DNA from: Ancylobacter sp. WKF20
GTDB taxonomy: Bacteria; Pseudomonadota; Alphaproteobacteria; Rhizobiales; Xanthobacteraceae
DNA: 64,000 nt
NCBI RefSeq assembly: GCF_029760895.1
Contig: NZ_CP121679.1
Location: 4,384,001 to 4,448,000, forward strand
Direction of reading: 5' to 3'
The notes under the pieces: model-generated
What the model saw: only the letters and a program-made list of their open reading frames with translations
The model's database searches: none
Told to the model about the DNA's origin: nothing
Made by a program: the position numbers and the translations under genes
Shown: positions 1 to 64,000 of the stretch, piece after piece
How the letters are laid out: every line of letters begins with the position of its first letter
Numbering within the stretch: the first letter of the stretch is position 1

Positions 1-2427
1 GAGGTTTTCCAGCGCCTTGGTGCGCTCGCGCACGCGCCGCTCCAGCGTCTCGTTCGCCCGCTCCAGCGCCTCGGCGGCCTCGACGGTGGGGGTGATGTCG
101 TTGAAGGTCACGACCACGCCGCCATCGGGCATGGTGTTGACGCGCACCTCCATCACCACGCCGCGCGGGGCGAGGCGCTCCTGGAAGGTGACGTTGCGCC
201 GGGCGTAGCGGCCGAGCTTCTCGCGCACGATCTCCTCCACCGGCCCCGGCCCGAACACGCCGCTGGCGGCGTTGAAGCGGATCATCTCGTCCATGCCGAC
301 GCCGATGCGCACGATCTCCGGCGGCAGATCCAGCATGTCGCCGAACTGCCGGTTCCAGCAGATGAGGCGCAGATCGCGGTCGAACACGGCGATGCCCTGG
401 CGCACATGGTCGAGCGCGGTCTGCAGGATCTCGCGGTTGTACTGGATGGCGGCGGAGGCATCGTCGAGCAGCTTCAGCGCCGCCTTGGTGGAGACGGTGC
501 GCTTCCTCAGCATCAGCGACAGCACGAGCCGCGAGGAGGCCGCGCCGATGGCCGAGGCGAGCAAATGCTCGGCATAGCGGATGAGCTGGAAATCCGCCTC
601 GCGGTTCGGCTCCAGCGTCAGCCCGCGCATGGCCGAGACGCTCTCGAAGGAGGCGCGGGTGCGCTCCTCGCCGAGATAGCGCGCCACCGTGCCGATCAGC
701 TCGCCCACCGTCACCGGCGAGCGCCAGAGCCGGAAGCTCGGCGCCGAGGGCGCGCGGTCCGCCTCGACGAAGACGCTGGCCTGCAGCCGCTCGATCGGCC
801 GGGGCTGGCGCGCCAGCGAGCCGATGAAGAAGAAGATGACGTTGACCGTCAGGCTCCACATCACGCCATGGGCGAGCGGCCCGGCGTTGACGCCCAGCAG
901 CGCCTGCGGGCGCAGCCAGCCGAGCCCGAACGGCCCCTCGGTCAGCAGCGCGCGGGTGAACAGGCCGGAATCGACCAGGCTCGGCAGCAGCAGCGTGTAG
1001 GCCCACAGCGCGATGCCGGCGGCGATGCCGGTGATGGCGCCGAGCGCCGTGCCGCGCCGCCAGATCAGCCCGAGCAGCAGCGCCGGGCCGAACTGCGCCA
1101 CCGCGGCGAAGGACAGCAGGCCGATCTGCGCGAGCTGCGCCTCGCCGGTCAGCCGGTAATAGAGATAGGCCAGCAGCAATATGGCGAAGATGGCGATGCG
1201 CCGCACGGTGAGCAGGCGCAGCCCCATATCGGTGAGCGCGCTGTCCTCGCCATAGGGGCGCGCCTCGCCGGGGCCCCCGCCGCGCCGCAGCAGTCCTGTC
1301 GCCTCCGCCCCGCGCCGCCCGCGCACGAGGAGCGGCATGAAGATGTCGTTGGACACCATCACCGCCAGCGCCACCGTCTCGACGATCACCATGGCGGTCG
1401 CCGCCGACAGCCCGCCGACAAAGGCCACCAGCGCCATCACCTTGGAGCCGGCCGAGAGCGGCAGCGTCAGCACATACATGTCGCCGTCGATGAAGCCGGG
1501 CGGGAAGGAGATCAGCCCGGCGACCGCGATGGGAATGACGAACAGGTTGATGAGCACGAGATAGAGCGGGAACAGCCACGCCGCCGTGCGGATCTCCGCT
1601 TCCGAGGTGTTCTCCACCACCGCGACATGGAACTGACGCGGCAGCAGCAGGATGGCGAGCGCCGAGAGCAGCGTCATCACCGCCCAGTTGCTGGCGGAAA
1701 ACCCTTCCGTCAGCACCGGCAGCACGCCCTTGTCGGCCGCCTGCGCGAACAGGTCGAACGGCCCGGAAAACATCACGAAGGTGACGAACAGCCCGACCGC
1801 GAGAAAGCTCACCAGCTTGACGATGGATTCCGTCGCCACCGCCAGCATCAGCCCTTCCTGATGCTCGGTCGCGTCGATATGGCGGGTGCCGAACAGCACG
1901 GCGAACACCGCCATGGCGACCGCGATCATCAGCGCGAGGTCGCCGACCAGCGGGTAATGCAGGCCGAGCCCGTCGAAATCGCCGAGCAGGGCGACGAGCG
2001 AGGCTGACACCGCCTTCAGCTGCAGGGCGATATAGGGCAGCGAGCCGACGATCGCGACCACCGCCACCAGCGCGGCGACGCCCTGGCTCTTGCCGTAGCG
2101 CGCGGCGATGAAGTCGGCGATGGAGGTGATGTTCTGCGCCTTGGCGAGCCGCACCAGCCGCAGCAGGAACGGCGCGCCGAGCGCGAAGACCAGCATCGGC
2201 CCGACATAGATGGTGAGGAAGTTCACCCCCTGCGTGGTGGCGAGCCCGACCGAGCCGAAGAAGGTCCAGGAGGTGCAGTAGACCGCCAGCGACAGCGCAT
2301 AGATGTAAGGCCGCCCCTTGCGCCCCCGCGGCACGCGCGCCACCCGCCGGTCCCCAAAGCTCGCCACCGCGAACAGGAAGCCGACATAGACGAGGGCGAC
2401 GGTGATGATGACCCAGGCCTGAAGCAT
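1..2427 (-). CDS. Sodium/solute symporter-PAS sensor histidine kinase, 3' end outside window
   Basis: The frame opens at an ATG with GGAG five bases upstream and stays open to base 1, so at least 809 residues are present and the C-terminus is missing. Residues ~1-540 form a many-helix SLC5/PutP-like sodium:solute symporter; the start MLQAWVIITVALVYVGFLF is its first membrane helix. A cytosolic linker follows, then a PAS domain (~665-775) with the typical LDHVRQGIAVFDRDLRLICW stretch, then the start of a charged coiled coil (ANETLERRVRERTKALEN) that normally leads into HisKA and HATPase domains. This is the CbrA-like architecture, thought to sense nutrient or carbon status through the transporter module. 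The kinase core itself is inferred, because it lies beyond the window. No partner regulator is visible. Confidence 0.88.
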   Translation of the reverse strand, partial: MLQAWVIITVALVYVGFLFAVASFGDRRVARVPRGRKGRPYIYALSLAVYCTSWTFFGSVGLATTQGVNFLTIYVGPMLVFALGAPFLLRLVRLAKAQNITSIADFIAARYGKSQGVAALVAVVAIVGSLPYIALQLKAVSASLVALLGDFDGLGLHYPLVGDLALMIAVAMAVFAVLFGTRHIDATEHQEGLMLAVATESIVKLVSFLAVGLFVTFVMFSGPFDLFAQAADKGVLPVLTEGFSASNWAVMTLLSALAILLLPRQFHVAVVENTSEAEIRTAAWLFPLYLVLINLFVIPIAVAGLISFPPGFIDGDMYVLTLPLSAGSKVMALVAFVGGLSAATAMVIVETVALAVMVSNDIFMPLLVRGRRGAEATGLLRRGGGPGEARPYGEDSALTDMGLRLLTVRRIAIFAILLLAYLYYRLTGEAQLAQIGLLSFAAVAQFGPALLLGLIWRRGTALGAITGIAAGIALWAYTLLLPSLVDSGLFTRALLTEGPFGLGWLRPQALLGVNAGPLAHGVMWSLTVNVIFFFIGSLARQPRPIERLQASVFVEADRAPSAPSFRLWRSPVTVGELIGTVARYLGEERTRASFESVSAMRGLTLEPNREADFQLIRYAEHLLASAIGAASSRLVLSLMLRKRTVSTKAALKLLDDASAAIQYNREILQTALDHVRQGIAVFDRDLRLICWNRQFGDMLDLPPEIVRIGVGMDEMIRFNAASGVFGPGPVEEIVREKLGRYARRNVTFQERLAPRGVVMEVRVNTMPDGGVVVTFNDITPTVEAAEALERANETLERRVRERTKALENL

Positions 2428-2623
2428 GGGGTCTCCGGGGAAAGCGCCGTCAGGGGCGGCGCGGTGGCGTCAGGCGCGATGAAACAAGATGCGCTGTATG
2501 GCAAGCGATCTGCTTTTATGCGCCGGAGGGGAAGGGCGGGCAAGCGGGAGGCGAGGGGAGGTGCGGTGGGCCACACACTGCTGAAGCGCTGAGAAAGACG
2601 CTCTCAGCACTCGAATCGGCCTC

Positions 2624-3295
2624 TCATTCTGCCCTCGTTTCATCGTGAGGCTGCGAGGGCGGAGCAGAACGGATGAGTAGATCGAGCGCCCTATCCGCCA
2701 ACTCTCGCCTCTCGAAAACGGTGTACCCCGCGTTCCGGCGATCGAATACCTCCCAAGCGATGGAGCCTCGGCGGGAGATTAGAAATCCCGCCATGGCCCA
2801 CCGATCAGGATCCTGTGGATCAAACCACTGCTCCTGATCAGGAAGGGCTCCCTTGGGATGCAGCGGGATACGATCTTTCTTCCCAAAGCCTTCCACCTTG
2901 ATGTGTCGCTCGACCTCAAATTTTGCCAAGGGGACGCGAACAACGGAAAGGTCGTCGCGTAAGCGCACTCGCGATTCGATGTTGTCGCCAATGCGTCGGT
3001 CAACCAGAACCCGAAATACTTCATAGGCGTTGAGGACCCAAAGGTTCGAAAATTTTGCCTGAATGTCGGCTGCATTGAACGGTTCTTCGCCTTCAATACC
3101 CAAAAAGCGTTCGTCCTCAACTTGCCGCAGAAGCATGTCGAGCTTTCCGAGTTGCTGAATAGCTGGAATTAGGGGAAGCAAGTTCCCAGAGCTATGCCCA
3201 CTGGCCTTGATCCAGCGCCGGTGCGCCTCGGCCTGCCTTGCTGTCGCAATGGCAAAGCTGGCGCAGAGGTAGCTTGTCGCTGATACCGGGCTCAT
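2624..3295 (-). CDS. Hypothetical protein, lower-GC orphan
   Basis: The protein has 223 residues. I chose the ATG at 3295, which has GAGG five bases upstream; a GTG one codon earlier is also possible. I do not recognise the family. It is soluble, with no signal peptide or membrane segment, and the second half is charged (KFEVERHIKVEGFGKKDRIP, then WFDPQDPDRWAMAGFLISRRG). Its base composition and codon use are visibly less GC-rich than the flanking kinase and mscL genes, which suggests recent acquisition. A small hairpin-like sequence (CTGAG...CTCAG near 2600-2615) lies just past its stop. It could be an accessory gene brought in with the adjacent low-GC spacer. The function is unknown. Confidence 0.6.
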   Translation of the reverse strand: MSPVSATSYLCASFAIATARQAEAHRRWIKASGHSSGNLLPLIPAIQQLGKLDMLLRQVEDERFLGIEGEEPFNAADIQAKFSNLWVLNAYEVFRVLVDRRIGDNIESRVRLRDDLSVVRVPLAKFEVERHIKVEGFGKKDRIPLHPKGALPDQEQWFDPQDPDRWAMAGFLISRRGSIAWEVFDRRNAGYTVFERRELADRALDLLIRSAPPSQPHDETRAE

Positions 3296-3497
3296 CACTA
3301 CCTCGGGGCTTGATAGAGTTGAATTCGAGTAGAACTTTTAGGAGACCACAATTCTCATACCATGCCTTGATGCTTCGACGCTTTGGCGCGCCGGGCGACG
3401 ATAGCCAAGGTGTCGATCGTGGGATTTTATAAACAGCAATGGCGGATTTGGGTTGCTTTTGCTTATCTTGAACCTTTTGCGTCTCTTCGCGACCCAT
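3192..3497 (-). CDS. Possible small ORF overlapping the orphan gene
   Basis: A 101-residue frame opens with ATG at 3497 and overlaps the 5' part of the 223-residue orphan gene by about 100 bases in another frame. It is basic (MGREETQKVQDKQKQPKSA) and contains a plausible helix (AWYENCGLLKVLLEFNSIKP). No well-spaced ribosome binding site was seen; AAGGGAA lies about 14 bases upstream. It could be a real small gene of the same lower-GC segment, the 5' part of a frameshifted longer gene, or chance. I cannot separate these from sequence alone. Confidence 0.22.
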   Translation of the reverse strand: MGREETQKVQDKQKQPKSAIAVYKIPRSTPWLSSPGAPKRRSIKAWYENCGLLKVLLEFNSIKPRGSDEPGISDKLPLRQLCHCDSKAGRGAPALDQGQWA

Positions 3498-3713
3498 TGG
3501 TGTAGAGTATTCCCTTCCTGCACTAATGCGAGGTCTAGGTTCAGGGATAGCCTCATGCGGGTCTCGGCGGATGGAGCGCTTTTGTACGCTGCGGGCATCA
3601 TGTCCCCTGGAAAGGGACGTGCTTAGTGAGGGCGAGGCTCGCTCCCCGACCCTTGCCGCCGCCCGCGTACCGCCCCACAATCCACCGGGGACTGTCGCGA
3701 CGCAGGGGTGCGC
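3298..3713. other. Lower-GC intergenic spacer upstream of mscL
   Basis: About 415 bases lie between the orphan gene and mscL. The half near the orphan gene is relatively AT-rich (for example around 3421-3480) and holds the doubtful small ORF described separately. The half near mscL returns to the high GC of the genome. No RNA gene, terminator with a U-tract or mobile-element end was recognised. Confidence 0.5.
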
Positions 3714-4145
3714 ATGAGCAAGGTGTTGAACGAATTCCGCCAATTCGCGGTGAAGGGCAATGTGGTCGATCTCGCCATCGGCGTGATCATCGGCGCGGCC
3801 TTCGGGCAGATCGTGTCGTCCATCGTCTCGGATCTGTTCATGCCGCTCGTCGGCGCGGTGTCGGGCGGGCTCGACTTCTCCAACCACTTCATCGGCCTGT
3901 CGTCGAACGTTACCGCTACTTCGCTCGCCGCCGCGCGCGAGCAGGGCGCGGTGTTCGCCTATGGCCACTTCCTCACGGTCTGCATCAATTTCCTCATCAT
4001 CGCGTGGATCCTGTTCCTGGTGGTGAAGGGCATCAACCGGCTGCGCCGTGACGCCCAGCACGAGCCGCCGCCGCCGGCCCCGCCGAGCAAGGAAGAGATC
4101 CTGCTGACCGAAATCCGCGATTTGCTCGCGCGCAAAACGCAGTGA
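3714..4145 (+). CDS. mscL: Large-conductance mechanosensitive channel MscL
   Basis: The protein has 143 residues from ATG 3714, with AGGGG five bases upstream; a GTG two codons earlier is less likely. It begins with the amphipathic N-terminal helix and the signature [20 protein letters not shown] of the first pore helix. A second membrane helix follows near residues 80-105 ([18 protein letters not shown]). The tail is proline-rich and then charged ([12 protein letters not shown]), as expected for the cytoplasmic helix bundle. MscL is a homopentameric inner-membrane channel that opens under membrane tension and releases solutes during hypo-osmotic shock. It appears to be a single gene, with about 165 bases before the next one. 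Confidence 0.96.
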
Positions 4146-4146
4146 C

Positions 4147-4188
4147 GCGCGCCGCGCGCAAAGCGTACCGGCGCGCCGCGCGCGAAGC
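4147..4188. repeat. Imperfect 18-bp tandem repeat after mscL
   Basis: Two copies of an 18-base GC-rich word (4147-4164 and 4171-4188, one mismatch) are repeated with a 24-base period directly after the mscL stop codon. Each copy contains the self-complementary core GCGCGCC/GGCGCGC, so the segment can fold. It may act as a transcription end without a U-tract, or be a local duplication. Confidence 0.5.
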
Positions 4189-4312
4189 CTCATCGCGTCC
4201 GACAGCGTCAGCGCGTTGGCGCCAAAATGGGCTGTCATCGCGGCTGCACAGCTTCTAATCTGAGGGGGATCGGGACCGCGTGCCGGCCCGCCCCCTTTGA
4301 GACCTGTGCCCG

Positions 4313-5269
4313 ATGACCCTCGCCAGCCCCACCGCCGATCTCGTGCCGGAAACCGCGCCTTATCTGCACGAGCCCTTCCCGCACACGCCCTTCGACGGCA
4401 CGCGCAAGCCCTTCTCCATCGCGCTCGCCCCGCTCGACCTCGCCGAGTGGATCGAGCCCGACGCGAAGCTCGCCGCGACGCTGACCGAGCGCGCCGCGCT
4501 GATGCGTGACAAGCGCGATGTGGTGTTCCGCGCGGAGGCGGGGACGGAAGACGCGCAGCGCGAGGTGCTGGAGCTCTTGGTGGAGCACCTCACCCAGCGC
4601 TTCCCCGACCAGTACCGGCTGGAGGGCCGCCGGCTCGACGTGCTGGCGACGGGGGCGCGCTTTGATCTCGACGACCCCGCGCGGCTCCCGCTCGACACCG
4701 CCAGCCACATCGTCTCCGACGATCTCGTTCTGCTCATGCCGAGCGAGGGCGGCTACCGGCTGGTGGCGGCGGCGTTGTGCTTCCCCTCGGCCTGGTCGCT
4801 GGCGGAGAAGTTCGGCCTCACCATGGACGGGGTGCATGAGAAGGTGCCGGGCTATCCGACCAAGCTCGCCCGCGTGATGAACCGCATCTTCGAGAATCTG
4901 AAGGTCGACCAGCCGGTGTGGCGGGTGAACTGGTCGATCTACCCGGACGCGGCGCTGCACCACCCTGAATCGAAGGAGCGCCCGCGCGCCTGGTTCGACG
5001 ACCCCGCCAATCTCGCGCCCGAAGCCTTTGTGCGCGTCGAGCGCCAGACGCTGCGCCGCCTGCCGCAGACCGGGGCGCTGCTCTTCACCATCCGCATCCA
5101 TGTCGACCCGTTCGACGCCTTCCGCCGCCACCCGGAAGGCCGCGCGCTCGCCGCCTCGCTGCGCGAGCAGATCCTGGCGCTCGACCCGGACCAGCTCGCC
5201 TACAAGGCGCTGACCGAGCATCGCGATGCGGTGGCGCGGGCACTGGAGATGATCGCTACAGCCGGCTAA
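4313..5269 (+). CDS. DUF3445 family protein, haem-dependent oxidative N-demethylase-like
   Basis: The protein has 318 residues, the usual length for this family. It matches DUF3445 (HODM alpha-subunit family), in which characterised members use haem to oxidatively demethylate methylamines such as dimethylamine. The hallmark C-terminal block RVERQTLRRLPQTGALLFTI is present near residues 241-260. The middle section has the family features LPLDTASHIVSDDLVLL and LCFPSAWSLAEKFG, and the N-terminus has the usual FDGTRKPFSIAL. It is predicted cytosolic. The beta and gamma subunits and the reductase partners of HODM are not next to it, so this is a stand-alone homologue and its substrate is unknown. 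Confidence 0.8.
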   Translation: MTLASPTADLVPETAPYLHEPFPHTPFDGTRKPFSIALAPLDLAEWIEPDAKLAATLTERAALMRDKRDVVFRAEAGTEDAQREVLELLVEHLTQRFPDQYRLEGRRLDVLATGARFDLDDPARLPLDTASHIVSDDLVLLMPSEGGYRLVAAALCFPSAWSLAEKFGLTMDGVHEKVPGYPTKLARVMNRIFENLKVDQPVWRVNWSIYPDAALHHPESKERPRAWFDDPANLAPEAFVRVERQTLRRLPQTGALLFTIRIHVDPFDAFRRHPEGRALAASLREQILALDPDQLAYKALTEHRDAVARALEMIATAG

Positions 5270-5297
5270 GCTCACCCTTCCGTTAAGGGAGGGGCGC

Positions 5298-5795
5298 ATG
5301 GTCTTCTGGTTTCCGCTGCTGTTCTGGGCCGCCGCCCTTCTGGTCGCCGGGGTGATGATCGGGCGCGGCCCGCGTCCCATCACCCTCGCCCGCATCCTCG
5401 AGCAGCTGCTGCGCTGGATCCTCGTCTTCCCCGCCGGCCTCATGGGGCTATGGGCGTTCTCCGGCCATGTCTTCGTGCCCGATCAGGTCGCCGCCTCCAT
5501 TGGCTGGGCGCCGAGCCCGTTCCAGTTCGAGGTCGGCATGGCCAATCTCGGCATCGGTCTTGCCGCGCTGATCGGCGCCTTCCTCGGCTCGCCGGGCTTC
5601 CGCGCGGCGGTGGGGGTGATGATGCTCGGCTTCCTCGGTGGGGCGGGTGTCGGCCATCTCATCCAGATCAGCGACACCGGCAACATGGCCGCCGGCAATG
5701 CCGGGCCGATCCTCTACACCGATTTCGCCACGCCGCTGGCGGTGCTCGGCCTCTTGCTGATCCAGCGCCTCTTGGTGCGCGTACCGAAGGCGTGA
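5298..5795 (+). CDS. Four-helix membrane protein, DUF6790-like
   Basis: The protein has 165 residues, mostly hydrophobic, with an excellent ribosome binding site (GGGAGGGG) ahead of ATG 5298. Four or five membrane segments are visible: residues ~3-22, ~36-56, ~78-98, ~104-124 and ~140-157. The segment FEVGMANLGIGLAALIGAF resembles the DUF6790 group of small membrane proteins; that match is from memory and tentative. It lies 28 bases downstream of the DUF3445 gene on the same strand and is probably cotranscribed, but no functional link is known. Confidence 0.65.
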   Translation: MVFWFPLLFWAAALLVAGVMIGRGPRPITLARILEQLLRWILVFPAGLMGLWAFSGHVFVPDQVAASIGWAPSPFQFEVGMANLGIGLAALIGAFLGSPGFRAAVGVMMLGFLGGAGVGHLIQISDTGNMAAGNAGPILYTDFATPLAVLGLLLIQRLLVRVPKA

Positions 5796-5866
5796 TCCGC
5801 GGGACGTGATCTCTGCTTGCGTCCGGCCGGGCACGCCCTATCTGCTGGGCACCCAGCGAGGCCCTC

Positions 5867-7237
5867 TTGTCCGATCATCCTGACACGCCCCACGACCGCG
5901 AAGGCAACCGCCTCGCCGCCCGCGCCGCCCGTTACGCCCGCGTCGGCACCCGCGTCGGCGGGGTCGCCGCGCGCATCGCCGGCACCCGCCTGTTCGGCCT
6001 CGACGACAAGACCGGCAACGCCGCCGCGCTCGCCGCCGCGCTGGGCGGGCTCAAAGGGCCGATCATGAAGGTCGCCCAGCTCATGGCGACCATCCCCGAC
6101 GCGCTGCCGCCGGAATATGCCGCCGAGCTCGCCACGCTGCAGAGCCAGGCGCCGCCCATGGGCTGGGCCTTCGTCAAGCGCCGCATGATGGCCGAGCTCG
6201 GGCCGGACTGGATGTCCCGCTTCCGTGAGTTCGGCAAGGAGCCCGCCGCCGCCGCCTCGCTCGGCCAGGTGCACCGCGCGGTGAGCCTCGAGGGCGCCGC
6301 GCTCGCCTGCAAGCTGCAATACCCGGACATGCAGTCCGCCGTGGAGGCCGATCTGCGCCAGCTCGGCGTCGTCCTCGCCATTCATCGCCGCATGGACCCG
6401 GCCATCGACACCAGCGAGATCGCGCAGGAAATCGGCGCCCGCGTGCGCGAGGAGCTGGACTACAAGCGCGAGGCCGCCCATGCCGGCCTCTATGCCGAGA
6501 TCCTCAAGGGGCATCCCACGGTGCGCGTGCCGCGCGTCCACCCGTCGCTCTCCACCGGCCGCCTGCTGACGATGGACTGGCTGGACGGCCGGCGCATGCT
6601 CGATTTCGTCGATCACGGGCTGGAGGAGCGCAACCGCCTGGCGCGCGCCATGTTCACCGCCTGGTGGCTGCCCTTCGCCCGCTTCGGCGTCATCCATGGC
6701 GACCCGCATCTGGGCAATTACACCGTGTTCGAGGAGGAGGGGGCGCCCGCCGGCATCAACCTCTTGGATTATGGCTGCATCCGCGTCTTCCCACCCAGTT
6801 TCGTCGGCGCGGTGGTCGATCTCTATCGCGGTCTGCAAGAGGGCGACGAAGCCCGCATCGTCCATGCCTATGAGACTTGGGGCTTCCGCGGCCTCAAGCG
6901 CGATCTGATCGAGGTGCTCAACATCTGGGCCCGCTTCATCTATGGCCCGCTGCTCGATGACCGCGTGCGCACCATCGCCGATGGCGTCTCGCCCGGCGAA
7001 TATGGCCGGCGCGAGGCCTTCCGCGTGCATCAGGCGCTGAAGGAAAAGGGCCCGGTCAAGGTGCCCCGCGAATTCGTCTTCATGGACCGCGCCGCCATCG
7101 GCCTTGGCGGGGTGTTCCTGCATCTGAAGGCCGAGATGAACTTCCACGCGCTGTTCGAGGAAGCCATTGCCGGCTTCGATGTGGAGGAGGTCGCCGCGCG
7201 TCAGGCCGCCGCGCTCGGCCGCGCCGGCCTCGCCTGA
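5867..7237 (+). CDS. ABC1 atypical kinase family protein (AarF/UbiB/ADCK)
   Basis: The protein has 456 residues with a TTG start at 5867, supported by GCGAGG upstream. It carries the hallmarks of the UbiB/ADCK fold: the KxGQ-type element near residues 64-70 (here KGPIMKVAQL), the alanine-rich AAASLGQVH loop that replaces the P-loop, the catalytic-loop motif HGDPHLGN and the metal-binding NLLDYG. Unlike UbiB proper there is no C-terminal membrane-helix pair, so it is probably a soluble or peripheral member. The family supports ubiquinone biosynthesis or lipid and quinone handling through ATPase activity. The KxGQ element reads KVAQ rather than KxGQ, a small deviation. Confidence 0.85.
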   Translation: MSDHPDTPHDREGNRLAARAARYARVGTRVGGVAARIAGTRLFGLDDKTGNAAALAAALGGLKGPIMKVAQLMATIPDALPPEYAAELATLQSQAPPMGWAFVKRRMMAELGPDWMSRFREFGKEPAAAASLGQVHRAVSLEGAALACKLQYPDMQSAVEADLRQLGVVLAIHRRMDPAIDTSEIAQEIGARVREELDYKREAAHAGLYAEILKGHPTVRVPRVHPSLSTGRLLTMDWLDGRRMLDFVDHGLEERNRLARAMFTAWWLPFARFGVIHGDPHLGNYTVFEEEGAPAGINLLDYGCIRVFPPSFVGAVVDLYRGLQEGDEARIVHAYETWGFRGLKRDLIEVLNIWARFIYGPLLDDRVRTIADGVSPGEYGRREAFRVHQALKEKGPVKVPREFVFMDRAAIGLGGVFLHLKAEMNFHALFEEAIAGFDVEEVAARQAAALGRAGLA

Positions 7238-7372
7238 GGCCCTCTGTCCCACCCCCTCCGTCTCGCCTCACCTGCGCGGTTTTTGCCGGAGCCGCGACGG
7301 CAGGTGCCGTTGCCGCTGCCCCCGTCTTCCGCTAAAGCGGAGGACCACATCATTCTTTGGGAGGGGGTCGAC

Positions 7373-7666
7373 ATGGCCGATCACGGAGCGCCCGAATACG
7401 CCACCGCCACGGGCAACGACTATGGCGCGCATAAGGGCACCTACCACTTCTTCGTGAAGTTCACGCTGGTGAGCACCGTCGCCCTGTGCTGCTTCATGAT
7501 CGCCTTCGCGATTGGCGGCGTGAACGGCCATTGGGGTCTGTTCACCCTCGGCACGCTGGCGTCCTGCGCCGTCGCCGCCATCGGCCTCGCCTCGGAGAAC
7601 GGCCAGCCCAAGCTGCTGTTCGGCCTGCTCGGCCTGCTGCTCCTGACGCTGATCATCACCTCCTGA
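7373..7666 (+). CDS. aa3-type cytochrome c oxidase subunit IV
   Basis: The protein has 97 residues. I took the ATG at 7373 because GGGAGGGGG precedes it, although the frame is open further upstream. A short soluble N-terminus leads into YHFFVKFTLVSTVALCCFMI and two more hydrophobic segments, matching the small bacterial aa3-oxidase subunit IV family. In many alphaproteobacteria this gene sits directly ahead of pntA, as it does here (8 bases between stop and next start). It is an inner-membrane accessory subunit of terminal oxidase. The main cox genes are not in the window. Confidence 0.82.
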   Translation: MADHGAPEYATATGNDYGAHKGTYHFFVKFTLVSTVALCCFMIAFAIGGVNGHWGLFTLGTLASCAVAAIGLASENGQPKLLFGLLGLLLLTLIITS

Positions 7667-7674
7667 GCTGAAAC

Positions 7675-8832
7675 ATGCGTATCACGATTGTCAAAGAGAG
7701 CTCTGCTGGGGAGCCACGGGTTTCGGCGTCTTTGGAGACGGTGAAGCGTTTTGTTGGTCTGGGTGCGGAGGTTGTGGTTGCGTCGGGGGCGGGGCTCGCT
7801 TCGGGCGTGAGCGATGCGGAGTTTTCCGGCGCCGGGGCGAGCATTGCGGCGGATAATGCGGCGGCGGTGGCCGGCGCGGATGTCGTGCTGGCGGTGCGCC
7901 GGCCGGAGGCGGCGGCGCTCAAGGGCGTGAAGCCCGGCGCGCTGGTGATCGCCATCGCCGACCCCTATGGCAACGAGGCGGCTCTTGCCGAGATCGCGGC
8001 GACGGGCGCCAGCCTGTTCGCCATGGAGCTGATGCCGCGCATTACCCGCGCGCAGGTGATGGACGTGCTGTCCTCGCAGGCGAACCTTGCCGGCTACCGC
8101 GCGGTGATCGACGCCTCCGCCGAGTTCGGCCGGGCCTTCCCGATGATGATGACGGCGGCCGGCACGGTGCCGGCGGCGCGCGTCTTCGTCATGGGCGCGG
8201 GGGTCGCGGGCCTTCAGGCGATCGCCACCGCCCGGCGCCTCGGCGCGGTGGTGTCGGCGACCGATGTGCGCCCGGCGGCGAAGGAACAGGTCGAGTCTCT
8301 CGGGGCGAAGTTCATCGCGGTCGAGGACGAGGAGTTCAAGCAGGCCGAGACGGCGGGCGGCTACGCCAAGCAGATGTCGGCGGAGTATCAGGCGAAGCAA
8401 GCGGCGCTGACGGCGAGCCACATCGCCAAGCAGGACATCGTCATCACCACGGCGCTGATCCCCGGCCGTCCGGCCCCCAAGCTGGTGTCGGCCGAGATGG
8501 TCGCGGCGATGAAGGCGGGCTCGGTGATCGTCGACCTCGCGGTGGAGCGCGGCGGCAATGTGGTCGGCGCGGTGCCGGGCGAAGTCGTGACGACCGACAA
8601 TGGCGTCAAGATCGTCGGCCATCTCAACGTGCCCGGGCGCCTCGCGGCGACCGCCTCGCAGCTCTACGCCAAGAACCTCTACGCCTTCGTCGAGACGCTG
8701 ATCGACAAGGGGTCGAAGGCCCTTGCCGTGAAGTGGGACGACGAGCTGGTGAAGGCGACGCTGCTGACCAAGGACGGGGCCATCGTGCACCCGAACTTCA
8801 AGCCGGCCGAGGCGGCCGCGAGCGCGGCCTGA
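7675..8832 (+). CDS. pntAA: NAD(P) transhydrogenase subunit alpha, part 1 (PntAA)
   Basis: The protein has 385 residues, matching the soluble NAD(H)-binding domain I of the three-subunit transhydrogenase type (Rhodospirillum-like). It begins MRITIVKESSAGEPRV, has the mobile-loop region, and contains the Rossmann GxGxxG segment VMGAGVAGLQAIATARRLGA. It passes hydride between NADH and NADP+ in partnership with PntB, coupled to proton entry. The first ~40 codons use many T-ending codons (GTT, GGT, TCT) unlike the C/G-ending codons that follow. A 308-base spacer with repeats separates it from pntAB. Confidence 0.95.
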   Translation: MRITIVKESSAGEPRVSASLETVKRFVGLGAEVVVASGAGLASGVSDAEFSGAGASIAADNAAAVAGADVVLAVRRPEAAALKGVKPGALVIAIADPYGNEAALAEIAATGASLFAMELMPRITRAQVMDVLSSQANLAGYRAVIDASAEFGRAFPMMMTAAGTVPAARVFVMGAGVAGLQAIATARRLGAVVSATDVRPAAKEQVESLGAKFIAVEDEEFKQAETAGGYAKQMSAEYQAKQAALTASHIAKQDIVITTALIPGRPAPKLVSAEMVAAMKAGSVIVDLAVERGGNVVGAVPGEVVTTDNGVKIVGHLNVPGRLAATASQLYAKNLYAFVETLIDKGSKALAVKWDDELVKATLLTKDGAIVHPNFKPAEAAASAA

Positions 8833-8860
8833 CCGCGCCGGCCTCTCCCAACCAGCCTTT

Positions 8861-8961
8861 GTCATCCCCGGGCTTGACCCGGGGATCCAGCCGGCCCGAC
8901 GGGGCGACGCCGCAGGACGGTGCGCCCGGTCGTGGATCCCCGGGTCAAGCCCGGGGATGAC
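8861..8961. repeat. Perfect 29-bp inverted repeat (REP-like palindromic element)
   Basis: The arms at 8861-8889 and 8933-8961 are exact reverse complements over 29 bases, separated by 43 bases. Each arm is itself nearly palindromic around CCCCGGG...CCCGGGG. The word GTCATCCCCGGGCTTGACCC is a well-known dispersed repeat of alphaproteobacterial genomes. It lies inside the pnt operon, between pntAA and pntAB, and would form a very stable hairpin in the mRNA. Confidence 0.9.
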
Positions 8962-9015
8962 GGCGAGAGGGCGGGGATGACGGCCGGGAGGGGCGCAGGA
9001 CCGCCGAGCGACACG

Positions 9016-9064
9016 ACATCCGGGCGGTTGCGCCCATACGACCAACATCCGGGCGGTTGCGCCC
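9016..9064 (+). repeat. 20-bp direct repeat pair before pntAB
   Basis: The word ACATCCGGGCGGTTGCGCCC occurs at 9016-9035 and again at 9045-9064, a 29-base period with a similar CGAC just before each copy. It lies between the REP-like element and the pntAB ribosome binding site. It may be a duplicated fragment of a repeat element or a slipped-strand duplication. Confidence 0.8.
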
Positions 9065-9140
9065 GGCACCTTCAGGGGACAGGCCGGTCGCGGCGCGGCA
9101 GACACCGCGACCCGGCGTCGAGGCTTCAGGGGATTAGGAC

Positions 9141-9608
9141 ATGGCCAATCCGGTAGCGGGCGATCCGATCGCCCAGAACGCGGTGGAGGGCGCGCGCACC
9201 GCCGCGGAAGTGGCGCGGCAGGCGGCGGAGGCGGCGCAGGCCTATGCGGACGCGGCGGCCCAGCATTATGCGGAGATCGCGGGGAACGCGGCGCACGCCT
9301 TGTCGGGCGGGGCGATCGACCCCTTCGTGTTCCGCCTCGCCATCTTCGTGCTGGCGGTGTTCGTCGGCTATTACGTGGTGTGGTCGGTGACGCCCGCGCT
9401 GCACACGCCGCTGATGAGCGTGACCAACGCCATCTCCTCGGTGATCGTGGTCGGCGCGCTCCTGGCGGTCGGCGTCGACACGGTGGCGGAAGGCACGGGC
9501 TGGGCGCGGGGCTTCGGCTTCCTCGGCCTCATTCTGGCGGCGGTGAACATCTTCGGCGGGTTCCTGGTGACCAGCCGCATGCTCGCCATGTACTCGAAGA
9601 AGAAGTGA
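9141..9608 (+). CDS. pntAB: NAD(P) transhydrogenase subunit alpha, part 2 (PntAB)
   Basis: The protein has 155 residues, with AGGGGATTAGGA just upstream of ATG 9141. The first ~55 residues form an alanine-rich amphipathic helix ([20 protein letters not shown]), longer than in short homologues. Membrane helices follow near 57-75, 85-110 and 122-145, with [15 protein letters not shown] at the end, the typical PntAB C-terminus. It supplies part of the proton-translocating domain II in the inner membrane. It is 10 bases upstream of pntB and certainly cotranscribed with it. Confidence 0.93.
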
Positions 9609-9618
9609 GGGCGCCCCG

Positions 9619-11022
9619 ATGAACGCCAATATCGTCGCGCTGCTCTACCTCGTCTCGGGCGTCCTGTTCATCATGGCGCTGCGCGGGCTCTCCAGCCCGG
9701 CCACCTCGCGCCAGGGCAACCTGTTCGGCATGGTCGGCATGACCATCGCCATCCTGACGACGCTCGCGGCCTCGCCGCCGGCGGGTCTGGGCGGCTGGGC
9801 GCTGGTGATCGGCGGCCTCGCCATTGGCGGCGGCGCCGGCGCCTATATCGCCAAGAACATCGCCATGACGCAGATGCCGCAGCTGGTCGCGGCCTTCCAC
9901 TCGCTGGTGGGTCTGGCCGCGGTGATGGTGGCGGCGGCCGCGCTCTACGCGCCGGAAGCCTTCAACATCGGCCTGCCCGGCGAGATCCACGCCCAGGCGC
10001 TGATCGAGATGAGCCTCGGTGTCGCCATCGGCGCCATCACCTTTACCGGTTCGGTGATCGCCTTCGCCAAGCTCAACGGCAATATGAGCGGCAAGCCGAT
10101 CCTGCTGCCGGCCCGCCACTTCATCAACATCGCGCTGGCCGCGCTGATCGTGGTGCTGATCGGCGTGCTCACCGTGACCGAGAGCCACACCGTGTTCTGG
10201 CTGATCGTCATCGCCAGCCTGATCTTCGGCGGCCTCCTGATCATCCCGATCGGCGGGGCGGACATGCCGGTCGTCGTCTCGATGCTGAACTCCTACTCCG
10301 GCTGGGCGGCGGCGGGCATCGGCTTCACGCTTGGCAACACGGCGCTGATCATCACCGGCGCGCTGGTCGGCTCCTCCGGCGCGATCCTGTCCTACATCAT
10401 GTGCAAGGGCATGAACCGCAGCTTCGTCTCGGTGATCCTCGGCGGCTTCGGCGGCGACGCCGCGGCAGGCCCGGCGGGCGCGGTCGAGACGCGGCCGGTC
10501 AAGCAGGGCTCGGCGGAGGACGCGGCCTTCATCATGAAGAACGCGGCCAAGGTCATCATCGTGCCCGGCTACGGCATGGCGGTCGCGCAGGCGCAGCACG
10601 CGCTGCGCGAGATGGCGGACCGGCTGAAGGACGAGGGCGTCGAGGTGAAGTACGCCATCCACCCGGTGGCGGGCCGCATGCCCGGGCACATGAACGTGCT
10701 GCTGGCCGAGGCCAACGTGCCCTATGACGAGGTGTTCGAGCTCGAGGACATCAACTCGGAGTTCGCTCAAGCCGACGTCGCCTTCGTCATCGGCGCCAAT
10801 GACGTGACCAACCCGGCGGCGAAGACCGACCCGACCTCGGCGATCTACGGCATGCCGATCCTGGACGTGGAAAAGGCCAAGACCGTGCTGTTCATCAAGC
10901 GCGGCATGGCGGCCGGCTATGCGGGCGTGGAGAACGAGCTGTTCTTCCGCGACAACACCATGATGCTCTTCGCCGACGCCAAGAAGATGGTCGAGGATAT
11001 CGTCAAGAACCTCGGCCATTGA
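9619..11022 (+). CDS. pntB: NAD(P) transhydrogenase subunit beta (PntB)
   Basis: The protein has 467 residues. The first ~260 residues hold the remaining membrane helices of the proton channel domain II (start MNANIVALLYLVSGVLFIMA). The C-terminal ~190 residues are the NADP(H)-binding domain III, with VIIVPGYGMAVAQAQHALRE, AGRMPGHMNVLLAEANVPYD and VIGANDVTNPAA. It completes the transhydrogenase begun by pntAA and pntAB, which normally supplies NADPH at the expense of proton motive force. A strong intrinsic terminator follows about 90 bases after the stop. Confidence 0.97.
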   Translation: MNANIVALLYLVSGVLFIMALRGLSSPATSRQGNLFGMVGMTIAILTTLAASPPAGLGGWALVIGGLAIGGGAGAYIAKNIAMTQMPQLVAAFHSLVGLAAVMVAAAALYAPEAFNIGLPGEIHAQALIEMSLGVAIGAITFTGSVIAFAKLNGNMSGKPILLPARHFINIALAALIVVLIGVLTVTESHTVFWLIVIASLIFGGLLIIPIGGADMPVVVSMLNSYSGWAAAGIGFTLGNTALIITGALVGSSGAILSYIMCKGMNRSFVSVILGGFGGDAAAGPAGAVETRPVKQGSAEDAAFIMKNAAKVIIVPGYGMAVAQAQHALREMADRLKDEGVEVKYAIHPVAGRMPGHMNVLLAEANVPYDEVFELEDINSEFAQADVAFVIGANDVTNPAAKTDPTSAIYGMPILDVEKAKTVLFIKRGMAAGYAGVENELFFRDNTMMLFADAKKMVEDIVKNLGH

Positions 11023-11108
11023 GCAAGGCTGGACGCATCGGCCAGTGGCGACACACACTGGCCTGATCGTCCACCTGACTGCACTGACACGCCACGCTGA
11101 AAACACCG

Positions 11109-11137
11109 AAAAGGCCGGGCCCCCGCCCGGCCTTTTT
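11109..11137 (+). terminator. Rho-independent terminator of the pnt operon
   Basis: A 12-bp stem (AAAAGGCCGGGC against GCCCGGCCTTTT) with a CCCC loop ends in a run of five T. It lies downstream of pntB on the same strand. Confidence 0.9.
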
Positions 11138-11288
11138 GCTGCGCGGCGCCGCCTCCCTGACGCAGCGGCACTCCGTGCTGCGCTGCCGCGACTCTTTTGA
11201 TTGACGCAAAGGTGTAATGCATACCAGACTTCGACTTAAGACTAGGACGTGACCAGCCGCCGTGATCCCGAACCCTTGAGGAAACGCC

Positions 11289-11756
11289 ATGCTCGTCGCC
11301 GATCTGATGAAGCTGAAAAGCGCCCGCGTGCCGACCATCCGCATGACGGAAACCATTGAAATGGCAGCGACTTTGCTCAACCGCGAGCGCATCGGCGCGG
11401 TCGTGGTGAAGGACGCCTGCGGCTCGGAGGGTGTCACCGTCGTCGGAATCTTCTCCGAGCGCGACGTGGTCCGCGCCGTCGCCGAGAAGGGCCTGGCGGC
11501 GCTGAAGACCCCGGTCGCCGACCTCATGTCGCGCAACATGATCTCCTGCACCATGGAGGACAGCGTCGACCATGTCCGCGCGCTGATGGACACCCATCAT
11601 GTCCGCCATCTGCCGGTGCTGCAGGAGCACCAGCTGGTCGGCGTGCTCAGCATCCGCGACATCCTCTCCCACGACGTCCGCCGCGCCGCGGTGCTGGCCG
11701 ATGCGTCCGCCGCGCATCTTGCGCCGCTCGCGGCGGGCGACGCGCTGCCGGCGTAA
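11289..11756 (+). CDS. CBS-domain protein
   Basis: The protein has 155 residues, with GAGGAAACG ahead of ATG 11289. It is a stand-alone pair of CBS motifs: the first around residues 8-65 (VPTIRMTETIEMAATLLNRE, then GVTVVGIFSERDVVRAVAEKG) and the second around 78-135 (VADLMSRNMISCTMEDSVDH, then HLPVLQEHQLVGVLSIRDI). Such pairs bind adenosyl nucleotides or NAD(H) and regulate partner enzymes or channels. It stands alone between two terminators, convergent with rpoH, so the partner is not evident from context. Confidence 0.9.
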   Translation: MLVADLMKLKSARVPTIRMTETIEMAATLLNRERIGAVVVKDACGSEGVTVVGIFSERDVVRAVAEKGLAALKTPVADLMSRNMISCTMEDSVDHVRALMDTHHVRHLPVLQEHQLVGVLSIRDILSHDVRRAAVLADASAAHLAPLAAGDALPA

Positions 11757-11773
11757 GTCACTCATCGCGCAAT

Positions 11774-11804
11774 AAAAAAACCGCCCGGCTTGTACCGGGC
11801 GGTT
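11774..11804. terminator. Terminator hairpin between the CBS gene and rpoH
   Basis: A 10-bp perfect stem (AACCGCCCGG / CCGGGCGGTT, 11779-11804) has a six-base loop. The A-run at 11774-11780 becomes a U-tract on the minus strand, so it is best suited to end rpoH transcription. It may also stop the convergent CBS transcript. Confidence 0.85.
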
Positions 11805-11827
11805 GGTCGTTTTGGTGAGGCCCCGGC

Positions 11828-12739
11828 TCAGAAAGCGGGCGAATGGTCCTGCCGCATCGGCGCGGCTTCCATCTGGTGCACGCGGTCGATCACCGCCTTC
11901 TGCACCTTCTCGAAGGCCCGCACCTCGATCTGCCGCACGCGCTCGCGCGACACGCCGAACTCGGCGGCGAGGTCTTCCAGCGTCATCGGATCGTCCGACA
12001 GGCGCCGGGCCTCGAAGATGCGGCGCTCGCGGTCATTGAGCACCGAGAGGGCGCCCGACAGCGCGCTGCGCCGGTTGTCCATCTCCTCATGCTCGACCAG
12101 CGAAGTCTCCTGATCCTCGCGATCATCCTGCAGCCAGTCCTGCCATTCACCCCCACCGTCCAGATCGCCCCGCAACGGCGCATTCAGCGACGCGTCGCCG
12201 GACAGGCGGCGGTTCATGTCGATCACGTCCTGCTCGGTGACGCCGAGCTTGGTGGCGATCTGCTGCACCTGGTCGGGGCGCAGGTCGCCTTCCTCCAGAG
12301 CGGAAATCTGGCTCTTCGCCTTGCGAAGATTGAAGAAAAGCTTCTTCTGCGCCGCCGTCGTGCCCATCTTCACGAGGCTCCACGACCGCAGTATGTACTC
12401 CTGGATCGAGGCCTTGATCCACCACATGGCGTAGGTCGCGAGGCGGAAGCCCTTCTCGGGCTCGAACCGCTTCACCGCCTGCATGAGGCCGACATTGCCT
12501 TCGGAGATGACTTCGGAAATCGGCAGGCCGTAGCCGCGATAGCCCATGGCGATCTTCGCCACGAGACGCAGATGGCTGGTGACCAGCTTGTGCGCGGCAT
12601 CGGGGTCCTCATGCTCGCGCCAACGCTTGGCGAGCATGTACTCCTCCTGCGGCTCCAGCATCGGAAAACGCCGGATCTCCGCGAGATAATGCGACAGGCC
12701 GCCCTCGGTCGACGGCAGGCTCATCGTGGAACGGGCCAT
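11828..12739 (-). CDS. rpoH: RNA polymerase heat-shock sigma factor RpoH (sigma-32)
   Basis: The protein has 303 residues. The start is ATG 12739, with GGAGGGTG upstream, rather than the longer open frame reaching 13180. It begins MARSTMSLPSTEGGLSHYLA. It shows sigma region 2 (LRLVAKIAMGYRGYGLPISE, FRLATYAMWWIKASIQEYIL), the RpoH-specific box QKKLFFNLRKAKSQI and region 4 with the helix-turn-helix LEDLAAEFGVSRERVRQIEV. It directs transcription of chaperone and protease genes after heat or other proteotoxic stress. Alphaproteobacteria often have several RpoH paralogues; I cannot say which this is. Confidence 0.96.
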   Translation of the reverse strand: MARSTMSLPSTEGGLSHYLAEIRRFPMLEPQEEYMLAKRWREHEDPDAAHKLVTSHLRLVAKIAMGYRGYGLPISEVISEGNVGLMQAVKRFEPEKGFRLATYAMWWIKASIQEYILRSWSLVKMGTTAAQKKLFFNLRKAKSQISALEEGDLRPDQVQQIATKLGVTEQDVIDMNRRLSGDASLNAPLRGDLDGGGEWQDWLQDDREDQETSLVEHEEMDNRRSALSGALSVLNDRERRIFEARRLSDDPMTLEDLAAEFGVSRERVRQIEVRAFEKVQKAVIDRVHQMEAAPMRQDHSPAF

Positions 12740-12900
12740 AATGCACCCTCCTTCTTCTCGGTCCCCGTCATTGGGCGACCGCCTGCGGCCGCTGACGCCA
12801 ACCGCAACGCTATCATAGCAGGACCGGAGCGGTTTTGCGAAAGCGCAACGCGACGACCGGTCACGAAGCGTTGAGTGGGCGTCACTGCTTGTACGGGCCA

Positions 12901-13941
12901 TCAGCCCTCGGAGATCAACGCCGCGTGGAGGGCCGCGAGTTCCGCCGGAAGCGGGCTCTCGAAGCTGAGAAAGGCGCCCGTGCGCGGGTGCTCGAAGCCG
13001 AGGCGGGCGGCATGAAGCGCTTGACGCCCAAGGCTTTCCAGCTGTTCCCGCGCCACTAGGCCGAGCCGGTTGGCCTTGGTGCGCTGGCCCCCGCCATAAA
13101 CCGCGTCGCCCAGCAGCGCATGGCCGATATGGGCCATGTGCACGCGGATCTGATGGGTGCGCCCGGTTTCCAATCGGCACTCCACCAGCGCGGCGAGCGG
13201 GCGGCCCTCGCGGTCATCGAAGCTCTCGAGCCGCGTCCAATGGGTGATGGCAAAACGCCCGCTGGCCCGCACGGCGATGCGCTCGCGCGCCACCGGATGA
13301 CGGCCGAGCGGCGCATCGACCGTGCCGCTCGGCAGTTCCGGCGTGCCCCAGACGAAGGCGAGATAGGCCCGCTCCAGCGGGCCGGTGCGCCCATGGTCGG
13401 CGAATTGCGCGGCAAGTGCCTGATGCGCCCGGTCGTTCTTGGCGACCACGAGAAGGCCCGACGTGTCCTTGTCGAGCCGGTGGACGATCCCCGGCCGGCG
13501 CACCCCGCCAATGCCGGAAAGGCTGGCGCCGCAATGATGCAGCAGGGCGTTGACCAGCGTGCTGTCCGGGTTGCCCGGTGCCGGGTGGACAACCATCCCC
13601 GCCGGCTTGTCGATGACGATGAGGTCCTCGTCCTCATGGACGATGACGAGGGGAATATCCTGCGCCACCGGTTCCGCCGGCTCGGCCGGCGGCACCTCGA
13701 CGGTGAAGCGGGCGCCGGTGCTCACCTTGGCCGAACCGCCACTGAGCGGGCGGCCGTCGCGGCTCACCCGGCCGTCGGCGATGAGGGCCTGGAGCCGCGT
13801 GCGGCTGAGGTCGGGAAGATGCCGGGCGAGCACGCGATCGAGCCGCAGGCCTTCATCCTCGGGCCCGGCGGTGATATCGACGCGCATCGCCACCTCGGCG
13901 GCGACCTCGTCCCCCTCGTCCAACAACTCGTCCGGTGCCAA
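12901..13941 (-). CDS. rluD: RluA-family 23S rRNA pseudouridine synthase (RluD-type)
   Basis: The frame gives 346 residues from TTG 13941 (AGGAG six bases upstream). An ATG at 13887, with GAGGTGG in front, would give 328. An N-terminal S4-like RNA-binding domain (RLDRVLARHLPDLSRTRLQA) precedes the catalytic domain with the active-site aspartate in HRLDKDTSGLLVVAK and the conserved ETGRTHQIRVHMAHIGHALL. RluD-type enzymes isomerise uridines in helix 69 of 23S rRNA, affecting ribosome assembly and termination. It lies upstream of rpoH on the same strand. Its 5' end overlaps the start of a divergent small gene. Confidence 0.92.
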   Translation of the reverse strand: MAPDELLDEGDEVAAEVAMRVDITAGPEDEGLRLDRVLARHLPDLSRTRLQALIADGRVSRDGRPLSGGSAKVSTGARFTVEVPPAEPAEPVAQDIPLVIVHEDEDLIVIDKPAGMVVHPAPGNPDSTLVNALLHHCGASLSGIGGVRRPGIVHRLDKDTSGLLVVAKNDRAHQALAAQFADHGRTGPLERAYLAFVWGTPELPSGTVDAPLGRHPVARERIAVRASGRFAITHWTRLESFDDREGRPLAALVECRLETGRTHQIRVHMAHIGHALLGDAVYGGGQRTKANRLGLVAREQLESLGRQALHAARLGFEHPRTGAFLSFESPLPAELAALHAALISEG

Positions 13942-14282
13942 TGACTTCTCCTGTTTCAGACGACGACAAGCTCGATCCGGCGCAGGAGCGCGTGCTGCGC
14001 AAGCTGCGCGGCTTCGCGGCCGTTTCCGGCCTGCTCATGGGCTTCGGCTTTCTCGCCCTCTTCGGGGCTATCGGATACAGGGTCGTGGTCGGTTGGAAAA
14101 GCACGCCGTCCGAATTCACCGGCATGATCCAGTTGCCGAAGGGCGCCGAGGTGCGGTCCGCTGTGATTTCCGGCGATCTGATCGCGGTGACCCTGACCCG
14201 CGAAGGCCGGGTAGAGACCCGCTTCTTCGACCTCGCCACCCGCGCCCCGCGCGGCGCCATCGGCTTTGCCAGCGAGCCGTGA
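13941..14282 (+). CDS. Small single-span membrane protein, DUF6476-like
   Basis: The protein has 113 residues from ATG 13941; a GTG two codons earlier is possible, and neither has a clear ribosome binding site. A charged N-terminus is followed by one membrane helix (FAAVSGLLMGFGFLALFGAI, residues ~26-46). A periplasmic-type domain follows (MIQLPKGAEVRSAVISGDLI, RVETRFFDLATR). Similar short proteins sit beside RluA-type genes in other alphaproteobacteria (DUF6476, tentative). The start codon shares bases with the TTG proposed for the divergent synthase gene, so the two genes are exactly head to head. Confidence 0.7.
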   Translation: MTSPVSDDDKLDPAQERVLRKLRGFAAVSGLLMGFGFLALFGAIGYRVVVGWKSTPSEFTGMIQLPKGAEVRSAVISGDLIAVTLTREGRVETRFFDLATRAPRGAIGFASEP

Positions 14283-14385
14283 TGCCGGGCCTGTTATCCC
14301 CAGCCCGCCGACAAAATGCGCCAGCCGGGCACGAGGCGCCTTGATCCAGCGGCCGAATGGCTCTAATAGACCGCCCTGCCTAGAT

Positions 14386-14460
14386 GCGCCCATCGTCTAG
14401 CGGTCAGGACGTCGCCCTCTCACGGCGAAAACCGGGGTTCGATTCCCCGTGGGCGCGCCA
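14386..14460 (+). tRNA. tRNA-Glu (anticodon CTC)
   Basis: A complete cloverleaf is visible. The acceptor GCGCCCA pairs with TGGGCGC. The D-arm contains AGCGGTCAGGA. The anticodon stem TCGCC/GGCGA encloses the loop CTCTCAC with anticodon CTC. The T-arm GGGGTTCGATTCCCC is standard, and G discriminator plus CCA are encoded. Confidence 0.97.
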
Positions 14461-14680
14461 GCATCTCGGATTGTACATCTCCGGTCCGATGTCGTTGCAG
14501 AATGCAACTGCGGTAGATATTCGTCGTCACTGTAGATGCAGCACTGCCGGAATTCGCTGGCTACCGGCGACATGGCGCTGTCATGATCGCGTTGGCGCAC
14601 GTGACAGCAAACGCCACCGCCTGCTTGACGCGAACGATCCCCTGAAGCACTCGACACTCGTTTGATGAGCTTCAGACCGG

Positions 14681-16270
14681 TCAAAATCCCATCGCGGCCC
14701 CATCACTGCGGGGGTCTCCCGCGCCTTCGAGCGTGGCGTCGGGGCGGCGGACGATGGCGCCGGCATGGCCCATCATCGCGTCGAAGGCGGGTACCGTCTC
14801 CACATCGTGCCCAGCGTGGCGCAGGGCGGCGATGAGGTCCGGCGGGAAGCGATCCTCGAGCTTGAGCGTCACGGTCTCCGCCCCCCAGGTCCGGCCGAGC
14901 AGCCAGCGCGGGGCGGTGATCGCCGCCTGAAGCTCCTGCCCGAACAGGCCGTAGCGCGAGAACAGCGCCGCCTGGGTTTGCGGCTGTCCCTCGCCGCCCA
15001 TCGTGCCATAGACCATGTGCCGGCCATCCGCGAAGCTCGCCATGGCGGGGTTCAGCGTATGGAAGGGCTTGCGGCCGGGCGCAAGAACGCGCGGCCCGTT
15101 TCCTGTCAGCGCAAAACTTGAGCCGCGATTTTGCCAGACGATGCCGGTCTGCGGCAGCACGACGCCGGAGCCGAACTCGAAATAGATGCTCTGGATGAAG
15201 CTGGCCGCGAGGCCGGTGCCGTCGATGGCGCCGAGCCAGACTGTATCGCCGGCGGAAGGCGGCGCCGGCCAGGACAGCGCCCGCGCTGGGTCGATGCGCT
15301 CCGCCAGGCTATCGAGCACGCCGTCGGTTAGGAAAGCGCGCGGGTCTTCGCTCATCGCATCGGGGTCGCCGACCACGCGGTCGCGCACGAGGAACGCCTG
15401 CTTGGTCGCCTCGATGAGCCCATGCAGATGGGCGAAGCCTTCTGCCTCCCGCACGCCGAGCCGGCTGAAAATCCCGAGGATCATCAGCGAGGCCAGCCCC
15501 TGTGTCGGCGGCGGGAAGTTGAATAGCCGGATGCCGGGCAGGTCGACATGCAGCGGGGTGACGCGCGTGGCATGGCAGGCGGAGAGATCATCGAGCGTCA
15601 CCGGTGCGCCGGCGGCAGCCAGATCATGGGCGATGTCGCGGGCGAGCGGGCCACGGTAGAAGCTCTCCGTGCCCTCGCGGCCGAGCCGCTCCAGCGTCTC
15701 GCCCAGCGCGGGCAGCCTCATCGTCGCGCCGGTGGCCGGTGCGGCGCCGTCCGCGAGAAAGACATCGGTAAAGCCCGATATATCAGCGAGTTCCGGCAGC
15801 TTGTCGGCGGTGAGCTGGCTCTGGCTGGCCGTTACGGCGAAGCCGTTGCGGGCGTGCCAGACCGCATCCTCCAGAAGGCGGGCGAGCGGCAGGCGGCCGC
15901 CGCGTTCAACGCTCACCCGCAGCGCCTCGCCCCAACCGGCAACGGTGCCAGCCGTCGTGTTGGCGGCCAGAGGTCCACGCTGCGGGATCGCCGTCAGGCC
16001 CGCTTTCGCGTAGAGCTCGGGTGTCGCGGCCGTGGCGGCGCGGCTGCAGGCATCAATGCCGACCGGGGTTTCGCCCGGCGCGCCGATCAGCCAGAAGCCA
16101 TCGCCGCCAATCGCCGTCATGTGCGGGTAGACAACCGCCAGGGCGGCGGCCATGGCCACCGTGGCCTCGACCGCATTGCCGCCCTCGCGCAGCACGCGCA
16201 GCCCCGCCTCGCTCGCCAGATGATGCGGCGAGGTCACCATGCCCCGGCGGGCACGCACCGTGTTCAGCAT
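14681..16270 (-). CDS. Gamma-glutamyltransferase family protein, cytosolic type
   Basis: The protein has 529 residues and no signal peptide, unlike secreted GGT. It matches the Ntn-hydrolase GGT family from residue ~8 (GMVTSPHHLASEAGLRVLRE, GGNAVEATVAMAAALAVVYP). The likely autocleavage threonine is in SAGDTVWLGAIDGTG; the new N-terminal Thr would be the nucleophile. The C-terminal half has NPAMASFADGRHMVYGTMGG. Members cleave gamma-glutamyl amide bonds or act as related amidohydrolases or acylases; the substrate here is unknown. It begins 12 bases after dctM and is the last gene of the dctPQM operon, so its substrate or product may be what the TRAP system imports. Confidence 0.88.
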   Translation of the reverse strand: MLNTVRARRGMVTSPHHLASEAGLRVLREGGNAVEATVAMAAALAVVYPHMTAIGGDGFWLIGAPGETPVGIDACSRAATAATPELYAKAGLTAIPQRGPLAANTTAGTVAGWGEALRVSVERGGRLPLARLLEDAVWHARNGFAVTASQSQLTADKLPELADISGFTDVFLADGAAPATGATMRLPALGETLERLGREGTESFYRGPLARDIAHDLAAAGAPVTLDDLSACHATRVTPLHVDLPGIRLFNFPPPTQGLASLMILGIFSRLGVREAEGFAHLHGLIEATKQAFLVRDRVVGDPDAMSEDPRAFLTDGVLDSLAERIDPARALSWPAPPSAGDTVWLGAIDGTGLAASFIQSIYFEFGSGVVLPQTGIVWQNRGSSFALTGNGPRVLAPGRKPFHTLNPAMASFADGRHMVYGTMGGEGQPQTQAALFSRYGLFGQELQAAITAPRWLLGRTWGAETVTLKLEDRFPPDLIAALRHAGHDVETVPAFDAMMGHAGAIVRRPDATLEGAGDPRSDGAAMGF

Positions 16271-16282
16271 GTCACGCGCTCT

Positions 16283-17608
16283 CTACCAGCCGATCGCCGT
16301 GGGCAGCCAGGTGGCCACCGTGGGGAAGGTGAAGACGAGAGCGACCGCGATCAGCTGCAGCGCGATGAAGGGCACCACGCCGCGATAGATGTCGGCGGTG
16401 CGCACCTCGGGCGGGGCGACGCCCCGCAGGTAGAACAGCGCCCAGCCGAAGGGAGGCGTGAGGAACGACGTCTGAAGCACGGTGGCGATTAGCGCCGCCG
16501 CCCAAACGAGATCCACGCCGGCGTTCTGCATCAGCGGCAGGAACATCGGCACCACGATGTAGCTGATCTCGATCCACTCGATGAAGAAACCGAGCACGAA
16601 GATAATCAGCAGCATGAAGATCAGGATGCCGTCCGTCCCGCCGGGAACCAGCGCGAAGGCATCATGCACCAGCCGCTCGCCGCCGAGGCCACGGAAGGAC
16701 AGCGCGAAGACCTGCGAGCAGATCAGCACGAAGAACATCATGGCGGTGATGCGGGCGGTGGATTGCACCGTGTCCACCAGCGTCTTCAGCGTGAACCGGC
16801 CGGCGACCGCGGCGACCAGGATGGAGCCGAGCGCGCCCATGCTGGCGGCTTCCGTCGGCGCGGCGATGCCGCCAATGATCGAGCCGAGCACCGCCAGCAC
16901 CAGGCCGATCGGCGGCAGGCCCACCTTCAGCGCCTTCAGCCACAGCTCCTTGCGCGGCATGGCCCGCCGCTCCTCGAGCGGAATGGCGGGCACCTTGTCC
17001 GGCCAGATGATGCCGACGGCGAGCATGTAGACACAGAAGATGCCGGTCAGAAGCAGGCCCGGCATCAGCGCGGCCGCGAACAGCGTGCCGACCGACTCGC
17101 CGAGAATGTCCGCCAGCAGGATGAGGATGGTCGAGGGCGGGATCAGTTGGCCGAGCGTGCCGGAGGCGCAGATGGCCCCGCAGGACAGACTCTTGTCATA
17201 GCCGCGCCGCAGCAGCGTCGGCAGGGTGAGCAGGCCGAGCGTGACGATGGTGGCGCCGACAATGCCGGTGGTCGCGCCCATCATCATCCCGACCAGAATG
17301 ATGCCGAGCCCCATGCCGCCGCGCAAGCCGCCGGAGAGATGGCCGATCACCTCCATCAGCTCGTCGGCGAGGCGCGACTTCTCCAGCATCACGCCCATGA
17401 AGACGAAAAGCGGGATGGCGATGAGCGTGTAATTGGCCGTGACGCCGTAGATGCGCGCCGGCAGCAGGCTGAACAGCGTCGTGCCGAAGCCGAGCCAGCC
17501 GAAAAAGAAGCCACTGATCGCCAGGGTGAGCGCCACCGGCACGCCCACGAACAGCATGACGAAGAAAGACGCGATGCAGGCGATCGCCAAAATTTCATTA
17601 TAGGGCAT
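16283..17608 (-). CDS. dctM: TRAP transporter large permease (DctM)
   Basis: The protein has 441 residues with about twelve hydrophobic segments, starting MPYNEILAIACIASFFVMLF. It contains family features such as GVPVALTLAISGFFFGWLG, PLFVFMGVMLEKSRLADEL and GTLGQLIPPSTILILLADI. DctM is the sodium-coupled transport subunit of tripartite ATP-independent transporters. Its first codons overlap the end of dctQ by 11 bases. Confidence 0.95.
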   Translation of the reverse strand: MPYNEILAIACIASFFVMLFVGVPVALTLAISGFFFGWLGFGTTLFSLLPARIYGVTANYTLIAIPLFVFMGVMLEKSRLADELMEVIGHLSGGLRGGMGLGIILVGMMMGATTGIVGATIVTLGLLTLPTLLRRGYDKSLSCGAICASGTLGQLIPPSTILILLADILGESVGTLFAAALMPGLLLTGIFCVYMLAVGIIWPDKVPAIPLEERRAMPRKELWLKALKVGLPPIGLVLAVLGSIIGGIAAPTEAASMGALGSILVAAVAGRFTLKTLVDTVQSTARITAMMFFVLICSQVFALSFRGLGGERLVHDAFALVPGGTDGILIFMLLIIFVLGFFIEWIEISYIVVPMFLPLMQNAGVDLVWAAALIATVLQTSFLTPPFGWALFYLRGVAPPEVRTADIYRGVVPFIALQLIAVALVFTFPTVATWLPTAIGW

Positions 17609-18170
17609 TGGCGGAAACCTGCTCCGGCGGCTGCGCCGGTGGAGTGCTGACCGGGGAAAGAAGGGCGGCGAGCGCGCGGGCCGTCGCGGCGAGACTCTGC
17701 AGCAGCAGCAGCGCGAAACCCGCGGGAATCATCGCCTTGAGGATGAAGCGGTAGGGCAGACCGCCGGGGTCGGGCGAGCCCTCGCTGATCCGGTAGGACT
17801 GGGCCACATAGCGCCAGGACAGGAGGATGATGATGACCGAGAGAGCCACGACCGCGAGGGCCGAGAACAGGTCGATCCCCTGCTGCACGCGCGGCGGCAA
17901 CCGTGCGAACAGGATGTCCACCCGCACATGGCCTTCATGTTTGATGGTGTAGGCGATGCACAGCAGGGTAAGCGGCGACATCAGGTGCCACTCCAGCTCC
18001 TGCATGGCCACCGAGCCGGTGTTGAAGGCGTAGCGCATCAGCACATTGCCGGCCATGACGAGGACGAGCGCGAAGCCCGTCCACGCCGCGAGCCAGCCAC
18101 AGGCCTCGACGATCACGTCGAGGCCACGGGCGAATTTTTCAAGCATGGCGTTCACGGAGATTGAACTCAT
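17598..18170 (-). CDS. dctQ: TRAP transporter small permease (DctQ)
   Basis: The protein has 190 residues starting at ATG 18170, whose ATGA overlaps the dctP stop codon; the open frame extends further but the extension lies within dctP. Four hydrophobic segments are visible (residues ~22-45, ~58-78, ~98-118 and ~145-168). The second carries the typical QELEWHLMSPLTLLCIAYTI. The tail is proline-rich. It pairs with DctM in the membrane. Confidence 0.93.
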   Translation of the reverse strand: MSSISVNAMLEKFARGLDVIVEACGWLAAWTGFALVLVMAGNVLMRYAFNTGSVAMQELEWHLMSPLTLLCIAYTIKHEGHVRVDILFARLPPRVQQGIDLFSALAVVALSVIIILLSWRYVAQSYRISEGSPDPGGLPYRFILKAMIPAGFALLLLQSLAATARALAALLSPVSTPPAQPPEQVSANAL

Positions 18171-19261
18171 GAGCCCTTGCGGATCTGCGTCTGATAGACG
18201 GCTTCCGAGAGCCCGGCCCACTGGCTGTGCTCGGCGGCGAACTTGCTGAAGGAGTCGTAGACCTTCTTCACCTTCGGATCGGCAGCGGCCATGCCGTCGA
18301 GCGTGGTCTTGGTGACCTCGCGCAGCTTGTCGACCACCGCGGCGGGGTAGGGCGCGGCGATCACGCCCTGGTTCTTCACGAGATCGGTCATCGCCTCGCC
18401 ATTGGTCGCCTCGCACCAGGTGTGGCTGAGCACATTGCAGGCCATGGCGGCGGCGCGGACGATCTCCTTGAGATCATCCGGCAGGCTTTCCCACGCGGCC
18501 TTGTTGATGACGAGCTCGGTGACGTTGCTCGGCTCGTGCCAGCCGGTGGTGTAGTAGTACTTGGCCGCCTTCTGCAGGCCGAGGCGCCGGTCCTGATAGG
18601 GGCCGACGAATTCGGCCGCGTCGATCACGCCGCGCTCCAGCGCCGGGAAGATCTCGCCGCCGGGCAGCAGCTTCACATCGACGCCGAGCTGCGCATAGAC
18701 CTTCCCGGCAAGGCCGGGAATTCGCATCTTCAGGCCCTTGAAGTCCTCGACCTTCTCGATCGGCTTGCGGAACCAGCCGGACATCTGCACGCCGGTATTG
18801 CCGAGCGGCATCGGCACCAGGTTGAAGGGCTCGTAAAGCTCCTCCCACAGCTTGAGGCCGCCGCCGTGATAGATCCAGGCGTTCTGGCCCTGGAAGTTCA
18901 GGCCGAAGGGCACGCAGGTGAAGAACTGCGCCGCCGGCACCTTGCCGGCCCAGAAATAGGAGTTGGCGGCGTTCATCTCGACCGTGCCGGAGGACACCGC
19001 GTCGAAGCCTTCCAGCGCCGGGATCAGTTCACCCGCGGCGAAATGCTGGATGGTCAGCCGTCCGCCGGACATCTTGCCGACGAGGTCGCAGAAATAGGTC
19101 GGGCTGCCGGGCCCGGTGACATAGAAGGGCGCCCCCGGACCATAGGCGTTGGTCATCTTCCAGCTGAAGCTCTGCTGGGCGCGCGCGACATGCGGCGCGG
19201 CAATGGTGGCGACGGCGGCCGTACCGGCGAGACCGGCGCCCAGGAATCCACGACGATCCAT
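18167..19261 (-). CDS. dctP: TRAP transporter solute-binding protein, Tat-exported, TakP-like
   Basis: The protein has 364 residues. I chose ATG 19261 because AGGGG lies upstream and the N-terminus MDRRGFLGAGLAG is a twin-arginine signal, with cleavage after HVARA. The middle region (PLGNTGVQMSGWFRKPIEKV, GLKMRIPGLAGKVYAQLG) resembles the TakP group, whose characterised member binds alpha-keto acids with sodium. The FNLVPMPLG stretch and the conserved arginine in MRIPG are typical of carboxylate-binding TRAP receptors, so an organic acid or keto acid is the likely ligand (inference). It is the first gene of the dctPQM-GGT operon, divergent from the AraC-amidase fusion. Confidence 0.9.
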   Translation of the reverse strand: MDRRGFLGAGLAGTAAVATIAAPHVARAQQSFSWKMTNAYGPGAPFYVTGPGSPTYFCDLVGKMSGGRLTIQHFAAGELIPALEGFDAVSSGTVEMNAANSYFWAGKVPAAQFFTCVPFGLNFQGQNAWIYHGGGLKLWEELYEPFNLVPMPLGNTGVQMSGWFRKPIEKVEDFKGLKMRIPGLAGKVYAQLGVDVKLLPGGEIFPALERGVIDAAEFVGPYQDRRLGLQKAAKYYYTTGWHEPSNVTELVINKAAWESLPDDLKEIVRAAAMACNVLSHTWCEATNGEAMTDLVKNQGVIAAPYPAAVVDKLREVTKTTLDGMAAADPKVKKVYDSFSKFAAEHSQWAGLSEAVYQTQIRKGS

Positions 19262-19380
19262 TGTTGTTCCCCTTGTCCGGATGGCGCCACATGCGGCGCC
19301 GTGATCGGGCGCCACTAAGCCGGTGCGGCGCAGCATCGGCAATGCCCCTAAAAAGGCAAATGCGCCGTTGGCGTGATGGG

Positions 19381-19440
19381 GGTGTTACTTTGTAAGTATG
19401 AAAAACTCATATAATTCAATATTTTAAATCAGGATGACGA
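19381..19440 (+). promoter_or_regulatory. AT-rich intergenic promoter region between dctP and the AraC-amidase gene
   Basis: This short stretch is strikingly AT-rich for the genome and contains a perfect TATAAT at 19410-19415. A TTGTAA lies 14 bases upstream of it, closer than the ideal 17. It is the likely promoter for the rightward AraC-amidase gene, and may hold operators for the leftward TRAP operon. Confidence 0.4.
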
Positions 19441-19543
19441 GGAATTGTGCATCGCGGAGCACTCGCGTTGCGACAAGTTTTTGTGCGCCATTCGTCAAAG
19501 TGCTTCACTGGAGATCGGGCGCCGCCTGCGCCATTTCTCGCCC

Positions 19544-21907
19544 ATGAGTTTCGCTTCCATGAACCGAGCCGTTCCCATCTCGATCAACGCCTTTCCCGCC
19601 TCCAAGCAGGAGGCGGCATGGCGGGAAACGCTGGCCTCGCTGGGGCTCGTCGCGCAACGTACCCATGCCGACGCCTTCCATTTCGGCGAGATTTCGATCA
19701 AGCGTTCGCCCACGCAGGCGACCTTTGCCCTGCTGCGCTCCAGTGCGCAGAATCTGGCGGCCTTGGCCAAGGGGGCGCTGAAGTCACGGGAGCCGCAGGG
19801 GAGCGAGGCGGCGATTCTCATCGGCTTCGTGACCTATGGGCGCGGTCACCTCACCGATTCCGGCCGGCGCGCCGCCGAATTCGCCGATGGCGACCTCTGG
19901 GTGTGCGACCTGGCCATGCCCTTTTCAGTCCAGTTCCGCAATGATTTCGAGCTGCTGCTGCTGTGTCTGCCGCGGGAGCGGCTGGTCGGCCGGTTCGGCC
20001 GCGCCGCGACCGTGCCGACGCTGGTGCTCGGGGAGACCGTTTCGGCGGCCGTCGCCCGGCCGCTGATGCGGGCACTGGCCGCGCATTTCGCGGTGATGGA
20101 GGATGGCGACGTGATGGCCGCCGAGCCGGCGATCACCGAACTCGTCCTTTCCGCGCTGCTGGCGGAGGCGCGGCCAGAGGAGGATAACGCGACCCAGGTG
20201 CAGGCGGCGCATTTCGCCCGCATCTGCGCCCAGATCGAGGCGCGCCTGCGCGAACCGGAGCTGTCGGTGAACGATATCGCCAGCGCGGAAGGCCTTTCCG
20301 CCCGCTATATTCAGCGGCTATTCGAGGGACAGGACCGCTCCTTCTCCGATCATGTGCGTCACCGTCGGCTGGAGCAGTGCCGGCTCGATCTGGTGAACCC
20401 CCAGCATGCGGACCGCTCCATCGCCGAGATCGGCTTCCGTTGGGGCTTCGCGGATCAGGCGCATTTCAGCCGTGTGTTCAGCGCCGCCTATGGCATCTCA
20501 CCCCGCGACTACCGCAAGTCTTCCGGCGCGACGGTGGAAACCCGGTGGACCCGGGGGCGCCCCATGCATTCCGGCTCACGCCCCGTCCGTCCCGCTCCAG
20601 CGGCGGCCGTCGGCGCCGATGTGCCGGACCTTCCGGCACCGGTGCGCCCGCGCGAGCTCGTCGAACCCGGTCATCATCATCTGCCTGTGTCGCGCGATAC
20701 GGTGCATTGGGGCTATCTCTCGCGCACCATCCCCCCCGCCCTGCGCGTGCGCTCGGGCGCGCAGGTAACCATCGAGACCCTGACTCAGCACGCCTATGAC
20801 GATCATGAGCGGATGATCGCCGGCGATCCCGGCGCGGAGAGCGTGTTTCGCTGGACCGCCGACTACAAGGCTGTCGACCGTCGCGGCGCCGGGCCGGTGA
20901 ACGCGTCCATCTTCGGACGTGGCGCCGGAGAGGGCTTCGGCGTGCATATCTGCACGGGCCCCATCTTCGTCCACGGCGCCGAACCGGGCGACGTGCTGGA
21001 AGTGGAGATTCTCGACCTGAAGCCGCGCCCCAGCGCCAACCCCGCCTATGCCGGCTATGCCTTTGGCTCCAACGCCGCGGCGGCGTGGGGCTTTCACCAT
21101 GACGATGTTCTCGATGAGCCGCGCAAGCGCGAGGTCATCACCATCTACCGCACCGATGCCGACGGAGAGAGCGGGTTCGCGGAGGCGGTCTACTCCTTCC
21201 GCTGGGCACCGCAGACCGACCCGTTCGGCGTCGTGCACGAAACCATCGACTACCCCGGCGTCCCCGTCGATCAGAGCCGAATCGAGAAGCGCGAGAAGGT
21301 GCTGACGGGCGTGCGAATTCCCGTCCGCCCGCATTTCGGTTTCATCGCGGTGGCCCCCCGCGAGAGCGACATGGTGGATTCGGTGCCACCCGGCTATTTC
21401 GGCGGCAATATCGACAATTGGCGCGCCGGCAAAGGCTCCTCCGTCTACCTGCCGGTGGCCGTGCCCGGCGCGTTGCTCTCCATCGGAGATCCGCATCTGG
21501 CGCAGGGCGACGGCGAGATCAGCGGGACAGCGCTGGAATGCTCGCTGACAGGCGAAGTCCGCCTCGTGCTGCATAAGCGCGGGGAGACCCAGAAATCCTT
21601 CCTCAACGGTCTTGGCGCGCCGCTGATCGAGACGCCCGACGCCTGGCTGCTGCATGGTTTCAGCTACACGAACTACCTGCGCGAACTCGGTCGCAACGCT
21701 CAGTCCGAGGTTTTCAAGCGCTCATCGCTCAGCCGTGCGCTGCGCAGCGCTTTCCGCGCCACCCGCAAATTCCTGATGGAACGCTATGGGCTCGACGAAG
21801 ATGAGGCGATCTCGCTGATGTCGGTCGCGGTGGACTTCGGCGTCACCCAAGTGGCTGATGGCAACTGGGGCGTCCACGCAAAGGTCAGCAAGTCGATTTT
21901 TCCATAG
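19544..21907 (+). CDS. Fusion: AraC-family regulator + acetamidase/formamidase
   Basis: From ATG 19544 the protein has 787 residues; the frame is open from TTG 19445, and ATG 19559 is another option. None has a convincing ribosome binding site. Residues ~20-200 are an AraC-type sensory domain (GFVTYGRGHLTDSGRRAAEF). Residues ~225-325 are a full AraC DNA-binding domain with both helix-turn-helices (LSVNDIASAEGLSARYIQRL; FRWGFADQAHFSRVFSAAYG; ISPRDYRKS). After a ~50-residue proline-rich linker, residues ~375-787 are a complete FmdA/AmdA amidase (VHICTGPIFVHGAEPGDVLE, FGVTQVADGNWGVHAKVS). Amidases of this family release ammonia from short amides. An internal ATG at 20564 could start the amidase alone. 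The reading frame is unbroken across the junction. Confidence 0.88.
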   Translation: MSFASMNRAVPISINAFPASKQEAAWRETLASLGLVAQRTHADAFHFGEISIKRSPTQATFALLRSSAQNLAALAKGALKSREPQGSEAAILIGFVTYGRGHLTDSGRRAAEFADGDLWVCDLAMPFSVQFRNDFELLLLCLPRERLVGRFGRAATVPTLVLGETVSAAVARPLMRALAAHFAVMEDGDVMAAEPAITELVLSALLAEARPEEDNATQVQAAHFARICAQIEARLREPELSVNDIASAEGLSARYIQRLFEGQDRSFSDHVRHRRLEQCRLDLVNPQHADRSIAEIGFRWGFADQAHFSRVFSAAYGISPRDYRKSSGATVETRWTRGRPMHSGSRPVRPAPAAAVGADVPDLPAPVRPRELVEPGHHHLPVSRDTVHWGYLSRTIPPALRVRSGAQVTIETLTQHAYDDHERMIAGDPGAESVFRWTADYKAVDRRGAGPVNASIFGRGAGEGFGVHICTGPIFVHGAEPGDVLEVEILDLKPRPSANPAYAGYAFGSNAAAAWGFHHDDVLDEPRKREVITIYRTDADGESGFAEAVYSFRWAPQTDPFGVVHETIDYPGVPVDQSRIEKREKVLTGVRIPVRPHFGFIAVAPRESDMVDSVPPGYFGGNIDNWRAGKGSSVYLPVAVPGALLSIGDPHLAQGDGEISGTALECSLTGEVRLVLHKRGETQKSFLNGLGAPLIETPDAWLLHGFSYTNYLRELGRNAQSEVFKRSSLSRALRSAFRATRKFLMERYGLDEDEAISLMSVAVDFGVTQVADGNWGVHAKVSKSIFP

Positions 21908-22002
21908 AGCGCGGCGGCTTCCTACGGTCCCACTCGCAGCGGACATCGCGCCGGGCAAACTGCCGGAGACGGTGGTGGAGCAACACGCCCCCGCCGCCGC
22001 GC

Positions 22003-22301
22003 GTCTATGCCGCCCTGTATGGCGATATAGGTGCGCGCGCCGGCTTTCAGCAGGGCGAAGGAGAGAAGCTGTCCGGCCTTCACCGCAAAAGCAGTCCAGA
22101 GCGGCTGCTCGATGCCATTGAGGCGGGGCGGCAGCTCGGCGCCGGTGATGGCGGCGAGCGCGTCGGCGGAGAAACGGCCACAATGGGCGGACAATCTGGT
22201 GCTGCCGCACAGCTGAGGGAGATGATCGCGGCACGATCCATGATCGTGTTCCCGTCTGCCCGCGCATGCGCAACCGAGACGGTTACAACTCCGGCCGTCA
22301 C
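22003..22301 (-). pseudogene. Frameshifted 5' remnant of a biotin-dependent carboxyltransferase / 5-oxoprolinase subunit C-type gene
   Basis: Two overlapping minus-strand frames together resemble the N-terminal third of the AHS2/KipA/PxpC family. Frame one (22301 to ~22225) reads AGVVTVSVAHARADG then MDRAA, matching the start of such proteins. Frame two (~22182-22003) reads DALAAITGAELPPRLNGIEQ, PLWTAFAVKAGQLLSF and KAGARTYIAIQGGID, a clear match to the family core. At least one frameshift separates them. Everything after the GGID motif is missing, and the sequence runs into unrelated bases before the amidase stop. Intact members pair with PxpB and PxpA to open 5-oxoproline. Neither partner is present here. 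Confidence 0.7.
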
Positions 22302-22391
22302 ATCCCAAGGAAGGTCTGTCCGGCCTCGTCACCGCGAGGCCGTCGCGCGGCGGATCCTGGCCGGGATGTAAAACGCCCGGCCTTCTCCACC

Positions 22392-23699
22392 TCAGCGCCG
22401 CTCGGACCAGTCCCGCAGGCGATACCAGGCCGCCACGATGGGCACGAACCAGGGATTGCCGGAATAAAGCGGCACCGCGGTGAACTGGTCACGATCAAAG
22501 GCGGTCGGTTGGTTCTGCCGCCCGAGTATCTTCTGGGCGGTCTGGTAGCCAAGATAGGACATCAGCGCGACGCCGTTGCCATTGCAGCCGGCGGCGAAGT
22601 CGGAGTTATCGCGCTTACCCATATGGGCGACCTTGTCTGCGGTCATGCCGACAAAGCCGCTCCAGGCATGGGTGATCTTGTAGGCTTTCAGTTCAGGCCA
22701 GATCTCGGTCATCCGCTCATAGATCGCCGGCGCCGCCTCACGGTCGTCGCGCTCGAAGAAACCGGGGCGCGAGCCGAACAGGATGCGGCTGCCATCGGGC
22801 GAGGGGCGGCTGTAGATCACATCGCGCCGGGTGTCGGAGATCATCCGCGCCTTCGGGATCAGGGTCTCGATGAGATCAGGGGGCAGGGGCTCGGTGGCGA
22901 TCTGATAGCTCTTCACCGGTACGACGCGCCGGGCGAGCTCGGGGTGGCCGTCCTTGCGGGTATAGCCATTGGTCGCGCTGACGACATGCCGGGCGAGGAT
23001 GTCGCCGCGTTCGGTCGGCACGAGCTTCATCCCGTCGGCGGCATCGCGCACCGGTCCTGCCTTGGCATGCGAGCGCAGCTTGACGCCGGCCTTGCGTGCC
23101 CTTTCTCGCAGCGCGCGATGGTACTTGCCCGGGTGCAGCCCGCCATACTCGTCGACGACCATGCCGCCATAGTAGTAATCGGAGCCGATCACCTGACGCT
23201 GCGTGCCGCGGTCGTAGAAATGGACGTTCACGCCGGTCTTCTCGGCGAGAATCCGTCCGTTCCGCCAGGTCGGCTCGACCAGCGAGCGGGCATGGGCGCC
23301 GAAGAAGCGGCCGGTAATGGCGAGGTCGGCATCGAGCCCTTCCCCCTGAATCAGGGTCTGGAGATAGTCGAAGGACGAGATGCTGTCGCCGATCATGCGG
23401 TCGAACAGTTCGGGATCTATGCCCTTGATGGCGCCGCCGACCACCAGTTTCTGACCGCTCGACACCATGCCGCCGGAGCGGGTGGAGCCGCCTTCACCGA
23501 GGCGGCCGCCATCGATGACGACCACGTCGAGCCCGGCGCGGGCGAGTTCGGTCGCGGCGTTCAGCCCGGCATAGCCCGAGCCGATAACGACCGCATCGGC
23601 GCGGGTAGGAAGCGGGTCGAGATCGGTCTCCGGCGCGGCGGCTTCCCACCAATAGGGCTCGGCCTTGAAGCCTTCCGCGAAGATGTCTGCTGCCGACAT
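22392..23699 (-). CDS. FAD-dependent amino acid/amine oxidoreductase (DAO/PuuB-like)
   Basis: The protein has 435 residues, with AGAGGCAG ahead of ATG 23699. The dinucleotide-binding motif is DAVVIGSGYAGLNAATELAR (residues ~35-54), followed by GRLGEGGSTRSGGMVSSGQK, the FAD-contacting loop typical of the DadA/gamma-glutamylputrescine oxidase group. The C-terminus has the FAD-closing segment CNGNGVALMSYLGYQTAQKI. Such enzymes oxidise amines or amino acids to imines and pass electrons to oxygen or quinone. It follows the amino-acid ABC transporter genes on the same strand (136-base gap), so it likely acts on the imported compound. Confidence 0.85.
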   Translation of the reverse strand: MSAADIFAEGFKAEPYWWEAAAPETDLDPLPTRADAVVIGSGYAGLNAATELARAGLDVVVIDGGRLGEGGSTRSGGMVSSGQKLVVGGAIKGIDPELFDRMIGDSISSFDYLQTLIQGEGLDADLAITGRFFGAHARSLVEPTWRNGRILAEKTGVNVHFYDRGTQRQVIGSDYYYGGMVVDEYGGLHPGKYHRALRERARKAGVKLRSHAKAGPVRDAADGMKLVPTERGDILARHVVSATNGYTRKDGHPELARRVVPVKSYQIATEPLPPDLIETLIPKARMISDTRRDVIYSRPSPDGSRILFGSRPGFFERDDREAAPAIYERMTEIWPELKAYKITHAWSGFVGMTADKVAHMGKRDNSDFAAGCNGNGVALMSYLGYQTAQKILGRQNQPTAFDRDQFTAVPLYSGNPWFVPIVAAWYRLRDWSERR

Positions 23700-23835
23700 G
23701 GCACTGCCTCTGCTTGAAGGGGCGCCCGCGGCTCAACCGGCCGTGCCGCCGCCCCGATGGCGGCGATGGGCGCCCTGAATGCGGGGAAAAGCTCGCCGGC
23801 GCCCTGCATCCGGGGCCAGCCTTTCGGTGCGTCTC

Positions 23836-24582
23836 TCAGAGCACCTGTCCGAGGAATTCGCGGGTGCGCGCGTCCTGCGGCGCGTCGAATATCTGCGCCG
23901 GCGGGCCGCTCTCGACGATGCGGCCATGGTCGGTGAAGCAGACACGATCCGCCACTTCGCGGGCGAATTTCATCTCGTGGGTGACGAGGATGCAGGTCAG
24001 CCCCTCGTCGACCAGCTCGCGAATGGCGGTGAGCACTTCCTTGACCGTTTCCGGATCAAGGGCCGCCGTCACCTCATCGAACAGGATCACCTGCGGCTCC
24101 ATGGCGAGCGCGCGGGCGATGGCGACGCGCTGCTGCTGCCCGCCGGAAAGCTGGCCGGGATAGGCATCCGCCTTGTTGGACAGGCGCACCTTGGCGAGGA
24201 GGCGATGGGCGCGCGCCTCGACCTCGCGAGGGTCGTGGCCGAGCACCTGGACCGGCGCCATCATGATGTTCTGCAGCGCGGTGCGGTGAGGAAACAGATT
24301 ATACTGCTGGAACACCATCGACACCTGATGGCGCAGCGGGCGCATCTGTTTCTCGGTGCGCAGCTTGTGAACTTCATGCGTGCCGACGCGGATGCTGCCG
24401 GCGTCGATGGGGATCAGGCCGTTGATGCAGCGCAGGATGGTCGACTTGCCCGACCCCGACGGGCCGATGATGCACACCGCCTCGCCATCCTTCACGCTCA
24501 GCGAGATGCCCTTGAGCACCTGAAAGGAGCCGAAGCTCTTGGTGACGCTATCGAGTTCGATCAGCGCATCGGCGCGGTTCAT
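23836..24582 (-). CDS. Amino acid ABC transporter ATP-binding protein
   Basis: The protein has 248 residues from ATG 24582, whose ATGA overlaps the stop of the permease gene; the longer open frame is an artefact running through the permease. The motifs are Walker A GPSGSGKST, Q-loop VFQQYNLFP, signature LSGGQQQR, Walker B VILFDEVTAALDPE and H-loop LVTHEM. It matches GlnQ/HisP-type polar amino-acid ATPases. The Walker B is followed by Val where most paralogues have Pro (DEVTAALDP), a common variant. Confidence 0.95.
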   Translation of the reverse strand: MNRADALIELDSVTKSFGSFQVLKGISLSVKDGEAVCIIGPSGSGKSTILRCINGLIPIDAGSIRVGTHEVHKLRTEKQMRPLRHQVSMVFQQYNLFPHRTALQNIMMAPVQVLGHDPREVEARAHRLLAKVRLSNKADAYPGQLSGGQQQRVAIARALAMEPQVILFDEVTAALDPETVKEVLTAIRELVDEGLTCILVTHEMKFAREVADRVCFTDHGRIVESGPPAQIFDAPQDARTREFLGQVL

Positions 24583-25391
24583 AGGGCATCTCCCTTGACC
24601 GACTGTTCCATCCGGCGCGCCAGCAGCGCGATCGGGTAGCAATAGGCGAAGAACAGGAACAGGGTGGTGATGTAGAAATAGACGATGACCCGCTCGTTCT
24701 CCATCGAGAGCAGCGTATTCAGCGTCGTGACGACGTCCTGAATGCCCGTCACCGTCGCCAGTGACGTGGCAATCATCAGAAGTGCATAGAGGTTCATCCA
24801 GCCAGGGATCATCCGCCGCAAGGCCTGCGGCAGGATGATGCGGCCATAGATGGCCATGGGCATGTAGCCGAGTGCGCGCGCGGCCTCCCATTGCCCGGAA
24901 TGGATCGACTGCACCGCGCCGCGAATGATCTCCGCGAAGTTCGCCCCCGTCGGCAAAGCAAGGCCGATCAGCGCTTTCGCGAAGGCCGGCACGGCGATGC
25001 TCACCCCGAACAGGCGCACATTGAACGGGATGATGTAGAGCATCGCGAAGAGCAGCACGATCCAGGGCGAATTGCGCAGGAAGTTCATGATGAAGAAGCA
25101 GGGCAGGCGCACCAGCCGGCTCTTCGCCATCATGCCGAAGGCGAGCAGAGTGCCCAGCACCGCCGCCAGGGCCATCGATCCCAGGCCGAGGAAGATGTTC
25201 AGCACGAAGCCGCCGGTCAGCGGCCAGCCATCGCCGGAGCCGGTGAGCAGCAGCGGCAGGCGCATCCACACCCGATGCCAATGCGCGGCGCCGCCGGACA
25301 GCGCGTCCGCGGTGATCCATGCCGCCAGCGTGAGCACGATGCCAAGCTGCACCAGCCGCTTCTTCTCGTGATAGCTCAGGGGCCACTGCAT
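24579..25391 (-). CDS. Amino acid ABC transporter permease (second)
   Basis: The protein has 270 residues of the HisM/GlnP type. A first helix after KKRLVQLGIVLTLAAW is followed by a periplasmic stretch and the core permease. The coupling-loop signature is GANFAEIIRGAVQSIHSGQWEAARALGYMP in part, ending in the EAA-type motif. It overlaps the ATPase gene by four bases and follows the first permease by one base, so all are one operon. Confidence 0.93.
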   Translation of the reverse strand: MQWPLSYHEKKRLVQLGIVLTLAAWITADALSGGAAHWHRVWMRLPLLLTGSGDGWPLTGGFVLNIFLGLGSMALAAVLGTLLAFGMMAKSRLVRLPCFFIMNFLRNSPWIVLLFAMLYIIPFNVRLFGVSIAVPAFAKALIGLALPTGANFAEIIRGAVQSIHSGQWEAARALGYMPMAIYGRIILPQALRRMIPGWMNLYALLMIATSLATVTGIQDVVTTLNTLLSMENERVIVYFYITTLFLFFAYCYPIALLARRMEQSVKGDAL

Positions 25392-25392
25392 C

Positions 25393-26109
25393 TCAGTTGC
25401 CCTTGCCGTAGCCGGGGAAGGCGAGCGCGCGTTCGATACGCGAGAGGCCCCAGGAGAGAAGGCTGACCAGCGTCACATAGATGAGCAGCACGAGGATCAT
25501 GACCTCGGCGGTGCGGAACGTGTCGTTGTAGATTTGCCCGGCATAATAGACGAGCTCCGGCACGGTAATCACCGAGGCCTGCGAGGTGGTCTTGAACAGG
25601 TTGGTCAGGATGTTGGTGAGGGCGGGCAGGCAAATGCGGCTGGCGATCGGCACCTCGATGCGCCGGAAGCGTGCCCAGCGGCTGTAGCCGAGCGAGCGCG
25701 CCGCCTCGGTGACGGCGCGGGGCAGGCTGTCCAACCCCGAGCGGAAGGCCTCGATGCACAGGGCGCCACCGAACAGGCTCAGAGAGACAAGGGCGCAATC
25801 GAAGGCAGAGAGCAGCGGCACGCTGAGCCCGGTTGCCGGATCGGTCACCCGCAGGCCGATGGTGCTTAGCGTGAAGTAGAAGAACAGCATCTGCAGCAGC
25901 GGCGGTGTGTTGCGAAACAGCTCGACGAACAGCTCGATCAGAGCGTCGAGCCAGGCGATGCGCAGGGTGAGGGCCAGCGCACCGAAGCCGCCGATGAGGA
26001 CGGCGATCGCCGAGGAGGTGAGCGCCAGGGCGATGGTGTTGAGCGTCCCGCGGAGCAGCCACCCCTGATAGACCGGGTCGCTCAGCCAGGAATAATCGAG
26101 ACCGAACAC
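25393..26109 (-). CDS. Amino acid ABC transporter permease (first)
   Basis: The protein has 238 residues, starting MFGLDYSWLSDPVYQGWLLR, with five hydrophobic segments and the EAA-type coupling motif LDSLPRAVTEAARSLGYSRW. It has the usual polar amino-acid permease layout and would form a heterodimer with the adjacent permease. It starts 25 bases after the solute-binding protein gene. Confidence 0.93.
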   Translation of the reverse strand: MFGLDYSWLSDPVYQGWLLRGTLNTIALALTSSAIAVLIGGFGALALTLRIAWLDALIELFVELFRNTPPLLQMLFFYFTLSTIGLRVTDPATGLSVPLLSAFDCALVSLSLFGGALCIEAFRSGLDSLPRAVTEAARSLGYSRWARFRRIEVPIASRICLPALTNILTNLFKTTSQASVITVPELVYYAGQIYNDTFRTAEVMILVLLIYVTLVSLLSWGLSRIERALAFPGYGKGN

Positions 26110-26134
26110 GGGCGGGACTCCACGAGGCGGGGGG

Positions 26135-26959
26135 TCAAGGCTTCAGCTTCGCGGCAGCGGCCTTGGCACGCTCGGCGATGTAGGCGGAGTGCGGCATGCC
26201 GTAGGTGGTTTCCCACTCCACCAGCTTGCCCTCGGCCTCGGCCTTGGTGATCGCCTTGTTCACGGCCTCGCGGAACGCGTCGTCACCCTTACGGATGCCG
26301 GCGGCCTGCGGGATATACTCATAGGGATCGACGGCGATCTTGTAGTCGGCCCATTCGGCTTCCTCGGTCTTCTTGCGCAGGGTCATGTCGTCGAAGACGA
26401 AGCCGACGCAGCGATTGTCCTTGAGCGCGCGATAGGCTTCCGGCTGCGTCTTGAAGGCGGTCAGCTGGATGCCAAGATCCTCGGTCAGGTGCTTGTTGTA
26501 GTAGGAGCCCTGAATGCCGCAGAGCGTCAGACCCTTCAGCTCTTCCCACTTGGAGAAGGTCGCGGCCTTGGAGGCGATGACCGACGGGCCCGGGGCCGAG
26601 ACGTAGTATTCCGAGAAGTCGATGACCTTGGCACGGTCGGCGGTGACGCCGAGGGTGGCGAAGATGATGTCGATACGCCCGGAGTTGAGGAACTCGATGC
26701 GGTTGGCCGCCACCACCGGCACGAGCTCGACCTTGCCCTCGGGGCCCAGCAGTTCCTTGGCGACGTATTTGCCGAGCTCCACCTCGAAACCGACGATCTC
26801 ACCCTTGTCGTTGAGGAAGCCATAGGGCGGATAGTCGTTCTTCACGCCGATGGTCAGCGTGCCCTTGGACTTTGCGTCGGCGAGCGTGTCGGCGCTGGCC
26901 GCGCCGATGCCGAACGTCACCGCAAGTGCAGCGGCAATGGTCAGGATGGAAGTTCTCAC
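26135..26959 (-). CDS. Amino acid ABC transporter solute-binding protein
   Basis: The protein has 274 residues with a GTG start at 26959, supported by GAGGG seven bases upstream. The open frame starts earlier, but only this start gives a clean signal peptide (VRTSILTIAAALAVTFGIGA, cut after ASA). The mature protein has the SBP_bac_3 fold: GTLTIGVKNDYPPYGFLNDK, EIVGFEVELGKYVAKELLG and IIFATLGVTADRAKVIDFSE. The ligand is probably a polar amino acid or opine-like compound; the residues seen do not specify it. First gene of the leftward operon, divergent from the IclR gene. Confidence 0.92.
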   Translation of the reverse strand: MRTSILTIAAALAVTFGIGAASADTLADAKSKGTLTIGVKNDYPPYGFLNDKGEIVGFEVELGKYVAKELLGPEGKVELVPVVAANRIEFLNSGRIDIIFATLGVTADRAKVIDFSEYYVSAPGPSVIASKAATFSKWEELKGLTLCGIQGSYYNKHLTEDLGIQLTAFKTQPEAYRALKDNRCVGFVFDDMTLRKKTEEAEWADYKIAVDPYEYIPQAAGIRKGDDAFREAVNKAITKAEAEGKLVEWETTYGMPHSAYIAERAKAAAAKLKP

Positions 26960-27059
26960 GTTACGGCCCTCTGGTTCTGGTTGAGCATGACGTCGCGTGG
27001 CGAGAGCGGCGAAGTTGCGAACAAGACGGCTCATCGCCGACATGATCAAAATTTGGCCG

Positions 27060-27148
27060 GTGTCTCGCGTGCCTGTTTTTTAAACATTGATCACGAGAAA
27101 ATCTCATAATACAAGTCGTCATCTCAGCGTTTATCATCATGTGGTAAA
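27060..27148. promoter_or_regulatory. Divergent promoter region of the ABC operon and the IclR gene
   Basis: The 190 bases between the two divergent genes hold an AT-rich core, with the dyad GAGAAAATCTC near 27097-27107 and a second AT-rich patch (TTTATCATCATGTGGTAAAA) running into the IclR start. Autoregulation by the IclR protein from this region is plausible but not shown. Confidence 0.35.
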
Positions 27149-27913
27149 ATGACCCTCGCATCAGCCAACGGCTCCCAATTGCTGGACCGCGCGGCCCTTC
27201 TGCTGGACCTCATCGCCGATGGCGCGACCGATGGCATGACGCTCAAGGATCTGGTGCAGCAGTCGGGCCTCAACACCGCCACCTGCCACCGCATCCTCAA
27301 CACGCTGGTCGGGCATCGGCTTCTGGCCCGGGACGACAAGCGCAAACGCTACCGGCTCGGCGCCAAGATGTTCGTCTATGGTGCCCGTGCCGCCCGTGGT
27401 CCGGGGCTCATCAGCCGCTGCGAAATCAGCCTGACGCGGCTGCGCAAGAAGACCGGCGAGACCACCCATCTCATGGCCCGCCACAACCACGATTCCATCT
27501 GCCTCGACCGGCGCGACGGCGAATGCGTGGTGCAGACGCTGACCGGTTCCATTGGTGGCTCCGTGCCGCTCGGGGCGGGGCCGGGCAGTATCGCCGTGCT
27601 GGCCTTTCTTGAGCGCGAGGAGCAGGACTTCATCCTGCGCGCCAATGAACCCCGTTTTGCCGCCTTCCGTGACCTGCCCCTCAGCAAGGTGGAGCGGTTG
27701 ATCGGCGAGACGCAGGCGCGCGGCTTTGCGATCGACATCGGCGAACTGATCCCCGGCATTGCAGGTGTCGCCATGCCGATCCTCGATGAGGCTGGCGTGC
27801 CGGTGGCCTCGCTCGGTTTCACCTTCCTCTGCGCCAAGATCGTCCCTGGCTTCGTCGAGGCCTATGCCAGCCTGTTGCGGACCGAGATCGACCTGATCGA
27901 GAGCCGCAACTGA
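27149..27913 (+). CDS. IclR-family transcriptional regulator
   Basis: The protein has 254 residues. An N-terminal winged helix (MTLKDLVQQSGLNTATCHRI, LNTLVGHRLLARDD) is followed by the IclR effector domain with SVPLGAGPGSIAVLAFLERE and IPGIAGVAMPILDEAGVPVA. IclR proteins act as repressors or activators of catabolic operons. It is divergent from the amino-acid ABC operon and convergent, with only seven bases between stops, with the SDR/FAD-oxidase operon, so it is the likely regulator of one or both. The ribosome binding site is weak. Confidence 0.92.
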   Translation: MTLASANGSQLLDRAALLLDLIADGATDGMTLKDLVQQSGLNTATCHRILNTLVGHRLLARDDKRKRYRLGAKMFVYGARAARGPGLISRCEISLTRLRKKTGETTHLMARHNHDSICLDRRDGECVVQTLTGSIGGSVPLGAGPGSIAVLAFLEREEQDFILRANEPRFAAFRDLPLSKVERLIGETQARGFAIDIGELIPGIAGVAMPILDEAGVPVASLGFTFLCAKIVPGFVEAYASLLRTEIDLIESRN

Positions 27914-27920
27914 TCTGCGT

Positions 27921-28622
27921 TCAGAACGATTCCTCCAGCGTCCAGTTGACCGCGAATTCGGCGACGCTCGACGTGTTCGGCAGTTCAATGAGGAAGCGGA
28001 TAGCGCGGCCGATATCGGCCGGGTCGGTCAGTTCCTCGGCGCTGCGCGTGGTGAGCGGCAGTCCCATATCGGTCGCCACGAAGCCGGGACAGACGGCGGT
28101 GGCGCGAATGCCTTTGTCGAAGCCGGTGTGCCGCAACGCATGGGCAAGGCCGGTGGCGGCGAATTTGGACACCGAATAGAGGCTCGATATCGCCGACTTC
28201 ACCCGCTTGCCGGAGAGCGAGGAGACGATGATCACGCGCCCACGCCCGCAGGCGGCGAGATCGTCCCAGGCCGCTTTCGCGAGACGCCGCGGCGCGGCGA
28301 CGTGCACCTCCATCAGCCGGGCGAGCTCGTCGTCCTCGGCGGCGATGACGTCCTTGCGGATCATGATGCCGGCATTCGCCACCACGGCATCGATTCCACC
28401 AAAGCGTGCCCGCGCCTCGGCCACCCAACGCTCCGCCGCGCCGGGATCGGTCGCTTCATAGGCGCAGGCCTGCACCGCGCCGGGCCCCTCGCTGGCCCAC
28501 GCGGGAAGCGCCGGTTCGCGCATGCCGAGCGAAACGTTCCAGCCAGCCTGCATCATCGCGCGGCCGGTCGCGGCGCCAATGCCGCGCCCGCCGCCGGAAA
28601 TGAGGACGGTACGTTTGGTCAT
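27921..28622 (-). CDS. Short-chain dehydrogenase/reductase
   Basis: The protein has 233 residues from ATG 28622, with GAGAGG upstream. The NAD(P)-binding motif TVLISGGGRGIGAATGRAMM is at the N-terminus. NAG is present in VVANAGIMI, the catalytic serine in IIVSSLSGKRV and the catalytic Tyr/Lys in YSVSKFA. It starts 10 bases after the FAD-oxidase stop and forms a two-gene operon with it. It probably handles the carbonyl product or a hydroxy intermediate of that oxidase (inference). Confidence 0.92.
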   Translation of the reverse strand: MTKRTVLISGGGRGIGAATGRAMMQAGWNVSLGMREPALPAWASEGPGAVQACAYEATDPGAAERWVAEARARFGGIDAVVANAGIMIRKDVIAAEDDELARLMEVHVAAPRRLAKAAWDDLAACGRGRVIIVSSLSGKRVKSAISSLYSVSKFAATGLAHALRHTGFDKGIRATAVCPGFVATDMGLPLTTRSAEELTDPADIGRAIRFLIELPNTSSVAEFAVNWTLEESF

Positions 28623-28632
28623 GACAGGCCTC

Positions 28633-29955
28633 TCAGGCGTGGGGCGGCAGGTCGGCACCCTCGCGCCGTGCCGCGCGGGTGTCGGTGTAGCGGAAGTAGC
28701 GGAGCCTCAGCTTCGGCGCGTAATCCATGTAGAAGGGCGCGGCTTCCAACGGCTCGATGCGGAGCGAGAGATCGGCCTCGGGCACGCCCATGGCCCACTC
28801 CGCGAGAATGCCGCCCAGCATCGAACCGGTTGGCACGCCGCGTCCCGACAGGCCGGTCAGCGCCACGACGCCCGGCGCCAGACCGAACAGGCGCGGCACG
28901 GTGCGCACCTGCATGTCGAGTTCGCCGTACCAGAAATATTCCCAGCGAATGGGTCCGGTGATCTGCGGGTGCAGCCAGCGCAGCCGGTCCGCCATCACCT
29001 GATGGGTGTAGGCCATGTCAGTGCCGCGCGCGCCCATCGGGAACATGGAGGCGACGATGCGGCCCTCGGCATTGTATTTGTAGACGTAGATGTCGCCGCG
29101 CCCGTCGTGCATCGTGGTGTTCTGCGGCAGCACGCGGGCGCGCAATTCCGGGTCGAGCGGCTGGGTGGCACACACGAAGACCTTGAGGATCTTGAAGCTG
29201 CGGTCGAGCTTCGGCCACGCCTTTACGGTATAGGCCCCGGTCGCGAAGATCACCTTGTCGGCGATCACCTCGCCGCCCGGCGTCCGCACCTTCCAGCGCA
29301 AGCCTTCCGGTTCGATGTCTTCGGCCGGCGACTGCGTGAAGAGCGTCGCCCCTTCCTGCAGGACGGCGCGGGCGAGGCCGCGGGCATAGCCGAGCGGATT
29401 CATGTGCCCGGCTTCTTCGTGGAACCAGCCGGCATGGAAGCGCGGGCTGCCGGTGAGCGCGGTCACTTCGTCGCGGTCCAGCAGCCGGGTGCGGGCGCCG
29501 ACGGCGTTGTACTGCTCGACCTTGCCCTTGAGTATGTCGACCGCGCCGGGACGCAAGGCGCCCATGACATAACCGTTCTGCTGCCACTCGCAGTCGATCT
29601 GGTAGTCGCGGATCATCGCCGAGACGCGGTCATTGGCGCGGGTCTGGCGGTGGATCAGCCGCTCAGCCCAGGGCTCGCCGAGGATCTTGCGCAGCGCGGG
29701 GATGCTGTAATAGCTGAAGGTCGGCGTGCAATGGCCGGCATTGCGGCCGGAGCCGCCAAAGCCCGCCTCCTGCGCTTCCAGCAGCACGACCTTCACCCCC
29801 TGTCGGGCGAGCTCGAGCGCCGTGGTCAGGCCGGTGAAACCCGCCCCGACGATGCAGACATCGGCACTCACGCGCCCTTCGAGGGGCGCCGTCACCGGAG
29901 CGGAGGCTGCGGTCGCGTGCCAAAGCGTGGTGGTGAACGGAGAGAACTTGCTCAT
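28633..29955 (-). CDS. FAD-dependent oxidoreductase (DadA / gamma-glutamylputrescine oxidase-like)
   Basis: The protein has 440 residues from ATG 29955, with AGGAG upstream. The FAD motif is ADVCIVGAGFTGLTTALELA, followed by EAQEAGFGGSGRNAGHCTPT, the GSGRNxG loop of the DAO/PuuB group. The C-terminus has VVALTGLSGRGVPTGSMLGG. It oxidises an amino acid or secondary amine. It is related to, but distinct from, the oxidase at 22392-23699. The pair may act on successive steps or on different substrates of the adjacent ABC importer. Confidence 0.87.
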   Translation of the reverse strand: MSKFSPFTTTLWHATAASAPVTAPLEGRVSADVCIVGAGFTGLTTALELARQGVKVVLLEAQEAGFGGSGRNAGHCTPTFSYYSIPALRKILGEPWAERLIHRQTRANDRVSAMIRDYQIDCEWQQNGYVMGALRPGAVDILKGKVEQYNAVGARTRLLDRDEVTALTGSPRFHAGWFHEEAGHMNPLGYARGLARAVLQEGATLFTQSPAEDIEPEGLRWKVRTPGGEVIADKVIFATGAYTVKAWPKLDRSFKILKVFVCATQPLDPELRARVLPQNTTMHDGRGDIYVYKYNAEGRIVASMFPMGARGTDMAYTHQVMADRLRWLHPQITGPIRWEYFWYGELDMQVRTVPRLFGLAPGVVALTGLSGRGVPTGSMLGGILAEWAMGVPEADLSLRIEPLEAAPFYMDYAPKLRLRYFRYTDTRAARREGADLPPHA

Positions 29956-30342
29956 CGTCGCTCCTGCCGTGGCAGGCTCCGAAATCATGGATGTCGGTAG
30001 CCGACCATATTCCCGGCGGGAGCGCCAATATTATTCCACGATGAGAATTTCAGATGATGATATTCTTATATTGTGGAAGTTTGCCTTACCTCTGCGGCGC
30101 AAGGAGGAGGCCGGATGTTGCAGTTTCGTTGTCGAATTCGTCGCTGTCAGCCGGCGCATCAGTCGAGTGACCTCGGCCGCTCGCGTCGGTTCGGCAGTTC
30201 GTCATCCGCCTGAGATGACGTGATGGGCAGCTGTAACTTCGACTATCGGGTCGTTATCCGCCCACTGCCCGCGCGAGAGCCATCGTTGCTTTAGGTAAGG
30301 GGTTCTGGGACTATTCGGGCGCAGCTGAAGTTGATTGTGCAG
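29956..30342. other. 387-base divergent intergenic region
   Basis: The left part (30001-30090) is AT-rich and probably carries the promoter of the leftward FAD-oxidase operon. It contains the separated arms TTCCAC (30036-30041) and GTGGAA (30074-30079) around AT-rich sequence. The right part is ordinary GC-rich sequence leading to the cytochrome gene. No RNA gene or further ORF was supported. Confidence 0.45.
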
Positions 30343-31377
30343 ATGATGCGTTACCGTTGCCGTGGCTTGAGATTGATTGCCGGTTTCACCCTGGCGCTGG
30401 CGTTCCCGACCCTGTTCGCCTTCGCGCAGAACGATCCCGCGCCGCCGTCTCCCCGCAAGGACATCGTGGTTTGGGATGTTCCGGCGTTCGATGCCCTGCC
30501 GGATGACGAGACCGGTCGGCTCGCCCGCTATGGTCGCTCCATCATCGAGGCGACCTATGCGCATATCGGCCCGGACGTCGCCGATCCCGCGGCCCGCTAT
30601 GCCGGCAACAATCTGGCCTGCGCGAACTGCCACTTGCGCGGCGGGTTGAAGAAGTTTGGCCTGCCTCTGGTCGCGGCGTCCGCCGATTATCCGGCCTACA
30701 GCACGCGCAGTGGCGAGGTCGGTTCGCTGTTTGACCGGGTCAATCAATGCCTGAAGCGCAGCATGAACGGGCGGCCGATGCCGGCGGATGATCGCGCGAT
30801 GCAGGCGATCCTTGCCTATCTCGACGTCCTCTCGACCAACATTCCAGCCGAGGCGAGGATCATCGGGGACGGCCCGGGCGGGATGCCAGAGCTGGATCGC
30901 GCGGCCGACCCGTCGCGCGGCGCCGCCGTCTATGCCCGCGTCTGCGCCGACTGCCATCGCCGCGACGGGCTCGGCGTCCGGCGCAACGAGGCGCTTCCGG
31001 CCATGGGCTATGCTGTCCCGCCCTTGTGGGGCCCGGACAGCTTCAACGATGGAGCAGGGACCGCGCGGCTGATCATGCTGGCCAACTTCGTCCACGACAA
31101 CATGCCGAACGGGACATCCTGGGTTGCCCCGACCTTGAACCCCGAGGATGCGTGGGACGTGGCGGCCTTCGTGCTGTCGCAACCCCGGCCGCAACTGGCA
31201 GGCATTGATCGCGATTTCCCCGACCTTCTGCTGAAACCCGTCGATGCGGCCTATCCGCCTTTCGCCGACAGCTTCTCCGTCGCGCAGCACCGCTACGGCC
31301 CCTTCGCACCGATCAGGGCCGAAATCGCCCGGCTGAAAGAAAGCCGCCGGGAAGTGCCCAACCCGAACCTGCGGTGA
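30343..31377 (+). CDS. tsdA: Dihaem cytochrome c, thiosulfate dehydrogenase (TsdA)-like
   Basis: The protein has 344 residues from ATG 30343; TTG 30331 and ATG 30346 are alternatives. A signal peptide (LRLIAGFTLALAFPTLFAFA) is followed by two cytochrome c domains with CANCH at ~93-97 and CADCH at ~201-205. The segment RVNQCLKRSMNGRPMP places a cysteine about 39 residues after the first haem histidine. TsdA uses such a cysteine as the unusual His/Cys haem ligand. PPLWGPDSFNDGAGTARLIM and EDAWDVAAFVLSQPRP are also family-like. TsdA oxidises two thiosulfates to tetrathionate, or the reverse, in the periplasm. No tsdB or sox gene lies nearby. The name is by homology only. Confidence 0.75.
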   Translation: MMRYRCRGLRLIAGFTLALAFPTLFAFAQNDPAPPSPRKDIVVWDVPAFDALPDDETGRLARYGRSIIEATYAHIGPDVADPAARYAGNNLACANCHLRGGLKKFGLPLVAASADYPAYSTRSGEVGSLFDRVNQCLKRSMNGRPMPADDRAMQAILAYLDVLSTNIPAEARIIGDGPGGMPELDRAADPSRGAAVYARVCADCHRRDGLGVRRNEALPAMGYAVPPLWGPDSFNDGAGTARLIMLANFVHDNMPNGTSWVAPTLNPEDAWDVAAFVLSQPRPQLAGIDRDFPDLLLKPVDAAYPPFADSFSVAQHRYGPFAPIRAEIARLKESRREVPNPNLR

Positions 31378-31730
31378 CAAGATCGGGCGGGAGGGTGCCA
31401 TCCCTCGTGCCCACTCGGCGGAGGTGACCGGGGGCTCAGTAATGTTCGTAGCGCGAGCGGGAGGCGAGGGCGCCGGGCCCTCCCCCAGAACCGGATGCCC
31501 GGAGCTGCACACTCAGCCTCGCAGTGAAGCCGCTCTCGCGGCCCGCCGTGGCCAAACTGGCGCCGCCTCGCCTTAGGCCTGACCGAACGGAGCCCTGCCC
31601 GGCGTTCCTCTGCCCGCAGGCCCGCCCGGTGTCTTTATCGGCGAGGAATCAGGCGGTATGTAAAGACGATAATGAGAGTGCCGCCTGCCACGAATCTCAT
31701 CGAGGCGGGTACCGCGGGGGGAGTGATCAG
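31378..31730. other. 353-base spacer between the cytochrome and autotransporter genes
   Basis: It contains a small hairpin GAGGGC-GCCGG-GCCCTC (31466-31482) without a U-tract. The upstream part of the autotransporter open frame also falls here, but I consider it non-coding because a better start lies at 31731. A run of G with GGGGGGAG near 31715-31723 is that gene's ribosome binding site. No other feature was seen. Confidence 0.45.
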
Positions 31731-34700
31731 TTGTCCAGAGCTGCGCATGCGGCGTTCGCCGCCAGTCTGCTGTTGTGCTCAAGCGCCACCGTCAGCACCG
31801 CTCTTGCCGATTCGGTCTACTGGCAGGGCGGAACCAGTTCCGACTGGTTCACCGATGCGAACTGGGTGTGGGACGGCCATGCGCCCGGCCCCTCCGATGA
31901 GGCGCGGATCAACGAGGCCTCCCCAAATAGCCCGATCATTTCCTCGACCGGCGCGACGGCTGGCACGCTCTTCATCGGCGTGACCTCCACCACCGGCACC
32001 TTGACCATCGACGGGACCGGCGCGGCCGCCTCGCTCGCCACCACGACCACCACGCTCGGCAATACGGGGGGATCGCTCGGGTCGCTGCTCGTCACCGGGT
32101 CGCAGGCCAGCTGGACCAATAGCGGCGCGGCCTATATCGGCAATGCGGGCGATGGCACCGTCACCATCACCGGCGACGGCGCGCAGGCCACCATCCAGGA
32201 CACGCTCTATATCGGCGCGGGCGGTGGCAAGGGCACCGTGACGCTGGAAGACAAGGGCGCACTGGACGTCACCAACACCCTGTTCGTCGGCTATGCCGCG
32301 TCGAGCGTCATCAGCGAACTCGTCGTCACGTCCGGCACGGTCACCAGCGGCGCGGCCACGCTGGCCGATGGCGTCGGCTCGAAGGGCTCGGCCTCCGTCA
32401 CCAGCGCCGATTCCTCCTGGACCAATACCGGCCTGATGACGGTCGGCGGCGGTGGTGTCGGCTCTCTGACCATCTCCGGTGGCGGCACGGTGGATACCGG
32501 CAGCGCCGGTGTCGGCAATCTCAACAGCGCGAACGGAAGCTTCGTCACGGTGACCGGCTCGGGCAGTGCCTGGACCGTGACCGGCGACCTGTTCATCGGC
32601 AATTTCGGCGATACCACGCTGACCATCGAGGATGCCGGCAAGGTCACGAGCGCAACCTCGATCATCGCCCGTCTCGCCGGCAGCACCAGTTCGGCGACGG
32701 TCACCGGCGCGGGTTCGCTCTGGGAGGCGGGCGACCTGCGCGTGGGTGGCTTCAATGGCGCCACCTCCGATCTTGGTGGCGACGGCACGCTGACCATCGA
32801 GGCTGGCGGCAAGGTCAGCACGAGCGCGGTCAGCGCCGGCGACGTCAGCGGGGCGAGCGGCACCATCAACGTGACGGGTAGCGGCTCGCTGCTGGAGTCC
32901 ACCGGCCGCATCTTCATCGGCAGCGCCGGCACGGGCGAGATCACGGTGGAGGACGGGGCCGATGTAACCAGCGTCGGCGCCAATTTCGCCAATGAGGCCA
33001 ACAGCACGGCGACGGCGACCCTCACCGGCACTGGCTCGACCTGGACGAGCACCGCCAACATCTATGTCGGCAATTTCGGCGACGCCACGCTCTCGGTGCT
33101 CTTGGGGGCCACGCTTTCCGGCGTCGACGGCTATGTCGGCACCGAGCTCGGCTCCGTCAGCTCCGCCACGATCGACGGCGCGGGTTCGGTCTGGAGCAAT
33201 TCTGGGGATTTCCTCGTCGGCCACAGCGCCGGCTCGGCGGGCACGGTCACCATTTCCGACGGCGGCAAGATCACTGATGTCCAGGGCCTGCTCGGCGATC
33301 TCACCGGCTCCTCCGGCACCATGACGGTGACCGGCGCGGGTTCGCGCTGGGAAAATACGAGCGATCTCAATGTCGGGCGTTTCGGCACTGGCGACCTGAC
33401 CATTTCCGATGGCGGCGTGGTTGTCAGCAATCGCAGCTATCTCGGCAATGAGGAGAGCGGTTCCGGCACGGTGCTGATCACCGGCGCCGGTTCCAACTGG
33501 ACCACGACCACCGGGCGCCTGTTCGTCGGCACCGATGGCGACGGCGAGCTCACCCTCACCGACAGCGGCTCGGTGACGACCCGCGAAGTCGTCATCGCCT
33601 ATGGGGCCAACAGCACGGGCACGCTCAATATCGGCGCGGCGCAGGGCGACACGGCGGCGCTGGCCGGCACCATCGACGCGCCCTCCGTGGTGTTCGGCGA
33701 CGGGACGGGACGCCTCGTCTTCAACTTCTCCGATGCCAGCTACACCTTCTCCTCGACCATCAGCGGAAACGGGGCGCTTTATCTCGCGGGCAACACGCTC
33801 ACCCTGAGCGGCGCCAACAGTTTCAGCGGCGGCGTCACGGTCGCCGCCGGCACGCTGATCGGCAGCACGGCCAGCCTCGGCACCGGCGACATCGTCAATA
33901 ACGGCACGGTGCAGTTCGCGCAGACCACCACCGGGACCTATGCCGGCGAAATTTCCGGCTCGGGCGCGCTGGTGAAGACCGGTGCGGGCACACTGATCCT
34001 GACCGGCGACAACAGCTATACCGGCGGCACCACCATCTCCGAGGGCACGCTGCAGATCGGTAATGGCGGCACGACGGGCTCGGTCATCGGCAGCATCGTC
34101 AACAATGCCGCGCTGGTGTTCTACCGGTCCGATACCTATGACTTCCCCGGCACCATCACCGGTTTGGGCTCGGTCACCATCCTCGGTGGCACGGTCAATT
34201 TCACCGGCGCCGGTGGCTATAACGGACCGATCGCGGTCGAGGATGCCAGCCTCGTTCTGGCGGCGAACTCCAGCACGGGCTCGACCTTCACCATCGAGAG
34301 CGGTGCTACGATTGGCGGCACCGGCACCATTGGCGGGCTCACCGTGCTGAGCGGTGGTACGGTCGCTCCCGGTTACTCGCCGGGTACGATCACCGTCGCC
34401 GGCGATGTCAGCTTCGCGGCCGGCTCGACCTACGCGGTCGAAATCTGGGCGGATGGCACGCATGACCTGATCAGCGCGACCGGTATCGCGACCCTGTCGG
34501 GCGGCACCGTCGCGGTGCTGGCGCAGGCCGGGTACGCGAATCCGCTGGCCACCTACACGATCCTGACCGCGCAGGGCGGGGTGACCGGCACCTTCGACAG
34601 CGTCACTACCAATTATGCCTATCTCACGCCGTCGCTAAGCTATGATTCCAGCACGGTCTACCTGACGCTGGCGCGCAACGATGTGCGCTTTGCTTCCCTG

Positions 34701-35891
34701 GCGCAGACGCCGAACGAGACGGCGACCGCCAACGCCACGGAATCGCTCGGCCTCGGCAATGCGGTCTATGACGCGGTGCTCCAGCTCACGGCATCCGAAG
34801 CGCCGAACGCGTTCGACCAGCTCTCCGGCGAGGTGCATGCCTCGACCCAGAGCCTGTTCATGGAACAGTCCTCGCTGATCCGCGGCGCGCTGAATGACCG
34901 CCTGCGGGCGGCGCAGGGCGGCGTCGGGGCCTCCGCCGGCACGGTGGTGAACGTCGTCGAGACCTCCTCGGGCGCGCTGGCCTATGCGGCGCCTGCCCCC
35001 TCGAAGGTGCAGGTCGCGGCGGATCTGAGCATGCCGGTGAAGGCGGCGCCCGCCCTGGCGCCGGTCGAGCGCTTCGCGCTGTGGTCGACCGCCTTCGGCA
35101 ATTGGGGCGACATGAACGGCAATTCCAACGCCGCCGGCGTCACCGATTCCACCGGCGGCTTCCTGATCGGCGCCGACACATTGGTGGGCGACGGCTGGCG
35201 CCTCGGCGTGGCCGGCGGCTACAGCTACACCGATTTCTCGATCTCCGGGCGCAACTCCTCCGGCTCCAGCGACAACTGGCATATCGGCCTTTATGGCGGC
35301 AACGCCTGGGGTCCGCTCGCGCTGCGCACCGGCGTCGCCTATACGTGGCAGGACATCTCGACCAACCGCTCGGTCGCCTTCACCGGCTATTCCGACAGCC
35401 TGTCGGCCGATTACGGCGCCGGCACGGTGCAGGCCTTCGGCGAACTCGGCTACCGCATTGACGCCGCCGGCATCGCCTTCGAGCCCTTCGCCAACCTCTC
35501 TTATGTCAGCCTGCACCAGGACGGCTACACGGAAGAGGGTGGCGCGGCGGCGCTGACCGGCGACTCCCAGACCATGGACACCACCTTCACCACGCTGGGC
35601 CTGCGCCTCGCCAAGGAGGTGGCGTTCGGCTCGACGGCGGCGACGCTGCGCGGGGCGCTGGGCTGGCGCCATGCGTTCGGCGATATCGACCCGACGGTGA
35701 CGCAGGCCTTTGCCGGCTCGAGCGCCTTCACCGTCACCGGCGCGCCGATCGCCGAGGACGCGGCGGTGGTGGAAGCCGGGCTCGACGTGCTGATCAGCGC
35801 CACCGCGACGCTCGGCATCGCCTATACCGGGCAGTATGGCGACGGCGTCAGCGAGAACGGCTTCAACGCACGGCTGAGCGTCAGGTTTTGA
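31731..35891 (+). CDS. Autotransporter outer-membrane beta-barrel protein with repeat passenger
   Basis: The protein has 1386 residues. I chose TTG 31731 because GGGGGGAG lies seven bases upstream and the product then begins with a proper signal peptide (AAHAAFAASLLLCSSATVST, cut after ALA). The passenger (~28-1100) opens with VYWQGGTSSDWFTDANW and holds about nine repeats of ~50 residues: a TGxGSxW element, then a VGxxGxGTLTI element, forming a beta-helix. Two passenger-associated repeats follow (LSGANSFSGGVTVAAGTLIG; LTGDNSYTGGTTISEGTL). The last ~275 residues are the translocating beta-barrel, ending in FNARLSVRF with the expected terminal Phe. It is secreted by type V mechanism; adhesion or biofilm roles are typical, and the specific function is unknown. 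Confidence 0.93.
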   Translation: MSRAAHAAFAASLLLCSSATVSTALADSVYWQGGTSSDWFTDANWVWDGHAPGPSDEARINEASPNSPIISSTGATAGTLFIGVTSTTGTLTIDGTGAAASLATTTTTLGNTGGSLGSLLVTGSQASWTNSGAAYIGNAGDGTVTITGDGAQATIQDTLYIGAGGGKGTVTLEDKGALDVTNTLFVGYAASSVISELVVTSGTVTSGAATLADGVGSKGSASVTSADSSWTNTGLMTVGGGGVGSLTISGGGTVDTGSAGVGNLNSANGSFVTVTGSGSAWTVTGDLFIGNFGDTTLTIEDAGKVTSATSIIARLAGSTSSATVTGAGSLWEAGDLRVGGFNGATSDLGGDGTLTIEAGGKVSTSAVSAGDVSGASGTINVTGSGSLLESTGRIFIGSAGTGEITVEDGADVTSVGANFANEANSTATATLTGTGSTWTSTANIYVGNFGDATLSVLLGATLSGVDGYVGTELGSVSSATIDGAGSVWSNSGDFLVGHSAGSAGTVTISDGGKITDVQGLLGDLTGSSGTMTVTGAGSRWENTSDLNVGRFGTGDLTISDGGVVVSNRSYLGNEESGSGTVLITGAGSNWTTTTGRLFVGTDGDGELTLTDSGSVTTREVVIAYGANSTGTLNIGAAQGDTAALAGTIDAPSVVFGDGTGRLVFNFSDASYTFSSTISGNGALYLAGNTLTLSGANSFSGGVTVAAGTLIGSTASLGTGDIVNNGTVQFAQTTTGTYAGEISGSGALVKTGAGTLILTGDNSYTGGTTISEGTLQIGNGGTTGSVIGSIVNNAALVFYRSDTYDFPGTITGLGSVTILGGTVNFTGAGGYNGPIAVEDASLVLAANSSTGSTFTIESGATIGGTGTIGGLTVLSGGTVAPGYSPGTITVAGDVSFAAGSTYAVEIWADGTHDLISATGIATLSGGTVAVLAQAGYANPLATYTILTAQGGVTGTFDSVTTNYAYLTPSLSYDSSTVYLTLARNDVRFASLAQTPNETATANATESLGLGNAVYDAVLQLTASEAPNAFDQLSGEVHASTQSLFMEQSSLIRGALNDRLRAAQGGVGASAGTVVNVVETSSGALAYAAPAPSKVQVAADLSMPVKAAPALAPVERFALWSTAFGNWGDMNGNSNAAGVTDSTGGFLIGADTLVGDGWRLGVAGGYSYTDFSISGRNSSGSSDNWHIGLYGGNAWGPLALRTGVAYTWQDISTNRSVAFTGYSDSLSADYGAGTVQAFGELGYRIDAAGIAFEPFANLSYVSLHQDGYTEEGGAAALTGDSQTMDTTFTTLGLRLAKEVAFGSTAATLRGALGWRHAFGDIDPTVTQAFAGSSAFTVTGAPIAEDAAVVEAGLDVLISATATLGIAYTGQYGDGVSENGFNARLSVRF

Positions 35892-35969
35892 GGGGAGGCC
35901 TCGGTACCCTGACGGGGGCGGATGTCAGAGATTGTTTCAGACAATTTCATTGACGCCGCCAATGATGCG

Positions 35970-35986
35970 GTGTGACTAGATCACAC
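35970..35986. promoter_or_regulatory. Perfect 6-5-6 inverted repeat, CRP/FNR-like
   Basis: The sequence GTGTGACTAGATCACAC has arms GTGTGA/TCACAC around a five-base centre. It resembles a CRP-type site, but the spacer is five rather than six bases. It lies between the autotransporter stop and the sensor kinase, with a TTGACG at 35950-35955 just upstream. It may control the kinase/regulator pair. Confidence 0.45.
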
Positions 35987-36141
35987 ATGGCTATGTGGTG
36001 GACAAGGCCGTCACGCTCCGAGCGTGCACGCCTTTATGGGAGTTGTCCCACGCCGTAGCCATTAAGATCTGTCCACCCGTATCGCCGAAGGCGCGCCGAT
36101 TGTCCGAGCTCTTGATCCTCACGCCATGGATTTCGAGGGCG

Positions 36142-38253
36142 ATGTCGAGGGCTTGGCGAGGCCTGATCCTCAGGTGCCACGCCCGCGGGCCGTCCTTGGC
36201 CGGCTTCGCCATTCTGATGCTTGCGCTGCACCTGCTGGGCGCGGGCGTGCCGATGGCCGAGGCCGCGCCCGATGCCGCGCCGCCGCTGGAGCTGGCAGGG
36301 GACCGTGCTTCAGTCAGCCTCACCGGCCATCTCGACGTCTTCTTCGACCCTGATGGCAGCCGCAGCCTCGACGACATACGGGCGTCGGATGCGGCTTTCC
36401 GGCCGGTGAGGGGCAGTTTCAATGCGAGCTACACCCGCGTCGGAGCCTGGTGGCTGCGCGTGACGCTGGCGCCTCAGCCTGCCGCTGCTGGCCCCTGGTG
36501 GCTGGAAATCACCGCGCCCTATACCGACCATATCCGTGTTTACGCTCCGGACATGGACGCGCAGGGGCATGTCGTTGCGATGGAGAAGGAAACCGGCGCC
36601 ATCGTCGCGCCGGAAGAGCGCGAGCTCTTCACCTATACCAATGCGGTGCGCCTGCATCTGCTGCCCGACCAGCCAACGACGGTCTATCTGCGGATCTGGG
36701 GCCAGCGCTCCATCAGCGCGGATCTGACGCTGTGGCGGCCGTCGGAGTTGATGCGGCATCTGGCGGTCAGCACGGTGTTCGTCGCGCTGGGGATCGGCGC
36801 AGCCTTCATCATGTGCATCGGCTCGCTGGTGATGGCGGTGACGCTCGGCCGTTCGGCCTTCGCCTGGTACGGCGCCTATGTCGGGGCCGTCTCCTACGTC
36901 TTCCTCGGCAATAGCGGCCTCAGTCGGGTGGTGCTGAGCGGCGTGCCGCCCGATACCATCATCCTGATCCACAATGTGGTCGGCAATTTCAGCGTGACGG
37001 CTGCGGCCTTCATGCTCCGCGCCATTTTCGGCACGCGCCAGCATCATCGCTGGGTCAACGCGGTATTGATCGCCATCGCCATCTTCGCGGCGTGCTGCAT
37101 GCCGGTCTCGGCCGCCGGTCACTACATTCTGATCGCACCCTATGTGATGGTCTGCATCATTGCGCTCGCGCTGATGGCACCCTGGCTGGCCATCAAGCAG
37201 CTGCGGCGTGGCGAGCGTGCGGCGATCTGGTTCCTCATGGGCTTCGGCGTTTACGCCGCCGCCACGATCTGGTTCGCCCTGGTGGTTCTCGGCATTGCGC
37301 CCCTGACCCGCTTCATGACCTGGGGCTACCAGACGGCGGGCTTCTTCCTGATGGTGGCGGTCTTCGCCGGTCTTGCCGCCGCCATGCAGGCGGGCGCGCG
37401 GGAGCGGCGGCGGCTGGAGGTGCAGCTTCTGGAGGCCTCTCGCAGCAATGAGCGCGAGCTGGAGCTGGCCGTGCGCCAGCGCACCGCTGCGCTGCATGAG
37501 GAGATCGAGGCCCGCAGCCGCGCGGAACAGGCTCTGCGCCAGGCGCTCAAGGAGCAGCGCAACTTCCTGGCCATGGTCAGCCATGAGTTCCGAACGCCGC
37601 TGGCGACGATGCGCCTGTCGGTGGCATTGCTACGGGAGGGGCTTGAGGGCGCCGCCGAGATGGTGCGCGCCGAGCGCGCCAAGATCGAGCGGGCGGTGCT
37701 GCGCATGTCGAGCCTGATCGACACTTTCCTCGCCGATGAATGGCTGCAGCACGCGGCGATGATCATCCAGCGCAAGCCGGTCGATCTCGCCCAGCTGGTG
37801 AGCGAATCTGCCGCCGAGCACGCGCTCCAGGCTCCCGGACGAATCCATGTCGCGCCCATGTCGCCGCTGGAGATTGAAGGGGATGCGGTGTTGCTGCGCA
37901 CGGCGATCGACAATCTCATCGGCAATGCCGTCAAGCACACGCAGGGCGCGGTCCGCCTCTCCCTTGAGGCACAGCCCGAGGCCGCGCTGATCGTGGTCGA
38001 GGACGAGGGCACGGGCATAGCTGCGCAGGAGCGCACCGAGATTTTTGCGCGCTTCTACCGCTCGGCCGCGGCGATGAACCGGCCGGGCACCGGGCTCGGG
38101 CTGCATCTCAGCCAGATGATTGCCGAACGACATGGCGGGACTATTTCGGTAGGTGACGCTGGCGGGGGCGGGAGCCGATTCGAACTGCGCCTGCCGCGTG
38201 GCCTTGCGGGGGGCCCACCGATCACCGAGGCCATGCTGGCCCGGACCGTATGA
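36142..38253 (+). CDS. 7TM-DISM sensor histidine kinase
   Basis: The protein has 703 residues from ATG 36142, with GAGGG just upstream; the frame is open from 35995. A signal-like helix (LAGFAILMLALHLLGAG) precedes a periplasmic 7TMR-DISMED2-type domain (~50-220), then seven membrane helices (~230-430), a coiled coil, and the kinase core. The H-box is MVSHEFRTPLATMRLS, with the phospho-accepting His near 481. The N-box is DNLIGNAVKHT, G1 is VEDEGTGIA, the F-box is FARFYRS and G2 is GTGLGLHLSQM. DISM domains are thought to bind carbohydrates or other small ligands outside the membrane. Its gene overlaps the regulator or abuts it, so the two form a two-component pair. Confidence 0.9.
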   Translation: MSRAWRGLILRCHARGPSLAGFAILMLALHLLGAGVPMAEAAPDAAPPLELAGDRASVSLTGHLDVFFDPDGSRSLDDIRASDAAFRPVRGSFNASYTRVGAWWLRVTLAPQPAAAGPWWLEITAPYTDHIRVYAPDMDAQGHVVAMEKETGAIVAPEERELFTYTNAVRLHLLPDQPTTVYLRIWGQRSISADLTLWRPSELMRHLAVSTVFVALGIGAAFIMCIGSLVMAVTLGRSAFAWYGAYVGAVSYVFLGNSGLSRVVLSGVPPDTIILIHNVVGNFSVTAAAFMLRAIFGTRQHHRWVNAVLIAIAIFAACCMPVSAAGHYILIAPYVMVCIIALALMAPWLAIKQLRRGERAAIWFLMGFGVYAAATIWFALVVLGIAPLTRFMTWGYQTAGFFLMVAVFAGLAAAMQAGARERRRLEVQLLEASRSNERELELAVRQRTAALHEEIEARSRAEQALRQALKEQRNFLAMVSHEFRTPLATMRLSVALLREGLEGAAEMVRAERAKIERAVLRMSSLIDTFLADEWLQHAAMIIQRKPVDLAQLVSESAAEHALQAPGRIHVAPMSPLEIEGDAVLLRTAIDNLIGNAVKHTQGAVRLSLEAQPEAALIVVEDEGTGIAAQERTEIFARFYRSAAAMNRPGTGLGLHLSQMIAERHGGTISVGDAGGGGSRFELRLPRGLAGGPPITEAMLARTV

Positions 38254-38261
38254 GGATGACG

Positions 38262-38972
38262 ATGCCCGCCCATGTTCTGATCATCGAAGACGACGGTGAT
38301 CTGCGCGACAGTCTTGTTCAACTTCTGGAAGCGGATGGGTGCCGCGTCCTCGCCCTGGCCGATGGCACCGAACTCGATGCGGCGCTGCCGGGGTTTCCCG
38401 CCGACGTGGTCATTCTGGACATAAACTTGCCGGGCCAGGATGGATTCAAGCTCGCCGAAGCACTGCTGGCGCGCCCTGAGATGGGCATTATCATGCTCAC
38501 TGGCCGCACCGGGGCCGAGGATCGCCTGCAGGGCCTCAGTCTGGGGGCGGACCATTATCTGACCAAGCCGGTCGATCCCGCGGAACTGCGGCTCATGGTC
38601 CGCAACCTCGCCCGCCGCGTCGCTGCCATTGCCCGGCCACAACCCGACGCCGGCGCGGACGATGTGTGGCGGTTCGTTTCGGTCCAATGGTGCCTCATCG
38701 CGCCGGGCGGCACCTCGGTGTCGCTCTCGGCGGCCGAGCATTTCCTGCTGAGCCGGCTCTTCAAAACACCGGGCCAGCCGGTCCCGCGCCAGCAGCTCGT
38801 GGCCAATGGTCGCTCCAGCTCGGCCGAGACCATCGGGCGCGGGCTTGATCTCGTCGTCTTCCGCCTGCGCCGTAAGGTGCTGCAGGAAGCCGGCGAGGCC
38901 CTTCCCATCGCCTCCGCGCGCAGCATCGGTTACGTCTTCACCGGCCGTGTGCGGCTCTCAACCGACGCCTAG
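38262..38972 (+). CDS. OmpR-family response regulator
   Basis: From ATG 38262, which has GAGG six bases upstream, the protein has 236 residues. ATG 38250, overlapping the kinase stop codon as ATGA, is the alternative. The receiver domain shows the acidic pair in LIIEDDGDLRDS, phospho-Asp near 53 (VVILDINLPGQDG), Thr in MLTGRTGAED and Lys near 102 (TKPVD). The C-terminal winged helix contains SLSAAEHFLLSRLFKTPGQP and DLVVFRLRRKV. It is the cognate regulator of the preceding kinase. The targets may include the adjacent autotransporter (inference). Confidence 0.92.
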   Translation: MPAHVLIIEDDGDLRDSLVQLLEADGCRVLALADGTELDAALPGFPADVVILDINLPGQDGFKLAEALLARPEMGIIMLTGRTGAEDRLQGLSLGADHYLTKPVDPAELRLMVRNLARRVAAIARPQPDAGADDVWRFVSVQWCLIAPGGTSVSLSAAEHFLLSRLFKTPGQPVPRQQLVANGRSSSAETIGRGLDLVVFRLRRKVLQEAGEALPIASARSIGYVFTGRVRLSTDA

Positions 38973-39015
38973 CCCGCGACTTGCCGAGCACGGGGGCGTT
39001 CGCCTCCCGTAGCGT

Positions 39016-40014
39016 TCAGCCCTGCGCGATCAGCCGCATCGCGGCGTCGCCGTCGATGATGAGGCCGTTGACGATGCCGCTGGCGAGCAGCGCCGCGGCG
39101 GCGCGGGTCTTCTCCGGGCTCGCCACCATCAGCACAACGTTCAGGCCGCGCAGCACGTCGAAGGGCACGGCGAGAGTACGCTCATTCAGCGGGTGATCGA
39201 CCGGGCGGCCCTGCGCATCGAAGAAGATGCCGTTGGTGTCGCCCACGGCCCCCGCGCGGTGCAGGCTTTCGAGGTCAGCGACGGTGAGCATGCCCTGCCG
39301 GCGCAGCAGCGCGCCTTCCTCCAGTTCGCCGACGCTGATCATGCACAGCGTCGCTGTGCCGGCGATGGCGAGCGCCTTCGCCACCTGGCGCTGGGAGAGC
39401 AGCACCTGCTTGTCCTCCACCGTGTCGGCGATGAACGGCACGGGCAGGAAATAGCCCTCGCCGCCGGTGCGCTTGGCCAGCATGTGGACCAGCTCGAACG
39501 GGTTGAAGGCGGAATTGGCGGTCAGCGAGCCCATCAGCGAGATGAACCGCGCATTCGGCGCGCTGACGCCCGCCATGTGCAGCGTCATCTGCTCGAGCGT
39601 GCGGCCCCAGCCGAGCCCGACGGTCGCCGGCTCGTCGCGGGCGAGGTGGGCGCGCAGATGATTGGCGCCGAGCAGGCCGACGGCGCGAAAGGCCACCTTC
39701 TGCGCCGGTGAGAGCCCCGCCCGGTCTCCCGCCTCGGGCGCTGATTGGCGGTCGAGGCCGAGATCGAGCGCCGGCGTCGCCTGGCAGAAATCGAGCCCGA
39801 AGCGCCGGCGCAGCGCCTCTTCCACCGGCACCATGCCGGCGAGCTGGCGGTCGACGGTGATCGAGACCACCCCTTCCTCCAGCGCATCGGCCAGCAGGCG
39901 GTTGACCCGCGCCCGCGTCAGGCCGAGCCGTTCGGCGGTCTCGGCCTGGTTCAGGCCCCCCACATGGTAGAGCCAGGCGGCCTTCACCATCAGCGTATCG
40001 TCGGTCTCGTCCAT
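39016..40014 (-). CDS. SorC/DeoR-type sugar-binding transcriptional regulator
   Basis: The protein has 332 residues from ATG 40014, with GAGGACCG upstream. An N-terminal helix-turn-helix (GLNQAETAERLGLTRARVNR) is followed by the sugar-binding effector domain (GLGWGRTLEQMTLHMAGVSA, NGIFFDAQGRPVDHPLNERT). Such proteins sense phosphorylated or free sugars and polyols; EryD and SmoC-type regulators belong here. It is divergent from the sugar ABC transporter genes with an inverted repeat between them, so it most likely controls cluster A. Confidence 0.93.
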   Translation of the reverse strand: MDETDDTLMVKAAWLYHVGGLNQAETAERLGLTRARVNRLLADALEEGVVSITVDRQLAGMVPVEEALRRRFGLDFCQATPALDLGLDRQSAPEAGDRAGLSPAQKVAFRAVGLLGANHLRAHLARDEPATVGLGWGRTLEQMTLHMAGVSAPNARFISLMGSLTANSAFNPFELVHMLAKRTGGEGYFLPVPFIADTVEDKQVLLSQRQVAKALAIAGTATLCMISVGELEEGALLRRQGMLTVADLESLHRAGAVGDTNGIFFDAQGRPVDHPLNERTLAVPFDVLRGLNVVLMVASPEKTRAAAALLASGIVNGLIIDGDAAMRLIAQG

Positions 40015-40038
40015 CGGTCCTCGTGCGCCGTCCTTGTG

Positions 40039-40065
40039 ACAAATGTAATTCATCTTGACGTTTGT
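40039..40065. promoter_or_regulatory. Candidate SorC operator and promoter of the sugar transport operon
   Basis: The arms ACAAATG (40039-40045) and CGTTTGT (40059-40065) are inverted repeats with one mismatch. The right arm overlaps a TTGACG (40055-40060) that could be the -35 box of the rightward operon. Binding here would block transcription and could also autoregulate the divergent regulator gene. Confidence 0.5.
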
Positions 40066-40155
40066 ATCGAGCCTGAACTAGCCTCTCCGCAACGCCCGAC
40101 AGAGGCGGTCGACACATCCTGCGCCAGGCCGGCGCAGTTAGGGAGAGACTGTAAA

Positions 40156-41112
40156 ATGCCATTCCGAGCAATGAAGAACTGCGTCCTCGGCGCTGTCGCC
40201 GCCGCGACCGTGATGGCGGCGGTGCCGGCCTTCGCGCTGGACATCGCCTGGGTGCATTCCAACGCTGCCGCCCAGTCCGAGCAGCGCGTGAAGGCCGGCT
40301 TCCAGGCCTGGCTGAAGGAGACCGGCAAGTCCGACTGGCGCGTCGCCTATCTCGACAGCGGCGGCTCCGGCGAGAAGACCGCCGCCAACATCCAGGATGC
40401 CGCCTCGCGCGGCGTCGGCGCCATCATCATCTCCATGGCCGATCTGCGGGCGTCCTCGGCCGCGATCAAGGAAGCCGTGGCGCAGAAGATCCCGATCTTC
40501 ACCGTCGACAGCGGGTCGGTTGACGGCACGCTGGTGGACGTGACCACCAACAATTGGGCGATGAGCGCCACGGTCTCGCCCTTCTTCCTCAACGAGCTCG
40601 GCAAGAACCCGAAGATCATCTTCCTGCGCATGGCCGAGCATCACGGCACCCGCAAGCGCGGCGAGACCATGGCGACCGTGCTGAAGGAATACCCGGACGT
40701 GAAGGTGCTGGCCGAGCACAATATCGACTACACCGCCTTCTTCGAGGACACGACGCGCACGATGCAGGACTATGTGACCCGCTTCGGCGACCAGATCGAC
40801 GGCGTGTGGGCGCCGTGGGACGAGCCGGCCCAGGCGGCGCTGAACGCGCTGAAGGCGGGCGGCAACACCCACGCCAAGGTCATCGGCATTGACGGCCACC
40901 CGCAGGCGATCGCCGAGGTCTGCAAGCCCGGCAGCCAGATGATCGCCACCATCAGCCAGCCCTTCGAGAAGATGGGCGCGCAGACCGGCGAATGGATCGA
41001 GGACATCGTGGTCGAGAAGAAGCCGGCCGCCGACGTCATTCCCTCCAAGGTCGTCTATCTCGACGCCCCGCTCGTCACCAAGGCGAACTGCAAGGACTTC
41101 CTCCCGAAGTGA
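40156..41112 (+). CDS. Sugar ABC transporter solute-binding protein (RbsB-type)
   Basis: The protein has 318 residues from ATG 40156, with AGGGAGAG upstream. A signal peptide (CVLGAVAAATVMAAVPAFA) precedes a periplasmic binding fold of the ribose/galactose type: DIAWVHSNAAAQSEQRVKAG, IQDAASRGVGAIIISMADLR and DGVWAPWDEPAQAALNALKA. The ligand should be a pentose, polyol or related small sugar. First gene of the cluster A operon. Confidence 0.93.
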   Translation: MPFRAMKNCVLGAVAAATVMAAVPAFALDIAWVHSNAAAQSEQRVKAGFQAWLKETGKSDWRVAYLDSGGSGEKTAANIQDAASRGVGAIIISMADLRASSAAIKEAVAQKIPIFTVDSGSVDGTLVDVTTNNWAMSATVSPFFLNELGKNPKIIFLRMAEHHGTRKRGETMATVLKEYPDVKVLAEHNIDYTAFFEDTTRTMQDYVTRFGDQIDGVWAPWDEPAQAALNALKAGGNTHAKVIGIDGHPQAIAEVCKPGSQMIATISQPFEKMGAQTGEWIEDIVVEKKPAADVIPSKVVYLDAPLVTKANCKDFLPK

Positions 41113-41177
41113 GCCCTTGGGACGGCCGGCGCGCCCCAGGCGCCGGCCGTTCTCTTTCGCCAGCGGAGGCAGCGGCC

Positions 41178-42692
41178 ATGGCCATCGAACTCACCGATAT
41201 CATCATGGACTATCCCGGCACGCGGGCGCTCGACCGCGTCAGCGTCGCCTTTCGCACGGATGAGGTCCATGGCCTGATCGGCGAGAACGGCGCCGGCAAG
41301 ACCACGCTGGTCTCCATTCTTGGCGGCAGCCGCCTGCCCAGCGAGGGCCGGATGACGCTCGACGGCGAGGAGGTTCGCCTTACCTCGCCGGGCGAGGCGC
41401 TGGCGCGCGGCATCGCCCATGTCTCGCAGGAAGGCAGCCTCGTGCCCAGCCTCACCGGCGCGGAGAACATCCTGCTCGGCAACGAGCCGCGCTACCCCGG
41501 TGGCATCGTCCGGCGCGGTGCGCTGCGCGATCAGGCTCGCGCGCTGATGGCGCGCTGGTTCCCTGACCTCACCATCGACCTCGACCAGCCGGTCGAGACG
41601 CTGCCCTATGCCGACCAGAAGATCATCGAGATCGTCCGCGCGCTGCGCGGGCGCATCCGCGTCCTCATTCTCGACGAGCCGACCGCGACGCTGCCCGCGC
41701 GCGAGAAGGAGCGGCTCTGGGCGATCATCCGCCGCCTGCCGGCGCAGGGCGTCGGCGTCGTGCTGATCAGCCATTTCCTCTCCGAGATCATCGCGCTGTC
41801 CGACCGCATCACCGTGCTGCGCGACGGGCGCCTGATCCGCACCTTCCCGGCCGCCGGGGCGAGCGAGGGCGAACTGACGGCGCTAATGCTCCAGCGCGGG
41901 CACGGCCCCTCCGATGGCGCCGAGCGGGACCGGCGGGGCGGGGCCCTCGGCGCGCCGGTTGTCGAGGTCTCGAACTGGCGGATCCCGGAAGCCGAGGTCG
42001 GCGCCTTCCACATTCGGGCCGGCGAGATCGTCGGCCTCATCGGCCTCACCGGCTCCGGCCATTTCGCCTTCGCCCGCTCGCTCTATGACGCGCCGGACCT
42101 TATCGGCGGCACGCTGCGCCTCGGCGGCGAGGTCATGCCGCAGGTCACCGCGCATGCGATGCGCCGGCGCGGTGTCGCCTTCATCCCCGACCACCGCATG
42201 ATCCACTCGCTGATCGGCGAGTGGAGCGCGCGCGAGAACCTCGCCATGGTGCATCCCGAGGCCGGCGCCTTCGGGGCGCTCGGCATCCTCAGCCCGCGCC
42301 GCGAGAGCGCCGAGGCGCGCGCGGTGATGGCACGCCTGTCCGTCAAGGCCTCCTCGACCGAGCAGGCGGTGGGCGAGCTCTCCGGCGGCAACAAGCAGAA
42401 GATTTCCATCGGCAAATGGCTCTACGGCGCCAAGGGCCGCTACCGCCTTATGATTTTCGTCGAGCCCACAGAGGGCGTCGACATCGGCGCCAAGCGCGAG
42501 ATCCACGCTTTGCTGCGCGGCCTCGCCGCCGAGGGCACGGCGATCCTTGTCGCCTCTTCCGACCTTATCGAGATCGCGGAGCTCTCCACCCGCGTCGTAT
42601 CCTTCGTCAACGGGCAAGCCCTCGGAGACCTCGCATGGCCCAACTTCTCGGAACAGAGCTTCATCGCGGCGATGTCGGGGGCGCGGGCATGA
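41178..42692 (+). CDS. Sugar ABC transporter ATPase, tandem domain (RbsA-type)
   Basis: The protein has 504 residues from ATG 41178, with GGAGG eight bases upstream; the earlier open frame lies in the preceding gene. Domain 1 is canonical: Walker A GENGAGKTT, Walker B LILDEPTATLP and H-loop LISHFLSE. Domain 2 has a degenerate Walker A (GLTGSGHFAF), as in RbsA-type proteins, and a good signature LSGGNKQK. Its Walker B reads LMIFVEPTEGVDIGAK, with Val where Asp is normal. Only the first site is expected to hydrolyse ATP. Confidence 0.93.
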   Translation: MAIELTDIIMDYPGTRALDRVSVAFRTDEVHGLIGENGAGKTTLVSILGGSRLPSEGRMTLDGEEVRLTSPGEALARGIAHVSQEGSLVPSLTGAENILLGNEPRYPGGIVRRGALRDQARALMARWFPDLTIDLDQPVETLPYADQKIIEIVRALRGRIRVLILDEPTATLPAREKERLWAIIRRLPAQGVGVVLISHFLSEIIALSDRITVLRDGRLIRTFPAAGASEGELTALMLQRGHGPSDGAERDRRGGALGAPVVEVSNWRIPEAEVGAFHIRAGEIVGLIGLTGSGHFAFARSLYDAPDLIGGTLRLGGEVMPQVTAHAMRRRGVAFIPDHRMIHSLIGEWSARENLAMVHPEAGAFGALGILSPRRESAEARAVMARLSVKASSTEQAVGELSGGNKQKISIGKWLYGAKGRYRLMIFVEPTEGVDIGAKREIHALLRGLAAEGTAILVASSDLIEIAELSTRVVSFVNGQALGDLAWPNFSEQSFIAAMSGARA

Positions 42693-43672
42693 GTGCACCC
42701 GCCGCGACGCCGCGCACCGGGGAAACCGCCCGCCAGCGCAAGCAGCTCTTCCTGCGCTATTCGACGCTGGTCGTGCTCGTGCTGCTGTTCATCGGCTTCT
42801 CGCTGGGTGTCGACCGCTTCCTGACCACCTCGAACCTGCTGAACATTCTCCAGCAGATCTCGATGCTGACCATCGTCGCCATCGGCCTCACCTTCGGCTT
42901 CGCCGCGCGGGAGATGGACCTGTCGGTCGGCTTCATGGCGGGGCTTGCCGGCCTCATCGCGCCGACCCTGCTGGTGGCCGGCTGGTCGCTGCCGGTCGCG
43001 CTCGCCGCCGGGCTGGGGGCGGGCCTCGCCGTGGGTCTCGTCAACGCCCTGCTGGTGACGATTGTCGGCGTGCCCTCGCTCATCGCCACCCTCGCCATGG
43101 GATCGATCCTGTTCGGCGTGAACTTCCTGCTCTCCGGCGGGCGGGCGATCTATGGCGGCCTGCCCGACAGCTATCTGGTGCTCGGGCAGGGGCGGCTCTT
43201 CGGCATCCCGGTGCTCGCCTTCATCATGTTCGGCGCGGTGATCCTCGCCTGGTTCGTCATGGAGCGCACCATTGTCGGGCGCTACATCTATGCGGTGGGC
43301 GGCAACCTGAAAGCCGCCGAGCTTTCCGGCATTCGCGGCCGGCGCTACCGCCAGCTCGCGCTGGTGATCTGCAGCCTGTTCGCGGCCACCGCCGGCATCC
43401 TGCTCTCGGCCCGCCTCGGCTCCGGCCAGCCCAATGCCGGGCAGGACTATCTGCTCGACGGCCTCGCCACCGTGTTCATCGGCATGACCATGTTCCGGCC
43501 GGGCACGGCGACCATCGCCGGCACCTTCTTCGGCGCGCTGTTCATCGGCGTCATCAATAACGGGCTGAACCTCATTGGCCTCGACACCTACATCCAGAGC
43601 ATCGTGAAGGGCGTCATCATCATCGTCGCCGTCGCGATCGTCTCCCGCACCACCAAGCTGAAGCTCCTCTGA
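42689..43672 (+). CDS. Sugar ABC transporter permease (RbsC-type)
   Basis: The protein has 327 residues, and its ATGA start overlaps the ATPase stop. Eight to ten hydrophobic segments carry the BPD_transp_2 family pattern: IGLTFGFAAREMDLSVGFMA, VGVPSLIATLAMGSILFG, and the coupling region AVGGNLKAAELSGIRGRRYR. It probably works as a homodimer with the RbsA-type ATPase. Confidence 0.95.
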   Translation: MSAPAATPRTGETARQRKQLFLRYSTLVVLVLLFIGFSLGVDRFLTTSNLLNILQQISMLTIVAIGLTFGFAAREMDLSVGFMAGLAGLIAPTLLVAGWSLPVALAAGLGAGLAVGLVNALLVTIVGVPSLIATLAMGSILFGVNFLLSGGRAIYGGLPDSYLVLGQGRLFGIPVLAFIMFGAVILAWFVMERTIVGRYIYAVGGNLKAAELSGIRGRRYRQLALVICSLFAATAGILLSARLGSGQPNAGQDYLLDGLATVFIGMTMFRPGTATIAGTFFGALFIGVINNGLNLIGLDTYIQSIVKGVIIIVAVAIVSRTTKLKLL

Positions 43673-43705
43673 GCGAACGTGCGTCATCAAGGACCAGTCC
43701 CCGTC

Positions 43706-44758
43706 ATGACCGACACCCGATCCGCCTCCCCGCCTGCCGGGACCAACACCGATCTCCTCGGCCTGTACCGGACCATGCGGCGCATCCGCACCTTCGAGGA
43801 GCGCGTCGGCGAACTCTTCGTGCGCGGCCTCTCCGCCGGCTCCATGCTGCATCTGTCGATCGGCGAGGAATCGGCGGCGGCGGGCGTCGCCAGCGCCATG
43901 CGGCCGGAGGACACCTTCACCACCCATCACCGCGGCCACGGCATCTTCCTCGCCCGCGGCGCCGATCCGTCGCGGATGATGGCGGAGATCGCTGGCAAGG
44001 AAACCGGCTACTGCGCCGGCAAGGGCGGTTCGATGCACATTGCCGACATGGCGCTCGGCCATCTCGGCGCCAACGCCATTGTCGGCGGCGGCATCCCGGC
44101 GGTTGTCGGGGCGGGCCTGTCGGCCAAGCGGCTGAAGACCGGCAGCGTGTCGATCGCCTTCTTCGGCGATGGGGCGATGGGCCAGGGCATTCTCTATGAG
44201 AGCATGAACATGGCGGCGCTCTGGGAGCTGCCGGTGCTGTTCGTCTGCATCAACAATCAGTACGGCATGGGCACCCGCGTCGATCAGGCGACGCGCAACG
44301 AGGCGTTCGACGAGCGCGCCCGCGCTTTCGGCCTGCAGGGCGCCATGGTCGATGGCAATGACGTGGAAGCGGTGGCCGCGACCGCCAAGGATCTGGTCGA
44401 TGCCGCCCGCGCCGGCAAGCCGGGCTTTCTCGCCGTCTCCTGCTACCGCTTCTTCGGCCATGCCCGCATGGACAAGAGCCCCTACCGCGCCGAGGAAGAG
44501 GAGCTCGCCGGCCGCCAGCGCGACCCGGTGAAACATGCCCGCGCCGCCCTGCTGGAGCGGGGCCTCGCCCCGGAGAGCGCGCTCGACGCGCTCGACACCG
44601 AGATCGCCGCCGAGATGGACGCGACGATTGACTTCGCCGCCGCCTCCCCGGCGCCGCCGCTCGCCTCCATGTTCCGCGACGTGTTCGCCGTCGGCGAGCC
44701 CGAACCCGAGCCTGTCCGCACCCGGCTCGACCGCGTTCTGTCCAAGGAAATCCGCTGA
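43706..44758 (+). CDS. ThDP-dependent dehydrogenase E1 alpha subunit (AcoA-like)
   Basis: The protein has 350 residues from ATG 43706; a GTG at 43679 is an alternative. It matches the pyruvate/acetoin dehydrogenase E1 alpha family. Evidence includes RTFEERVGELFVRGLSAGSM, HRGHGIFLARGADPSRMMAE and the ThDP motif FFGDGAMGQGILYESMNMAA, ending in VCINN. The absence of a branched-chain-type N-terminus and the fit to the following genes favour an acetoin-dehydrogenase-like enzyme, which cleaves alpha-hydroxyketones. Its four-base-close neighbour E1 beta completes the heterotetramer. Confidence 0.9.
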   Translation: MTDTRSASPPAGTNTDLLGLYRTMRRIRTFEERVGELFVRGLSAGSMLHLSIGEESAAAGVASAMRPEDTFTTHHRGHGIFLARGADPSRMMAEIAGKETGYCAGKGGSMHIADMALGHLGANAIVGGGIPAVVGAGLSAKRLKTGSVSIAFFGDGAMGQGILYESMNMAALWELPVLFVCINNQYGMGTRVDQATRNEAFDERARAFGLQGAMVDGNDVEAVAATAKDLVDAARAGKPGFLAVSCYRFFGHARMDKSPYRAEEEELAGRQRDPVKHARAALLERGLAPESALDALDTEIAAEMDATIDFAAASPAPPLASMFRDVFAVGEPEPEPVRTRLDRVLSKEIR

Positions 44759-45732
44759 TGGTCCAGATCACCTACCGCGACGCGCTGCGTCAGGCGCTTA
44801 TCGACGCGATGGAAGCGGATGAGCGCGTCATCGTCATCGGTGAGGAAGTCGGCCGCTATGGCGGCGCCTATGGCGTGACCAAGGGCCTGATCGACACGTT
44901 CGGCGGCGACCGGCTGATCGACACGCCGATCTCCGAGCCGGCGATCATCGGTGCCGCTGTCGGCGCGGCGATGACCGGCCTGCGCCCCGTCGCCGAGCTG
45001 ATGTATGTCGACTTCCTCGGCATGACCATGGACCAGCTCACCAACCAGGCGGCCAAGATCCGCTACATGTTCGGCGGGCAGATCGGCGTGCCGATGGTGC
45101 TGCGCACGCAGGGCGGCACGGGCCGCTCCGCCGGCGCGCAGCATTCGCAGAGCCTTGAGGCCTGGGTGATGCACATGCCCGGCCTGCGCCTCGTCATGCC
45201 CGCCACCGCCGAGGACGCCTATCACCTGCTGCGCCACGCGCTGACCATGCCGGACCCGGTCGTGTTCATCGAGCACAAGGCGCTCTACACCCGCAAGGAA
45301 GAGGCCGACCTCACCACCGCGAAGCTGCCCTGGGGCAAGGCGGCGGTGCGCCGCGACGGTAAGGACGTGGTCATCGTCACCTATTCCCGGCAGGTGCATT
45401 ACGCGCTCGAGGCCGCCGAGACGCTGGCGAAAGAGGGCATCGAGGCGACGGTGATCGACCTGCGCACCCTCAACCCGCTCGACATGGACACGGTGATCGC
45501 GCACGTCGAGAAGATCGGCCGGGTGGCCGTGGTCTCGGAAGGCCCGCTGACCGCTGGCGTCGCCGCCGAGCTGTCGGCGCGCATCACCGAGGAATGCTTC
45601 GACTTCCTGCACGACCCGGTGATCCGCATCGCCGGCGAGGACATCCCGATCTCCGTGTCGCAGGAGCTGGAAGCGGGCAGCGTGCCGTCCCCGGCGCTGA
45701 TCGGGGACGCCGTGCGGCGGCTGCTGTCATGA
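44758..45732 (+). CDS. ThDP-dependent dehydrogenase E1 beta subunit (AcoB-like)
   Basis: The protein has 324 residues, and its start A is the last base of the E1 alpha stop codon. Family features are VIVIGEEVGRYGGAYGVTKG, RLIDTPISEPAIIGAAVGAA, AELMYVDFLGMTMDQLTNQA and the C-terminal transketolase domain with VIDLRTLNPLDMDTVIAHVE. It binds the ThDP pyrophosphate region together with E1 alpha. It overlaps the next gene by four bases. Confidence 0.93.
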   Translation: MVQITYRDALRQALIDAMEADERVIVIGEEVGRYGGAYGVTKGLIDTFGGDRLIDTPISEPAIIGAAVGAAMTGLRPVAELMYVDFLGMTMDQLTNQAAKIRYMFGGQIGVPMVLRTQGGTGRSAGAQHSQSLEAWVMHMPGLRLVMPATAEDAYHLLRHALTMPDPVVFIEHKALYTRKEEADLTTAKLPWGKAAVRRDGKDVVIVTYSRQVHYALEAAETLAKEGIEATVIDLRTLNPLDMDTVIAHVEKIGRVAVVSEGPLTAGVAAELSARITEECFDFLHDPVIRIAGEDIPISVSQELEAGSVPSPALIGDAVRRLLS

Positions 45733-47303
45733 GCGCCGCCATTCTCACCATGCCCCGTCTCGGCGAGACGATGGAGGAGGGGCGGATCGTCGGCTGGCTG
45801 ATCGCCGAGGGCGATGCCTTCAAGCGCGGCGACCCGATCCTCGAAATCGAGACCGACAAGACCGTGGCCGAGCTGCCCGCCCTGACCGATGGCGTGCTGG
45901 CCGAAAAGCTGGTCGCGCCCGGCGACATGATCGTCGTCGGCGCCCCCATCGCCCGGCTGAAGGGCGAGGACGGCGCGAGCCCCGCGCCAGTCGCCAGCGG
46001 GCGCGTCACCCGCACCCTCGCCATGCCGCGCCTCGGCGAGACCATGGATGAAGGGCGCATCGTCGGCTGGATGGTTCAGCCGGGCGCCGCCTTCAAGCGC
46101 GGCGACGGGTTGTTCGAGATCGAGACCGACAAGACGGTTGCCGAATTTCCCGCGCTGATGGACGGCACGCTCATCGAGACGCTGGTGGAGCTCGGCTCCA
46201 TGGTGCCGGTCGGCGCGCCGCTGGCGCGGGTGGAAATCGCGGCGGCCGACGCCGGGATGGAAGGCTTCCTTCCCGACGCGGCCGCGGCGGTTTCGCCCGC
46301 TCCGCCCGCAACCCCACCGGCCCCCTCCGCGCCCACTCCTGCCCCGGTGACATCGGCTTCCGTGGCGAGCGGTCATGATGCGCCCGTACCGGTATCGCTC
46401 GATCCGGCCGCACCCCGGCGCGCGACCCCCATCGCCCGGCGGCTCGCCGCGCGGGCAGGGATCGATCTCGCCAGCCTGCGCGGCACCGGCCGGCGTGGGC
46501 GCATCGAGGCGCGTGATGTCGAAGCGGCGCTGGCGGGCGGGGCTGTCGCCGCGCCGGGCGCCATCGCCTTCGATCGCCATGGCACGCCGGGCGCGGCGCG
46601 GCGGGCGCTGCTGCTGCACGGCTTCGCTGGTGACCGCACCACCTTCGCCGCCTTCGCCACCCAGCTTGGCCGCGCCGGTTATGACGTGTTGGTGCCGGAC
46701 CTGCCGGGCCATGGTGCGACCGCATTGGAAGCTACCAGCGCGGCCGATCTTTCCGCGCCGCTGCCGGGCTTTCTCGCCGCGCAACGCTTCGCCCCGACCG
46801 AGATTGTCGCCCATTCGCTGGGCGCCGTCGCGGCGGTGGCGCTGGCGGAGACGCTGCCGGGCGTGCAGCGCCTCACGCTGCTCTGCCCCGCCGGGCTTGA
46901 GCTCGCCATTGATGGCGATTTCATCGCCGGCATGGCCGCGCGACCCTCACCCGGCGCGCTGCGCCATTTGCTGCGGCGCCTCACCGCCCGCCCGGCCGGG
47001 CTGTCCGATGCCGCCGTCGCCGGTCTTGCCGCGACGCTCGGTGCCGGCCGGCTCACGGCGCTCGCCGATGACGCTTTCGGTCCGGGTGGCCAGCAGGTCG
47101 ACATCGTCGAGCCGCTCACCCGCCTGTCCCGGCGCATGAGCGTGCGTCTCGTCATCGGGCTGGAGGACCGCATCATCCCGTGGACGCAGGTGGCCGTGGC
47201 GCCCTCGCGGGTCGCCATCCACCTCATCGCCGGCGCCGGCCACATGCCGCATTGGGACCAGCCCGGCGAGGTTCTCGCGCTGTTTGAAGGAGATCCCGCA
47301 TGA
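45729..47303 (+). CDS. Lipoyl-lipoyl-PSBD-alpha/beta-hydrolase fusion (AcoC-like E2)
   Basis: The protein has 524 residues in four parts. Residues ~3-77 and ~95-170 are two lipoyl domains, with acceptor lysines near 44 and 135 (both ETDKTVAE). An Ala/Pro linker follows. Residues ~232-266 are a peripheral subunit-binding domain (ATPIARRLAARAGIDLASLR). Residues ~290-524 are an alpha/beta hydrolase with LLLHGFAGDRTTF, nucleophile near Ser363 (AHSLGAVAA) and histidine in GAGHMPHWDQP. The acyltransferase core of E2 is absent. Known AcoC proteins join one lipoyl domain to a hydrolase; two lipoyl domains plus a PSBD is richer. Presumably it transfers or hydrolyses the acyl-lipoyl intermediate (inference). 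No E3 gene is in the window. Confidence 0.9.
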   Translation: MSAAILTMPRLGETMEEGRIVGWLIAEGDAFKRGDPILEIETDKTVAELPALTDGVLAEKLVAPGDMIVVGAPIARLKGEDGASPAPVASGRVTRTLAMPRLGETMDEGRIVGWMVQPGAAFKRGDGLFEIETDKTVAEFPALMDGTLIETLVELGSMVPVGAPLARVEIAAADAGMEGFLPDAAAAVSPAPPATPPAPSAPTPAPVTSASVASGHDAPVPVSLDPAAPRRATPIARRLAARAGIDLASLRGTGRRGRIEARDVEAALAGGAVAAPGAIAFDRHGTPGAARRALLLHGFAGDRTTFAAFATQLGRAGYDVLVPDLPGHGATALEATSAADLSAPLPGFLAAQRFAPTEIVAHSLGAVAAVALAETLPGVQRLTLLCPAGLELAIDGDFIAGMAARPSPGALRHLLRRLTARPAGLSDAAVAGLAATLGAGRLTALADDAFGPGGQQVDIVEPLTRLSRRMSVRLVIGLEDRIIPWTQVAVAPSRVAIHLIAGAGHMPHWDQPGEVLALFEGDPA

Positions 47304-47626
47304 GCAGCGAGCTGAAGGAGGTTCACGCCCGCCTCGGGCATTTCGCCAAGGCCGTGCCCGAGGTCGCCGCCGGCTTTCGCCAGCTGAGCAAGGCGGCGGG
47401 CGCGGCGGGGCGCTTCACCCCGGCGCAGAAGGAGCTGTTCGCCGCCGTCTTCGGCGTGGTGCGTGGCTGTGAGGACTGCGTGGTCTATCACGTCGATGCC
47501 GCCCGCCGTCTTGGTGCCGCGCGCGAGGATCTGCTCGAACTGCTCGCCGTCGCCGTGGAAATGGGCGGCGGTCCGGCCATGGTCTACGGCGCCAAGGCGC
47601 TGAAGGCCTTTGACGACGCCAACTGA
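47300..47626 (+). CDS. Carboxymuconolactone decarboxylase-like (AhpD-fold) protein
   Basis: The protein has 108 residues and overlaps the E2 stop as ATGA. The CMD signature is present: CEDCVVYHVDAARRLGA, with the redox pair Cys57/Cys60 and His64. AhpD, of this fold, reduces peroxidases using lipoyl domains. An analogous link to the lipoylated E2 next door is attractive, but inferred. Decarboxylase activity is unlikely for the CxxC type. Confidence 0.85.
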   Translation: MSSELKEVHARLGHFAKAVPEVAAGFRQLSKAAGAAGRFTPAQKELFAAVFGVVRGCEDCVVYHVDAARRLGAAREDLLELLAVAVEMGGGPAMVYGAKALKAFDDAN

Positions 47627-47687
47627 CCGCACGCGATAACGGGTTGCGACGGGAGATCAACTCCCGCGAGCCTCTGGAGGAAACGAT

Positions 47688-49199
47688 ATGGCCTATGTGG
47701 TCGCCGTCGACGGCGGAACCGAGAGCCTGCGCGCCGGCGTCTATGACCCGTCCGGCGCTTGCCTCGGGCAGGCGAGCCATCCCTATGGCACGGAATTCGC
47801 GCCGGGCGCGCGCGCCGAGCAGAACCCGGAGGACTGGTGGACGGCGCTCGGCATCGCCACCAAGGCGGCGCTGGCGAAAGCCGGCGTTGACCCGCAGGCG
47901 GTGGAGGCGATCTGCCTCACCACCACCTCCTGCACCGTGGTCGCGCTCGATGCTGAGGGCAACGCGCTGCGCCCGGCGCTTCTATGGATGGATGTGCGCG
48001 CCGGCGAGGAAGCGCAGGCCGTGCTTGCCACCGGCGATCCGGCGCTGGCGGCGAACGGGGCTGGGCGCGGGCCGGTCTCGGCGGAGTGGATGATCCCCAA
48101 GGCGCTCTGGCTGAAGCGCCATGAGCCGCACATTTTCGAGCGCGCCGTCACCATCGGCGAGTATCAGGACTTCATGACCATCCGCCTCACCGGGCGGCGG
48201 GTCGCCTCGCTCAACAATGCCTCCATCCGCTGGCACTACGCCACGACGCGCGAGGGCTTCGCGGCCTCGCTGGTGACGGCGCTGGGGCTTGAGGCGCTGC
48301 TCGACAAATGGCCGCCCGAGGTCGCCGCGCCGGGGGCCGTGATCGGCACGCTCACCGCGCGCGCGGCCGAGCATATCGGCCTGCATAGCGGGGTGAAGCT
48401 CGTGCAGGGTGGCGCCGATGCGCTGATCGGCATGATCGGCCTCGGCGTCGCCAAGCCCGGCCAGCTCGCGCTCATCACCGGTTCCTCGCATCTGCAGTTC
48501 GGCGTGTCGGACCGCGAGGTGCATCACCCCGGCCTGTGGGGCTCCTATCCCGACGCGGTCTACCCGGCCCGCCACATCATTGAGGGCGGGCAGACCTCGA
48601 CCGGCTCGATCCTGCAATGGATGAAGCGGCTGATGGGCGGAACGATGGACCTCGACGCGCTCAACACCGCCGCCGCGCGGCTCGAGCCGGGCTGCGACGG
48701 GCTGATCGTGCAGGACCACTTTCAGGGCAACCGCACGCCCTATGTCGACCCGCTCTCACGCGGGGCGGTGATCGGCCTGACGCTGGCGCATGGGCCGGAG
48801 CACATCTTCCGCGCCATCATCGAGGGCATCTCCTTCGGCACCCGCGCCATTCTCGACCAGATGGCGGAGGCCGGCTTCCGCTCGACCGAGCTGACGGTCG
48901 GCGGCGGGGCGACCGCCTCCGAGCTGTGGTTGCAGATCCATGCCGACACGTCGGGCCTGCCGGTCTGCGTGCCCGCCTCCAGCGCGGCGCCCTCCGTGGG
49001 CGCCGCCGTGCTCGCCGCCCATGGCGCAGGTCACTTCGCCTCCATCGACGAGGGCATCGCCGCCATGGTGCGACCTGGCCGGCGCATTGAGCCCCGCGCC
49101 CGCGAGGCCACCCGCTATGACGAGATCTACCAGCGCTACCGGGCGCTCTACCCGGCGCTGAAGAACCTTCCCGCGACGTCGACCGGGGCCGCCCGATGA
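47688..49199 (+). CDS. FGGY-family carbohydrate kinase (cluster A)
   Basis: The protein has 503 residues. An FGGY N-terminus is seen with VVAVDGGTESLRAGVYDPSG, ICLTTTSCTVVALDAEGNAL and PALLWMDVRA. The C-terminal domain has ITGSSHLQFG, FQGNRTPYVDPLSRGAVIGL and the ATP-binding VGGGATASELWLQIHADTSG. It belongs to the ribulokinase/xylulokinase/polyol kinase superfamily. The exact substrate is not readable. It starts 61 bases after the CMD gene and overlaps the next SDR by four bases, so it acts in the same pathway. Confidence 0.9.
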   Translation: MAYVVAVDGGTESLRAGVYDPSGACLGQASHPYGTEFAPGARAEQNPEDWWTALGIATKAALAKAGVDPQAVEAICLTTTSCTVVALDAEGNALRPALLWMDVRAGEEAQAVLATGDPALAANGAGRGPVSAEWMIPKALWLKRHEPHIFERAVTIGEYQDFMTIRLTGRRVASLNNASIRWHYATTREGFAASLVTALGLEALLDKWPPEVAAPGAVIGTLTARAAEHIGLHSGVKLVQGGADALIGMIGLGVAKPGQLALITGSSHLQFGVSDREVHHPGLWGSYPDAVYPARHIIEGGQTSTGSILQWMKRLMGGTMDLDALNTAAARLEPGCDGLIVQDHFQGNRTPYVDPLSRGAVIGLTLAHGPEHIFRAIIEGISFGTRAILDQMAEAGFRSTELTVGGGATASELWLQIHADTSGLPVCVPASSAAPSVGAAVLAAHGAGHFASIDEGIAAMVRPGRRIEPRAREATRYDEIYQRYRALYPALKNLPATSTGAAR

Positions 49200-49960
49200 A
49201 CGCGTTCCGGTTGGACGGCCGGCTGGCACTGGTCACTGGCGGGGCGCGGGGGATCGGCGCGGCGATCTGCACCCGTTTCGCCAGCGCCGGCGCTCATGTC
49301 ATCGTCGCCGACCGCGATGTCGCGGCGGCCGAGGCGCTCGCCGGCGCGCTGCGTGCCGAGGGCGGCACGGCTGACGCCCTCGCGCTCGACGTGACGGACC
49401 GCGCCGGTATCGCCGACGCGCTGGCGAGCCTGCGCGCACGCCACGGTGTGCCGCATATCCTCGTCAACAATGCCGGCATCGTCCGCAACGCGCCGGCGGC
49501 GGAGATGAGCGTGGAGGACTGGTCGGCGGTGATCGACGTCGATCTCAACGGCGTCTTCCACTGCGCCCAGCTGATCAGCGGCGCCATGGTGGCGGAGGGG
49601 CGCGGGGCCATCGTCAATGTGTCCTCCATGTGCGGGGAGATCGTCGTCCATCCACAGCCGCAAATCGCCTACAACGCCGCGAAGGCGGGCGTGAACATGC
49701 TCACCAAGTCGCTCGCCGTGGAATGGGCGCGCCGGGGCGTGCGGGTCAATGCGGTGGCGCCCGGCTACACCGCGACCGAGCTCACTCTCGCCGGCCGCAG
49801 CAATCCCGACTGGTTCAATGTGTGGCTCGACCGCACGCCGATGGGCCGTCTCGGCGAGCCGCACGAGATCGCCGATGCCGTGCTGTTCCTCGCCAGCGAT
49901 GCCGCCAGCTTCATCACCGGCGCCGTCCTCGCGGTGGATGGCGGCTACACAGCCCTTTGA
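49196..49960 (+). CDS. Short-chain dehydrogenase/reductase (cluster A, first)
   Basis: The protein has 254 residues, with ATGA overlap with the kinase. The motifs are LVTGGARGIGAAICTRFASA, VNNAGIVRNAP, NVSSMCGE and catalytic YNAAK. It ends TGAVLAVDGGYTAL. SDRs in polyol operons oxidise a hydroxyl to a keto group, so a polyol or sugar dehydrogenase role is likely. Confidence 0.92.
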   Translation: MNAFRLDGRLALVTGGARGIGAAICTRFASAGAHVIVADRDVAAAEALAGALRAEGGTADALALDVTDRAGIADALASLRARHGVPHILVNNAGIVRNAPAAEMSVEDWSAVIDVDLNGVFHCAQLISGAMVAEGRGAIVNVSSMCGEIVVHPQPQIAYNAAKAGVNMLTKSLAVEWARRGVRVNAVAPGYTATELTLAGRSNPDWFNVWLDRTPMGRLGEPHEIADAVLFLASDAASFITGAVLAVDGGYTAL

Positions 49961-49971
49961 GGAGACTTCCT

Positions 49972-50733
49972 ATGGCTTCCACCGACACCGCCCGCGTCGC
50001 GCTCGTCACCGGCGCCAGCCGTGGCATTGGCCGGGCCATCGCGCTCGGCCTCGCTGAACGCGGCTATGATCTCGTGGTGAACGACATTTCTCGTCAGGCC
50101 GAGGCGCTGGCCTCGCTGGTCGGCGAGATCGAGGCGGGCGGGCGACGCGCCCTCGCGCTCCACGCCGATGTCAGCTCCAAGGCCGAGGTGACGGCGATGG
50201 TGGCTGAGGCCATCGCCTGGGCCGGTCATGTCGAGGCGGTGGTGAACAATGCCGGCATCCTCATCACCAGCCCGGTCGCGACGCTGGACGAAGGCGTCTG
50301 GGACGCGGTGATGGACGTGAACGCCAAAGGCAGCTTCCTCGTCATCCAGGCGCTGCTGCCGCATATGCGCGCGCGCCGCTATGGCCGCATCGTCAACATC
50401 GCCTCGATCGGCGGCAAGCAGGGCGCGCCGGAGCAGGCGCATTATTCCGCCTCCAAGGCCGCCATCATGGGCTTCACCCGCGTGCTGGCGCAGGAGGTCG
50501 GCGCGGAGGGCATCACCGCCAATTGCGTTTGTCCGGGCATCATCCTCACCGATATGGGCCGCACCAATCTGGAGGATCCGGCGATCAAGGCGCGCTGGAC
50601 CGCCAACACCGCCATGCGCCGCATCGGCGCGCCGGAGGATGTGGTCGGACCGGTCGCCTTCTTCGCCTCCGACGATGCCGGCTTCGTCACCGGCCAGACG
50701 CTGAACGTCGATGGCGGCATCGTCTTCGACTGA
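49972..50733 (+). CDS. Short-chain dehydrogenase/reductase (cluster A, second)
   Basis: The protein has 253 residues from ATG 49972, with GAGGAG upstream. The motifs are ALVTGASRGIGRAIALGLAE, VNNAGILITSP, NIASIGG and catalytic YSASK. The C-terminus is TGQTLNVDGGIVFD. It differs clearly from the first SDR, so the pathway probably has two oxidation steps or two stereochemical requirements. Confidence 0.92.
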   Translation: MASTDTARVALVTGASRGIGRAIALGLAERGYDLVVNDISRQAEALASLVGEIEAGGRRALALHADVSSKAEVTAMVAEAIAWAGHVEAVVNNAGILITSPVATLDEGVWDAVMDVNAKGSFLVIQALLPHMRARRYGRIVNIASIGGKQGAPEQAHYSASKAAIMGFTRVLAQEVGAEGITANCVCPGIILTDMGRTNLEDPAIKARWTANTAMRRIGAPEDVVGPVAFFASDDAGFVTGQTLNVDGGIVFD

Positions 50734-50745
50734 GGTGCTGAGACT

Positions 50746-50774
50746 GAGGCGCCGCGTTTCGCGCGACGCCTCTT
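50746..50774. terminator. Hairpin between convergent genes
   Basis: An 11-base stem (50746-50756 against 50762-50772, one mismatch) with a TTTCG loop lies between the SDR operon and the convergent ThDP enzyme gene. It is followed only by TT, so it is a weak intrinsic terminator in either direction. Confidence 0.45.
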
Positions 50775-50783
50775 GGCTACCGC

Positions 50784-52556
50784 TTACGGAAGGTCGGGGC
50801 TGATCTTCCAGTCGCGCAGCTTGTAGACCGTGCCGGGGCGCGGGCGCGGCGTGTCGCCGCCTTCGCGCAGGCGCCGCTTGAAGCTGTGAATGGGCGTGGC
50901 GAGGTCGTCGACCCGCACTTCCACCACGGACGGTCCGTCATAGGCGAAGGCGGCATCGAGCGCCGGGCCGAGTTCGTCGGGCTTCTCGACATAGAACCCC
51001 TTCAACCCGAGCCCGCTCGCCGCCGCCGCGAAATTGGGGTGGCAGCTCTGGCTCTCCAGCAGCGCCGACTGCACGTTCTTGAAGAAGATGTCCTGCCAGA
51101 GCTGGATCCAGCCAAGCCGGCCATTGTTCAGCACGACATTGACGACCTTCTGGTTGCGCTGCGCCTGCGTCGCCAGTTCGCCGATCGTGTAGGAGAAGGC
51201 GCCGTCGCCGGCCACGGTGACGATGCGAGTACCCGGCCGGGTCTCGGCCGCGCCGATGGCGGCGGGAATGGCATAGCCGAGCCCGCCCTGGCCGCGCGCA
51301 TAAAGGAAGGAGCGGCCGGGCCGGCGCGCCGGGATGTAGTTGGCGATCCAGCCGGCGGAGAAGCTGGCGTCGGAGACGACGATATCGTCCAGCTCCAGCC
51401 GCGCCGCCACCTCGTCCATGACGCGGGCGGGATGGAGCAGAAGCTGCTCGCTTTCGATCTCCGTGCGCTTCTGTCGCTCGCCTTCGGCCTTCAGCTCGGC
51501 GATGCGCGCCGCCCAGTCGGGATGTGTCTGCGCGGGGAGGGCGGCGTTGAGGAGGGTCAGCGCCTCGCGCACATCGCCCAGCAGGGCGACGGTCGGCAGG
51601 AAGGTGCGGCCATGCTCGTTGGGGTCGCAGTCGATGGTGATGGTCGCCTGCTCGGGCAGCGGCAGGGTCCAGTTCATCGCGGTGTTCTGGCTCGCCTTGG
51701 AGCCGCACCAGATGACGAGATCGGCTTCCTTGATCAGCTCGATCGCCGCCCAGGAACCGAGTGGGTTGAGCGTGCCGCCCGCATAGCTCGCCGTCTCCGC
51801 CACCGCGCCGCGCCCGGTGAGGCTGGTCACGGCGAGGCCGCCGAGCCTTTCGGCGAAGTCGGAGGCTTGCGTGCAGGCGAGCGCCCCGTGCACGCCGCCG
51901 CCGAACACCACCGCCGGGCGCTTCGCCCGTTCGATCAGCGCCACCGCCTCGGCCACGGAGGAGGACACCGGTGCCGAGCGCAGGAACGGGGCCTGTATGG
52001 CGCGCTCATCAATGCCGATGCGGATCTCTTCCTCGTTCCACTCCGCGTCGAAGATGTCGTGCGGGATGATCAGCGCCACCGGGCCGGGGCGCGGCGAGGT
52101 GGCGACGCGGAAGGCGGTGCGGATGAGCTCGGGCAGCGCCGCCTTGGAGGGCACCAGCCAGCTGTCCTTGGTGATAGTCTTGAAGAAGGAGAGCTGGTCG
52201 AAGCCCTGAGAAGCGATGCCCTTGTCCTTCAGCGAGAGCCAGTCGAGCGGCAGCTCGCCGACAATGCCGATCATCGGCACCGAGGCGTTCAGCGCCTCGA
52301 TGAAGCCGGCCGGCAGGAGATTGGCGCCGGGCCCGACGGTGACATCGCACACGCCGGGCTTGCCGGTCAGGCGCGCATAGGCGTCGGCGGCATAGGCCGC
52401 GTTGCGCTCGTCGCGCATCAGCACATGACGAATGCGGTCGGTGCGGCGGGAAATGCCGTCATGCAGCGCCGTGGTCTGCCCGCCCGGCATGCCGAACACC
52501 AGCTCGACGCCGTAACGCGCGAGCATCTCGGCCACCAGATCACCCATATGGGCCAT
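50784..52556 (-). CDS. ThDP-dependent enzyme, acetolactate synthase-like
   Basis: The protein has 590 residues from ATG 52556, with AAGGAG upstream. The three-domain ThDP decarboxylase/lyase fold is visible. The N-terminal domain has VELVFGMPGGQT and a conserved Glu in RDERNAAYAADAYARLTGKP. The middle domain is of the TPP-M type. The C-terminal domain has the ThDP motif VAGDGAFSYTIGELATQAQR ending VLNNGRLGWIQ. Acetolactate synthase itself has a different active-site loop. Related enzymes include glyoxylate carboligase, sulfoacetaldehyde acetyltransferase and decarboxylases. In this operon context it may make or break an alpha-hydroxyketone bond (inference). Confidence 0.85.
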   Translation of the reverse strand: MAHMGDLVAEMLARYGVELVFGMPGGQTTALHDGISRRTDRIRHVLMRDERNAAYAADAYARLTGKPGVCDVTVGPGANLLPAGFIEALNASVPMIGIVGELPLDWLSLKDKGIASQGFDQLSFFKTITKDSWLVPSKAALPELIRTAFRVATSPRPGPVALIIPHDIFDAEWNEEEIRIGIDERAIQAPFLRSAPVSSSVAEAVALIERAKRPAVVFGGGVHGALACTQASDFAERLGGLAVTSLTGRGAVAETASYAGGTLNPLGSWAAIELIKEADLVIWCGSKASQNTAMNWTLPLPEQATITIDCDPNEHGRTFLPTVALLGDVREALTLLNAALPAQTHPDWAARIAELKAEGERQKRTEIESEQLLLHPARVMDEVAARLELDDIVVSDASFSAGWIANYIPARRPGRSFLYARGQGGLGYAIPAAIGAAETRPGTRIVTVAGDGAFSYTIGELATQAQRNQKVVNVVLNNGRLGWIQLWQDIFFKNVQSALLESQSCHPNFAAAASGLGLKGFYVEKPDELGPALDAAFAYDGPSVVEVRVDDLATPIHSFKRRLREGGDTPRPRPGTVYKLRDWKISPDLP

Positions 52557-52646
52557 GGAACTCTCCTTGGGATCACGAAAAGCGCGCGGTCCGCGTCGGG
52601 GCGGATCAGTGCGCGCGGGCAAGTGTCGCCTTGCTCTCTGTTTGGC

Positions 52647-52675
52647 ATAATTCAGTTACGATTGAATTTTGTCAA
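52647..52675 (-). promoter_or_regulatory. Promoter of the ThDP gene with a palindromic operator in its spacer
   Basis: On the minus strand TTGACA (52675-52670) is followed by exactly 17 bases and AATTAT (52652-52647), a good sigma-70-type promoter. The plus-strand inverted repeat AATTCA...TGAATT (52649-52668) overlaps the spacer and -10. This suggests repression by the divergent SorC-type regulator at 52754. Confidence 0.6.
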
Positions 52676-52753
52676 TGGCGAGTTTCAGTGGACATTGGCA
52701 TACGCCATGAGGCATGAGCCGAGAGGTGAGCCGATGGGCAGGGGAGGGGCGGC

Positions 52754-53737
52754 ATGGCGAAGCGGATAGAGCGTGGCGGCGCGGCGGAACGCGCGCCCGA
52801 GGACACGCAATTCGCGCTCGATCCGGTGCTGACGGCGGCCTGGCTCTATTATGAGGAAGGGCTGAAGCAGGATGAGATCGCCAGCCGCTTCGGCATCTCG
52901 CGGGCGAGCGTGTTCAACCTGCTGCAGAAGGCGCGCGACGAGGGCGTGGTCAGCGTCTCGCTCGACATCGACCGCATCCGGGCGCTGCGTCTTGCCCGCA
53001 CGTTGAGCGAGGCGACGGGTCTCGCGGAGTGCTACATCGTTCCCGCCGAGGGCAATGACCGGCCGGTGGCCGAGCGCATCGCCGGGCTCGGCGCGCGGCT
53101 GCTGGAGCGGCGGATCACCGCCGACAGCGTGCTCGGCGTCGCCTGGGGGCGCACGGTCATGGCGCTCTCGCAGGCATTGGCCTCTCTCAACCTGCCGAGC
53201 ACCACCATCGCGCAGATCACCGGCAGCGCCATCGGCACCTATGATTTCTCGCCGGAGCTCTGCACCTCCAACATCGCGCTGAAGGTGGGCGGGCGCTGCG
53301 TGAACATGCTGGCGCCGGGCATCGTCTCCAGCGCCGAGATGAAGCAGCGCCTGATGGTGGAGCCCATCGTCGCCCAGCATTTCGCGCTGCTGCGCGCCTG
53401 CGACATCACGCTGTTCGGGGTGACCGATCTCGGCGAGGGCACCTCGCTGATGCATAGCGGCTTCATGACCGAGCCGACGCTGGCCGATTACCGCGCCCAT
53501 GGCGCCGTCGGGTTCGTCTCGGGCTACTTCTTCGATCAGGCTGGCCGTCCGGTGCTCACCGGCCTCGACGACCGGCACCTCTCCATGCCGCGCGAGGATT
53601 TCCTCGCCGTGCCCACGCGCATCTGCGTCGGCGGCGGTCCGTCCAAGGTCGAGGCGATCGCCGCCATGCTGCGGGGCGGATATGCCAATGTGCTGGTGAC
53701 CGACGAGACCACCGCCCGCGCCGTGCTGGCGGCCTGA
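52754..53737 (+). CDS. SorC/DeoR-type sugar-binding regulator (second)
   Basis: The protein has 327 residues, with GGGGAGGGG upstream of ATG 52754. The helix-turn-helix is EEGLKQDEIASRFGISRASV, and the effector domain has GVAWGRTVMALSQALASLNL and DQAGRPVLTGLDDRHLSMPR. It is divergent from the ThDP gene and the best candidate to control it. A second SorC regulator heads the operon at 39016, so cluster A has two sensors of one family. Confidence 0.93.
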   Translation: MAKRIERGGAAERAPEDTQFALDPVLTAAWLYYEEGLKQDEIASRFGISRASVFNLLQKARDEGVVSVSLDIDRIRALRLARTLSEATGLAECYIVPAEGNDRPVAERIAGLGARLLERRITADSVLGVAWGRTVMALSQALASLNLPSTTIAQITGSAIGTYDFSPELCTSNIALKVGGRCVNMLAPGIVSSAEMKQRLMVEPIVAQHFALLRACDITLFGVTDLGEGTSLMHSGFMTEPTLADYRAHGAVGFVSGYFFDQAGRPVLTGLDDRHLSMPREDFLAVPTRICVGGGPSKVEAIAAMLRGGYANVLVTDETTARAVLAA

Positions 53738-53747
53738 GCCGGGGCGG

Positions 53748-54557
53748 TCATTTCACAATGAAATGCAGCCGCGCCTGATCGGTGCGGTAGACCGCCGTGT
53801 AATACTCCACCGGCTCGTCGGTCTGCATATAGGTGACGGATTCGATGGCGATCACCGGGGAGCCGGCGGGGATTTCCAGCAGCTCCGCCTGTTCCGGCGT
53901 CGCGGTCGCCGCTTCCAGCCAGCGCTCGGCGCGCTTCATGGTGATGCCGTAGCGCCGGGCCAGCGTGTCATAGAGAGAGCGGTTGTGCATCGGCACCTGC
54001 TCGAAGCCCGGCGTCAGGCGCTGGGTGATGAAGGTGTGCACGAGAATGCGCGGCATGCCGTCGACGCTCAGCACGCGGTCGAGCGCCACCACCGGCTCCT
54101 CCGGCCCGAGACGCAGCATCTGGCGCACATGGTCGGTCGGGCTCACCAGCTCCTGCCGGAGAATCGTGCGGCTGACCGAGTGGTTGGTGTGATGCAGCTC
54201 GCCGGAGAAGCCGATATTCGAGCCGAGGAAGCCGTGATCGTCGCGCTTGGCGGCGACAAAGGCGCCCTTGCCCTGGAGCTTGTAGATCACCCGCTCGGAG
54301 ACGAGCTGGTTCAGCGCCTCGCGCACCACGGTGCGGGAGACGCCCAAGCTCTCGCATAGCTCGGATTCGGAGGGCAGACGGGCATTGTCCGGCAGCTTCT
54401 CGGTGACGATCAGGTTCAGCAGCGCCGCCTTGACCTGCGACCAGAGCGGCAGGCCGGAGCCATTGCCGCGCAGGCCGTTGTCCCGCTCCGCCAGACTCCG
54501 CAGCGTCGGCAGAAGATCGGTCTCGGGGCTGGCGGAACGGCGACGCGGCTGGTTCAT
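53748..54557 (-). CDS. GntR-family transcriptional regulator (HutC/UTRA type)
   Basis: The protein has 269 residues. The winged helix is near 55-110 (LPSESELCESLGVSRTVVRE, ALNQLVSERVIYKLQGKGAF), followed by the UTRA effector domain (RVLSVDGMPRILVHTFITQR, EPVEYYTAVYRTDQARLHFI). It overlaps the end of the GlpD-like gene by four bases and is transcribed with it. The palindrome at 56470-56485 is a likely binding site. Confidence 0.92.
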   Translation of the reverse strand: MNQPRRRSASPETDLLPTLRSLAERDNGLRGNGSGLPLWSQVKAALLNLIVTEKLPDNARLPSESELCESLGVSRTVVREALNQLVSERVIYKLQGKGAFVAAKRDDHGFLGSNIGFSGELHHTNHSVSRTILRQELVSPTDHVRQMLRLGPEEPVVALDRVLSVDGMPRILVHTFITQRLTPGFEQVPMHNRSLYDTLARRYGITMKRAERWLEAATATPEQAELLEIPAGSPVIAIESVTYMQTDEPVEYYTAVYRTDQARLHFIVK

Positions 54558-56248
54558 AAGGTCCTTTCCGGCAGAGAATGCCGCGTGGCGATCAGCGCGT
54601 CGGTGGCGACCACCTCCTCGGCGATGCGCGCCTGCGACCAGCCCAGAGCCGCACCGGCCACCGCGCCGAGTTCGGCGATGGCGGCGTGGCTCGCCTGGCC
54701 CAGCAGCGCGATCTGCGTGCGGCGAAGCACGATGTCCTCGAGCCGCACCACGCGCTCCTCGCGGGCGATGGCGGTGATCTCCTGATACGAATAGTCGGGA
54801 AGCGTCGTCAACGGAATCTCGACCGCCGGCACGATGCCCTCAAGGCGCGCGGCAGCGGCGGTGCCGTAGCGCTCGAACAGCACCTGCGCGCGGGCGGGCG
54901 TGATGCCGAAGCGGTTGGCGAGGCCGGCGATGTGGCGCTCCACATCGCGCGGCCAGTCGGCGCCGCCGCCAATGGCGAGTCCGGCCGTGCCGCGCTGCCG
55001 GGGGCGACCCAGATGCTCCAGCACCTGATCGGCGATCTGCTCGGCGCAGGCGCGGAACGTCGTCCATTTGCCGCCGACCAGCGATAGCACGGGGAAGGGG
55101 CGCCCGGCCTCCGGCGGGAAGACGCGGATCGAATGATCCCGGCTGATCGCCCCGGCAACGCCCTCGCTGGCGGGCAGCGGGCGGATGCCGGCATAGGTGT
55201 GGACGATTTCCTCACGCGCAAGCCGCATGGACGGCATGACCAGCGCCATCACCTCGAACAGATAGTCGATCTCTGCGTCCGAGCAGACGGTGTCGCCGGG
55301 ATCGTCGGTCCGCAGATCCGTGGTGCCGACCAGCGCGTGGTTGTCGTCGAGCGGATAGGCGAGGCAGATGCGGTGGTCCGGGGTCTCGAAATAGATCATG
55401 CAGCCGGCGAGGCTCTCGACCAGGGCGCGGTTGCGCAGCACGAGATGCGAGCCCTTGGTGCCGCCGATCAGCCGCTCGCCAATGCCGAAGCGCCCGTCCA
55501 CCTCATCGACGCGGGCGCCGGCGCAATTGACCACCAGCCGGGGAGTGACGCTGAAGCGCTCCCCGCTCAGCACGTCTTCCAGCTCGACCTGCCCGCCCTC
55601 GCGCCCGGCGACGCGCAGATAGGTGGCAGCGGCGGCGCCGGGGCAGGCGGCCTCGGCCTGTGCGACGAGTTCAATGCCGAGGCGCTCGGGGGCGGTGAGG
55701 CGGGCGTCGTAATATTCGGCGACATAGCGCGTGGCGGGCGCCAGCGCCGGCATCTCAGCACGGAACTCGCGGCGCGGCACCATGCGGTGATTGGGCATGG
55801 TCTGGTCGCGCCGGTTGAACAGGTCGTAGAGCCTGAGGCCGAGCGCCACCACGAGCGCACCCTTCGGGCCCGGTGTCTGGATCCAGCCGAAGAAACGCCC
55901 GATCGAGGCCAGCGCACCGCTGAACTGGTCGGCGATGGGCACGCGCACGCGGATCGGCCGGACGAGATGCGGCGCGTCGAGCAGCAGGCGGTTGCGCTCC
56001 TCCACCGACTCGCGGACCAGCGAGAACTCGCCGATTTCGAGATAGCGCAGCCCGCCATGGATCAGCCGGGACGAGGCGGCGCTGGTGGCGGAGCAGATGT
56101 CGCCCATGTCGACGAGAAGCGACGGCACGCCCTGCAGCGCCAGATCGCGGAACACCCCGACGCCATTGATGCCGGCCCCGATGATCAGCACCTCGGGCGC
56201 GATCTGGCCGGAGCGCAGAGCGGCGAGAATGGCGTCACGGGACTGCAT
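54554..56248 (-). CDS. GlpD-type FAD polyol-phosphate dehydrogenase
   Basis: The protein has 564 residues from ATG 56248, with GGAG upstream. The FAD motif is GAGINGVG, and the family block SAASSRLIHGGLRYLEIGEF is intact. NCAGARVDEVDGRFG and the C-terminal GGKWTTFRACAEQIADQVL match glycerol-3-phosphate dehydrogenase. Erythritol-phosphate dehydrogenase EryB is a relative, so the substrate is a polyol phosphate, not necessarily glycerol-3-phosphate. It is divergent from the FGGY kinase, which would supply that substrate. Electrons probably go to the quinone pool. Confidence 0.9.
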   Translation of the reverse strand: MQSRDAILAALRSGQIAPEVLIIGAGINGVGVFRDLALQGVPSLLVDMGDICSATSAASSRLIHGGLRYLEIGEFSLVRESVEERNRLLLDAPHLVRPIRVRVPIADQFSGALASIGRFFGWIQTPGPKGALVVALGLRLYDLFNRRDQTMPNHRMVPRREFRAEMPALAPATRYVAEYYDARLTAPERLGIELVAQAEAACPGAAAATYLRVAGREGGQVELEDVLSGERFSVTPRLVVNCAGARVDEVDGRFGIGERLIGGTKGSHLVLRNRALVESLAGCMIYFETPDHRICLAYPLDDNHALVGTTDLRTDDPGDTVCSDAEIDYLFEVMALVMPSMRLAREEIVHTYAGIRPLPASEGVAGAISRDHSIRVFPPEAGRPFPVLSLVGGKWTTFRACAEQIADQVLEHLGRPRQRGTAGLAIGGGADWPRDVERHIAGLANRFGITPARAQVLFERYGTAAAARLEGIVPAVEIPLTTLPDYSYQEITAIAREERVVRLEDIVLRRTQIALLGQASHAAIAELGAVAGAALGWSQARIAEEVVATDALIATRHSLPERTL

Positions 56249-56438
56249 GGGGCGCTCCTGTTGGGCTCGGCCGGCGGGAGTGGCGGTTCCGGCCGCCGCC
56301 CTGCCGGCAGGGTGGCTGTCATTGCGCCAACTCATAATGACAAGTGAGAACGACCATAACGGCGCTGTCCTGTCAATCCGCGCGTTTCATCGGATAAATA
56401 CGCTGCATTGCATCATTTTTAGAGTGCGGTGAAAGCAG

Positions 56439-56466
56439 TTGACGGCCGAAGCGCCGTCGATATGAT
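56439..56466 (+). promoter_or_regulatory. Strong promoter of the FGGY kinase/transporter operon
   Basis: TTGACG (56439-56444) is followed by 16 bases and TATGAT (56461-56466). The palindrome at 56470-56485 lies over the expected start point. The kinase ATG is 72 bases further. Confidence 0.6.
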
Positions 56467-56469
56467 CAA

Positions 56470-56485
56470 ACATGTAATTACGTGT
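56470..56485. promoter_or_regulatory. 16-bp palindrome, candidate GntR operator
   Basis: ACATGTAATTACGTGT is self-complementary except for one base pair, around the core GTAATTAC. Its position just after the -10 box suits a repressor site for the GntR protein at 53748. No second copy was found near the GlpD gene start. Confidence 0.55.
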
Positions 56486-56538
56486 TGAGCTTCGGCAAAC
56501 GAAGCCGCGCCGGCTATGTTCGGCTCCTGGAGGACGCC

Positions 56539-58059
56539 ATGAGGGAACGCCTGATCGGCATTGATGCCGGCGGGACGATGACGAAGGCCGCCCTGTTCGA
56601 TCTGGACGGCCGCGAACTCGCCTGTGAACGCCGACCCAACCAGATGCTGTTTCCCGGGCCCGGCCACACCGAGCGCGATCCCGAGCGCATGTGGCAGGCG
56701 GCGTGCGAATCCATCGCCTCGGTGCTGGAGACCACCGGCACCTCGCCCGACGACGTGCTCGGCGTGTCCTGCTCGGGCTATGGCAGCGGCATCTACCTGA
56801 CCGACCGCAACGGCGACCCGGTGCGGCCCGGCGTCGTCTCCACCGACAGCCGCGCCGCCGATCTAGTGGCCGAGTGGGAAGGCAATGGGCGGGCGGGGGT
56901 GACCGCCCGGCGCATCCAGCAGCGCGTCTGGCCGGGACAGGCCATCGCGCTGATGGCATGGTTCTCCAAGCACGAGCCGGAAACGGTGGCGCGCACCGAG
57001 CGCGTGCTGTTCTGCAAGGACTTTTTGCGCGGGCGGCTGTGCGGCGATTTCTCCACCGACCCGACCGATGCCGGCATCGCCGGCGCGATCGACGTGGAGC
57101 GCGGCCAATATGCCCGCGAGATGTTCCGTGATCTCGGCATCGCCGGCTGGCTCGACGTGATGCCGGAGATCGGCCCCTCCGCCGAGGTGGTCGGTCGTGT
57201 CACGCAGGGCGCGGCGCGCCAGACCGGCCTCAAGGAAGGCACGCCCGTCATTCGCGGCGTGGTCGATGTCGCCGCCGCGGCGCTGGCCTCCGGCGTGGTG
57301 ACGCCCGACCGCCTGTCGATGATCGCCGGCACGTTCAGCATCAACTCGACCTTGCATGGTGAGCCCCGGCTTTCCGTGCCGCCCTTCCTGCAAATGCCCT
57401 ATCCGGTCGGCGGGCAGGTGCTGGCGACCGAAGGGGCGGCGACCTCCGCCTCCAATTTCGAGTGGTTCTGCCGCGAGATCCTCGATGCCGAGGCGGCGCG
57501 CGCGCTGTCCAACGGCGCCTCGGTCTATGACGTGTGCAACGACTATGTGCGTGACGCGCTCGACCGCGAGAACGACATCCTGTTCCTGCCCTATCTGTTC
57601 GGCGGGCCGGGCGGGGCTCCGGCGGGCCTGCTCGGCCTGAAGCGCTCCGACAAGCTGGGCGACGTGCTGCGCGGCATCTTCGAGGGCATCGCCTATGCCC
57701 ATCGCGTCGATATTGAGCGCCTGCTCTCGGGCTATGACGCGGCGACGCCCACGACGATCCGTCTCGCCGGCGGCGCCTCGCGCAGCGCGATCTGGGCACA
57801 GATCTTCGCCGATGTGCTCGGCTTGCCGGTCGAGGTGACCGATGGCACCGAACTCGGCGCACGCGGCGTCGCCATCGCCTCGGCGGTCGCGATCGGCGCC
57901 TACCCGAATTTCGAGACCGCCATCGAGCGCATGGTGCGGGTGCGCGAGCGCTGGGAGCCGTCGCCCGCCCAGCATGACGTCCATGACCGCAAATATGCGC
58001 GTTTCCTCGGCCTGACCCGCGCTCTGGCGCGGGACTGGCCGCCGCCTGAGCGCCGGTAG
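56539..58059 (+). CDS. FGGY-family carbohydrate kinase (cluster B), polyol kinase
   Basis: The protein has 506 residues from ATG 56539, with GGAGG upstream. The N-terminus LIGIDAGGTMTKAALFDLDG carries the phosphate-binding DAGG. The central part has CSGYGSGIYL and VVSTDSRAADLVAEWEG, and the ATP-binding end has IRLAGGASRSAIWAQIFAD. It is not a classical GlpK, since the DQGTT start is absent; it is closer to L-xylulose/erythritol-type kinases. With the divergent GlpD-type dehydrogenase it forms a kinase-dehydrogenase pair for a polyol imported by the following transporter. Confidence 0.88.
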   Translation: MRERLIGIDAGGTMTKAALFDLDGRELACERRPNQMLFPGPGHTERDPERMWQAACESIASVLETTGTSPDDVLGVSCSGYGSGIYLTDRNGDPVRPGVVSTDSRAADLVAEWEGNGRAGVTARRIQQRVWPGQAIALMAWFSKHEPETVARTERVLFCKDFLRGRLCGDFSTDPTDAGIAGAIDVERGQYAREMFRDLGIAGWLDVMPEIGPSAEVVGRVTQGAARQTGLKEGTPVIRGVVDVAAAALASGVVTPDRLSMIAGTFSINSTLHGEPRLSVPPFLQMPYPVGGQVLATEGAATSASNFEWFCREILDAEAARALSNGASVYDVCNDYVRDALDRENDILFLPYLFGGPGGAPAGLLGLKRSDKLGDVLRGIFEGIAYAHRVDIERLLSGYDAATPTTIRLAGGASRSAIWAQIFADVLGLPVEVTDGTELGARGVAIASAVAIGAYPNFETAIERMVRVRERWEPSPAQHDVHDRKYARFLGLTRALARDWPPPERR

Positions 58060-58179
58060 CCCTTAGGGCCCACCGGCCCCGTGCCGCGCGCGACAAGGCG
58101 TTGCGCGCGTGTGAACCGTCATGCCCCCACACCGGCGGGATGGCGAGCCGTCAGACACGTCCCCCGCAATGAGGCGCAG

Positions 58180-59286
58180 ATGTCGTTGTCGCTCCAGCAG
58201 ATTTCATTGACGGTCGGTGGGCAGGACCACCTGCGGGACATCGACCTGACCCTGGGACGGGGCACGGTCAACGTGCTGCTGGGCCCGACGCGCGCGGGCA
58301 AGACCTCGCTTATGCGCGTCATGGCCGGGCTGGATCCACCCACGTCAGGTCGTCTCATCGCCGATGGGCGCGACGTTACCGGCCTGCCAGTCAAGAAGCG
58401 CTCGGTGGCGATGGTCTACCAGCAGTTCATCAATTACCCCGCGCTCAGCGTCTACGAGAACATCGCCTCGCCGCTGCGCGTGCGCGGCGCGCCGAAGGCC
58501 GAGATCGATCGGCGGGTGCGCGAGGCCGCCGCGATGCTGAAGCTGGAGGCGCATCTGAAGAAGACGCCGCTTCAGCTCTCCGGCGGCCAGCAGCAGCGCT
58601 GCGCCATTGCCCGCGCCGTCGTCCGGCAGGCCGATCTCGTGCTGCTCGACGAGCCGCTGGCCAATCTCGACTACAAGCTGCGCGAGGAACTGCGCGAGGA
58701 ATTGCCGCGCATCTTCGCCGAGACCAACGCCATCTTCGTCTACGCCACCACCGAGCCGTCCGAAGCGCTCATGCTCGGCGGCAACACTGCCTGCCTGTCG
58801 CAGGGGCGCCTGTTGCAGTTCGGCCCGGCCGTTGAGGTCTATCGCCGCCCGCTCACCCTCGCCGCGGCGCAGACCTTTTCCGACCCGCCGATGAATGTGG
58901 CCGACGCGCAGAAGCGCGACGGTCGGCTCCTTCTGCCCGGCGGCACGGTGCTGCCGGCGGAGGGCGCGCTGGCCGCGCTGGCTGATGGCCCTTACCGGAT
59001 CGGCGTGCGCGCCCATCATTTGCGGCTCGCGGCGGGGGCGGGGAACCTCACCGTCACGGGAACGGTCGACGTCACCGAGATCACCGGCTCGGAGAGCTAC
59101 ATCCACATCCATGCCGGCCCGCTGCGCTGGGTGGCGCTGGTGGCCGGCGTTCATGAGCTCGAGCCGGGCGCGCCGATCGCCGTGCATGTCGATCCGGCCC
59201 GGCTCTTCGTTTTCGATCCCGACGGTCGCGTGGTCATCACCCCCGACGGGGCGGCCGATGGCGCAACCCCGCGCATGGGAGGCTGA
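58180..59286 (+). CDS. glpS: Polyol ABC transporter ATPase 1 (GlpS-like)
   Basis: The protein has 368 residues from ATG 58180, with GAGG upstream. Walker A is GPTRAGKT, the signature is LSGGQQQR and Walker B is LVLLDEPLANLDYK. The usual His in the H-loop (THDQ) is replaced: the segment reads VYATTEPSEAL. A C-terminal TOBE-type regulatory domain follows. It pairs with the second ATPase to form a heterodimer, as in rhizobial GlpST. Confidence 0.88.
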   Translation: MSLSLQQISLTVGGQDHLRDIDLTLGRGTVNVLLGPTRAGKTSLMRVMAGLDPPTSGRLIADGRDVTGLPVKKRSVAMVYQQFINYPALSVYENIASPLRVRGAPKAEIDRRVREAAAMLKLEAHLKKTPLQLSGGQQQRCAIARAVVRQADLVLLDEPLANLDYKLREELREELPRIFAETNAIFVYATTEPSEALMLGGNTACLSQGRLLQFGPAVEVYRRPLTLAAAQTFSDPPMNVADAQKRDGRLLLPGGTVLPAEGALAALADGPYRIGVRAHHLRLAAGAGNLTVTGTVDVTEITGSESYIHIHAGPLRWVALVAGVHELEPGAPIAVHVDPARLFVFDPDGRVVITPDGAADGATPRMGG

Positions 59287-59287
59287 C

Positions 59288-60360
59288 ATGGCCCGCATCG
59301 AACTCGTCGATCTCGCCCACGCCTACTGGACGCACGCGCAACCCTCGGACTACGCGCTGAAGCCGATGACCACCACCTGGCGGCAGGGCGGTGCCTATGC
59401 GCTGCTCGGGCCTTCGGGTTGCGGCAAGACCACGCTGCTCAACATCATCTCCGGGCTGGTGACGCCCTCGCATGGGAAGGTGCTGTTCGACGGCGTCGAC
59501 GTCACCCACATGCCGACCGAGCGGCGTAATATCGCTCAAGTGTTCCAGTTCCCGGTCGTCTACGACACGATGACCGTGTTCGAGAACCTCGCCTTCCCGC
59601 TGCGCAATCGCGGGCTGGACAACCGGGCGGTGGACGCCCGCGTGCGCGAGATCGCCGGTCTGCTCGACCTCACGCCCGAGCTTGGCCGCCGGGCCCGCGG
59701 CCTCGGCGCCGATGCCAAGCAGAAGATCTCGCTCGGGCGCGGGCTCGTGCGGCCGGACGTGGCGGCGGTGTTGTTCGACGAGCCGCTCACCGTCATCGAC
59801 CCCGCGCTGAAATGGGAGCTGCGCTCCAAGCTCAAGGCGCTGCATCGCGCGCTCGACGTCACCATGATCTATGTGACGCACGACCAGACGGAGGCGCTGA
59901 CCTTCGCCGATACCGTCGTGGTGATGCATGACGGCGCCATCGTGCAGGCGGGGCGGCCGGATGAACTCTATGACCGCCCCGCCCACACCTTTGTCGGCCA
60001 TTTCATCGGCTCGCCCGGCATGAATTTCCTGCCCGCGCAGGTCGAGGGCGCGCGGGCGCGGGTAGGCGGGGCGACGCTTCCGCTGGCGCGCGACTATCCC
60101 TCGCTCAGGGCGGCGACGAAGCTGGAGATCGGCATCCGCCCCGATCATCTCAGCCTCACCCCGGCCGGCGGCCATCCCGCCAAGCTTGAGCGCGTCGAGG
60201 ATCTCGGCCGCGTGCGCTACGCCCGCGTTCTGTTCGAGGGGCGCCGGCTCGCCGCGCTGGTACCCGAGGGCGAGCCCCCGCCGAACGGGCCCGAGGTGCG
60301 CATCGCCTTCGATCCCGCGCGCATCCACGTCTATGCCGACAACCTGCTGGTGGGCGAGCC

Positions 60361-60364
<4 letters not shown>
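59288..60364 (+). CDS. glpT: Polyol ABC transporter ATPase 2 (GlpT-like)
   Basis: The protein has 358 residues from ATG 59288, with GGGAGG upstream, one base after the first ATPase stop. Walker A is GPSGCGKTT, Walker B is AAVLFDEPLTVIDPALK and the H-loop is normal (VTHDQTEAL). The signature region reads LGADAKQKISLGRGLVR, lacking the standard LSGGQ. Together with its partner, one composite ATP site is complete and the other is defective. It overlaps the permease gene by four bases. Confidence 0.88.
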
Positions 60365-62051
<1,687 letters not shown>

Positions 62052-62062
62052 GGGAGGCCATC

Positions 62063-62368
62063 ATGCAGGCAATCCTCGATTCCATCGCCGAGAACACGCA
62101 GTGGATGGCGTGGACCTGGCCCACCGGCCTGTTCTTCATCGCCCTTGCCATGACGCTCGCCGGGATGACCTGGCTGGCGGCCGCCCGGCCGGAAGTCGGC
62201 CGCGTCGGCGTGCTACGCTTTGCCACCACGCGCGGTGATCGCCTGTTCGTCGCGCTGCTGGGCGCGGCCTTCATCCATCTCGGCTGGATCGCGCTTGTCG
62301 GGCCCGATCTCGGCTGGGCCACCGGCCTGTCGTTTCTCTGGGCGCTGGCCGTCTTCCGCTGGGTCTGA
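62063..62368 (+). CDS. glpU: DUF2160 small membrane protein (GlpU-like)
   Basis: The protein has 101 residues, with GGAGG ahead of ATG 62063. It has three hydrophobic segments and the family block FATTRGDRLFVALLGAAFIH. This small protein sits between permease and binding-protein genes in rhizobial glycerol transport operons; its role is unknown. Confidence 0.85.
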   Translation: MQAILDSIAENTQWMAWTWPTGLFFIALAMTLAGMTWLAAARPEVGRVGVLRFATTRGDRLFVALLGAAFIHLGWIALVGPDLGWATGLSFLWALAVFRWV

Positions 62369-62437
62369 CACCCCGACGGCCCGAGCCTTCCAAGGACTGG
62401 CGGATGCGCTGACCGCCAGCCCGATACAAGAGCGGCG

Positions 62438-62448
62438 CCCCCCCCCCC
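62438..62448 (+). repeat. Run of eleven C bases upstream of the solute-binding protein gene
   Basis: An uninterrupted C11 tract lies 20 bases before the ATG of the binding-protein gene, between the DUF2160 gene and its ribosome binding site. Homopolymers this long are prone to slippage and to sequencing error. Confidence 0.9.
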
Positions 62449-62468
62449 GGAACCCAAGGAAACGGCCA

Positions 62469-64000
62469 ATGAAGACCATGTCACGCCGAACGAGACTGAT
62501 GGTGGCGGCCAGCGCGCTGGCGCTGCTGGCCTTTGCCGCGCCGGTGCTTGTGTCATCCGCGCGCGCGGATGAGGCGGCGGCGAAGAAGTGGATCGACGCG
62601 GAGTTCCAGCCCTCGACGCTGTCCAAGGACGAGCAGCTGAAGGAACTCCAGTGGTTCATCAAGGCCGCCGAGCCCTTCAAGGGCATGGAGATCAACGTCG
62701 TCTCCGAGACCATCACGACGCATGAATACGAGGCCAAGGTCCTCGCCAAGGCGTTCTCCGAGATCACCGGGATCAAGCTCACCCACGACCTCATCCAGGA
62801 AGGTGACGTCGTCGAGAAGATCCAGACGCAGATGCAGTCGGGCAAGAACATCTACGATGCGTGGGTGAACGATTCCGACCTCATCGGCACGCATTTCCGC
62901 TACAAGCAGGCGGTGCCGCTGACCGACTGGATGGCCGGCGAGGGCAAGGACGTCACCTCCCCGACGCTCGACCTCAAGGACTTCATCGGCCTCAGCTTCA
63001 CCACGGCGCCGGACGGCAAGCTCTACCAGCTGCCCGACCAGCAGTTCGCCAACCTTTACTGGTTCCGCTACGACTGGTTCACCAACCCGGACTACAAGGC
63101 CCGCTTCAAGGCCAAGTACGGCTATGAGCTCGGCGTGCCGGTGAACTGGTCGGCCTATGAGGACATCGCCGACTTCTTCACCAATGATGTGAAGGAGATC
63201 GACGGCGTCAAGGTCTATGGCAACATGGACTACGGCAAGAAGGACCCCTCGCTCGGCTGGCGCTTCACCGATGCGTGGCTGTCCATGGCCGGCAATGGCG
63301 ATCGCGGCCTGCCGAACGGCAAGCCAGTCGATGAATGGGGCATCCGCATGGAAGGCTGCCGCCCGACCGGCTCCTCGGTGGAGCGCGGTGGCGACACCAA
63401 CGGCCCGGCGGCGGTCTATTCGATCGTCAAGTATATCGAGTGGCTGAAGAAGTACACGCCGCCGCAGGCGCTCGGCATGACCTTCTCCGAGGCTGGCCCG
63501 GTGCCGGCGCAGGGCACCATCGCCCAGCAGATGTTCTGGTACACCGCCTTCACCGCCGACATGGTGAAGCCCGGCCTGCCGGTGATGAACGCCGACGGCA
63601 CGCCGAAGTGGCGCATGGCCCCCTCGCCGAAGGGCGCCTACTGGAAGGACGGCATGAAGCTCGGCTACCAGGATGTGGGTTCCTGGACGCTCTTGAAGTC
63701 CACCCCGGTGGACCGGCGCAAGGCGGCCTGGCTCTATGCGCAGTTCGTGACGTCGAAGACCGTGTCGCTGAAGAAGAGCATGGTGGGCCTGACCTTCATC
63801 CGCGAGAGCGATATCTGGTCGCCGGCGATGACCGAGCGGGCGCCCAAGCTCGGCGGCCTCGTCGAGTTCTACCGCTCGCCGGCCCGCGTGCAGTGGTCGC
63901 CGACCGGCTCGAACGTGCCGGACTACCCCAAGCTCGCGCAGCTGTGGTGGCAGAACATCGGTGACGCGTCCTCGGGCGCCAAGACCCCGCAGGCGGCGAT
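62469..64000 (+). CDS. glpV: Polyol ABC transporter solute-binding protein (GlpV-like), 3' end outside window
   Basis: ATG 62469 has AAGGAAA upstream, and the frame stays open to the right edge, giving 510 residues so far. A signal peptide (LMVAASALALLAFAAPVLVS, cut near SARADE) precedes the mature protein. It matches the large glycerol-type SBP_bac family: WIDAEFQPSTLSKDEQLKEL, IQTQMQSGKNIYDAWVNDSD and FANLYWFRYDWFTNPDYKAR. It brings substrate to the GlpPQ permeases. The substrate is glycerol or another small polyol. Confidence 0.88.
   Translation, partial: MKTMSRRTRLMVAASALALLAFAAPVLVSSARADEAAAKKWIDAEFQPSTLSKDEQLKELQWFIKAAEPFKGMEINVVSETITTHEYEAKVLAKAFSEITGIKLTHDLIQEGDVVEKIQTQMQSGKNIYDAWVNDSDLIGTHFRYKQAVPLTDWMAGEGKDVTSPTLDLKDFIGLSFTTAPDGKLYQLPDQQFANLYWFRYDWFTNPDYKARFKAKYGYELGVPVNWSAYEDIADFFTNDVKEIDGVKVYGNMDYGKKDPSLGWRFTDAWLSMAGNGDRGLPNGKPVDEWGIRMEGCRPTGSSVERGGDTNGPAAVYSIVKYIEWLKKYTPPQALGMTFSEAGPVPAQGTIAQQMFWYTAFTADMVKPGLPVMNADGTPKWRMAPSPKGAYWKDGMKLGYQDVGSWTLLKSTPVDRRKAAWLYAQFVTSKTVSLKKSMVGLTFIRESDIWSPAMTERAPKLGGLVEFYRSPARVQWSPTGSNVPDYPKLAQLWWQNIGDASSGAKTPQAA

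Follow-up and report, generated by a model that had tools for sequence, protein, structure and literature searches.

Which compound is degraded by an operon that joins a sugar importer, an FGGY kinase and two SDR enzymes to a ThDP-dependent complex resembling acetoin dehydrogenase? We examined such an operon in a stretch of 64,000 nucleotides from Ancylobacter sp. WKF20 (the whole stretch is hereafter the window, to which all coordinates refer). A preliminary description had suggested that a polyol or deoxysugar is converted to an α-hydroxyketone, for example a 1-deoxyketose phosphate, that is then split, with a divergent ThDP enzyme taking part; the splitting idea gives the best fit to the comparative evidence, while the share ascribed to the divergent enzyme falls away. 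We put at about one half the probability that the operon degrades an unusual deoxy-alditol, by way of a 1-deoxyketose and its phosphate, to acetyl-CoA and an aldose phosphate, a reading in which the substrate and all catalytic steps are predicted from sequence.

Composition and limits of the operon

Reading of the sequence together with profile scans places an eleven-gene set at 39016-50733, in which a sorC gene on the minus strand is followed on the plus strand by the genes from the periplasmic solute-binding protein (SBP) to SDR2. The genes listed in the preliminary description are all present and open, with order and coordinates unchanged, and its claim of one continuous operon with short spacers is confirmed at the junctions: four ATGA overlaps join the ATPase to the permease (42689-42692), E1β to E2 (45729-45732), E2 to the CMD protein (47300-47303) and the kinase to SDR1 (49196-49199); the E1α and E1β genes overlap by 1 base at 44758; and the SBP and ATPase genes are separated by a 65-bp spacer with a G+C-rich hairpin (41113-41177), the remaining gaps being 33, 61 and 11 bp. 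The divergent gene (39016-40053, minus strand) encodes a SorC/DeoR-type sugar-binding regulator (Sugar-bind PF04198, 162 bits), probably the operon's own, with a counterpart next to the operon in 24 of 37 related loci; of the two SorC genes first assigned to the system, this one belongs to it even though it lies outside the span originally given, and the second does not.

The importer comprises an SBP of RbsB type by its family matches (40156-41112), an ABC ATPase of CUT2 type (41178-42692; NCBIfam AraG/YtfR/RbsA-type matches below the equivalog cut-offs) and a CUT2-type permease (42689-43672), none of which passes the respective RbsB, RbsA or RbsC equivalog cut-off (89 vs. 337, 284.9 vs. 745 and 218.1 vs. 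398 bits, the last being the ribose permease model). The SBP carries a W218xxW221DxP motif that is invariant in 23/23 SBPs and is shared with 4WT7, a structure solved with allitol. E1α of the ThDP complex (43706-44758) has the loop GHARMDKSPYR with Arg254, and E1β (44758-45732) scores 370 bits with NF006667, above the subfamily cut-off of 321. E2 (45729-47303) is of AcoC type, with two lipoyl domains (two ETDKT motifs), an E3-binding domain and an α/β-hydrolase acyltransferase domain (Pfam Biotin_lipoyl, E3_binding and Abhydrolase), and it is followed by an AhpD/CMD-family protein (47300-47626; PF02627, 63 bits; TIGR00778 above cut-off) whose CxxCxxxH motif is found in 23/23 copies examined. 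The FGGY carbohydrate kinase (47688-49199) is nearest to the xylulokinase (XylB) model TIGR01312 without passing it (296.2 vs. 380.25 bits). SDR1 (49196-49960) is of polyol-dehydrogenase type, its best solved matches being galactitol dehydrogenase (2wdz/2wsb/3lqf, 228 bits) and then a putative polyol dehydrogenase (3awd, 221 bits), and SDR2 (49972-50733) is a reductase/dehydrogenase with FabG-like and acetoin reductase-like matches.

Beyond 50784 lie the divergent ThDP enzyme and the second SorC gene (50784-53737), as well as GntR, GlpD and a second FGGY kinase. At ≥50% identity none of these was found in any of the 37 related loci (22 of which extend as far as both SDR genes, whereas some end before such neighbours could appear), and these genes are neighbours of the system and not parts of it, contrary to the pathway role first given to the divergent enzyme and second regulator.

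Recurrence of the gene set

The core of kinase, E1α, E1β and E2 was found in 28 of 37 related loci; the kinase alone is present in 29, sugar transporter genes in 23-25, and all eleven genes together in 17. The set recurs in several orders of Alphaproteobacteria and also, with a different gene order, in Caballeronia, whereas tblastn with kinase, SorC, DRL and PTS proteins gave matches in 0/40 other E1 loci (a control panel hand-picked among the matches listed) and 0/3 acetoin loci; the linkage is therefore not attributable to chance. On plasmids, the 9 records with E1β at ≥60% identity are the same 9 that carry the kinase at 65-73%, and an E2 tblastn search matched 7 records. Four loci (L039, L041, L043 and L123) keep the core without the SDRs and the window-type SBP. 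A search of the class with the kinase matched 9/385 genomes. The kinase by itself is not diagnostic, since similar kinases occur in genomes without this E1: kinases 55-57% identical were found without this E1 in 3/5 class genomes, and Skermanella has one at 53-54%.

Eight of the 37 loci lack the kinase, and five of these (L029, L044, L047, L050 and L052) are short or are cut off where their contig ends; in the three with full flanks (L045, L046 and L048, of the same E1 clade) no kinase was found within about 21 kb. In two of them, L045 and L048, the genes nearby include one of galactarate/altronate dehydratase type and one for an aldo/keto reductase (the neighbours in L048 named from likeness of sequence starts only), which may hint at an L-fucose-like link.

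The linkage bears on whether this could be a genuine system for acetoin or 2,3-butanediol that lies beside sugar genes by chance. Acetoin dehydrogenase (AcoABC, with AcoL) does share with the operon a ThDP E1α/β and an E2 with a hydrolase-fold acyltransferase; our E2 exceeds the acetoin dehydrogenase E2 cut-off (NF011457, 384.5 vs. 307 bits), and SDR2 has the acetoin reductase-like matches noted above. Acetoin operons are nonetheless characterised by acoL (E3), acoX and acoR, and family scans found none of these among the eleven genes, which instead include a sugar kinase, SDRs and a sugar ABC transporter; the linkage to kinase and transporter recurs across loci; and a same-genus genome (G460) has a separate AcoC homologue (494 bits).

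The presence of a SorC-type regulator, an FGGY kinase and a sugar-type importer is also a feature of the autoinducer-2 (AI-2, Lsr) pathway, whose end products, acetyl-CoA and triose phosphate, are those proposed here for a five-carbon sugar. Catabolism of AI-2 or a related 1-deoxy diketone, which an SDR would reduce to a 1-deoxypentulose for the kinase and the complex, could draw on the matches of the sorC product to LsrR (91 bits) and of the kinase to LsrK (174 bits), and on a variant locus (L042) with an SBP of the RhaS/LsrB superfamily. We regard it as distinctly improbable: all Lsr scores lie below cut-off, the kinase scores 296 bits with XylB against 174 with LsrK, the window SBP is RbsB-type with LsrB not among the family matches listed, and the Lsr pathway relies not on a ThDP-lipoyl complex but on a thiolase (LsrF) and an isomerase (LsrG), for which no like gene is found among the eleven.

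The E1 component and parallel DRL clusters

In both E1β and E1α trees the window-type E1 forms its own clade (support 100/100 in each), outside the pyruvate E1 clade and the acetoin E1 clade, whose references, E1s of aco-type loci with an E2 above the acetoin model cut-off, are supported at 100/100 (E1β) and 100/99 (E1α). The E1β tree was built without L040 and L050, and the E1α tree without rows containing X or shorter than 250 residues, L148, L159 and extra copies from the own genome, with FGGY-linked rows limited to 15 chosen; the L148 row, labelled as FGGY-linked in the E1β tree and counts, is the acetoin reference G432, the same as L149, and accounts for single odd letters in the E1β columns. 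The clades differ at the E1α loop residue two positions after a conserved His, which is Arg in the window E1α, Met in pyruvate E1 and mostly Glu in acetoin E1 (9/12 E1α rows of that clade). Arg occupies this position in 34/34 FGGY-linked rows and in 4/4 kinase-less members of the window clade, Lys or Arg in 4/4 DRL-linked E1s, and Lys in the one SorC/PTS-linked E1 of C. difficile, as opposed to a basic residue in 0/40 panel rows, 0/3 acetoin references, 0/1 own pyruvate dehydrogenase and 0/1 Vescimonas; these counts set aside four rows without an aligned His (two panel rows, both L159; one FGGY-linked; and the genome's other E1, L146), and seven panel sequences that show Arg only through an alignment gap have Met, Leu or Glu when counted from the His. 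From its position, Arg254 may bind the substrate phosphate.

With this separate clade and loop added to the linkage, an acetoin system by chance becomes very unlikely. The E1 evidence also bears on a rival view, in which a 2-oxoacid (pyruvate-like) dehydrogenase complex sits in a sugar operon simply as a source of acetyl-CoA. The operon shares the E1α/β family and a lipoyl E2 with the pyruvate dehydrogenase complex; the best E1α model is indeed pyruvate dehydrogenase E1α (TIGR03182), and E1β passes the corresponding E1β subfamily model. However, E1α falls below the equivalog cut-offs (319.9 vs. 393.85 and 203.9 vs. 411.35 bits), the E1 lies outside the pyruvate clade with Arg in place of the loop Met, the AcoC-type E2 has a catalytic domain of another fold, and the genome has its own pyruvate dehydrogenase locus (L147), so that we consider this alternative improbable.

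A second kind of cluster pairs E1 with a DXR-II-like (DRL) gene. The DRL gene of Priestia scores 233 bits with PF21135, and on plasmids E1β lies 1.06-1.18 kb after DRL on the same strand in 32/45 records among the matches listed (H122-H166), which are not independent, several being strains of one genus. The DRL clusters viewed carry SorC or sugar transport, PTS-Gut or kinase genes, and those with E1-E2 (Rhizobiales and Priestia; L061, L095, L097 and L099) share with the window operon sugar uptake or PTS, phosphorylation, an E1-E2 complex and the basic loop residue, along with SorC in L061, L095 and L097. They differ in having a DRL gene instead of two SDRs and in their separate E1 clades, which do not emerge as sister groups to the window clade in either tree, both having an unresolved backbone; of their E2s, that of L097 alone carries an acetoin-type annotation. 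No DRL match was found in the FGGY-linked loci L016-L052 or among the window operon genes, and E1 is not in view in the DRL clusters of Listeria (L096), Ligilactobacillus (L102) and Phyllobacterium (L098). A class search for DRL matched 95/385 genomes; in most of 32 loci from it the DRL shares 33-36% identity with those on plasmids (2 at 52-62%), tblastn found E1 genes in 0/32, and five have E2-like matches at 29-33%, two of these with an E3-like match as well. The class-search loci add nothing to the link between E1 and DRL.

A candidate route through a 1-deoxyketose phosphate

We reasoned that splitting of a deoxyketose fits best because it accommodates the conserved kinase-E1-E2 core, the polyol-type SDR1 and SBP motif, the basic E1α loop residue and the parallel DRL clusters. 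In such a route, the importer would take up a deoxy-sugar alcohol, which an SDR would oxidise to a 1-deoxyketose, or the matching 1-deoxyketose itself; the kinase would phosphorylate the ketose at its far end; and E1 with ThDP would cut the C2-C3 bond, passing the acetyl unit to the lipoyl arms of E2, whose hydrolase-fold domain would transfer it to CoA, and releasing the aldehyde half as an aldose phosphate. The reduced lipoyl would be recycled by a housekeeping E3, with the AhpD-like protein as a possible thiol-redox partner. A C5 sugar would yield acetyl-CoA and glyceraldehyde 3-phosphate, formally DXP synthase in reverse, but oxidative and without CO2. Passages of PMC3424233 report that purified pyruvate dehydrogenase forms 1-deoxy-D-xylulose and that XylB phosphorylates it, and cite a 1986 work whose title concerns the formation of 1-deoxyketoses by the pyruvate and acetoin dehydrogenases. 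Searches of an open-licence library yielded no publication describing the proposed route.

Another possible substrate of the same enzymes is an ordinary ketose phosphate bearing a hydroxyl at C1. The input would then be a common polyol, for instance a pentitol, and a ketose phosphate such as a pentulose 5-phosphate would be cleaved to glycolyl-CoA and glyceraldehyde 3-phosphate. SDR1 and the SBP look polyol-type, the kinase is nearest xylulokinase, and deoxy-alditols are scarcer than common polyols; on the other hand, the families of the AcoC-type E2 and of the E1 are known to handle acetyl or other short acyl units, and pentulose phosphates already feed the pentose phosphate pathway, with no need of such a complex. 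The parallel clusters also contain DRL, and characterised DXR-II members act, in passages of PMC3847144, on a 1-deoxyketose phosphate. We therefore hold the ordinary ketose phosphate to be unlikely.

A narrower form of the deoxyketose route is tentative and, in our view, somewhat doubtful: the complex would oxidatively split DXP (or its C3 epimer) to acetyl-CoA and glyceraldehyde 3-phosphate, being fed here by deoxy-pentitols by way of SDR and kinase and, in DRL clusters, by 2-C-methylerythritol via a reversed reductoisomerase. DXR-II enzymes of the DRL kind are described in the same source as making MEP from DXP (PMC3847144), and the term 'catabol' occurs 0 times in the main text of that 2013 family paper. 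If true, the deoxyketose route would be a new carbon entry to central metabolism by a 2-oxoacid dehydrogenase-type machine working on a sugar phosphate, and would account for the conserved alphaproteobacterial operon and for the catabolic setting of DRL relatives beside E1-E2 genes. Splitting of DXP, if it occurs, would draw this compound out of the isoprenoid pathway, mirroring in catabolism the step with which isoprenoid synthesis begins, and two unrecognised nutrient pathways would converge on one intermediate.

Operon layout and conservation

ORF listing and family scans confirmed every gene named in the preliminary description within the host genome (4.63 Mb, one contig). sorC1 (39016-40053, minus strand) is followed on the plus strand (40156-50733) by genes for a solute-binding protein (SBP), ABC ATPase, permease, E1alpha, E1beta, E2, CMD/AhpD-like protein, FGGY kinase, SDR1 and SDR2. 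Because the junctions in 40156-50733 comprise four ATGA overlaps, one 1-base overlap and gaps of 11-65 bp, they fit a single operon.

One search of genome contigs with the E2 query, in which the closest named relative was Ancylobacter amanitiformis (E2 85% identical), yielded 37 related loci that we scored against the window genes with identity floors of 34% (SBP, ATPase, E2), 39% (sorC1), 45% (permease, SDRs) and 50% (remaining genes). E1beta was found in 37/37 loci, E1alpha and E2 in 36 each, the kinase in 29, the ATPase and permease in 25 each, sorC1 in 24, SBP in 23, each SDR in 22 and CMD in 19; since several loci are short contigs, these positive counts are lower bounds. This survey of E2-homologue neighbourhoods, proposed in the preliminary description, recovered a core of kinase, E1alpha, E1beta and E2 in 28/37 loci and the full eleven-gene set in 17/37. 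The divergent ThDP enzyme and second SorC, originally counted as pathway parts, drop out: the ThDP enzyme, sorC2, GntR, GlpD, second kinase and next ATPase each scored 0/37, a zero for which the 22 loci extending through both SDRs are the chief basis. The acetolactate-synthase-like ThDP enzyme and the second SorC regulator from which it diverges (50784-53737) lie outside the conserved operon; beyond them, GntR, GlpD-like dehydrogenase, second FGGY kinase and ABC transporter genes (53748-62051), the last of which we take to be GlpST-like, look like a second, separate polyol locus.

Two Caballeronia loci (L037, L051) keep ten operon genes in rearranged order; scoring against the window genes found no CMD gene in them, and their SBP shares 36% identity with that of the window. 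Chthonobacter (L036) has a single SDR, 38% identical to SDR2. Four loci (L039, L041, L043, L123) retain kinase-E1alpha-E1beta-E2 without SDRs or a window-type SBP; L123 also carries sorC, and other ABC genes follow at a greater distance in L039 and L043. Among the plasmid matches listed, the nine records with E1beta of at least 60% identity are the same nine with a kinase of 65-73%. Among the matches listed from 385 class genomes, E1alpha exceeds 50% identity in two, including the window's own (100% and 72%; next 46%). Counting against the proposed pathway, kinases 55-57% identical occur without window-type E1 in 3/5 class genomes, as does a ~54% identical Skermanella kinase, and three well-flanked loci have window-type E1 and no kinase. 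Within the window E1 clade, five loci (L045, L046, L047, L048, L052) show no FGGY kinase in the stretch covered; two of them, L045 and L048, have an aldo/keto reductase gene and a gene of the galactarate/altronate dehydratase type close by.

The E1-E2 complex and a basic loop residue

In family scans, E1beta passed the cut-off of the broad pyruvate dehydrogenase (PDH) E1beta subfamily model, E1alpha fell under both pyruvate E1alpha equivalog cut-offs, and E2 passed that of the acetoin dehydrogenase E2 model. In trees of E1beta (53 rows) and E1alpha (68 rows, 15 of them FGGY-linked, that is, with an FGGY kinase nearby), the window E1, the FGGY-linked rows used and kinase-less relatives (five in the E1beta tree, four in the E1alpha tree) formed one clade (100/100) on a long stem, whereas acetoin references, PDH rows and rows linked to DXR-II-like (DRL) genes all fell outside it. 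Neither tree gave a resolved order among the window, acetoin, PDH and DRL-linked clades, nor recovered DRL-linked E1s as sisters of the window clade. Besides an E3-binding domain, the window E2 has two lipoyl motifs, against one in the E2 of several relatives. A gene scan of the operon found no E3 gene; the genome's own PDH locus (L147) includes one. The CMD protein carries CxxCxxxH in 23/23 copies examined; AhpD is reducible through a lipoyl E2, and the CMD protein may have such a role here.

The window segment GHARMDKSPYR aligned by sequence with the phosphosite loop segment of human PDH E1alpha, under a residue numbering that we assume links it to the human sites. According to one report on the human enzyme, the loops bearing Ser264 and Ser271 are ordered upon ThDP binding (PMC10216297). 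At the position two residues past the conserved His, PDH rows have Met and 9/12 acetoin-clade rows Glu, whereas Arg occurs in 34/34 FGGY-linked E1alpha and 4/4 kinase-less clade members, Lys or Arg in 4/4 DRL-linked E1s, and Lys in the one SorC- and PTS-linked C. difficile cluster (L100). A basic residue was found in 0/40 rows having the conserved His in a control panel of 40 loci hand-picked from the listed class-genome E1alpha matches (two further rows lack the His), and tblastn with kinase, SorC, DRL and PTS protein queries matched 0/40 panel loci and 0/3 acetoin loci. Therefore, in the sequences seen, loop Arg/Lys accompanies sugar-phosphorylating neighbours or clade members of such E1s. 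Judged from its position, the basic residue would meet the substrate's phosphate. The L100 plasmid stretch is an uninterrupted series of SorC, E1alpha, E1beta, E2, E3, PTS and class II aldolase genes, with no DRL or FGGY gene annotated, though its E1alpha loop residue is basic.

Possible sugar ligand and proposed cleavage chemistry

SDR1 is closest to galactitol dehydrogenase (2wdz/2wsb/3lqf, 228 bits), followed by a putative polyol dehydrogenase (3awd, 221 bits), and the kinase is closest to the xylulokinase model with a score under its cut-off. The structures closest to the predicted SBP model (mean pLDDT 87.3) were 3l49 (22% identity) and 4wt7 (20%), the latter reported with allitol bound (PMC10318746). 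In a profile alignment the window SBP and 4WT7 have a WxxWDxP motif in common, where ribose-binding protein has a different sequence, and this motif is invariant in 23/23 aligned SBPs, including the 36%-identical Caballeronia form.

Because cleavage between C2 and C3 removes the C3 stereocentre, D-glyceraldehyde 3-phosphate would result from 1-deoxy-D-xylulose 5-phosphate (DXP) and from its C3 epimer alike. As a precedent in the synthetic direction, purified PDH is reported to form 1-deoxy-D-xylulose from pyruvate and D-glyceraldehyde, which XylB phosphorylates; a mutant aceE yields enough DXP in vivo, and the in vivo output of wild-type PDH is insufficient (PMC3424233). No openly licensed PMC paper was found pairing 'acetoin dehydrogenase' with 'FGGY', and no description of the pathway was found among top-ranked titles and abstract openings of that literature (topics: deoxyketoses, 1-deoxyxylulose with acetoin dehydrogenase, methylerythritol/DXR-like/catabolism, deoxy-alditols), so its absence is unproven.

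Parallel clusters with DXR-II-like genes

A Priestia plasmid kinase ~40% identical to the window kinase neighbours a DRL-domain oxidoreductase (PF21135, 233 bits), SorC genes, an MFS transporter, E1alpha-E1beta-E2-E3 and a glucitol-family PTS. The Priestia DRL query matched 88 plasmid records, which are strains and relatives and thus non-independent samples. Of the 45 records listed at 41-46% identity to that DRL (H122-H166), 32 have an E1beta 1.06-1.18 kb past the DRL on the same strand, a distance that leaves room for E1alpha between; the remaining 13 (Listeria 3, Enterococcus 1, Ligilactobacillus 3, Pararhizobium 1, Phyllobacterium 5) had no E1beta among the 60 of 525 E1beta records used for this pairing. 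Fetched loci included Agrobacterium (L095: SorC, ABC transporter, PfkB kinase, DRL, E1alpha, E1beta, E2, E3, LipA), Terrarubrum (L097: SorC, PTS-Gut, DRL, E1alpha, E1beta, acetoin-type-annotated E2) and Nitratireductor (L099: DRL, E1alpha, E1beta, E2, PTS-Gut), together with Listeria (L096: SorC, DRL, PTS-Gut) and Phyllobacterium (L098: ABC transporter, DRL), both with E1 absent from view. DRL genes just before E1 (L061, L095, L097, L099 and 32 of the 45 records H122-H166), with a sugar PTS or ABC transporter in those viewed, probably have a catabolic setting, possibly for 2-C-methylerythritol.

DXR-II members of the DRL family are described as converting DXP to MEP in isoprenoid synthesis (PMC3847144). 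Because uptake with phosphorylation, a DRL and an acetyl-transferring complex occur together, the DRL-E1-E2 clusters read naturally as a methylerythritol route: methylerythritol would be imported and phosphorylated to MEP, a DRL (assigned at family level, DXR-II or related clade) would run in the presumed backward direction from MEP to DXP, and the complex would split DXP into acetyl-CoA and glyceraldehyde 3-phosphate.

Also counting against the proposed pathway, a window-type operon and a DRL did not occur together in any locus examined. Three DRL-family genes (C1:4221321, 2108654 and 4466119; L143-L145) are present in the window's genome; one of them, 51% identical to a Phyllobacterium DRL, has no E1 match in the 20 kb covered and adjoins a SorC gene 64% identical to that of Terrarubrum. 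A Ligilactobacillus plasmid (L102) has DRL, PTS-Gut, fructose-6-phosphate aldolase (FSA) and transketolase genes, with E1 absent from view, and this cluster perhaps routes a branched polyol such as apiitol to pentulose phosphate.
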